A stretch of 47,133 nucleotides of DNA from Saccoglossus kowalevskii (lineage: Eukaryota > Hemichordata > Enteropneusta > Harrimaniidae): NCBI RefSeq assembly GCF_000003605.2, contig NW_003107602.1:103170-150302 (forward strand), read 5' to 3'. This document shows, piece after piece, positions 1-47,133 of the stretch (position 1 is the stretch's first letter; every line of letters starts with the position of its first letter). A program made the position numbers and the translations under genes. The notes below the pieces were generated by a model. It was not told the DNA's origin. It searched no databases and worked only from the letters and a program-made list of their open reading frames with translations.

Positions 1-1278
1 GACTTTCGTTGCATTTGACAATGATAAACTTACCGAAAAACCGTGTTATTCTCGGTCGCTAACGTCGGTATAATCCGCCATTTTATTTGAGTGTGTTTGC
101 CACCCGACTCCGCCCGGTAACGTCATCATGTGCGCTATAGAAGAAGGTCTGTGATTCGTTGACTAAAATCGTCGATAGTGGGCCTCGTTGAAATCTCGTT
201 ACATAGGCATCGGGTCAGATGTAGGTAGGGCGGAATTAAAAAAATCACAAAATCACAATCAAAGTAAAATAATAAAATAAAAAGGCATTATTAACAAAAG
301 TAATAAAAAATAAAATTAAAATAAGTTTATAGGCAAAATAATTAAAACCCGTACACTACATCAGATTTTAATCAGATTGTCAATTCGGGAACCCAAATTG
401 CATAAAATGCCTCAAGCACTCGAGCAAATACGTCATGCCATTACATTTTCATAATTTACATTCCCAATACAATAACTCGAATTAACTGCCCTTGTATTCG
501 CGATACACTGAAATCAATGTGCACAAAGACTATGATACGGGGGACTAGGAATAAATGCAATATACGGAATATGTGGTAATACAGCTGTGCATTCAAGATT
601 ATTATTATATTATATGTTTTCTCGCCATATTTAATTATTTGATTGTACATTAACCCCCAAAACAACCGATACTTCGTTCACTCATTTGAAAGTTTAAAAA
701 CAGTCAAATATCTTTGCTCACAATAAGTCGACCGATTTTGCCGTGTTTGAAGATTATCTCCCTGTATAACTTGTCCCAATTAAGCAAGATACTATGTTGA
801 GCAGATAATGTTACAGTTGTTCAATTGTTCGATAAAATTAAAGATGATTCTCTGAGAAAACTTCGACAATCTCAATGGTGAATTGCTTTGTATTCTGCAA
901 ATTTGATTTTGAGACAATTTTGTGACCATTATATAGATGCACATTTGCAGTGCTGGTCGAGTCATGAATGCTGAACTGTGACCCATGGCATACTAAGTGA
1001 GTATGTATTTTTTTCTGTATTTTTATTTTTGATCCCAATATGGCGTCATCCTATGCAGGAGCTGCCATTGATGCTGTCACAATCCTGTAATTACAGTCCA
1101 CAGCTCTGTTTTTTACCATGTGATTGCAGTAACCTATAAAAAACACACACAACGCAGTCACGTTTCAAAACTTTCCTCACATGTATATGAACTCAATTAG
1201 AATAAAATTGTAATCATCCTGCCTGAAGTCATCCTAAATATATAAAAAATAAAAACAATTGCTGCTTCAACAAAAGCT
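1..1278. other. Left flank, no gene recognised
   Basis: AT-rich non-coding sequence. Short open frames on both strands show no family resemblance, splice structure or composition that would support a gene. It ends at the TTAA that borders the large transposon. Confidence 0.5.
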
Positions 1279-1282
1279 TTAA

Positions 1283-1313
1283 AGGGCCATTAGCGGCATT
1301 TTCAAGCTTTTTT
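1283..1313 (+). repeat. Left terminal inverted repeat
   Basis: Begins AGGGCC directly after TTAA and continues through GCGGC and TTTTCAAGC to a T-run. It matches the reverse complement of 12233-12263 at 29 of 31 positions. Confidence 0.85.
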
Positions 1314-1495
1314 GTCATAATTTAAATCCATCTGCAATTTGCTGAAATGATATGTTGGTTGTGTTAAATGAGAAATACTGAACATAAAGACGAAAATAGT
1401 GCAAGTTCACCGTGCGCGAACGAAAAATGGTTTTCCGACGATTGCGACATCGATTTAAATGCCAACTTGCGGCGTACATTCCTAAGAGTTCTGAA

Positions 1496-1503
1496 TGACG
1501 TCA
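1496..1503. promoter_or_regulatory. CRE-like palindrome TGACGTCA upstream of the ballast gene
   Basis: A perfect 8-bp CREB/ATF consensus palindrome lies 24 bp before the ATG at 1528, within the left-end promoter region. A different ACGT-core palindrome occupies the equivalent place at the right end (12096-12107). Function is inferred from the motif only. Confidence 0.35.
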
Positions 1504-1527
1504 TCTCACTCTAAGAACTACCAAACA

Positions 1528-4500
1528 ATGGACGACTCAAATGAGTATTCCGCGGTAAGTATAAACCATCCTATTTCGCTGCGTTTTCCCAAGGAAAACC
1601 GGCACAACTTTTATTGTCGTTGAATTCCCAGACTTTTTCTCTTGCCATGTTGTTCTCACTCGACCTATTTCACTGTTTTTGGCGACCCCGATCACACTGT
1701 ACGCCGATCGTGTTTGCCTAGGATGATGCGTATACAACCCAGGGTATACAATTGCATTTCTCAGCGGTTTATCACGTAATAAATGTCGGAAATGTGTAGG
1801 CATTAGTGATTTTTATTAAAACCTTTGCAATGAAAGTCGACTAAATTTTTTTCGTTATTCAGCTCATTGGTCGCTGCCACTGTGTAGCTAGCGATGGGAA
1901 GGGGTGGAGACATGGAATTGTATATAGAAGTATAGAAATTGAGTACACTTTGTGACAACGTTTTGAACAGCGTAGGCTGAATTATACCTCACTGCTATCG
2001 TTATGATACGTTACTATATTACTCCATGGTTTAGTCATGGTTACTAGTAGAACCATGGTTTATTTATATTTAGTACATACATTTTATGGACAGAAAGTTT
2101 ACTTGATTATGTAATAAACCATGTACTTTACGTGAAGGTCATGGTCACTATTCTGCATGAATTACATTATCTACCAAATCTACTATTCAGGCCCCAAATC
2201 ATTCGTACATGCAACACAGATAAGGATAACCTCAACAAAATTAAACTGTAAATCCCCACACCTAACAATGCTATGCTGTAAAATACTTTATTTTAGCTGG
2301 AATTAATTTTCGCTAAAAATATATATATTCTGGGTGTTTATTTTCATTGATTCTTAATGAGTTGAATGTATAATATGGGGAAAAACATAATCGCTGTTTT
2401 TTAAGCTGTAAACTTATCCTAGCTTGAGTGATTGTCCGTTGTAAAAAGTGATATTTCTGACTTCTTGTTAAAAACCACAAGTGTGATTGCTTTGTTATCA
2501 TACACATATAGGTACTAAAATGTGGACCTCTCTCAGATTTGTCATTTCATTCAATTATCTAATTTTGATGAATATTTTTGGTGAAAAGTTTTATTTTCAG
2601 ATAGTTTAAACAATTACTACTGCATTTTCTACAGGCATCAAGCAGTTCTCTGGACACAGCAAATGGTGAAAGTGAGCCAGTTCCATATAGAAGGGGGGGA
2701 CGTAGCCGTGGAAGGGGAAGAGGTGGACGTGGTAGAGGGCAAGGCCAAACAAATGCTCATGATGCTTTGAGGCTTCTTCTTCAAAAAAAGAACAGAATAC
2801 GAGTGAGTATATTTTCGTAAACAGAAACATACATTTTATTTGGCAAATGCAATTTCAATGTGTACTCAAGCTGCCACAAAATATAAAAAATAACCCAACA
2901 AAGTGCAGACTGATTTTAATTTGAAATGCACTTTGCATTCATAGCCAAGATTCAAGGGGTATAGGCATTACTAAATGGTTTCTACAGTAAATGAAATCAT
3001 CTTCTTTGAATTGGAATGAAGTGCAAGGATCTTTCTGGATAAATGTTTTATAAATGTTCGCCTTCATAAAACCGAGTGTAGCAATACATAACTGTAAACA
3101 TTTAGGAGTGAACAAGCAATTAAAGAAATTCATAAAAAAACCTTGAATATAATTAAAGATGAAAATTACCTAACTTGTGTACAACATTAATTAAGCATAG
3201 TTAGCACAGGCTAATAGGTCAAACAAGCCTGGGGCAAGAAAACTGGCAGAAACACATGTACAAGCTATAACCGTACAAACAATAATATATGCTAACAACT
3301 TTTGTTTACTCTGCCATCTGCATTGTTTTTTTAAACATATACACATTTTAAAATAACCATAGTTAAAAAGGATTTGAATTCATTTTGTATGTTCCTATAG
3401 TTTGAGTGTTACATACAAGCATTGAGCAATAGTGGATATGCAGACATAGCAGATAAAATTTTAGCTCACAATGAGAAGGAAAACCTATTGACAGGTTATT
3501 GTCACACGCAACGTAATATTACCGTAATTGGTATAGTACAGGTGTGATGGTTCAAATACCAAAATGGCAACAGCAACAGAAAGACTTCCCTGGCGGCGAT
3601 GATAAAATGCGAACACGGAGCCAACAGATGAGGTTTCAACTGGTACTGGTATTATTATACTCTGCAAACATCAAGTACAATAACGCGGTAAAACTCCACT
3701 ACTCTAATAACTAAATACTTAAACTCCAATACAATTCAACGAGATCTCTGATCTGATCTCAGTGCTGAACACCTCCCCTATATACCCACTGTCTATAAAT
3801 AGACCATTACATCAGCATACATAACGAGTCTGGAACTTACTACAAATTTCTAGAATGTTCCATTACCTTCTATTGCCTCCTACAGTGTTCTATTACCTAT
3901 TCAACCAGTTTCTAAAAATTCCACGCAGACACCGTACTGTTCTAGAACATTCTCAGTCACACGGAAGTGGTAAACAAGTAGTATGCGACAGTTATTGATA
4001 AGCAGATCATTCCATTCTCTAAATAGGTGATAGAGGCCATTGGCAAATGAGAACAGTGGCTATAAAAATAATGGTTTTGCCTACAGTTTTGCAAGTCTTG
4101 CATATAATTAAAAAGTGTTTTTTTCACTTGTGTTTCAGACCATAATTGATGAAATGACATGGGGGGAAAAAATTAAAGATTTAAGTGGTGGAGGTACATC
4201 CAGGCTTATGTTTAATCTTTTGTTACCAGTTGTGCCACATCCAGGTGGATATCATTCGTCCCCAGACACTCAAAAACGCAGCTGGTGTGTCTGTAGCAAC
4301 TGGCGAGAGATGCCTACAGAGAGGGAAAATGTATGCTGCATGCGGCAGCCTCCACAGTGCACCACAACCTTGCCAGTGAGTATCACAGAGTTTCAAATAG
4401 GCATGATTTCTTTCTGTGTTATACATGCACAATGAGTCATGTTTTATCATTTTTCATAAACGTGTATTGTACATCAAAGGTGCTACATAACTCTACAAAG

Positions 4501-5025
4501 TAACAAATGAAATAGTGTTTCTGGTCACATTGAGAACAGGGTATCGTGTTACTTCATGTAGATCCTACTGCTGAGGAAACAATTTGCTTACTAACAATAA
4601 AAATATACAAGGTTCATATAAAAGGGTTTTCCAAAAATACTTTTGCATAAAATCGTGCTACAAGTGGTTCTTAAAGTTAAAACACAGCAAAAACTTTGGC
4701 CACTACAAACAGGAACCAAAAACAAGCGAACATTGTAAAATATATTTTAAGCTAAAGTACACTTCTGCTTTTAGGATTTTGAACTACTTGTCCTTGATGA
4801 AGCTGTACTTGCTTTGGCGCGGTACTATCACAGATATTTTAGTACTGGATGACTACGATGATATAAACAAGGCAAATTGCATGCAGCATATAGGCAGTAC
4901 ACATTATGGACACATGGTAGACTTGGTGTTGGTGACAGACTGGTAATACCGTTTAGAGCATCAGGGATAAATACCCGGATGCTAACATGCAATACACAGG
5001 GTTTCTGCCTGGTAGACTGGTGTAA
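1528..5025 (+). pseudogene. RG-rich / death-fold-like / P2X7 ballast-domain gene, frame-broken
   Basis: Five exons are proposed: 1528-1554, 2635-2802, 3401-3523, 4139-4375 and 4775-5025. All four junctions have GT-AG borders and join in phase 0. The start has a good context (ACAATGG). Exon 2 encodes an RG-rich stretch (RGGRSRGRGRGGRGRG) and leads into an amphipathic region with exon 3 (RFECYIQALSNSGYADIADK) that resembles the C-terminal helices of a CARD or death fold. Exon 4 holds the P2X7 intracellular zinc-module signature (WCVCSNW, REMPTERENVCC). Exon 5 holds its continuation (HAAYRQYTLWTHGRLG, IRDKYPDANMQYTGF). In P2X7 this module binds zinc through cysteines; here it is free of any channel. 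The usual third Cys of CxCxxC is Trp. Exon 5 has in-frame TGAs at 4850 and 4859 and changes frame near 4848, 4877 and 4960, so this copy is probably dead or carries assembly errors. An AATAAA lies at 5284. Confidence 0.68.
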
Positions 5026-6442
5026 TTATGTGCGTCTTGAATTTTTTTGTTCAACAAGAGTATCAGTTCGAGGTGGACTAAGTGGAGCAGGATGCAGTGA
5101 TATTCTTCTTGGATCTTGGGGTTCCAGCTCTTTATTTCGTTGCATTCCATGTGTATCTGTCAACCTCTTCACCACAAATGATTTCATTAACTGTGCGATG
5201 TGGAGATATGTCTTTTGTACCCTGATTGGTTTTACAGAGTATCTAAGTGTCTTTGTTGTAGCACCTATGAGATACCTAAAAATAATAAATGTGTAAACGT
5301 TATTTCTCTAAGCAGTTTATAATTCAACAGTGTTTACTTATATTATGAAATTATCACAAGAATACAGCAAAGTATAAACAAAGGCAGTACAGCAATGATA
5401 CCGACTGACACAGATGAGATTGATGCAACCTTGTACTGCCAGAGTGCATACTTTGTGGTATTCTCATGATAACCCTATGAAGAATGTTTGCATTGAGTGA
5501 TGGAACTACATTTCCATTGTGTGACACCACTTTTGCATCCAATGTAAATAAATGGAAAGTGTTTGAATGCAATGTGTCAATGTGATGTACTTTTAGTATT
5601 AAGATCTGTAAATCAGTGTAGTATATAGTGCATTTTATGATTTAGACAGTCAATTTTTGGGAATTTCGAAGAGTATGTGTGCTTAGTCAAACGTGACCCT
5701 GAAAATAGAAATGTCCCAAAAGTGAGCATGGATATCAAGTCAGACAAGTACAGTGTATTTTTCCCTCCAAAACACCTATATATATATATATATATGTCAT
5801 GTTATTATATAAAACATGATGAGATTAATACAGTATACGTCATATTATTCTCATTGACAATTATTGATCTTATTCTTTTCTGACCAGAATATTTTTTGTT
5901 GGCTAAAAATGTTATTGCTTAAAGACTTGCATTCTTAATATTGCCTGTTTTGCCGAAATGTAAAAACAAGTATTACAACATGGATGTAGATTGCCTTTTC
6001 TCCAGCTAAGGAATATTCTAAAATGACATAGCTAACACTAAAATAAAAAAATACCTCTGTTCACCAGTTTGTGTGCTTTGAAGTTTTCTATCTGCATGAA
6101 TGTTATGGTCTAGTGCTGCTAGAATTGTTCTTGCTCTGTAAACTGGTGGTGAATAGGCATATCTTTTGGCAGCATACATCAAAATATGTTGCTGACAGGT
6201 TTCCAGTTCTGCAGTACTTCTGTAAACAACATTTATTGATTTGGACAAGAATTTAATATTTCCATGTTAAATAGTTTACTGCAATAACATCCACCAATTT
6301 ATGTGTGCAAAAGCAACATAAATAGTATGCAATAGAATGGTGAGAAGGGAAAAAAATCATTAAAACGAAGCGTACAGTAAACGCTGAAACAACATGGATG
6401 ACACGGCATCTGATTTGACCTTTTCTTCAGAGTGGAATGGTT

Positions 6443-6568
6443 GGTGAAAGTGAGGTGGGTGGTGAAAGTGAGGTGGGTGGTGAGAATGAGATGGTAGGTG
6501 TGAGTGAGGTGGGTGGTGATAGTGGAATGGTTGGTGAATGCGAGGTGGGTGGTGATAGTCGGATTGTA
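6443..6568. repeat. 18-bp minisatellite, seven units
   Basis: Seven consecutive 18-bp units of the form GGTGAAAGTGAGGTGGGT run from 6443 to 6568 with substitutions only and no length change. The array is open on both strands. Reverse-strand frames give a His/Pro hexapeptide repeat (HFHHPP) inside a possible exon (6613-6420, acceptor TTTGTCAG, donor AAG|GTCAAA). The forward frame gives GESEVG repeats after a pyrimidine-rich acceptor (CTTTTCTTCAG) and ends at TAA 6590-6592. The reverse-strand reading is in the transposase orientation, but its frame does not join the next exon cleanly. Confidence 0.85.
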
Positions 6569-7538
6569 GGTCAGAAAAAGATTGCTCTGTAAGAGGATGA
6601 TGTAAAACATTTGCTGACAAAAAAATATGTTAATATTTATTTTATTATTACACATGTACTGCATTTATTTTGATTCGTCCCTGAAATCAAAATCGGTATT
6701 TCCACACCTCGTATGCAAGTGAGGTCTGAGAGCAAAAAAGTAGTCCCTTCAGGAGTTCCGTTTTATTCGGACAGTGACTCAGATTAGACATCTAATTATT
6801 TTATTTTCACACACAGTGACACTAGTTCTACACTGGCATGTGTTGCTAGGGCGTAACATTGTCTTGGAACATATTTTATTTATTACTTGTTTAATAAAAC
6901 ATGGTTCCATACAATCATGAATGTATCTTGTCTATTGTGGTCACATAACATGAAATGCTTTATTTGCACTGGCATTTTATTTTCCCTGTTTTACCTGAAG
7001 TCAATTGTTTGCAAAATAAATTCCAGTGAAAATGCAGCTTTCTCTATACGTTTCATAGAGTCTTAATACAACATAGTGAAATTTAGATCCACACTGTTTC
7101 TGTTTTAGTCTGTAAAATTTATTCAAACTAAAACAGCTAAATTGTCAGAGATGTTGCATGCAATACTGTATTTGCTCTATTAGTAGCGCATGCTCTTATG
7201 TAAATAACAGGTGTTTCTATGGTCAAAATACATCATATTTTAATAAATAAGTATACAATCAATGCAATTGTTGCATGGTCACACTCTGCACTTCCCTCAA
7301 TATAGGGTAGTACCCAGCTGTGTTCATCCACAACATGGTGCAGTGCATCACCCCACATTCCCTGTAATCACAATAAAGGACAAAAGTCATGATTGTACCG
7401 TATTTACCCGGGTAAGAGCCCATGCCCGATCATACGCCCAGGGTTTTTTTTTACAGTTGTGATTAAAAAAATAAGATTAAAAGTCGACTTCTTCAGTTTA
7501 GGTAATTTACATTAATTTTTCATGATTTTTTATCTGAA

Positions 7539-7814
7539 TCATAACAGTAAGTCTACAAAAATGTATATTAAATCAGGAACAGTAATTCTCTTTGAAATTT
7601 GCCAAGGTCCTGAAAATGGCCGGTCATTTGGTTGCTGCTTCCTTAGAGAGCCGCAAAGCAAGTGTCGCACTCGTTCGGCTTTAGCATCATCGGCGATGAA
7701 ACCAATGTTGCAATATTGTAGCAACCTGGGAGAGTGGTTGAAATCACGGTGTTTTGACTTAATAAAATATTTGGTAGCAGCTTGCGAATCCATAAAACTT
7801 GGTTCACATTGCAC
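7539..7814 (-). other. Unrecognised open frame inside a transposase intron
   Basis: A 91-codon reverse-strand frame between two assigned transposase exons. I recognise no domain and see no phase-compatible splice sites linking it to either neighbour. It is beside a GC-richer stretch near 7395 (TTTACCCGGGTAAGAGCCC) that looks like the end of some dispersed repeat. Treated as intronic. Confidence 0.2.
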
Positions 7815-8049
7815 AGCTAGAGACTAAGCAAGATAGAACAAGGTGAAATTGAAAATTATACTTACAAAAAACATATCGTAACTGGTAGCTTTCTGGCAAC
7901 AATACCAAAAATGGTTAACAATATGTGAACTCCACTTCAGTAAAGGTTTACATTCCTTGTTTAGGGCAGCCTAGGAAGAAATAATAATTTTCAAGCAGGG
8001 ATACTAGACTTATCTGTTTAAAAGTACAAAGGAATTTGAAGTTTATCCA

Positions 8050-8145
8050 AGCAGAAGAATTTGGAGCCAGACATTTATTAACAAGCAACATTGTCCTTGT
8101 GCTTCCCAAGACTGCAATACAGGGTCACACATACAAACTGATGTG
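8050..8145 (-). other. Weak transposase-like coding fragment
   Basis: On the reverse strand, after a possible acceptor (GACTCCAG), one frame reads VTLYCSLGKHKDNVAC. This recalls the Cys/His segment that precedes the catalytic core in Kolobok-type transposases. The frame then stops, and another frame continues for about 20 codons. It is probably a relic of a decayed exon. Confidence 0.25.
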
Positions 8146-8368
8146 AAACTGGAGTCAATAAAATGCATGTTAATATCCAAGAAATATATTTGGAATTTTA
8201 TGAACACAATTCTCAATACATTTTCAAAAAGCTGACATATGATATTTTATTATCACCATTCACTTTAGTTGAACAGTTGAAGCAAAATATACACTCACCT
8301 GAAATATATGAAACAACTACACAGAAAATATTGATATAATTTTCGAGAAAAAAAATCACTTTTCAGAT

Positions 8369-8468
8369 TCAGGATATTTCTGACACTTCCGGAGTTCTTG
8401 GTATAGGAACAGTTTTAGTGGGGCTTGGAGTGGACGATGAAGGGATAACAGACTCCTTAGAATGGTAT
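8369..8468 (-). other. Possible duplicated or alternative transposase exon 2
   Basis: After an AG at 8469-8470 this stretch reads, in the phase set by transposase exon 1, RYHSKESVIPSSSTPSPTK and so on to a TGA at 8369-8371. It strongly recalls the assigned exon at 8627-8748 (RYHASKTVPSTSAADPST). It could be a tandem exon duplication or an alternative terminal exon giving a short N-terminal-only protein. Read in the phase after exon 2 it would instead give an unrelated sequence that also stops. Confidence 0.4.
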
Positions 8469-9902
8469 CTCATCTGACCAAGTAAAAATTAAACAGTATT
8501 AAATCATGCAAAAATAGCATAACCCGTTACCACTGTACATACAAAAACATGAATAGAACACACATTTTCTGACATTGTCTAGAAGCGAATATAGTAAATA
8601 AGACATGATGATAGCAAGAATCATACCTTTAAGATTCAACAGCCGTTTTTCCATAAATTCTGTTGTTTTCTGTAGCTGCATAGTTTGAACACTGGCAGTA
8701 CTGGGATCTGCAGCTGATGTTGAGGGTACAGTCTTACTAGCATGATACCTGTAGCAAGAGAATAAACACATAATTAACAAAGTCAGAACTGTTTAGCCAT
8801 TAGTCAGTGTCTCGCATCTTTTGTAAGTGTCCCTTTACATTGGTCATATTTTTTATTATGTGGGAAATACAATTATGAGCACCCAGTAGTAAAACAAAAT
8901 ACATAGAAATGATTGATTCACCACAAAAAATTGTGAAATGCATATTCTGCAAAGTATCCCTTTTGTACATGTTTCTCTAAAAACATCTGCATCCAACTCA
9001 TAAATGCACAAATAACAAAATGAATACATTGAAGTACAATACTTTCTTAACCCTGGCTTGGATAACATTTTTGTTTTGTCTTGTAATTCAGGGTAGATAA
9101 TCAAATATACCTAAATTTTCCTTATAGTATCTATGATTATATCCCTTTGCTATAGATATGCTAATTTTGGTTTCAGTTAAACATGGAGCTCTATGAGTTG
9201 AACAACAGGAAGTGCTCTGTTTCTGCCAAATGATGACATCACATGTTAAAACAATATTTTATCAATACTGTCTATCTTTAAAATTAGTAGGATGCGTCTC
9301 ACAGTGCAAACATGACTATTTAGGCCAGCTTTATTGTTTATTGAAACACTTAAAATTCCTCGGGAGTTAAAATGGTTACACTAGAACACATATTTAAAAT
9401 TAAACATACAAATTCACAAAAGATTACTATCTAAAGCATGACAATGAGTTTGAAAAACATAAAAAAACTACAATTGTAAAAACTGGTAGAGAAAATAGTA
9501 TGATATTGTTTAATGACAAATTGTTTTCAAACAACTTATAGATGGAATAAAACTAGTTATACTACTTTTTGTCTCCACCCCATTGTTCTAACTATGTTTC
9601 TTACTTTCGTTAGCGGACAGTTTCAACCTAATTATGCATTCTTGTTAACGGTACTGTTTTATCAATAGATTAACAAGCCGGGACTGTTAATAATGAATGG
9701 GTTAATTTAAATATTCATGAGCACAACAGGAGTGAAAAGCTGATTAACATAACAGGTGGCCACTGAATGAAAACAAAGAACAAGGTGGAATTTTCATTTA
9801 ATTATTTAAATACGCAATGACGATTATACGATACATTTTAAAAACCTATTTCAAGTTTCATATTTCCTTTTACAAATTTCACGGACACTTAGGAAGAATC
9901 GG

Positions 9903-10710
9903 TTATGACAGTGATATTAGATTTGTCCTCGTCTGTTTCGCAGTTTTCGGTTTGAGTGGCTGCAATGCGTCTGACACCGCTTTCGTCTGCTCGTCGCTTC
10001 TAATTGCTAGACTGGAGTGACCCGTTCTTTCTGCTATTAGCTGCTCGTCGAAATTTTGCCGGAACAGCGTGGTTGCCTGTGTAACCTGTTTAATTAAAAT
10101 AAAATACTATGTATCAATATGAAAGTACAATAGCTTGTAACAGTCCACCTCATAGCAATGTAAAATATCAATATATTGTTATAGTACGTTCAATCGTTCA
10201 GCTTTATTAAAACACGCCAAAGCCGTTTGCATTAAATCTTTATCGCGTGAAATGAATCAGACATATCGTGCCAGTGAATATAATATTTAAATGGTATTCC
10301 ACCAAACAGTTTGCATGAACAAATGGAGTTAACGAGTAGTGATTATTTTCGACATAAAGTTGTGACTATTTCTCGTCAGCGGGGAAATCGAACACTGCAT
10401 TACTAAATTGCAAATTCTAATACGTACCTTTCCTGAATGCCCAATATGATAACATTTTATCCCAGCGATATCAGTCATCTGCTTTGCTCTTTCCACTCAT
10501 TCCATGTTTTGACGCCCCATTTTGTAGCGCTGCGAGTTGTCTGCGTGACTTGTATTCGGTGACTTGTTTGCTGTCAACTGGAGGCAAAAAACGGAATTCT
10601 TTCTGAATATCGCTCAGTTTAAAGTCCTCGGCGTCGTCCACATCAATTTGGGACAACCAGTTTTCGAAATCCCAGTCAATTTCCGGAGCAGCAAATTCTT
10701 GAGCGGACAT
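9903..10710 (-). pseudogene. Degenerate Crypton/KIAA1958-type tyrosine recombinase
   Basis: Two exons, nested in transposase intron 1 on the same strand. Exon 1 starts at ATG 10710 (good context) and runs 79 codons (acidic WDFENWLSQIDVDDAEDF) to a TGA at 10471. In another frame it continues KQMTDIAGIKCYHIGHSGK to a donor (AAAG|GTACGT, exon end 10428). Exon 2 (10085-9903) joins in phase 0: VTQATTLFRQNFDEQLIAER then TGHSS, ending at TAA. The HSGK...RTGHSS order is the C-terminal catalytic block of tyrosine recombinases. The central domain is missing, the two parts of exon 1 are out of frame, the usual HxxR arginine is Lys, and the segment that normally carries the nucleophilic Tyr reads AIRSDEQ. 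It cannot be an active recombinase as written. Cryptons have no terminal repeats, so insertion boundaries cannot be placed. Confidence 0.65.
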
Positions 10711-10799
10711 GATTCTGGCGGATCTCCGGAGTTCACTCAACAACGTGCTCCACTGTTCTCACAAATAAGCACCAAATTCACGTGATCGAATGTTGTATA

Positions 10800-10935
10800 T
10801 ACAATTCTACGTGGTCCAATCAGTGTTGGTTTTGGTAATACAATAAAGTCCACTGTAGATTCTATTGTTAAACAAAACAAACTCTGCTGAGTAAATGCCG
10901 ATTGGCTAGAGCTTTTCAACACATCTGTTATAGCC
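10800..10935 (-). promoter_or_regulatory. CCAAT-box region upstream of the recombinase ORF
   Basis: A reverse-strand CCAAT (in TAGCCAATCGG, near 10898-10905) and forward-strand CCAAT motifs near 10814 and 10930 lie 100-230 bp upstream of the ATG at 10710. This fits a promoter, but motif evidence is all there is. Confidence 0.25.
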
Positions 10936-11082
10936 AATGAGCACGGCTGATAATTGCGGTTGACTACACCTGGTTTAGAATTGCGATTTACACAATAGCG
11001 CTGTAAAAATCCGCCATGACCACAGGATTTAAAATAAGCCGTGCAAAACTCGTCAAATTCGCAGTATAACTTCGTTCTGCGC

Positions 11083-11121
11083 GCCTCGGACTTTTACCAG
11101 ACCGAGGCTCCAAAAGGAGCC
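11083..11121. other. Two overlapping, mutually exclusive hairpins
   Basis: GCCTCGG (11083-11089) pairs with CCGAGGC (11102-11108), and GGCTCC (11106-11111) pairs with GGAGCC (11116-11121) across AAAA. They share 11106-11108, so only one can form at a time. The stretch is GC-rich compared with its surroundings and lies upstream of the nested recombinase gene. No RNA family is recognised. Confidence 0.4.
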
Positions 11122-12095
11122 GCTATTTCCCGTTAATCTACTCGTAGGGGTAGTATAACTATCAGTAATACACTCATCCACACGTGTTAAGGCATTGAGC
11201 TAAAACATTTTTTTAGTTTCATGGCTAAAGTAACTAAAAAATGAACAATGTTATCTAAATAACTATTTGCTTATCAAGGCACAACAAAACAATAATTCTC
11301 AAAGATGGAGTTACGTCCGGGGTTACATCACGATCCTCCAAACGTTGCCAGGACCAATCACAAACAAGAATAGACAATGGATTTTCGGATTAACACCTCT
11401 GTTGTGCCCCATGCTAACCAACTTTCCCCCACGCCAACGAAAAAAAGTGTTGTTTCTACCTCCATGTTTCTACTGACTTCCTGTTGCGTTCACATATAAA
11501 ATAAAACTTGTTACAATGCGTCATACATAATTCCCAAATCCGTTGTGGCCATTTCTGATAAACTAAATTCAATATAATCACTTGAAAGTTTTTCATACCC
11601 AATTATTTGAATTCATGCACGGTTCCGTCACAATGAATGAATATCACCTTATATACAAACCACAACGCATGGCGCCGATGGATTTATTTTACGTTTCAAC
11701 ATATATTACAAGCTGCTCACACTTGTATATTAGTATTCTGGCCTAAAAAATAAACTATACATAAGCCAAACTTTCCCAAAAAATGCACAACACAAAAATA
11801 CATAACCCATGTAATGTACTACGCGATAACACATTGAACACAACTCACCTAGCAATTAAACACTTGGCTACATTTGCGTCTGAACCAAGAGAATTCTCCA
11901 ATTTTATGGCAATCCATTTGTCAACCTCTTGGCCAAGATAAATCTTCGTCGCACTATTGCTTGTCTGTCGTCGTTTTTTCGCAGATTCGCTCATACTTCG
12001 GCGACCGCGCATCCTGCACCCAGTCTGATCTGCCATTTTTTTCTGAGATGGTACTGCGCATGCTCTCAGATTACTCACCATTTTACGGCATTTAT

Positions 12096-12107
12096 CGGGA
12101 CGTCCCG
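12096..12107. promoter_or_regulatory. Perfect palindrome CGGGACGTCCCG upstream of the transposase
   Basis: A 12-bp perfect palindrome (14 bp counting the flanking T/A) with a GACGTC core lies 60 bp upstream of the transposase ATG and 156 bp from the right end of the element. It mirrors the TGACGTCA at the left end. Confidence 0.35.
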
Positions 12108-12232
12108 AAATAAATTTAACTTGATATTTGTGCGTTTGTAACACGTTGATAATTTTTGTGCTGCCATCACAGTTTATAGCTCTCTCGTCGCTATGATAGT
12201 TAAAAAAAAGCTAAATATAAGAAAAATACTGA

Positions 12233-12263
12233 AAAAAAGCTTGAAAACGCCGCTAGTGGCCCT
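12233..12263 (-). repeat. Right terminal inverted repeat
   Basis: The reverse complement begins AGGGCC and matches 1283-1313 at 29 of 31 positions. It is followed by TTAA (12264-12267). Confidence 0.85.
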
Positions 12264-12267
12264 TTAA

Positions 12268-12425
12268 GAGATTAGACAATATCGACGAAAATAGTTAAAT
12301 AATAAATGATGGTAGTTACACGCTTATTTATAATTAAAAGATACAACAGTCGTACTGCGTACAGTAAATACACAGCAACTGGGAATGCATGTAATGAGGG
12401 ACTGAATACAAACAAAGGTTAGACA
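12268..12425 (+). repeat. Dispersed repeat copy adjoining the transposon
   Basis: Starts GAGATTAGACAATATCGACG directly after the TTAA. It resembles 38118-38285 over about 150 bp with gaps (shared AATAGTTA, ATGATGGTAGTTA, TTAGACAGTT/GTAAGACAGTT). The transposon therefore probably landed inside a copy of this repeat. Confidence 0.45.
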
Positions 12426-12429
12426 GTTG

Positions 12430-13400
12430 TGATTTTTATTTGTGATTACAATTAACCAAGCAGAATATTATTTCTGTAATACTAGATATGCTTAACGTGT
12501 GTTCCAATATGGAGCCAGCCATATGGTGCAGAATTCTGATTAGCCATCCCGGTATATTGTATAAATACGAGTTCTGAAACATCAAATAAGAATGATTTAT
12601 GAACTGCTCTTTGACATGCTCAATCATTGTACCAAGCTTTAGTTTTATTGTTTTGCCACTAAAATCACTTCGTAATTCTCACCCCCTGCCCTTATGGTTA
12701 GTGGATAATATATTTATCTCCAGTGACCTGATCTGAATTTACCTTTGAATAACTTTTGGGTTAGCATGAGAAATATATATTTTCTCACTACGTGGTAGCA
12801 GCTGTTTCTGAGAGCACAACACTAACTGACGTGTTCACACTATTTGGTATTATGTGTTCACTTCTGATTCGTTATAGCTGATTGGGATGCTGTTTGCCAT
12901 CATGAATGACGAGATCAACATAAACAAATCGTTGTTCATTACTTGGTGCTCTTACAATGCATGTTAATGTCCCATGAATCCACATTTGTTTCCCTTCTGT
13001 ACTTGGCCACGAGTTTCTTCAGTTGTAATATGTTCGCTTTAGGTAATGTTTCACCAGTGAGAGTCCCGGGTAGTTTCAAGAATATTTCAAAGTTTTTTTT
13101 TAGCATTTGCTACTCTGTGTGTCAGTGAACAATTTGAGTGTCATTTTTATTTTCCCATTTTTAATGATTGAAAGAGTCTGCCACGAGGTCACTGGGTCAA
13201 ATATTAGCCAAAATACCAAATAGTATGCAATACGTTTACTACCTCGTGTGCGGGTTCTTAACCAATATAAAATTACACAATTTGTGTAACACAAATATAA
13301 TTTAGACTGATGGGCTCCAGTAGAGTTCAATGTGACTATATGCACATATAAGCAGCAATAATGCACACCGGCCAGTCTTGCACATACGACACTACACATG
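12430..13400. other. Non-genic stretch
   Basis: AT-rich sequence with only short unsupported frames. I see no gene, RNA or repeat boundary here. Confidence 0.5.
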
Positions 13401-13404
13401 AATT

Positions 13405-14110
13405 ACATGAAACCATAGTTTATTAGGTACACAAAACATACTTGCTACAGTTCTCTCCGTCGGTATCGCCCGCCCTTGCAGAGATACAGCACAACACGCG
13501 GCCCTCACCACGCACCAACGCAACTATGTTGTTGGTNNNNNNNNNNNNNNNNNNNNNNNNNNNNNNNNNNNNNNNNNNNNNNNNNNNNNNNNNNNNNNNN
13601 NNNNNNNNNNNNNNNNNNNNNNNNNNNNNNNNNNNNNNNNNNNNNNNNNNNNNNNNNNNNNNNNNNNNNNNNNNNNNNNNNNNNNNNNNNNNNNNNNNNN
13701 NNNNNNNNNNNNNNNNNNNNNNNNNNNNNNNNNNNNNNNNNNNNNNNNNNNNNNNNNNNNNNNNNNNNNNNNNNNNNNNNNNNNNNNNNNNNNNNNNNNN
13801 NNNNNNNNNNNNNNNNNNNNNNNNNNNNNNNNNNNNNNNNNNNNNNNNNNNNNNNNNNNNNNNNNNNNNNNNNNNNNNNNNNNNNNNNNNNNNNNNNNNN
13901 TACAAAGCGTAGATATTGGTCAAGATCTCCAGCAGCAACAACCGAGCACCACGCCGTCCCAATCTTTAAATACCCTGCCATCACATGGCTAATTGTGTCA
14001 ATCGCTAATTGGTCCGCGACACCTGTTCATTCATCACACGGATACTCGTCCAGCATTGTCAAAGTGCGACCTCGAGGTCACGTAATAGGTACTTTCTGTA
14101 CGTGTAGTGA
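13405..14110 (-). mobile_element. LTR-like fragment interrupted by an assembly gap
   Basis: Read on the reverse strand there is a TATTTAAA box (13965-13972), then a GC-richer transcribed-looking segment, the gap, more GC-rich sequence and an AATAAA (13419-13424). This is the promoter-to-polyadenylation order of a long terminal repeat, and the composition contrasts with the flanks. I could not find clean TG/CA ends or a target duplication. A promoter-bearing non-LTR repeat is the alternative. Confidence 0.35.
13537..13900. other. Assembly gap (364 N)
   Basis: An unbroken run of N. Open frames crossing it are artefacts. Its position inside a repeat-like segment suggests a repeat-induced assembly break. 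Confidence 0.99.
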
Positions 14111-16300
14111 CAAATGCGGCTACCTACTGGGCTATAAAACCTACCTCTGGGCTGTTATCAATTGATACTATAACAATAAATTAATAAATACAAAATTACA
14201 TAATAACAAGCGTGTCCTTTTAATAATACAGTTTCTGATATGTTCACTCATTGATAAAAGAATCGTAGGGTAGACATAACGTGTCATTGATTGAATATTT
14301 TTTCCCAAGAAATGTGGTGATTTCTTCAGATATGAATTATGGTCCATTATCACTTACACGTTGGAGTCTTACATTCTTACATTCGGTTGAAATAATATCG
14401 GAGCGGTTTAGACCCAAAACACAACAGTTAAGGTGCAAATAAACTTTTGTTGATGTTCACAACAAAATGCACGGCTGCTTTTGAATGCACCTGATAAATA
14501 AAAAAACAAGACTTTGCATCGCTTTTATGTGAGTTAAATAACTGCCACGCGTGTATTTTCCCCTCCAGTTTTGACAAATGCAAATTAAATAGCAATCATG
14601 ATTCTAAAGCCTGCATTTGTAGTTTAGTCTGGCTTTCATATCAATATGGTGTCCCTATGTCTTTCAAATATTGCTGACAATATCCTTTGACAACCAAAAT
14701 ATATTCTTTTGCAACCAGTTAGATACTGTGCAGAAAGTACAGGGAGTAGGTTGATGTTTTTTTTGTTGTTTTTTTTTTGGGGGGGGGGGGTCACTGATTT
14801 TCGTGCAAGTGTTGAGGGAAATGTTAATCAGTAATCTGTGCAGGCATGGGGGAGGGTCGCTTTGCAATTGTGCAAAGCAAGCCTCGTGACACCACAATTA
14901 AAGTAGCCTATTAGTAAGTGTTATGAACAGTATTGTTGACTGTTTTGCCTCAACTAACATTTATTCTATCAATCATTCAGCAGTTGTGTTTACATTGAAT
15001 TCACATGTTAACCTCAACTTATATTCAGAGCTATGATGAGGACCCTTTGTCTGATGACTCTAATAATGAATAATCAGGCAGTGGAATTGAAAGTTTCAAA
15101 CCGGTACACCAGGTCTGTGACAACAAGTTACTGAAACAGAAAGTTTTTTGGCGACTATCAATTCACCACTGGGGAAAAACACACAGTATAAAACACACAT
15201 ATTTATTTTAGTGTAATTTATGATACAATATGTGTTTACTAATACCAATAGCCACTGTTTTTTTACATGTACTTTCATTGTAATGAATATAATTTTTACA
15301 CTACATTACTCAATACCGTGATTATTCAAATGTGATCTTTAAAATGTAATTATCTTAAGCCATGAGTATCCAGTGTAAGAGTAATTAAGGCCGCCAGTAC
15401 TAGTAAATAATAATATTTGATCTAGCAGTGGTGTGACTAGCACCTATATACTATAAATGTACAATCTATGATTCTCTTTTTTCATTCCACTGCAATGTTT
15501 GGCTACAAGGCAGAACTTTCTTCCCCACCCATCCTTCCCTTCACATAATATTTGACTTTCTTTGTTATAATTTCTGTCTGTGATTTCTGTGTGCGAAGCA
15601 CTCAATGAAAGTCTTTGCAGTTAGCCTGTGTTTGTGTGTGTGTTTGTCCGTTCCACTGATATCTCAAGAATCGCAATTTTGGTTTTAAAGAAAGTTGGTG
15701 CATATCGTGTTTTATCGTGATCGTGTTTTATTAAATATCCATGCATATTAATTGCTTAATTTGAATAATAATTAGTCAATTATTCACAGTATCATATATT
15801 GTTCTCTTTTCAATGCGAGCTGAGCTAAGTAATTGAAGTAGAAAAGTTCTAAGCTGCGTAGAAGAACATCAATTAGTATGTATATATAGTATTGTTATTC
15901 ATCTGCCACAGTAACGACATTACAAGGTTACAGCATGCCGTAATTTTGCGGTATTTTACGGTGTATTTTCATCTTATTATTGCGCGTAATCGTCATCTAA
16001 TTTGGTTTGTCCGAACTGCACACAACGAAGTTCGCTGTTTGTGTTCCAAACTTTTTGGATTTCGACATTCCCATGATGTATCCTTGGAAGGAAAAGATGT
16101 ATTCAGACTGTACGCGTCGGTCGATATTTCAGCCGTACTGTCTTTGTGCATATTTTGAGGTAACCTCATATTGATACATGTACTATCCTCCCACTTAAAA
16201 GAGGGGGAGTCACAATTTGTCATGCACCATTCAAGGCCTACTCCAGTAATTTCTGGCCGGACCTTATCTTTATAATAAATAAATGAGCATTCAGGAATTG
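14111..16300. other. Non-genic stretch with homopolymer runs
   Basis: No gene recognised. It contains a T-run followed by a run of 12 G (14769-14790) and a short GT-rich patch near 15630. The two opposing frames around 15890-16300 show no domain or splice support. Confidence 0.5.
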
Positions 16301-16586
16301 ACACAGATATGCGAGTGATCCCAGATATCGGAGGTTATTCAGCAAAGACCTCAGATTTAACTGTAGATGTGACTGTAGTAATTTCAAACAACAAAATAAT
16401 GAGAGACAAAATGGCCATTAATGAGAGTTGTATGTATTCTTATCAATGACAAATATGGAAAAATGCTTAGCACATACTTCTTTTATTACACAAATGTTTA
16501 CAATAGTTCATAATTTTAATCAACAAAATGTAATATTTCCATCTCAATATTTCAGCTGATATTCCTGTCATTCTTGCTTTATAAAC
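16300..16586 (+). promoter_or_regulatory. Upstream region of SLCO gene A, shared with gene B
   Basis: Short blocks match the region before gene B (42480-42950) in the same order: GAGTGATC, ATTCAGCAA, TGACTGTAGT, ATAATGA-AGACAAA, and ATATTTCAG then TGATATT immediately before TATAAACATGGATA. The ATATTTCAG at 16547-16555 looks like an acceptor for a 5' UTR exon, so the true promoter may lie further upstream. Confidence 0.45.
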
Positions 16587-19500
16587 ATGGATAGGCAAAG
16601 TAAGGACAACGCCGATATTAAGAAAGTACTGCTCGACGACATGCCTGCCACCCTTGCACTGTCTAAGACTGACGAGTATGAATATTGTTGCGGAATAAGA
16701 CCATGGCGCCCTCGGTGTCTGCAAGTTTTCGCAAAGGCTCATTTTGCAGTTACCGGTCTTGTGATAGGAACACTATGCATGACTTTAAATTTTGCTGCAA
16801 TGTCATCTGCTTTAAACAATTGGGAGAAACGCTACAGTTTACCCTCCACTACAGTTAGTCTTGCATTCACTGTCATGGACGTAGCCAAGTTGTTTCCACT
16901 AATTCTAATAACCTACATAGGTGGTAGACCAGATACCCACAGACCCAGATGGATAGGAGGTGGTATGATAATCGGAGGGATAGGACTTCTTATTGTCAGC
17001 AGTCTGCAATTCATGTCTGAACCTTATCAGTACGGCGTCTTCAACGGAAAAAAGTCGATGAAACTATGCAGTGCCCGGGAAGAATATTCTTTAAATGACA
17101 CCATTGGATGCAATGAAGAGACTATGCATGGGGTTCAGCTTAAATTGTTACTTCTGATACTCACTGGAATAATCATGTTTGGCATTGGTCTGTCTCCACT
17201 CTTCACTCTTGGGATCACATATATTGATGACATTGTTCCCAAGAATAAGTCCCCGTTCTATATAGGTAAAGTAAATAAAATATAATACAAATAAAAATGT
17301 TATCAAAATTTTAGCATGTATGATTTGTTTTGAAGTGCATTATGACGTATTTTGTTTTGTTTTGGAAATGAATTGTCTACATCACTACTGTTTTGCTGAG
17401 TAAAGGCTACCGTGACATTACCCCCAAACATATGAAAATATTACGAAGTCAACAATACTTTCCATGTTTGCTTTCCTACTAGGCAAAATTTTGTGCAAAT
17501 GTTCAGGGGCTGTACGAATTATTTGAACAAATAAAATCACCTTTTAGGGGATTTATTATGTTGCGAGTTGGAAACACAGATAATCGGGGTACTGCGATTC
17601 AGGTTACGCGATGAATGAAAAATGAATGCACAAGCCCTATCAATTCAGGAATTCTCATCTTAACAGAAATATCACACTTTTTATGTGGTGTACACCACAT
17701 CTAATTCACCGTTCTCTGGCCTGTAGTACATATGTCTTCTCCTTACAAAACTTCTGTTTCAAATAATTTGGTTGGCAGATATAATGAACCTGTCATTAAA
17801 TAAAATAATAATGCTACAAAAGTCAGATTCCAACAACGGCATTTGATTAAGACTCAGATGAAAATATGGCGGGTGTCAAACGTGGAGCAGTACGTGATAA
17901 CTCTTTTTGGAAACAACCTTACATTTCATGGTTGTCAAATTATTATTCTCTTACTCATTTGCCTTTATTGTGTAACGTAGATAGTTTTTCATTTCGGTTG
18001 TGTAACTTGTAAATTTCGCTATACAACTCACATTCAATGTCCTATGATTTAATATTTTATTTCCTAAAGAGTGTGATTTTTGAAAAGGTGCATATTGAAC
18101 ATTTCATTGTCATAGCATGATGCATATTGCTTTTGTATTTGAAAATAAATACATGGGCTGGACAAGAAATAACTAATTATTGATGATTTTTTTTTCAATT
18201 CAGGTTTAATGTTTTCAATGCATGCACTGGGACCACTCATAGCTTTCCCGATATCATCTGCCTATAATAACATGTACGTAGATTTTTATCGCGTCAATAC
18301 ATCGATGAGCGAAATCAGTCGACACGATCCACGCTGGGTCGGTGCTTGGTGGCTCCCTTTTGTTATCAATGGTCCATTGTGCATTATTGTTGGAATATAT
18401 ATTATGCTTCTTCCGAAAAAGATTCACGCTAAGGTTGGAACTATAGGTAGCCCAAATCAAGAAGTCGTTGTAAATAACACTATATCACTTATTTTGAACA
18501 AGACGCTGAAAGGTATGTCTTGCTTGGAATTTTACTAAAGCACAGTATGGGGAAAATGATCACGAATAAGGTCACATGGTAGACTTTAATTTAATAGTTT
18601 TTTTAATACTAAGTAAACGCATTTGTGTATTTTAAAAGGGAAATCAATTATATAATATGATAAGTTTCTATGCATGGTGGTATTTGATACGACTTACATT
18701 CTTCGGGTATGAAATAATTAGAAAACAGACCTCTAGGCAATCATACATGAGAAACATGCTTTAAGGATTACAAATAGATGTGGCTTACATGTGGGCAATT
18801 TAAAATTACAGCCACTTCACTTTGATTTGATAGATCTTCTTTCCATTTCAGATCTGCCACAGGCGCTGAAACGACTCGTTTATAATAAGACTTACATGGC
18901 AGGGATGATGGCACGTATAGTCGATACGGCCGTGGTAGCGGCATTCGCGCCTTTTAGTGTTAAATACATACATGACCAATTCAGAGTTCCTATGGCAATT
19001 GCTGGATTCCTTGTTCGTAAGTTATTTAGCTTCAATGGAGTTGGTGGGTCGATGCATTGGTTGTTTTACTTCATTACCTGCTTCTGACTTGAGCGGTTTG
19101 TGATTATTTACTTGAATTAGTCATATTAGATTGAAAAAAGTAATTTATTTTTTATACGCATAAATATGCATTAAGCATAGTATGTGGCGTTTCATTTTCA
19201 AGAAACAATCCATAATTTGTAGTAATAGATGTGGTAGGTTGAGCCAGTGTAGTATATTACACATTACAACTGAGGTGGTTTACCTCACTAACAAATTCAT
19301 GTTCATTACTACTTCGATATATTCACAGCTTTTGCATTTGTTATACCAAGCGGACTTGGGATACTCATTGGAGGTATACTCATGCGGAAATACAAACCAT
19401 CATTAGTATCTACAGCTAGAAATGTTCTCCTTGTAGGTGTTCTGGTTGTACCACTTCCTATCATAATGATCTTTATTGGTTGTGATAATTATAGATTTGC

Positions 19501-22500
19501 TGGCATCAATACAGAATACGCAGTTAGGTTAGTGAATCATCATGTGGACCTTCATATACATATATTTGATAATAACAATGTGTTTCATTTCTTAAATCTT
19601 TTTCACTAGCTGTGTTTTGCACTTCATATGTTCTTACATCATATGCTATCCATGTAATCAGACATTCTGAATTTTGTTGAAATTGAAAATATACTCTTCT
19701 TAATTTGTTGATATATTACCATTACTGTTCTATATAATGGCTGCTGTTGCCATTAATGTTTCTGATCATAACGTTTTTACCATCTATTTGTCTATCAAGT
19801 GCAAAGTGATATGCAACAACTGAGGTCATATATGTACCATAAAAAATTATTTAATTCGAGATATAGTGGAATTGTATATCACCATTTGCATGGTGTTTGT
19901 ATATTGATCAGTTGGTTATTTTCATAATGTCTTGGACAATTCTTGATCAGAGAAATGTTTGCTTACACAACTGCTTCCGACGAAATGTTACCATTGTACT
20001 TAACTTTGTGGTTGGCTTTACTGGAGTAGTCGACCGTCGACTTTCTGTATGCCTTACTATATATTACAGCACTCGTCAAAAACTATTCCACAACAACCCT
20101 GTCGCAAATAGCAAACACAACGTCTTAAATATATCAATCTGGCAAACCTTGTCCCTTTACCTGCAGTAGAATAAAATATGTATTCGTTGGTGTCACCACT
20201 GAAGGCTTCCCGACATGAAGAGCAGTATATTAAATTTAGGGAAGAGAATATTTTCCCATCTGCTCCGTGAAGGTTTAGCGAAGTCAATGCAGCTGTCCCA
20301 CAGGTTACCAAAGTTGATCTAACTAAAACGGATCGCCCATAATATCAAATCACCCATGCAATTATTGTTTTCACAAGGATCTGACTTACATGGAACCACT
20401 CAAGTTTGGGAACATCAACTATCCCTATTCCCACGGATATTTAGTGGTAATTCTATTTTGTAAGATGGTTAGCTCCACCATACAAGGCAGAAGCATGATG
20501 CACTGTAAAAGGTCCGTGTAGTCCTGTGGGGGCGGAACCCTGGCAGATTTGGCATTACCCATGCTGCTGCAGTCGCAAACATGGAAAGGAACAGCTCGTA
20601 ATAGACTTCTATTTTTTTTCGTGGATGTTTTTTTCATGGTGGTAATAGAACCGGAAGTATCGTCATAACATAGACAGGAAAGCATATTATCCCCTCAAAT
20701 TCTAGTTTTTAGTGAGAATCATTTTTATATTTCAAACGAGTTAGCAATCCGGCAGGTCAGATGAATAATGTAACAATCAATGACTTCCCTGCCATGTATT
20801 GCCAGTGATTTTGTGAAGTGTGGTAATGATTGAGTGGTACTTTATATTTACCATGTCAGTCATGCTCCACCATTCCTACTTGCATACCTCACTGAGTACT
20901 ACATATAAATGTACATAGTTTGTCATGCCTAATGTCGTCGTAGTTGCAGTTCAATCGAATATATCATAATCGAAGATATATTCACTGACTTGGATAAAAC
21001 ACACTTTTCATCTACTCGTGAGTCATTAACTTGGATTCCAAAAATTAGCTTATAAAAACCCATTTGTCAAGTATAGACATAGATATAGGGTTCTTTATAT
21101 TGAGATGTGAGAAAATATACAAAATGACTATTTAAGACAGTTTAATCATTAAGGATAATAAATACTGATCTGTTTTTTTTTTGTCTATCGTCAGACATCA
21201 ACAATAGAATTTGGTCAACAAGAGATTTCCTGTCCCTTCCAATCCTGGGTATTTAACTACATGCAAATTTATTAATATAAACAGATGAAGTTGATTTCCA
21301 TGGGTCTTTTGTTCATCATAATAAGTGCATTGTCGTGTATAATAGTTCACAGCATGGAATAGAGGATGAGGTAACAATAGAGGATGAGGTAATCTTTTGT
21401 TCAGATGTCATATCACAGCCATCAGTTGTGACTGTAATAAGAATCATTGTGACGAACATGTGTCTCATAGATGAGTCAAATTTTGCTGCTACAAGAATGC
21501 TTGGAGAAGTGAATGAATCTTCTTGATGTCGAAACACAAACAAATCTCAGAATATGTGGCACTGGTATACGGTAACGCGCAATCCTGGTGAAATCTTTCC
21601 AATGTTAAATTAGGTCGAGGACAATAAATAACTTAAAGAGAAATGATGGGTTTGTTTCACCAATTACCCGCCAACGGTCTTTTGTTTCTAGCCCTTGAGT
21701 CCTCAACAGTGAAAAACAAAGAATATGTATTAAACCAGATCACCGAGGCAGACTCAATAATACAGTCCCAGTATGACGAAAACACGCCAATAACAGAAAC
21801 AATATGACGATAGTAGTACGAGAGTTCAAAATATTCTTGCTGAGCTTCTCTAAATATAGCGGTTCATAATGCTTTCTTGTCCCTTCCTGTTGCTAATCCA
21901 ATTATAAACTAAATTCTAAAATTCTGAACTGCACTCGATAAATCTTAAAAATCGACAAGGTTTAAAGCAAATATTGGCTACGAATATAGCCACTATGAAA
22001 CAAGCAAGGCCAGTTGTGTGTATGCCGCCACTTATGCCGTATGCCAGTGTCTAGATCCAAACCATATTTAATAAATTTGAAAATCACATAGTTAAGGTAC
22101 ATTGGGCATTTAGGAAAACACTTTGTGCTTTGAAGATCAGTGACACAGGAATGCTATGGTCAGCGATCCATTTCAAACCGACCAAAATGTTGTTACTCAA
22201 AAACGAAAGCGCATATGCAACTTTTCTATATAAACATTGACAACTAATGTTATGAATATGGCATCCGACTGTCACCCATTACACAATGGATATGCAAATT
22301 TGGTCAAAGGTCGGCCATCTTGTCAGACTATTTCTGGCAATTACTGTCAGCAATACGCTCAATATTGAGAAAAAAATACTTTCTTATTATAATATTATAA
22401 TTCTCATTCTTCTTCCATTATTTCTTACAAATCTACAAGGTCAATTTTCTTGAAAGTAAAACTCATTGAAAGATGTCAGGTGTGTCTGATCTTCGACTAT

Positions 22501-25500
22501 ATTTAATTATATGAAAAAAATGTCACTTGTCTAATATAGTACGCGGCTTTCATTCATAAGCCATAGTTGCCACACGTGTACCAGAATATGCCCACACTTA
22601 TCTGACATGACTTTATGTCGACCATGGTATCCACCTTGTATTCTTGTACTTATTAGACTGTTTTGAACTTTCTCTATATGACTATTATATTGGGTATATG
22701 TTATTTATACACTCACTAGACTGTTAAAAAGAACAAAACTATATTGCATATTATTTCCCCAAATAGGGCATTGATATTTATCTGTCTTTTATTATACTAC
22801 TCCCTCAACAGCTGCCTTACTGTATAATATGTGCTATAAATTATCTATTCCAGAATATATAGTAATAGTAGCAATGTGAACAATGTAACTTCCTGTAACT
22901 CTGAATGTATATGTCAAGATGATGTTTTTGATCCGGTATGTGGATCAGATGGAATTACGTACCTTTCACCATGCCATGCAGGATGTCAATCATTGAATTC
23001 CCCAATACCACATGCAAAGGTAATGTTCACTTAGGTTTATCCAAGCCTTAAACAAGGAATACATTTATGTTATATTATTATAATAAATTAGAATTTTTAT
23101 AATCTGTTTTTTTTTAGAATTACACTGAATGCACGTGTACAGGCAAAACTATCAGTGATATGCCTAGTAGAATCAGTTCTGCTTTTACAAGTAGTCATTC
23201 CCTGATGGATAGTAACAGTTTTGATAACTATACAGAGACGTACAACAATACAATGAATAACGGATCTGCATATCTTCCCAATGAGGACGATATATCAACA
23301 CTTGGCTATGCTAGGACTGGTATATGTGGAGAAGAATGCAATCAAAATGCGATAGTGTTTGTTATTGTATTCTGCCTTTTTAGTTTTGTCGGATTCCTTC
23401 CTGCAACAATGTCTATAGAACTTATTCTAAGGTAATCATTTCAACTTTATTATTATAAAACATAATTTGAACCACACCGTACTGCACAAAACAATTCTAC
23501 AGAAGTCAACCATTAAACATACCAGAGAAGGTCAAACCACATCACTAATTGCATTAGTAATTCCACCAGTCATTTTACACAATTCTAATCCGCATTACAA
23601 TACAATACACTTTCGTGGTGTAAATTTTGATTGGACATATATGTGTGTGTAGCAAGATTGGAATAGTGAGGACACTATTCCAACTAGAAGTAACGCTAAT
23701 AAAATTTGAGTCATTAGTGTGGTATAATAAAGTCTTTCCGTCATAAGTTTTTTAAAGGCCTTCAATATTTACGCCACTCTATCTTTGAGAGCTAAATATA
23801 TCCATGGGTGATGACGCAACGGAGTCAAAGAACTAACTTGCTGAAGCTGAACTGTTCAAAAAAGAACATTTATCTGAAACCAAGAGTATTCATTTTGAAT
23901 AGATACATGGAATTCAAACGAAAAACATAACAGAACAATTAATATAGATATATTGAGACGAATGTTCAAAAAAGGTAACAACAGAATGAAATACAGACAA
24001 GTAAATAGTAATCCTATTTTAGAGCATGATTTCCGTTGTGTACTTACTGACCAGGAAATACTTAAAATATCGATGCCATCTAAACCTTTGTCAACAACCA
24101 ACGAGTTTAGTTCACATCGAGATAGACAGTCAAGTGCAGCAATAACAAATCACCTTCATTGATCAGCAAATTAAAAAGGGAAGGCCAATTGACCAGAAAC
24201 GACAAGTGCATTTTACCATGAGTATGGCAGCTGCCACAAGCGAAAATGTTGATGAACAAGCATGACATGAGAGTCTGTTATATAGTGATTACACAATATT
24301 TCCTAAAACATGCAGTGCGACTGCCCGGGATCAGCAGGACCTTTGTTCACTGCAGTATACCGAAACAGATGAGTTTATGACAACATTAATCTCTGTATGA
24401 CAGTATTGACTATGCCGAGAATGATTTTAGTATGCGCGACATAGACTTTACAATAACCAAGCTTCATTGAGGATATGTGTTTTGTGCTTAGATAATTGCC
24501 TGTGGCTCTTAAAGCATTGACTGATTTAACCATGTCGTCGGGAGTCCCGCTTGCCAACTGCGCTAGTCTATGTGAATCACAATAGAGAATCGTTGATGGA
24601 CTGAAGAATACCCAGTAATCTGCAAGAACATATAAACACCTTCAGATATCCCAGTTCTGCATGGGGGTCCGTAACGAATTGTATGGTTGATTAATTACAT
24701 CATGACGTATTTGTGTACATCAGGACCTTTAAATAATTTTCTCTAAACGCGTCTCATGCATCTGTGTATGAACTGGTCTATATAATATATTAATACACAC
24801 CATTCGTGTTACACTATAATGTGTACATTGCGAGTACCGACACTAAATATATAGGAGTTCAGATGTTTTTGGCCACGTGATAATAAAAAATCACCAAGGG
24901 CGTTAATGTATGACTTGGTGGCTTACATTTAGAACCTATTGACAATGGTGGCAGCGTTGTGATATGTTTAAATGTTAATTAAAAAATAATCACATGTGCT
25001 GTGTTAAACGGAGTATACAATGGCTAGGTTTATTTACGAGGTGACAATCTGAAATGCATAGATATGAAAGCTGTAGAGGAATTGGGAAGGCAGTTGTATT
25101 ACAAGTTTTGAAGATTAAAAACAAAAATATCCGTGAAAGGGTTTTAAAGTTGCAAGATCAGATAAGTGAACAAAGAGTATACCAGAAAAACAGATTAAAT
25201 TTCTGAAGAAAGTCGAATAAATGCACAGAAACTGAGTTAATTAAAGGGAGCCATGAACATAAGAATAAGCATTTTTAATTAAGAGACACGTGTGTCAACC
25301 ATTTGTTCTACTAAAATTCAAAAGCTAAAAGATTATAATGACGGGGAGAATATGATATGTATGTAGACTGTTTGCGATTGGGTGTAAATTGGCTATAAAC
25401 GATAAAAAACACCCATATAAGGAAAGGTGCAAGCTCTTATGCACATCTAGATGGACTTGCAAAAGTGATTCCACTAAAGATATTTTATTGCAGGGAATAA

Positions 25501-28005
25501 CGAGGCGCCAAGATAACATTTGTAAAATCTTACACACTATTTACAATAGCCTGTACTCACGTAATTACTTTAACTTTGAAGCTCAAAATAGTCTGTTTAA
25601 AGGGCTGCAGAAGCTAAGCGAAGCAGACCTTGATGAACCAATCACGTGCATGTTTGCCGAATTCAGCATTACTTGCAAACTTCGTGGGCGTACTCACAGT
25701 ATCACTGGAGGTAACCTGTACTGTGTATTTACTGCTTCAACTGAAAATGTGTCCCTCTATCCTGTTTGTATACAAACGTAACGAACATACCCCTGACCTA
25801 TGTTGCTTTCCACTAAGAAAAGGTTTTTGATGACCTTTTCATTACTTGTATTCTTCTCGTATCTTTCAATCTCCAGTCTCTGATCCGTGTTTAATGTGCC
25901 ATCACTATGTGTTCTCTACATCTAATCCATTAAACCACTACTCCATAAATTTAAAAATGATGAAAATATTCAAGGACTTGTCACACCTTACTACTCACCC
26001 TGACGACGTAGAATTGTTTATAACAAACAAGCAGCATTCAGTTCACTTACTCGTGACTAGATATTTACGAGCGTGTCTCAAACTCCACAATCCAAAATCA
26101 ATCTTCAAACGTCGGAAGGGTTATTAGTTGGTTGGCGTCCATCGCTCGATTTCAAATAGGACAGCATGAGGTTGAAAGTTGTGGGTGTTTATCTTGAGAA
26201 TAACCTGTATTGATCAGAAACTGGACTGTGAACAAAATGCTCTTGTTATTATTAATCTGATCTCATTGCCGTTAGTATGTCACTTTCTTAGCCTTGTGCC
26301 TCATATTGATCTAATTCTTGTAGAGAAAATGTAGCTTGATTTATTTTTGCAAGGATATTGCGTGTCTGCCGAAACACTGAACTTCTCGGAAAGGGGTGGG
26401 CAAAATGTAACGCATATTCTAACGCGCATATGGAAAATGCGACTTTGCTATATTCAAATTTATCTGTATAACAACCATGACAATTCTGCTTTTACTTAAC
26501 TGATTACTTGTTTAACCAAAAGAGTAATACGTCATATGAAAGTCAATTACTGTGTATCACTATCAATGCATTTGAAACGGGTGCATTTTAAGAATATCGG
26601 ATTCAAGTTCTCATCAGCCATCATCACAAAAACTAGACACTGTTTGACGTGACGATGAATAGAAATTTGCTGAAATCTAATAAAATGTTGGCTTACATGT
26701 CTTGACAAATATTGCAATTATTCATACTCACGTACGAAAATGCACAACCAAGTTTAGAAAGCGCACGGATTCCAGAAGTTTTGTACTCTGCAAACATAAG
26801 TGCGTTATTTTTTTTATGTTACTTGTTTTGCGTTTTAAATGTTTTAATTTCCAGGCAAGGTGTGTACCACCTTAAGTGCGAACCGTTGTCACCAGCCTGC
26901 TGACGGGGTTCCAAAGTACCATTACATACAATACAATACAATCAAATACGACGTACCAAACCAGCAAACTATTTCTCAAATAACAAGCAATGTTCTCTAC
27001 ACTATATATATAGTAGTTGTTCTTGTTGCGTCTCCCTGTTTAAACTGCTATGTTTTTATTATTTTGTAGGTGCGTTGACCCAGCAGATAAAACGCTTGCA
27101 CTAGGTGTAAAAGTTGTGCTTTCTACGTTATTAGGTAAATCAACTAGTTAACACGCCACAGTCATCGTGCCGCGTCAAGTTGTATATGGACCTCATATGA
27201 CACATTTACGAATTTGTAATCACTACATTTGTATATGCGCAATGAAATTATTGGGGTCACTAGATTCGCATTATACTCTGAATATCTAATATCTCCCGGC
27301 AGTATGGTGCTGTGAGCGCGTAGACCGAAATAAACGCCGAAACGTCCCGTGGTATTCTCAGCTCATACATTGTATTTTAATTTAATTTAATATGAAGTAG
27401 AAAGCAGCGTTAACAAAAATCATTGTTTTATGACTTCATTACCATGACGTAACTCTACAGTCTCCATAACAACAATGAAACTTTCGGGCTAGTTGTATAA
27501 AGTGTAAAGCTGGGAAATCTGGCTAGAAACACCAGCTCTGTCGCTGTCAACTATAGATTACTCACACTGTCAATCACTTACACGATGTATAGATAAGATA
27601 TAATGACACAGTGTATATCTCGACTATACGTAGTCCAAAATAAATTACGATATTATAAATTTGATAATTGACGTTGTTTTTGCGAAGATTTTTAATACAA
27701 TTTGATCTCATATTTGTTCTTTTATAATAATTTCAGTTTGGATACCAACGCCCATGTTTATCGGAGCAACCATTGATTCCACGTGTGTATTTTGGGAAAC
27801 GACAGCATGTGGCGATGAGGGCGCTTGTTGGGTACATGATATACCGCAATATCGCATGAAATACATGCTAGTACTATTAGCTATCAAGGTCATTGGTCTA
27901 ATCTTCAAAGCACTCACGTGGTGGTTGTTTAGGAATCATGAGAATGGAGATAAGAAGTATGATAACGCACCAATAAACAACCCTGGAAATGAAACTTATT
28001 TTTAA
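16587..28005 (+). CDS. Organic anion transporting polypeptide (SLCO/OATP family), gene A
   Basis: Eight coding exons: 16587-17265, 18204-18512, 18852-19016, 19329-19527, 22854-23019, 23118-23431, 27070-27134 and 27737-28005. All have GT-AG borders and matching phases, giving 2166 nt and 721 residues, the usual OATP length. It is a 12-span plasma-membrane carrier for amphipathic organic anions. First-half spans lie near residues 52-76, 88-112, 122-143 and 186-210, followed by the family motif TLGITYIDD. The OATP signature is at 268-276 (DPRWVGAWW) with Pro at 278 instead of the usual Gly. Exon 4 ends in CDNYRFAGINTEYA before the extracellular loop. Exon 5 is the Kazal-like loop (CNSECICQ, DPVCGSDGITYLSPCHAGC). 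Exon 6 has an Asn/Ser-rich stretch with several N-glycosylation sequons, unlike most relatives. Exon 7 carries RCVDPADKTLALG. Exon 8 holds the last span (YMLVLLAIKVIGLIFKALTW) and a short tail. No breaks are seen. The subfamily cannot be assigned. Confidence 0.93.
19528..22853. other. SLCO gene A intron 4 (3.3 kb)
   Basis: No nested gene recognised. It has an 18-bp tandem duplication (ATAGAGGATGAGGTAA) near 21359-21394 within a stretch open on both strands. The segment about 20303-20530 has collinear short matches to gene B intron 4 (46440-46715), including GATCGCCCAT and CCACC-TACAAGG. Confidence 0.5.
22854..23019 (+). CDS. SLCO gene A exon 5: Kazal-like extracellular loop
   Basis: Acceptor TATTCCAG, donor AAAG|GTAATG. 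The first base completes an Arg codon. The Cys pattern CNSEC-C...PVCG..G..Y.SPC.AGC is the OATP form of the Kazal fold in the large loop between membrane spans 9 and 10. This exon is the best single marker that gene A is an OATP rather than another MFS carrier. Confidence 0.92.
24375..24650 (-). other. Coding-looking antisense fragment in SLCO gene A intron 6
   Basis: The reverse strand carries an open stretch after a CTTGCAG acceptor-like site: YWVFFSPSTILYCDSHRLAQ, then LASGTPDDMVKSVNALRATG, and it continues to about 24375. The amino-acid composition is protein-like, but I do not recognise the family. It is likely a transposon relic. Confidence 0.25.
24665..24944 (+). mobile_element. Possible LTR with adjacent primer-binding-site-like motif
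   Basis: The stretch contains a TATA-like TCTATATAATATA (about 24777) and ends ...TTGACA, followed by TGGTGGCAGCG (24946-24956), a form seen as a tRNA primer site next to LTRs. The left boundary is undefined, no second LTR was found, and downstream frames are short. Confidence 0.25.
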
Positions 28006-28186
28006 ATTGCATCTTACACATGGCAATGGTTTACAATTTATTTTAATAATATTTATTTTAGAAACTGCGAAATTTTCTCGCATCTATATTACACTACACT
28101 TTCATTCGTGTATTTTACCAAGCTCGGTCGCACCGATGGTGTATTCTTGCATCTGTATAATAAGCAGTTGTGATGCGAGATTAAAA

Positions 28187-29398
28187 CACAGGTGATAATG
28201 GGAATAACAATACATTGTATAGATGATAATGGGAATAACAATATATTTTACATGTGATAATGGGAATAACAGTATATTGTACAGGTGATAATGGGAATAA
28301 CAATATATTTTACATGTGATAATGGGTATAACAATATATCGTACGGATGATAATGGGTATAACAGTATATTCTACGGGTGATAATAGAATTCAGAATATA
28401 TGTACATGCGACAATGGGAATAACAGTGTATTGTACGGATGATAATGGGAATAACAATATATTGTTCATGTGATAATGGGAATAACAGTATATTGTACAT
28501 GTGATAATGGGAATAACACTATATTGTATGGATGATAATGGGAATAACACTATATTGTATGGATGATAATGGGAATAACACTATATTGTATGGATGATAA
28601 TGGGAATAACAATATATTGTATAGATGATAATCGGAATAACAATATATTGTACATGTGATAATGGGAATAACAATATATTGTACAGGTGATAATGGGAAT
28701 AACAATATATTGCACAGGTGATAATGGGAATAACACTATATTGTACATGTGATAATGGGAATAACAATATATTGTACATGTGATAATGGGAATAACAATA
28801 TATTGTACATGTGATAATGGGAATAACAATATATTGTACATGTGATAATGGGAATAACAATATATTGTACATGTGATAATGGGAATAACACTATATTATA
28901 CAGGTGATAATGGGAATAGCAATATATTGTACGGATGATAATGGGAATAACAATATATTGTACAGGTGATAATGGGAATAACACTATATTGTACAGGTGA
29001 TAATGGGAATAACAGTATATTGTACATGTGATAATGGGAATAACACTATATTATACAGGTGATAATGGGAATAGCAATATATTGTACGGATGATAATGGG
29101 AATAAGAATATATTGTACATGTGATAATGGGAATAACACTATATTGTACAGGTGATAATGGGAATAACAATACATTGTACATGTGATAATGGGAATAACG
29201 GTATATTGTAGGGAAGATAATAGAAATAACAAGTTATTGTAAATGTAATAATGGGAATAATAGAATATTGTACAGGTGATAATTGTAATAACATATTGTA
29301 TAAGTGATAATTGTAATAATATATTGTAGAAGTGATAATGGTGGAAATAGCTGTATGTTGTACATGTGATAAAAGGAGTGACACATATATAATATACA
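28187..29398. repeat. 31-bp satellite array
   Basis: About 39 head-to-tail units of 31 bp, consensus around GTGATAATGGGAATAACA then ATATATTGTACA. Units are nearly identical in the middle and drift at both edges. Matching variant pairs lie 155 bp apart (28891 and 29046), showing a five-unit block duplication. Because 31 is one more than a multiple of three, the reverse strand stays open in all three frames and yields spurious 31-residue protein repeats. It lies just downstream of SLCO gene A. Confidence 0.95.
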
Positions 29399-29418
29399 GC
29401 TGATATCACGGTATAAGT

Positions 29419-29676
29419 TGTGGCAATCGAATAATAGGATAAAGGAGACGGTCGATTAAGTCGAGGAAAGAGACTTTATTCTACGATGCAGATTATACGA
29501 ATAATATACAGCTACTGCTTAATAAAGCGTGTGTTGAAAGTATACATACAATGTGGCCGGAAGTTTGGGCTTACTTAACTTGTTACTGAGTAGCCAATCA
29601 ACTAACTCAATGATAATTAACTTAAGTACATAACGTATCGTTTTGTGGTTTCCTCAGCTCGACTGTGGTTCCGACA
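29419..29676 (-). mobile_element. Solo LTR, 258 bp, inserted in the satellite
   Basis: The reverse strand begins TGTCGG and ends GCCACA. It is flanked by the 5-bp direct repeat TAAGT (29414-29418 and 29677-29681). An AATAAA on the reverse strand (29475-29480) sits in the right place for a polyadenylation signal. Sequence on both sides is satellite-derived (right side: GACAGTATATTGTACACGTG). The terminal TGT...ACA plus a 5-bp duplication is classic for a Gypsy/BEL-type retrotransposon reduced by LTR-LTR recombination. Confidence 0.7.
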
Positions 29677-29681
29677 TAAGT

Positions 29682-30480
29682 GACAGTATATTGTACACGT
29701 GATTAAGGGAGTAATTTGGGTAATAGAGTGCACAACACAGGTTAGTGATACTGTATAATATATAGGTTATAGTGAGCGTCAGACAATACAATGTACATTT
29801 CATATTAGACATAGTTTACTTGTGATAATAGCATAGTTTCCATGTGGTAATATAACCTAATTTACATGTGTTAATATAACATGATTGACATATGATAATA
29901 GATATAGTTTTCATGTGATAATATTATAGTACCCATGTGATAATATCATAGTTTCCATGTAATAATATAAAATAATTTACATATGATAATATACAGTTTC
30001 CATAGGATAATAACTTAGTTGCCATGTGATAATAACAAAGTTTACATGTGATAATATAACATAATTTACATGTGATAATAGATATAGTTTTCATGCGGTA
30101 ATAAAATAGTTCATATGTGATATTATAACATAGATTACATAGGATAATAGCATAGTTTGCATGCGATAATGGCATAGTTCACATGTAATAATAGCATATT
30201 TTCCATGGGATAATATCATAGTTTACATGTGATAATAACATTTCCATGTGATAATATAAAATAATATACATGTGATAATAGCATAGTTGATTATGGCCGC
30301 AATGTACAGATAATCGTATAATGTACAGGTGATAATGTTAGTAAAACGATATATTAGGATAACGGGAGGAATACGGGGTTATGTATGGCTTATAATGGGA
30401 GTATAATGAGCATTTGATAATTCGAGTAATACAGTTTAATGTAAAGGTGATAATGGGAGTAACACGGTAACGTGTGTGTT
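29682..30480. repeat. Degenerate satellite related to the 31-bp array
   Basis: Loose units built around CATGTGATAATA followed by variable spacers (ATAGTTTC/ATAGTTTAC, ATAACATAATTTA). They share the GTGATAAT core with the main array, but period and sequence vary. It appears to be an older edge of the same satellite field. Confidence 0.7.
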
Positions 30481-33090
30481 ATAAAGGTAATACCACAATA
30501 CACAATATCTTCATGCATAAACAAAATAGCAACACGCTTAAATGTGCAGGTCTAACAACAACACAATTGTCTGTATACTACAGTTTTTTTCAAATAAGCA
30601 AAATCTATCATCATCATGACACACATACGATTATATCAGGTGTTTTGAAATATTGTATTTATTAACCGTAAGTTCAGTTTATCTGTCAAAGCACATTTTG
30701 AAATTTACGTCTCGTCATTCTCAATCAACCTAGCAACACTTTGTTTGAAGTTGTTTGTCGTATTTACTTTTAATAAATTATAGTTTACTTCAAAATCAAA
30801 CTAGTTTTGACTGCGACGTCTGTATTTAATTGTACCCCTTTTGATCATTACATTGAATCTGAATTTTATTCGACATGATACACAGAACTTCAACTTATCA
30901 ACTGGAGTCCCAATTTAACAATCATCATGAACAATATGCCAGAGAGCAATAAGAGAGGAGGTAGAGATTTCAGGATTAAAATATGATATAAATACTGTTT
31001 TCCCTAAGAAAAGCTTCCAAAAATACACCATCAAAAGCAGCGAGTTGAAAAGCAGAAACCAGAGGGATGTTTGGGGACTTGACAATATGGACAACAGAAA
31101 AGCGCACTTCGATTGTACTTTTGTACAATTGTGCTCGCTAAATCGTCTTTTATTAGCGGTGTTTCACTTTAAACATGCATTTATGTGAACAATTTGTGTT
31201 TGTTGTGAAAACAATGTATAGGTACATATTTAGGTTATATAGGCTCACCATACTGCCAAACTACTGACTGTAAAACATGTCATTACTGTGACTACTCGCT
31301 AGACCAAATGGAAAATGATGGAAATGCATTTACAAGAAAATAAAAATTAAATTTACAACTACTACACTAATAAAAAATGTTGCTCAATCTGTTTAAACCA
31401 TCAACGTTTACAGTCATCTGATTGTCACCTGCGCACGCGAGGAATTTGAGTCCCAAGCGACAATAACAAGACACGGTAAAACGCAAAGGCTCATGGGTAG
31501 ACGCGTGTTTGTAAACAATGGCACGCTATGACCATCTGACGCTTGCGTAGGTGACGACTCCACCGCTTTAAGCAATCATCATAAAAAATAACCTTTAAAA
31601 CTACCGTCTACTCAGATAATCAGTCGCTAAAATCTCAATCGTGAATCTATTTGCGTTACTATTCAAGTGCAATAATGGCTAACGATCAGGACATACAACT
31701 TATCAGTTATGTTCTGTATACAAACTTCGCTAAAACGATCTGTATAGAATAGTTCTGTTCTTTTTAAAAGGACTGGGATAATATAGCTTTTGTTTTTATT
31801 TTACGAGCACCTATTCATGCAGCCTACTCTATTTCACTTGATTTGGTTGACAAGTTTCGGTCAAATTAGCTTGGTGTCTTTTTTTACATTATCATGATTA
31901 CTACAATATGTGGTTCTTATATTATGATGTTATCATTACTATTCCATTTAGTTATTTCCGCATTTTGTTATTATTATGTCATTATTTGGTTTTCTTTTGT
32001 TCTCGCGTTGTGTAGTTAATTTATCGTTATGTTATTATTCAGTTGTTTGAATATTCGATTTGTTTACATTTGATTGTCTCGACATCAGCTGACCTCATTA
32101 GCTGAAGTCTAATTGCACCTAGAAATAATTGAACGAAATGGCGGCAGCTATAGTTGCGAGTATTTACCCTGACAGTGGGGTTGCAGACGATGTTTCTTAA
32201 ATTGACTGCTAAATGATTTTTTTCTGTACGTAATATTCTTAAATATTGTCTTTTTTGACATTTGAGTATTTTTATTAATTTCACATTCATGGTGTTTAGT
32301 AAAAATGCATTTCATTTTAACATTTTGTAGATCTGTAATTTATGGTCACAGAGCTGTACTCCATTCGACGAAAGCTGAAATTCTTTATTTCATTCTAACA
32401 ATATTTTAAATCAATGATATTTTATATTTTTAGTTTATCTTCTTCACAATAAACACAACTTGATTTTGTAAGTTTTATTATTTTTGTGTGGTAACCATGG
32501 GCTAAATTCGATTGCAAAATATTAGTAAACAAGGTGATGTTATTTAATAAATCTTAAATCACCTTTGCACTTTGAACCTTGCCCCGTTATTTCTAAGACG
32601 GGTAGTAAGATTACTGTTCGGTCACAAAGTGATGCTGAGTCTGATCGTAATTTGTCACATGTAAATAAATCTCACATTAAAAGTCAAAAGTCAATTAATA
32701 GCATTAACAAACACATGTAGACTCACTAGAAAAAGAATTAAGCCAAAGAGAATATAAATGACATGCGGTATAATATGAATTATACAATGTGACACTGAAA
32801 CTTTGCTGAGCTATAAAATTTACAGTTAGATTCAGTTGAGAACAATGATGTTAACCTGAATTTTGTTCATTGTTATAAAGCTGATTGTTACCATGGTGTT
32901 ATGTAGCATCACTGTAAAACATTGATGTACCACAGGCAATCTAGTGGCAGTCTTGAGGTAGGGCCAAGGAACAATAAAAAGGCGACCTAATTAGTTATTT
33001 TCTCTGTTGAACCCAGATTTATCTGATGAAATCAAATGTAACATTGACATCTCCAATATAGTCTAGTCATTTTAGTAAAAAAGGGGGGCC
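30481..33090. other. Non-genic stretch
   Basis: No gene recognised. It contains one small inverted repeat (31424-31439 against 31540-31555). Other frames are short and unsupported. Confidence 0.5.
31424..31555. repeat. Small inverted-repeat element, MITE-like
   Basis: Arms GTCACCTGCGCACGCG and CGCTTGCGTAGGTGAC match as inverted repeats at 14 of 16 positions, about 130 bp end to end, in an island richer in CG than the surroundings. No clear target duplication was seen. Confidence 0.35.
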
Positions 33091-33096
33091 AACCCA

Positions 33097-33214
33097 TCAC
33101 AAATTGCAACAGAAATATTTTCTTCACAGTGCTTTTTGGAAGGTATCTAGATTGACATACTAAAAGTCTAGGAAAATCTAGGTTTCCGAAATTTACCTAA
33201 TTTGCATATATTCA
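33097..33214 (+). repeat. DIRS-like element, left inverted terminal repeat
   Basis: Matches the reverse complement of 37819-37918 apart from a ~19-bp insertion near 33170 and scattered substitutions. Confidence 0.82.
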
Positions 33215-33696
33215 AAATGGCCGTTTTGCACATTTTTACAACATGAACATACAACTATTTGAACATATATTTAATTCTAGATGAGGTATTTCAAAAATTC
33301 ATTATGCTATGGTACTGTTTTGAGTCGGAGAAGGTATGAGAGTGCCAAATGTGTTAATTGAGTAGATGAAAATTAGCATAAATTCAATATGGCCAAGATA
33401 ATATAATTATTTTATGTAACTTCTTTTCCGGCTTCTCTACTATGTGGCATAAGTAAACAGAATCGTACCCTACATAAAAGATGTGAATAAATGGGTTCCT
33501 GGGTAGACAGATACTTCATCTGCATAAATCTAACATAGCTGTCACATGGTTGGATCTACAAATATGCTATACTATATTCATAATAGACCATTTAAACGTA
33601 AATTGTTCAACTCTATAAACTATATTTTTGATTTAAAAAGCTGTATTAAATAGTTATAATTCTGTTCAAAAGTTTATTGTTTGATTAATGTAATTG

Positions 33697-34281
33697 CTAA
33701 TTGTCATCGCTATTTTTATCAGATATCTGAACTACATTTGTGCATCCAGATCCTCGACATTGACCACAAACTGCAGAACATTCAAGGTTGTGCTTTCTGC
33801 AGGTACATCTGAGACTGCGACAGTCTATGGAGCAGTTGCAACTCACTATCCTCAAGGGAGATTCAGGTGCTGCCTCCTTGTCAGTCATTACAGGAATGAT
33901 GATCAGTTGTGGATCGCGTCCTGGGATTTGCTTCCTCGCGAGAAACCTGATTCGTGTCTTTATCACAACATGATTTCCAATAAAGGCGACACATCTGACC
34001 GAGAAGGACAGGGCCCCTAGTTCAGTCCGACGCCTACCTGAGGCGAGGGTGAGTAGGAAGACTGTTTTCCACATCAAAAGTTTGAGTGGTGCTAATTGGA
34101 GAGACCCAAATGGCAGTCTGCTTCTCTCGTTCAGGCATCTGATTAAACAATAAACAGTCTCGTAATGGTAGGACAACTGGCTATTCTCATCCCCAGAGAA
34201 TCCCAATAGTGGGTGACAAGGCTGACCTATAGCCAACAATCGTTCAAACGATGGACGCAAATTCAGCTGTCTGGCCAACAA
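33697..34281 (-). pseudogene. DIRS tyrosine recombinase N-half joined to a Cys-rich CXC tail
   Basis: A 194-codon open frame. The middle part reads PLKLLMWKTVFLLTLASGRR then RTELGALS, the conserved block carrying the first catalytic Arg of DIRS recombinases, then FLARKQIPGRDPQLIIIPVM. After ESPLR the family continues with the catalytic His/Arg and Tyr segments. Here it changes abruptly to SCNCSIDCRSLRCTCRK and LECSAVCGQCRGSGCTN, a tesmin/TSO1 (CXC)-like cysteine module, then stops. It is either a chimeric recombinase-CXC protein or a fusion with a second decayed element. As written the catalytic C-terminus is absent. Confidence 0.68.
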
Positions 34282-35205
34282 AGGGAAGCCATGGATCTTC
34301 CTTCCACTACACCAATTAGTGTACGGACGTCATTTCGAGGCGTAGGCTGTGTTGGTGGGATCCCTGTTCGACCTGGCCAGGACATTGGCAGCCTACTCAG
34401 AGCCTCAATGCGTGTAAGTGGTACACCGCTGGGCTCAAAGGCAAAGCACCGTCAGGTTGGGACAGCAGATCTGGAAGTCCGGAAGCACCCCTGGTGTTTC
34501 GACTAAAATTTCCAACAGTAGTGGAAACCAGACCTTGCTTTGCCCATTGGGCACCACCCGAGTCAAATTACAGATGCGCTCGTGTCAAAGTGACCCTGGT
34601 CCATGCTCCTGGAGTTGGCATGAGTGTCGTGTACGTCGGGATCTTGGCATTCCGAGGTGTGTTGAATAGCAATCTCCCTGGCAAAGTTTTATTTACGAAT
34701 ATATCTCTGCCACCACGCGATCTTATGATTGGTCGATGTGTCACAGTGGTACTACTTTCAAAAACGCTCACCAAAAACATTACCATGCAGGTGTTCGATT
34801 TTCGAACTCGCCGAATGTGTATGCGTTGTTTGTATATACTGGCTGTTTTCAAAGCAAGAAGCTTTTTTTTCTTTCTGTAGCACAAACGGTGCGACAATAG
34901 GACGATTTAGCCGTCAATACCCCCTAAGTGCAATCGTTTCTTTATATTTTTGTTGTCTGGAAATCGACAGGATGGTCAGTTTGATGAACCGAGTAACACC
35001 TTAGCAACCGTTATTCCGGCGCATGAAATTATTTTCTTCTGTAAATTATAACTATTTCACCCTTGACAGTGCATTTACGAAAAAATCGTTATCAGCCATC
35101 TATAAAATATTTTAAAACTTGTTTTCCAGTAGGAATAAATCAACACTAGATCCCCCTAATAAAAAAATACGCAAATAACACGCATAGTAAAAGTCTTGTG
35201 GTGTT

Positions 35206-35652
35206 TCACCACAAAATGGCGGTGTGTGGTGGCAGAGATACTTTCGGTGATCTAACCGCAAGGAACTCTGGTAAGGAGAATGGGTGAATAGGTCTAACAT
35301 TGGACTGTCCCACTGCTAAAACAGTCTGTAGGTTACCCATTGGGGTATCCACCACTGCACGTTCTGGAGACAGAGCCGCCACAAGTGGGCATCCACTTGA
35401 CTGTTTCTCGCTCCTGGAAGGTGGTGTGCGGCTAGCTCCACATTGTATTCCAGATACCAAAGGGGAATTTGCTCTGCTAGGACTGACAACAATTGGGTCC
35501 CCCTCCTTGCATCTATAGGAGACAACCCCTGTGTTGTCCATGTGAATCAAGACTCTGGTCTCGAACTGGGTAGAAAGTGAAGTAGTGCTAAGCGCACTTC
35601 TTTCAGTTTGAGCTAGTTGATATGGCAGTTCTAAATCTAATGCAGGGGCCAT
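35206..35652 (-). pseudogene. DIRS RNase H remnant
   Basis: One frame gives RVLIHMDNTGVVSY (from the 35652 frame) and an overlapping frame gives LEYNVELAAHHLPGARNSQ then VDAH. Together these are the metal-binding Asp region and the downstream HIPG.N..AD motif of the DIRS RNase H domain. They are in different frames, so at least one frameshift separates them. Confidence 0.65.
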
Positions 35653-36036
35653 ATTTTACATTGGGCTTGTTCGTCCAATAGGTGCGCCCCCCAACATGTC
35701 ATAGCCGTGGCGAGTGGGTCCAAAGGGACCCCCTGCCTGAGGTTGGCAATTGCTGACCACCAGGGCAAGGCATTCCTCGGTCCTCCCTTGGTCCAAGAGT
35801 GTTACTCATCTCTCCAGTTCCCGTCAGAGAGGCTGGTGTTGCAACAAAAATGCGCCGTAATGGGCGGCTGCGTAACGCAACCTGAGGAACTACCCTGCTG
35901 ACATCATTCCGATGATTCGCATTAGAGACACTAGGTCGAACAACCCTGCCAGGAACACCAACTGTTGTGTTGGCTGAGGGTGGGACTTGCTCGATTTACT
36001 AGGAAGCACAACTAGTCTAGAAAATCTGGTGTTTGA

Positions 36037-36806
36037 CTAATCACCCCTTGTTGGGTTGTGTAGCAACCAGCCATCTATGTACACGTTGATGTGTACCGAT
36101 GTGATGTGTAAGGGCGCAGCAGTAGCACCACCTGTTTCCACACTCGGGTGAATATGTATGGAGCCATGCAAAACCTTAAGGGGAGCACCACACGCTCGAC
36201 TACTTGGCACAACTGGGCGAATCGAGGGAGTCACTGACACACTGGGTGTATCGGTATGTGCAGGTAAGTATTGCTCAAATCTAGCGAGGCTAATCAGTAG
36301 AAACAGAGCACAGAGAATAATATAGTGCTCAGCGTTTCCAGAAAGCTCATACTGATTTAGTATGCTTAAGTCCAGAACTGGGTACAGCCACCTGTAGTCT
36401 CAGTTGTAGTCTTTGGAACCACCAATACTTGCGAGTAGAAGCCCAGATTCAACGCCGGGTCCCCTATCATGTGTATAGCGCCCTTTGTAAGCAAACTATC
36501 TACCTCCTGTTGGATTGCTCCTGCTTTGCGCGGGTTCTCTGGTAGTGCTCCGAATGGGGGCTGGTACTGGGGGGGTTGCAGCGGGATCTTGTAACTGTGT
36601 ATCGCCACCTGGAGAGTCCAGGGATCGGTTACACATGCTTCCGAACCGGAATATAGCCACGTAATCAGTGCAACAGCGATGTGTGTTCGGTGGTTCCACA
36701 TCGGGGTGATCTCTCCTCCGCCTAGGTGAGACCCTGCAAGGCCTGTAGAAGTCGATAGGTTCAAACTCTGTCTCCCGCCAAACATATGCCCATCCCCTTG
36801 TCGCAA
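36037..36806 (-). pseudogene. DIRS reverse transcriptase remnant
   Basis: The first segment (frame ending 36366) shows EVDSLLTKGAIHMIGD and GFYSQVLVVPK. A second frame continues RWLYPVLDLSILNQY. A third segment (36240-36037) ends VHINVYIDGWLLHNP. These are reverse-transcriptase motifs up to the active-site box, but YxDD is YIDG and the segments lie in different frames with the middle missing. It cannot be catalytic. Confidence 0.72.
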
Positions 36807-37191
36807 GCAAAAGCATCAAACCTGCTTCCCCTGCGAGCTGGGTAGGCAACCCCCGAGGAAGAAGGGCGACCATCACCTGGGCCCAAATTCCTGGGGGCGC
36901 ATTGCCACTCTTCCCTCCCCAAAAGAGCCGGGGCACTTGCCTCCTGGCTACTTTTGGCCAGTGGGTGCCGACTTTGGTCGTTATGTTTTCTCAGCTTGAG
37001 GTCCTTATCGCTTGCCCTTGGCAGAAACCAAACTTGCTCGTGGGTCTTACCATTACCAACTGGTCAGTGGGATCCTGAAGCACCAAGACTGCTCCAAGAC
37101 TGGCCAAAATCACATTCCGCTGTACAGTGGCAGCCCCTTCCACGAGAGCCAGATGCAGTGTGGTGTCCCACCAATGGCTGTGTCTGCTGGT

Positions 37192-37479
37192 CTAGAAGGC
37201 TGGTGCGTTCCGCCATTGAAACTTCAGAGTGCTGGCAGCGCAAAATAATTTGTTCAGTGGGCTGGCCACAACTTGAAGGTTGAGGGTCGCCACTCTGCTC
37301 TCAGTGAGTGGATTGTTTCCAACTAACCGGTCGAAATATTCCATGGACGTTGCCACCCCTTTTGCCCGTCCAACTGAACCAACTAAATTCGTGGTACCGG
37401 GGTTGGAAAGAAATGAAGGTTCTGGTCTCAAACACCGCTCGATAGGGTAGCGCTTGGTCCAGCGGCAAAGATTTAGCAT
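37192..37479 (-). other. Open frame in the DIRS 5' region, possibly gag-like
   Basis: A 95-codon frame lies upstream of the reverse-transcriptase remnant, where a DIRS gag would sit. I recognise no motif, and assignment is by position only. Confidence 0.3.
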
Positions 37480-37818
37480 AACATTTACCTACCCTAAGGA
37501 CTTAGAAGCCTCTATCCCGCGGGGGACCAAGGTCCGCCCATCAACACCATCTATGCATTCCCCTACGTCCAGCACTCGACGGGATCCAAGGCAATACCGA
37601 ATACAGGACTCTGAATCCCGGAAGTGACAGTCCTACCGAGAGTGACTGTTTCAGGATCGATGGGGGTGGGGGTGTTGCGCATCAGGCCAATAGGATCGAT
37701 GTCTCCCCCTCATCCCACGTCGTGGCTCTAAGTCATTACGAAGAACAGACTCTGATGGGCCGCCCGAGGTTGCACATTTAAATGATACTATTTTGACGGA
37801 CATATAATAGTTATATTA

Positions 37819-37918
37819 TGAATATATGCAAATTAGGTATATTTAGACATTTAGTATGTCAATCTAGGCACCTCCCCGGAATGCATTGTGAAGAAATTAT
37901 TTCTGTTGCAATTTGTGA
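37819..37918 (-). repeat. DIRS-like element, right inverted terminal repeat
   Basis: Inverted counterpart of 33097-33214. The reverse complement begins TCACAAATTGCAACAG. Confidence 0.82.
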
Positions 37919-38117
37919 CGTATACAACGCGTGTAAAATACATTGTTTATTTACATTAAATTCGAACACGTGCTGCGCGACGACCATCGCGCTTTGAACT
38001 AATATTCATTAATAAATTGATAATAATTATATCTGATTTTCATTATATATGATTAACATATAATATTCGTAATGATATGACGAATCCTAAAAAAAAAACA
38101 TTTCATGTTACACAAAG

Positions 38118-38285
38118 AGATTCAACAGATTAGTTGGCAATATCGATAAAAATAGTTAGGTGGTATATGATGGTAGTTATAGAAGCATTCATACGTTAAA
38201 AATAACAGTAGTATTGCAAACAGACAATACAATACAACAGAAAAACTGAATGAAAACACAGGTAAGACAGTTACAATTATTTTCT
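38118..38285 (+). repeat. Second copy of the dispersed repeat found at 12268
   Basis: Begins GAGATTCAACAGATTAG and shares AATATCGA, AAAATAGTTA, ATGATGGTAGTTA and a terminal GTAAGACAGTT with 12268-12425, in the same orientation. Consensus boundaries are unknown. Confidence 0.45.
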
Positions 38286-38514
38286 GTTGTTCTTGTCCTT
38301 TTTTGTATGTGCAGTGCATGTAAATGGTGGTTTTAATTTCTTTTCTTAACATATCGTTTGAATTTACATCAATATAAATATCTTGTGGTTTTCATTTGTG
38401 ATTTCCATCACAACACAGAATATCAGAATGCACACGTAATCATTTATCTCTAACCTTTATGTATATTGAATGAAACATCGCTTATGCATATGTGTGAATG
38501 TGAGTACTAAAACT

Positions 38515-38739
38515 TCATATAAAAACTGTATAAACTACTACTTTAAACAAAATTTGCTCACTGACTTTACCAAGATTTATTTGTACTCTTCGGCCGCCAA
38601 AATCAGTTAGTAAACGTGTTTTATTTCTCATATTCATGTGAAAAATTACATCCAATGTCTTTTCCCTTAGGGTTGAGTTATCATATTTATCCCAACTTTT
38701 AACTCCAGGGGTCACATATATGTTGGGAGAGTAAGGCAC
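38515..38739 (-). other. Protein-like reverse-strand frame, unrecognised
   Basis: A 74-codon frame (TPGVKSWDKYDNSTLREK, then LLTDFGGRRVQINLGKVSE) has the composition of real protein and few rare residues. I do not recognise the family and see no convincing splice partners. It may be an exon relic. Confidence 0.25.
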
Positions 38740-39778
38740 TTTTTTTTAAATAAAAAAGTCTGTTTTTATTTGGTAAGTTTTGTAGCTCACATTCACAATA
38801 TGCACTTCTCACGTTAGCTCAGTATTCTCGAGGGCAGAAGGGTGGTCGCCAACTCTTTTCTAAAGAATACACTGGTTGAGAAATCATACAGGTTTTGTTT
38901 GCAAAAATACGGAAAAAAACATGAAATATACATAGAATGTCAAACTAACATTATTTACATGAAAAATCATTGCTTAAAACAAACTAAAATTCAGATTATT
39001 CGGCCTGAATGTGTGACAACAGGTAATTCAGAAACAGGTTCTATAGCGCTGTTCTTTTTTTGTAGTTTGTTTATTTTTAACTTTTTATGTGGGCTTAGTT
39101 TCACCAGTTAAAGTAGAGATCTCTTGTGGGCGCTTTGAGGAGTAATTTGTATGGAAAGTGTTACAGTGTACGGCCCGCTTATTGCAATTGAGAGGGCCAG
39201 CCACAGAACTCACACTGGACATGAAATTGTTTCACTGCTAGAATGGGGTAGACAAGACAATAAAATGGAAATGACATACACATACACCAAAATATCAAGT
39301 TAAAGTCCTTGCTTTAGTATAATAAGTACAAGTAACAATGCACAGAAAAATACAATGAATAAATTGACATAATAGAGGAGGATTGCCTAGGGAAGTGTAC
39401 ATTGGTGATAACTCACAGTTCCAGGATGTAGAAATTGATGACAGTCAATGGCTTCTGCAACACAACAATGAAGAAATACAGGAATCTTGCTTGCAGAGGA
39501 CCGCTGTTATTCTGGAGGGCACCACTGATAGCAGGAGATCACAGAGCAATTCATAAGTCTGACAGAATGATGGTTGAAGGCTGTATCACTTGTCTCACAA
39601 TATCGCCGCAATAACACACAGGGTACTCAGTGAAATGATGGACCCCAAATGTCCACAGCCTACCCTATTATAGGCAAATTCCAGGTACACTACCTGGTTT
39701 CTACATGAACCAATTGAATGTGGTTTTGTTAGCAGCTATCCCACGTAGGCAACCTAGTAGATCATAATCATCCTTTAA

Positions 39779-39883
39779 TATGTAAATCACAAGCACACCT
39801 GATAGATTCCAATTGTCCTTTCAAAGTAGTAAACACCCTTTGTTATGTAAATCACAAGCACATCTGGTAGATTCAAACTGCCC
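39779..39883 (+). repeat. Two 40-bp direct repeats
   Basis: TATGTAAATCACAAGCACA begins at 39779 and again at 39844, each followed by similar CTGRTAGATTC...TGYCC. Spacing is 65 bp. Confidence 0.8.
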
Positions 39884-40126
39884 TATGACATGTCAATCAC
39901 CTTTATGACAGCAAAGCATACCGTTTCTTCCCATGATTCCATGCACACTTCTATTTGCAGGGTTTGGGGTAATATGACAAAACGTAGAATAAAGGATGCT
40001 GACAGCGAGATTGACAAGTCGGATTATGGGATTTAAAAACTAAAATTACGCCCAGTGTAACAATGTTGTTGGAAAGTGAAAACGTGTCTTTCGGCTGACC
40101 CATTACTAGAAGGATGGTAGTGTTAA

Positions 40127-40283
40127 GATAGTGACTTGATGTTCGCATATTCCAATCACACGCTGTTAATGTTTTGTAATTTTAGCTTCTTCCACTTGAA
40201 CTAGGAGACAGTTCAAATTTGTCAAACGAGGAATGCGTTATGATAGTGAATTCACGTTCGCATATTCCAATCACACGCCGTTA
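40127..40283 (+). repeat. Two 42-bp direct repeats
   Basis: 40127-40168 and 40242-40283 match at 38 of 42 positions, sharing GTTCGCATATTCCAATCACA. A second, weaker similarity (TTTAGAATCA.C.ACT.ACATATTT) links about 40293 and 40730. Confidence 0.82.
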
Positions 40284-40866
40284 GACTATTGTTTAGAATC
40301 AACAACTAACATATTTGGGTGGAAATTATAAACATATATTACAGGAATTTGATAAATAGATTGTTTACTTATTGTATTTAGTAGTGGTAACTTTGCAATG
40401 CTTTAACCCTGAGACACATCACTGGTAATCACGTGATCGTGCCAAAAACTGTAACGATTGGCTGATTGCACGTTTACTCTGCAACGCCTTCTCAGTAGAC
40501 GAAGTTTTTGCAACAGATAGTTTTTTTATGTTTTTTTTAAGGTTTTATTAAGTTTTTAAGAAGTTAATGAGTACGGAATATGATGGGATGGATATTGTCC
40601 ACATTGTTCTAAGAGATTTTCAGAATTGTCGATTAACGTGTTGCTTTTAGAATAGTTCCTACATTTTGCGAGTTTGAATATGATTTGAGAGGCACATTTT
40701 AAACTAATTAAGAAATAGAAAAGTTGGTTTTTAGAATCAGCGACTGACATATTTAAATAGAGAGAGTTTTTTAACTTTGTAAGGGGTAGAAACACGAGAA
40801 ATCTTTACAGCGAAGGGTTACATCAGCTGACTATTTATGTGAATAAAGCTGTAAAGAACTAATTCT

Positions 40867-41112
40867 TTGGAGACGAAATCGGCACCTCCATGCGTATGTG
40901 TAATCTGCAGCTCGTCGAAGTCCCTGGCCTTCGAAGTTCATGTTAATAACACCAACGACACCATGGACAAGATGAAGACTCATGAGAGCCTCAAGATGGA
41001 TGAATATCAAATAGAACTGGCTTATCAGCATGAACGACATCAGAAACAACACAGCACAAGAAACTTAATCAAGTATATCCATGAGAAACACAAGAAAAAC
41101 ACTTTCAACTGA
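40867..41112 (+). other. Unrecognised open frame, GC-richer than its surroundings
   Basis: An 81-codon frame with hydrophilic His/Lys-rich C-terminus (LIKYIHEKHKKN) inside AT-rich DNA. The reverse strand is also open, so strand is uncertain. No family recognised. Confidence 0.2.
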
Positions 41113-41701
41113 TGCATTGTAAAGACTGATCCAATGAAGGTGAAAGACGTTACGCTACACATAAATCATGAGTAGAACAATAAGCTATTAGTATATAATG
41201 CAGACAGAAACGCTCGCCTAAGGTAACAAACACCGTGTATCACATAGTTAACGCCGTATATCGAATTCTCTCAATATAGCATGCCGGAATCAACGACGAT
41301 GAACTTTTTCAAAATCTTAGCACTATTGTTTAGTTTATGTAACATAATGCATGCTTCATATTGTTGAATTATGAACGTTATTTTGTGATGTTGAATTATG
41401 TCTTATGTGAACGCCCAGAATCCACGTTTTAAACTGATATTGAATGATTAATAGGTTGCCGTTCCCTGAACACGAAGCTAGTGTTCATAAAAGTAGGGTG
41501 CAAATAATGTGTGCTTGATGTATTTTCTTTGATAAATCCTCCTGATGTGAATTATGATTTATGGTCCTTTATCACTCACAAATAATATAGTTTGCAATGC
41601 ATTGGTTATCGCAGCATAGTAGTAATACATTGTAGCCATTTTGAATGACTGTCTACTACCAGTAGAAATAATTTGATTTTAGCTTAATCAATACGAATTC
41701 C

Positions 41702-41926
41702 CTACCAAGATTCTGAAGCACTAGGCCGCAATATACAAGAAATAGGAATATTATCATTTTCAATACATTCCATAATTATTCTTACAACATCCTCAACATC
41801 GTGGTCTATACTAGACCATCGAGCCAATGATGACATAAGTTTGTGCTGCTGAGTGGATAATAACTCATCTAACCCACATACTACAATCATCTTCGAGTTC
41901 ATGTTATTTCTTGCAATGAGGTTCAA
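41702..41926 (-). pseudogene. Possible NACHT/NTPase fragment
   Basis: The reverse-strand frame reads KMIVVCGLDELLSTQQHKL then, after about 20 residues, RIIMECIENDNIPISCILRP and SASESW before a stop. A hydrophobic strand followed by GLDEL, then a second strand about 40 residues later, is the Walker B and sensor arrangement of NACHT ATPases. No P-loop, receptor repeat or splice partner was found nearby. The resemblance is limited to this short segment. Confidence 0.3.
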
Positions 41927-42479
41927 ACCTCATTATCTATATGGTTTAGCCATCTAGACAGTTTGTAATCACTTTTGATAGTATTGTATATATTTGCATG
42001 TGTTTAGCAATTTACTTGGCAGTAACAAGCAACTCATCTATTGTCACTCTCCTTATCTGGGGGCGATATTTGTAGATATTTAGTAGTAGCAGTACTCTGT
42101 AATTCTAAGTGTTTACAATTGTACACAATTTTTGTCCCACTTTAAAATCATTTTAAATGTGTGTTTTTTTCTTAAAATCGCAAATGAGTTATATTAACAT
42201 TTCTTTCTGTTAAATAGTAAAACAGTGTCTATTAGCTTATCCAGATACATTATGTCAAGAAAGTGTAAATTATTATAATAAAACTATTTCGACAGTGCTT
42301 TGACAAGAAACGTGTACTGAAAAATGGAGCACTGTAAAATATACCTTTACTAGACACACATTTTGTTAAGTGAACTTGTATAAAAAAAGTACTTATTATC
42401 ACAACAATATTGAAAGTGCCTTTACAGGACACACATGAAGGCAGCAGTATGTACCCCACGCATTGTCTTATGTATGTAA

Positions 42480-42950
42480 AATTTGTGAGTGATCTCGGGG
42501 TCATTCAGCAAGTGGTCCCAGATACCCTACCCGACAAGTGACTGTAGTGGAACATTGAATGATTATTTTAAATTCCAAATAATGACAGACAAATGTTTAG
42601 ACAAATTGGCCAGTGTTGAGTGAGTGAAGTCTACATACATTATTCGCAAAATACCGTGAACTGTATATGTATATAAGCCCAATGTTTTGACATAGTTCAG
42701 TACATTATACAAGCAGATAATCTAACTGTTACAATGATGTAATAAGACACTTTAATAGCATCAAATTACACGACAGACTACTTGCAGCATTGCATCCTCT
42801 AATCAATTATATCCTGATCAAACACGAATCATACAAACATAATTCTGTCAGTAAGCATTTGTATTTGCTGATGTTAAATTTGACCAGAACAAATGATTGT
42901 TTACATCTTAATATTTCAGGTGATATTTCTGTCAACATTGATATATAAAC
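42480..42950 (+). promoter_or_regulatory. Upstream region of SLCO gene B
   Basis: Shares ordered short blocks with the region before gene A, ending in ATATTTCAG, TGATATT and ATAAACATGGATA. The acceptor-like ATATTTCAG (42911-42919) predicts a 5' UTR exon starting at 42920. Confidence 0.45.
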
Positions 42951-45430
42951 ATGGATATGGAAAGCAATAGCCACGCCAATATTCCGACAGGAACTGAACA
43001 GTCACTGCTTGATGACATGCCTGTCAACGTCGTCTCTGCGCTGTCTATTACTGACCAGTATGATTACAGTTGTGGAATAAGAACATGGCGCCCTCGGTGC
43101 CTGCAGGCGTTTGCGAAGGCTCAATTTGCAGTGGCCGGTCTCGTGATTGCAACACTGTGCGTGACTTTAAATTTTGCTGCAATGTCATCTGCTTTAAACA
43201 ACTGGGAGAAACGCTACAGTTTACCCTCTACTATAGTTAGCCTTGCATTCACTGTCATGGATGTAGCCATGTTGTTGCCACTAATTCTAATAACCTACAT
43301 AGGTGGTAGACCAGATACCCACAGACCACGGTGGATAGGAAGTGGTATGGTGATTGGAGGTATAGGTCTGCTAACTGTCAGCACTCTGCAATTCATGTCG
43401 GGACCATATCAATATGGCGTTATCCGTGAAAAGAAATCATTCGATCTCTGCAGTGCTCAAAAAGATTATTCCTTCAACGAAACCAAAGGATGCAGTGAAG
43501 AGACTATACATGGAGAGCAGCTTAAATTATTAGTACTAATACTCACTGGAATAATCATGTTTGGCATTGGTATATCTCCACTCTTCACTCTTGGGATCAC
43601 ATATATTGATGATAATGTTCCCAAGAATAAAGCCCCTTTCTACATTGGTAAAGTATCTCAAATTTGTATTAGATATATACTGTATTTGTCCAATTTTTTG
43701 GGTCATTTAGCCTTGTTTTAGCCTTGTTAATTTCCCAACACAATTCAATGTATTCAGTGATCCATGGCTGGGTATTATATCCACATTTCTAGTGTGATTG
43801 TTGTAACTAGAAAAAAATGTATATTGAACATGTTATTGTTAACATAGTTTGCATTGATAACATAGCTTGAACATAATTACATGAGAATAACAATGAATAA
43901 CATTACAAACTACTGATTTGTTAATTCTTCAATCCAGGTGCAATGATCTCTATGTATGCATTGGGACCAATCATAGCTTTCCCGGTATCATCTGCATATA
44001 ATAACATGTACGTTGATTTCTATCGTGTCAACACATCAACGATCGATATCAGTCGATATGATCCACGCTGGGTCGGTGCTTGGTGGCTCGCTTTTGTTAT
44101 CAATGGTCCTTTGTGTATTATTGTTGGTTTATCGATTATGTTACTTCCGAAAAAGATCCATGCTAAAGTAGAAATTTCAGGTAGTCCAAATCAAGAAGTA
44201 ATTGAGAACAACACTGTCGTTCCTATTTTAAACAAGAAGCTGAAAGGTATGTCATATTTGCAGTGGTTTATGTGCACAGTATAAAAAGTGTATAATTTAG
44301 AAGCTGGTCATTACTGGGTAGGAGATTTGTGCTTTTTACAAATGTGATCAAATATATTGAAATAAAAACTTTCTTTCCAATGTATGTTAGTATGTGATGC
44401 ATACTTTGCAAGCATATCAAATAATAGCATTTGGAATACAAACTCGTGTTGATCATTTTGTCCCCATATAAACACGAAATAGATGATTAACACTGAAAAA
44501 CATGCTTGAAAGATTACAAAGGATGTGGCCAACATGTAGACAATTGAAAGTGAGAACCAATTACCGATATTAAGCAGACTCAAATAAAGAAAATGAACAA
44601 TAAATATAAAATTAGATTTCAGATTACTCACCCAAATCGACAAGCTGTACACGTGTGTTCACTTTGCATAGAAAGGTATGTGTAATCCATATTTCCATTT
44701 CAGATCTGCCACAGGCATTGAAGCGACTAATGTATAATAAGACTTACATGGCAGTGATGATTGCGCGTACAGTTGATATAGCCGTGATAGCAGCATTGAT
44801 GCCTTTTAGTGTCAAATTCATTCATGACCAATTAAGAGTTACCATGTCAATAGCGGGGACCCTTGTTCGTAAGTTATTGAGTCTTTGTAGACTCGAAAGC
44901 CTTTTGGTAATATGCTTTATAGATATTTAAGAATAAATAATTCGGCTATTGTACTTCTTTGGATTAAATGGCTTAAGCGACTCATGAGTGGTCATTTGAA
45001 GTAAAATTGACATATTTGACTTTAGACAAAGTTATTTATTTTTCTTATTTCTCGGGGGCTGGCATTTTCTTATAGCTTCAAAACTGTATTAACATAATAT
45101 TGTGTGACTTAAGGCGCGATTTTTGAAATCATACTCAAACAATCACATGGAGCCAGCCTTATGTATCACACATATCGTGGATGGTGAGGCTCACTGGCAA
45201 ATCCATATTCATTACTTCTATATTGTTGCAGCTGTTGCATTTATTATACCAAGCGGACTGGGAATATTTGTTGGAGGCATACTAATGCGGAAGTTCAAAC
45301 CATCATTATTAACTACAGCTAGGAATGTCCTCCTTGTAGCTGTTCTGGTTGTACCACTTCCTATCATAATGATCTTTATTGGTTGTGATAATTATAGATT
45401 TGCTGGCATTAATACAGAATATGCAGTTAG
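42951..45430 (+). CDS. Organic anion transporting polypeptide (SLCO/OATP family), gene B, 5' part
   Basis: Four coding exons lie in the window: 42951-43647, 43938-44246, 44704-44868 and 45232-45430. Exons 2-4 have exactly the lengths (309, 165, 199 nt) and phases of gene A; exon 1 is 18 nt longer near the N-terminus. Over the 103 residues of exon 2 I count 21 differences from gene A, about 80% identity. The start (AAACATGGAT) is conserved. Family marks are TLGITYIDDNV, DPRWVGAWWLAF (Ala where the OATP signature has Gly) and CDNYRFAGINTEYA at the end of exon 4. The last exon ends AG|GTAAGT, so the Kazal-like exon and the last spans must lie beyond 47133. Introns 1-3 are short (290, 457, 363 bp). 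No frame break is seen. It is a tandem duplicate of gene A, probably a membrane carrier of similar type with its own substrate range. Confidence 0.9.
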
Positions 45431-46910
45431 GTAAGTGAACTTATTTTAAGCATTCATTAAAAGTTTCAATCATTATCATCATCATGTTAGCAATGAATAA
45501 CACCACTGCTTATATCAATGGCATTTTTTTTATTATAACGTATTTACCATGTAAGGGTTATAAGGGTTTCTCAATTAAACAATTAAAAGGAAGCAGTAAT
45601 ACAAAACCAGTAAGATTTGAGAAATTAATCAATTTGAGTAAATCAAAATCATATTGTAAACATTACTGTAAACATCCCGTGATCTCTATTCAATTACATA
45701 TTTGAACCAGTTTATTTAGTATGCAAGATATAAACCCTCGCTTCATTGACTCATATAGTTAGATTGAGACTAACTTGATATATTATTCAAAACATGTTTG
45801 TCTATGAGCAGAAGACCTACATACCTTGGATGACTTTTTCTACTTAAAGGAGTTTCGTAAATATACAGCACAACAATTTAGGTTAAGGCGTAACTTTATT
45901 TATAGCTGATGGATGGAAAAAAGATTGGGTATTGCGCAACTAATATAACGAAATGACATAACTGCAGCTTGAGAGATGAGATTAGCAATTGCTATGTGCA
46001 AATTAGTAAACTGCATAAAATACTTTGATTATTACATTGAAGAGTTGCCCACAGTGTTGCTATTCTTAGCACTTCAAGGTACTGTACAAAACGTCTTAAA
46101 CGATTTTTTTTAAATGAAGTAGAAAAAAGTTTTTTCCCAGACCACTTCTTCCAAAGAAAATCTTCAAATTAATATTGGCACATTTCATTCAAGACCATAC
46201 CCAAGCGAGACAATTTCATGTCCAGACCTTGTCCTAGAGAAACATCATCATGCCTTAGATCTTGTTCCAGTGAGACAGCATAATGTCTCTTAGACCCTGC
46301 TATACATGTGTTACATACAAGTGTTGGCATGATGTCCGGATTACTGATTGTATTGCATATAGAGAAAGCCATATATCATCTTGTGCTCAGATTGTAAGCA
46401 AGTTCAACTCAGTGAGAGTAGGCAAGGCAGCTCTTGTGGACTTTACCAACTTGTATTGATCGCCCATGCAGTCAAAACACCTACCTCATTATGATTATGG
46501 GTTCTGTTCACACAGAAATCAGATCCCTGCCGTTCTTGCACCACCTCAGTTACGACAGTTACATATTTACATGATGTTCAAAGTAAACCAATAACCACTT
46601 GGCTCTTAGGTTGGGTATATACAATTCAGTGGTTGATCAGTTTGATCGTAGAATGATCAGTCCCACCGTACAAGGTGAAAAATGCTGCTTTGTAAGAGGC
46701 GTGTACAATATTGCTGGGTATATAAGTAAAATCAACTAAGTACACAAAAGAAACATAAAAATGAAATATAAAGAAACGAAGTGGTAACTATGCTGGCTGA
46801 CTACGTAATGTAATCAATATAATGGTACATTATATTCAAAAAGAGTTCTCTCAAAATAAATAATTTATTACAGTAAACCCCCAACCTGAACTGACATAAC
46901 TGGTGATGTT

Positions 46911-46983
<73 letters not shown>

Positions 46984-47133
46984 GGATTGCTATATGTTGC
47001 GAGGACAAAAATACAGATATATAGCTACTTCCGAGGACATACACACCTTCCGAGGACCTTTTTCATAGTCCTCGGAAAACATAATTTATATTAATAGTTA
47101 ATTCGATTATTAATACGTTTTGCGTAGCTTAGG
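45431..47133. other. SLCO gene B intron 4, continuing past the window
   Basis: No exon found. Short matches to gene A intron 4 (about 46440-46715 with 20303-20530) and a (TG)n tract are the only notable contents. The corresponding intron of gene A is 3.3 kb, so absence of the Kazal exon here is expected. Confidence 0.6.
46911..46979. repeat. (TG)n microsatellite
   Basis: About 34 uninterrupted or nearly uninterrupted TG dinucleotides (one TGCG near the start) in SLCO gene B intron 4. Likely length-polymorphic. Confidence 0.97.

Follow-up and report, generated by a model that had tools for sequence, protein, structure and literature searches.

Structure of the element and its insertion site

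The window analysed here is a stretch of 47,133 nt from contig NW_003107602.1 of Saccoglossus kowalevskii, and all coordinates are positions in it. Positions 1283-12263 form one TTAA transposon of 10,981 bp with two convergent genes: a P2X7-ballast gene, here called KolX, reads inward from the left end and a transposase gene inward from the right end (Table 1). An earlier note on this DNA had claimed 31-bp inverted ends with TTAA outside. These ends were recovered with 29 matches in 31, compared with 20/31 for the best of 196,575 random 31-mer pairs taken from the window. With the TTAA included, the two stretches (TTAA-AGGGCC...GGCCCT-TTAA, 1279-1313 and 12233-12267) are 94% complementary over 35 nt. 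When window 1-13000 was scanned for TTAA next to inverted ends of 14 nt (at most 3 mismatches, spacing of 2.5 kb or more), the only pair was that of the element itself; two control stretches (10.0 and 9.1 kb) gave none. The termini read 5'-AG...CT-3', i.e. RR/YY as in Kolobok elements, and the TTAA duplication of the Kolobok superfamily is present at both ends. The ATGs of KolX (1528) and of the transposase (12036) lie 245 bp inside the left end and 227 bp inside the right end, in agreement with the convergent layout and the distances of about 230-245 bp given in the note. When the flanks of the element were joined, they matched four paralogous stretches across the junction with gaps of only a few bases, and two of the four have a plain TTAA at that point. 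The element was thus inserted as one unit; an ancestral site had been named beforehand as the means of recognizing unrelated ends.

Table 1. Features of the transposon in the window.
Feature	Position	Strand	Basis or remark
TTAA target-site duplication, left	1279..1282	.	two paralogous sites that lack the element show a plain TTAA
Left 31-bp terminal inverted repeat, 5'-AGGGCC	1283..1313	+	6 further matches to this end elsewhere
KolX exon 1, start codon, GT donor	1528..1554	+	splice signal in sequence
KolX exon 2, RG-rich	2635..2802	+	counterparts in C4078, C1942, C3427, C7; short piece in C2444
KolX exon 3 (supposed death-fold stretch, unsupported)	3401..3494	+	counterpart in C4078
Nested 489-bp insertion, intron after KolX exon 3	3502..3990	.	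absent from C4078
KolX exon 4, first half of zinc-cysteine ballast domain	4139..4375	+	PF20478 match
KolX exon 5, second half of ballast domain, 3' end approximate	4775..5010	+	disrupted: two stops in frame, one frameshift
C-terminal piece of the transposase with the presumed last catalytic E (3' end approximate)	6045..6219	-	copy comparison
Transposase exon, 3' end approximate	7258..7361	-	comparison with copies
Transposase exon	7866..7970	-	47% to C1243 transposase
Deletion point	8303..8306	.	about 1.4 kb present here in C4078 (part in C1942), absent from window
Probable transposase exon 3, 3' end approximate	8380..8473	-	similar stretch in C4078
Transposase exon 2	8627..8748	-	comparison with copies
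Nested 1.6-kb element, inverted ends AGTTATACTAC/GTAGTATAACT	9555..11160	.	absent from C4078, C1942, C2444
Transposase exon 1, start codon	11849..12036	-	counterparts in C4078, C2444, C3552, C4773, C7
Right 31-bp terminal inverted repeat	12233..12263	-	repeat comparison with left end
TTAA target-site duplication, right	12264..12267	.	sequence; unoccupied paralogous sites

The KolX and transposase genes

KolX is built of an RG-rich N-terminal part and a P2X7-ballast C-terminal part. The earlier note had read it as an RG/death-fold/ballast protein, and two of the three parts hold. The RG-rich stretch (6 RG in 54 residues of exon 2) is real, and was found again in the distant KolX of another locus, C3427. 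The ballast matches PF20478 exactly at the cut-off (Pfam, E = 6e-5) and P2X7 chains in PDB with E = 1.3e-7 over chain residues 474-570. The death fold is not supported: CARD_2 gave E = 0.16, its 12.5 bits falling short of the 28.2 cut-off (Pfam), a further Pfam scan for this fold yielded no family and the PDB chain search no relevant chain. The window family shares with the P2X7 ballast (PF20478) and Nanor the zinc-cysteine pattern CxCxxC...CC...C and the AYRxF...IP motif, but the KolX of the window has no P2X channel part and is encoded inside a transposon. Five of the seven conserved ballast cysteines are found in the window; the last one falls in a frameshifted stretch, and the third is lost in the window but kept in C4078, the second long copy. 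All seven are present at loci C1243 and C4670 (read by eye). GT/AG signals, also read by eye, border the KolX exons and several transposase exons. Comparison of the plasmid collection with window 4100-5300 gave no match.

The catalytic core of the transposase is visible in other copies, as GDGRMDSP...VTDAHMQI in C4078 and HSHDIWH in C4078 and C1942. These motifs are those of a DDD/E transposase with C/DxxH between the second D and the last E, and the same stretch is missing from the window copy. The exons lying between DxxH and the last E are decayed, with their borders defined only in part. The GDGRMDSP...VTDAHMQI core is 36% identical to an open 595-aa transposase at C1243, which itself matches the Mutator-like family PF20700 (Pfam, 5e-13). 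The C-terminal piece of the window transposase is 91% identical in C4078 and 40% identical to the C1243 protein.

Decay of the window copy and other copies

The window copy is dead, as it encodes neither protein intact. The deletion of about 1.4 kb took away the DxxH motif of the transposase and the first two of its catalytic D residues, and the last KolX exon contains two stops and a frameshift. The nested 489-bp insertion is bounded by GTTATTG at 3495-3501 and 3991-3997. The debris inside the nested 1.6-kb element is presumably tyrosine-recombinase-like, judging from a motif in it. The lost transposase core, the stops and frameshift of KolX and the two nested insertions do not appear in the note.

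A search for other copies with AGGGCC ends and both genes had been proposed in the note, and it produced C4078 (about 11.4 kb, including an assembly gap), which has the same ends, both genes, the ballast domain among them, and collinear content. The note's reading of the element, a two-gene, Kolobok-like TTAA transposon whose second gene encodes a ballast protein, is borne out. Remains of both genes are kept in 5 of 10 copies, and a right-end remnant is present in C7. TTAA adjoins the left end in 6 of 7 cases and the right end in 4 of 7, where one of the four has a shortened repeat. Differences between the window and C4078 are distributed as follows over codon positions 1, 2 and 3: 8, 1, 1 in KolX exon 2; 2, 1, 2 in exon 3; 3, 5, 5 in exon 4. 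There is no third-position excess in exons 2-4, as expected for two decaying copies, and we therefore base no claim of selection on this comparison.

Ballast loci and their transposase neighbours

The note had also asked whether stand-alone P2X7-like genes are generally flanked by TTAA and the repeats of these ends. A Kolobok-type transposase lies within about 2 kb at at least 5 of the 8 ballast loci found in the genome, while among the matches listed none is near the other three (C3427, C3577 and C3977, with about 3.2 kb examined at each of the last two). Three of the loci with a transposase neighbour are additional to the two long copies. With at least 16 Kolobok-type transposase loci in 572 Mb, the chance of one lying within 10 kb of a given ballast locus is about 0.0006. 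C3427 has a possible end of its own, an 18-mer resembling the AGGGCC end (3 mismatches) located 1.28 kb before exon 2, compared with 1.36 kb from the end to KolX exon 2 in the window. No other position among the 189,062 scanned gave such a match, and over the first 31 bases the agreement with the window end is only 18/31. C3427 showed no right end, and one weak A+T-rich TTAA inverted pair only; further inverted-repeat searches of the ballast-locus stretches gave nothing better, and the examined stretches of C4670, C2039 and C1243 yielded no TTAA inverted ends.

Relation to known elements and possible roles of KolX

The note had taken the pairing of transposase and ballast for undescribed, which is not the case. 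According to Kojima & Bao 2022 (PMC9587614), Kol0 Kolobok elements encode a DDD/E transposase together with KolX, KolX is the P2X7 ballast, and both the tail of P2X7 and Nanor derive from KolX. The likeness to Kol0 (Kolobok-1_XT type) as given there extends to the TTAA duplication, the RR/YY termini, the DDD/E and DxxH motifs and the ballast nature of KolX; the difference is that the window copy is dead. We therefore regard the window element with high confidence as a degenerate cut-and-paste Kolobok transposon of the Kol0 kind with convergent transposase and KolX genes, a classification made from these features. The main text of PMC9587614 uses none of the terms glycine, arginine, convergent and opposite, so that it does not describe the RG-rich part and the convergent layout in such terms; in the examined passages of PMC6004289, none of the terms KolX, second protein, ORF2 and accessory appears. 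KolobokP elements are also Kolobok and in most families carry a second gene on the strand opposite to the transposase, but this gene is a His-Me nuclease and their ends are long direct repeats (PMC9587614). A repeat search of the window found no long direct repeats of this type.

Judging from what is known of the superfamily, an intact transposase would act on the AGGGCC ends, excise the element and insert it at TTAA. KolX could be a zinc-folded, nucleic-acid-binding accessory subunit, involved in end binding, complex assembly or nuclear retention. We give roughly even chances to KolX aiding the transposase as such an accessory subunit, comparable to the Myb-like helper protein of Harbinger elements. 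A different role, which we consider unlikely, would be counter-defence, the RG-rich and zinc-ballast parts disturbing small-RNA or chromatin silencing. A nucleic-acid-binding partner and an anti-silencing factor had both been put forward tentatively in the note. RG motifs often meet Tudor-domain silencing proteins, and the RG-rich N-terminal part is common to two diverged KolX families, those of the window and of C3427; on the other hand, the zinc coordinated by the P2X7 ballast and its GDP-binding region, as reported in PMC7016195, suggest no link with silencing.

It is very improbable that the ballast gene is a host gene caught by chance between transposon ends. The three ballast loci without a nearby transposase among the matches listed would fit such an origin, but one of them, C3427, has a possible end, the gene occupies the same place in both long copies, and the adjacency at the three further loci is far from chance expectation. 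We reject this origin, as it is contradicted by C4078 and by the second gene already published for Kol0 (PMC9587614). A piggyBac-type element, which also duplicates TTAA, is hardly credible: the termini follow the Kolobok RR/YY rule, the transposase has DxxH and resembles a THAP-linked Mutator-like transposase, and KolX-like proteins of piggyBac are without most of the conserved cysteines (PMC9587614). This identity was rejected on termini and DxxH motif, the search for a piggyBac transposase model being that of the Pfam scans. That the ends belong to two unrelated insertions with host DNA between them has a negligible probability and is rejected, as the unoccupied paralogous stretches and the collinear content of C4078 contradict it and no point in its support was found.

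For a Kol0-kind Kolobok, the transposase-KolX pairing explains the origin of the zinc-binding tail of the P2X7 receptor, as published in 2022 (PMC9587614). What the window contributes is a further case, with unoccupied sites and a second long copy, in a genome where most ballast loci found adjoin Kolobok-type transposases. A bolder and rather doubtful idea is that diverged Kolobok families have retained the two-part KolX, with its RG-rich nucleic-acid-binding arm and zinc ballast, as a genuine subunit for transposition, and that C1243, where THAP, transposase and ballast follow one another head to tail on the same strand, may give one spliced ballast-transposase protein. In that case the ballast would first have served to handle transposon DNA or RNA, and P2X7 would have reused it later. 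The open relative at C1243 is a usable subject for testing the role of KolX.

Boundaries and insertion of the element

The element under study (window 1283-12263), a decayed TTAA transposon of the Kolobok superfamily, is bounded by 31-bp inverted repeats matching at 29 of 31 positions, with TTAA standing outside each of them. Among 196,575 random pairs of 31-mers from the window the top score was 20/31, and in a TTAA-anchored scan of window 1-13000 the ends of the element were the sole pair found, the same scan giving no end pair in two control stretches. Inverted ends with TTAA outside both, as read by an earlier note from the sequence alone, are thus confirmed. The joined flanks match four unoccupied paralogous places across the junction, with 71-74% identity, and therefore the element was inserted as one unit into repeated host sequence; the two ends are not unrelated insertions. 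A plain TTAA is present at the junction in both places of C216 (C-numbers denote other contigs of the same S. kowalevskii genome), which are closely alike and not independent. The C1735 and window places differ at the TTAA spot; close by there are gaps, each a few bases long.

Two transporter-like ORFs that resemble each other, located by eye at window ~16560-17285 and 42942-43721, lie in the region of the insertion-site repeat. Also by eye, ORFs at window 33697-36990 (- strand) look like a retroelement, DIRS-type or other, whose end is recombinase-like.

Genes of the window copy

As had been proposed, one gene reads inward from each end: exon positions and strands show KolX, the second gene, which carries the P2X7 ballast domain (PF20478, P2RX7_C), entering from the left, and the transposase converging on it from the right. 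Between them an array of 18-bp tandem repeats (window 6412-6589) is shared with C4078.

Exons, gene pieces and junction-spanning paralogous places
Feature	Position	Strand	Remark
KolX exon 1	1528-1554	+	
KolX exon 2	2635-2802	+	RG-rich, 6 RG per 54 residues
KolX exon 3	3401-3494	+	
KolX exon 4	4139-4375	+	one half of P2X7 ballast
KolX exon 5	from 4775	+	other half of P2X7 ballast
Transposase exon 1	12036-11849	-	
Transposase exon 2	8748-8627	-	
Transposase exon 3 (probable)		-	after exon 2 in reading direction
Transposase piece	7970-7866	-	
Transposase piece	7361-7258	-	
Transposase piece	6219-6045	-	
Paralogous place	C1735		
Paralogous place	C216, 61.8 kb		
Paralogous place	C216, 63.5 kb		
Paralogous place	window ~38089-38231		

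KolX exon 4 on its own matches Pfam P2RX7_C at cut-off (E = 6e-5); two exon-5 pieces scanned on their own gave no match. Compared with the PDB, the ballast matches P2X7 chains (E = 1.3e-7, chain residues 474-570). The death fold previously attributed to this protein was dropped: its single sign is a CARD_2 match far under cut-off (E = 0.16), and neither a CARD match in shorter KolX stretches (domain scan) nor a relevant solved structure (PDB search) was found. No Pfam family was matched among the transposase pieces scanned, which we assign to the transposase because they are collinear with C4078 and single pieces match the C1243 transposase.

The window copy is dead. At ~8303-8306 it lacks a stretch that C4078 still has, and C1942 in part, with the DxxH motif and the first two catalytic D; KolX exon 5 contains two in-frame stops with a frameshift further on. 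A later insertion of 489 bp (window 3502-3990), with GTTATTG on both flanks, is absent from C4078; the C2444 copy also has a stretch resembling window 3744-3990. Another, of 1.6 kb (window 9555-11160), is absent from C4078, C1942 and C2444. The ends of this nested element are inverted (AGTTATACTAC/GTAGTATAACT), and it has a relative at C2446 ~229000-230400. By a motif, its debris resembles a tyrosine-recombinase (Crypton-like) gene; Cryptons are not known to have inverted ends.

Other copies in the genome

End searches covered the species' own genome (572 Mb, 4,830 contigs), and counts are lower bounds. Ends of this family, which start with AGGGCC, were identified at at least ten distinct places, window included. 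Both ends are present at four of the ten (window, C4078, C2444 and C7, the right end of C7 being a remnant detected in one comparison only), the left end alone at C2658, C1942 and C96, and the right end alone at C2124, C4773 and C3552; in one-ended copies the missing end was sought inside the fetched stretch only (up to ~16 kb; 3.6 kb for C4773, 1.4 kb for C3552). Of the seven left ends six have TTAA beside them, as do four of the seven right ends. Over the aligned pieces, identity to the window is 80-98%, or 70-89% for C7.

Two of the two-ended copies are long, the window and C4078, each with both genes. C4078 is thus a second long two-gene copy, in line with the search for further copies that the earlier note suggested; an assembly gap spans most of its KolX exon 5, and exon 4 is damaged too. 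Deletions have reduced C2444 to 3.3 kb and C7 to 1.4 kb, and both keep remains of each gene. Overall, remains of transposase and KolX occur at five of the ten places (those four and C1942), transposase remains without KolX at three (C2124, C4773, C3552), and neither gene was traced at C2658 and C96.

Ballast loci and Kolobok-type transposases

Eight ballast loci were detected in the genome: six from the Pfam model (15 candidates scored), and those of the window and C4078, which failed there and were added by protein search. That ballast genes generally lie beside transposon parts holds for five of the eight (window, C4078, C2039, C4670, C1243), where a Kolobok-type transposase is present within ~2 kb, convergent at C2039 and C4670 as in the window and in the same reading direction as the ballast at C1243. 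It does not extend to C3427 (185 kb), C3577 and C3977, near which no transposase was found among the matches listed, C3427 offering an end-like 18-mer only. Transposase loci number at least 16; among the 16 matches listed, four have a nearby ballast (C1243, C2039, C4670, C4078) and 12 have none of the eight ballast loci nearby.

On the - strand of C1243 (stretch L042, 615-7208) are found, all on one strand, a THAP exon upstream (PF05485, 5e-17), an open transposase of 595 aa (PF20700, 5e-13) and, downstream, a ballast of two joined exons with all seven cysteines (PF20478, 1e-12); the three are possibly one spliced gene. C3427 (stretch L044, 4095-6830) contains a diverged KolX gene with an RG-rich exon and ballast. 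Exon 2 of this gene is preceded, at 1.28 kb, by the end-like TTAAAGGCCCAATAGCTG, an 18-mer with TTAA, in the same orientation as the AGGGCC end and with 3 mismatches to it. A scan of 189,062 positions outside the family gave no other such match; extended to 31 bases, it agrees with the window end at 18. A right end was not found in the stretch examined.

Relation to known Kolobok families

Families of the Kolobok lineage Kol0 encode a transposase and KolX (Kojima & Bao 2022, PMC9587614), so the pairing, which the earlier note believed undescribed, was already known. The same paper, together with the two genes of the window and C4078, upholds the ballast protein as second gene of a Kolobok-like TTAA transposon. 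The AGGGCC family is a further example of this pairing; here it is established that the element went in at TTAA as a single unit, shares its ends with other copies, carries two genes and has decayed.

As in the superfamily generally, a DDD/E transposase would act on the element ends by cut-and-paste. KolX may be an accessory of this reaction. We give roughly even chances to KolX being a nucleic-acid-binding helper of transposition, and consider a counter-silencing factor rather improbable.

Free-standing ballast proteins across animals were earlier described by Rump et al. 2020 (PMC7016195), in whose main text the string "transpos" is absent. The part of human P2X7 that KolX resembles, residues 476-595, is the cytoplasmic ballast, which has seven cysteines and holds two zinc ions; P2X7 is described as originating from a P2X4-like gene fused with KolX (PMC9587614).
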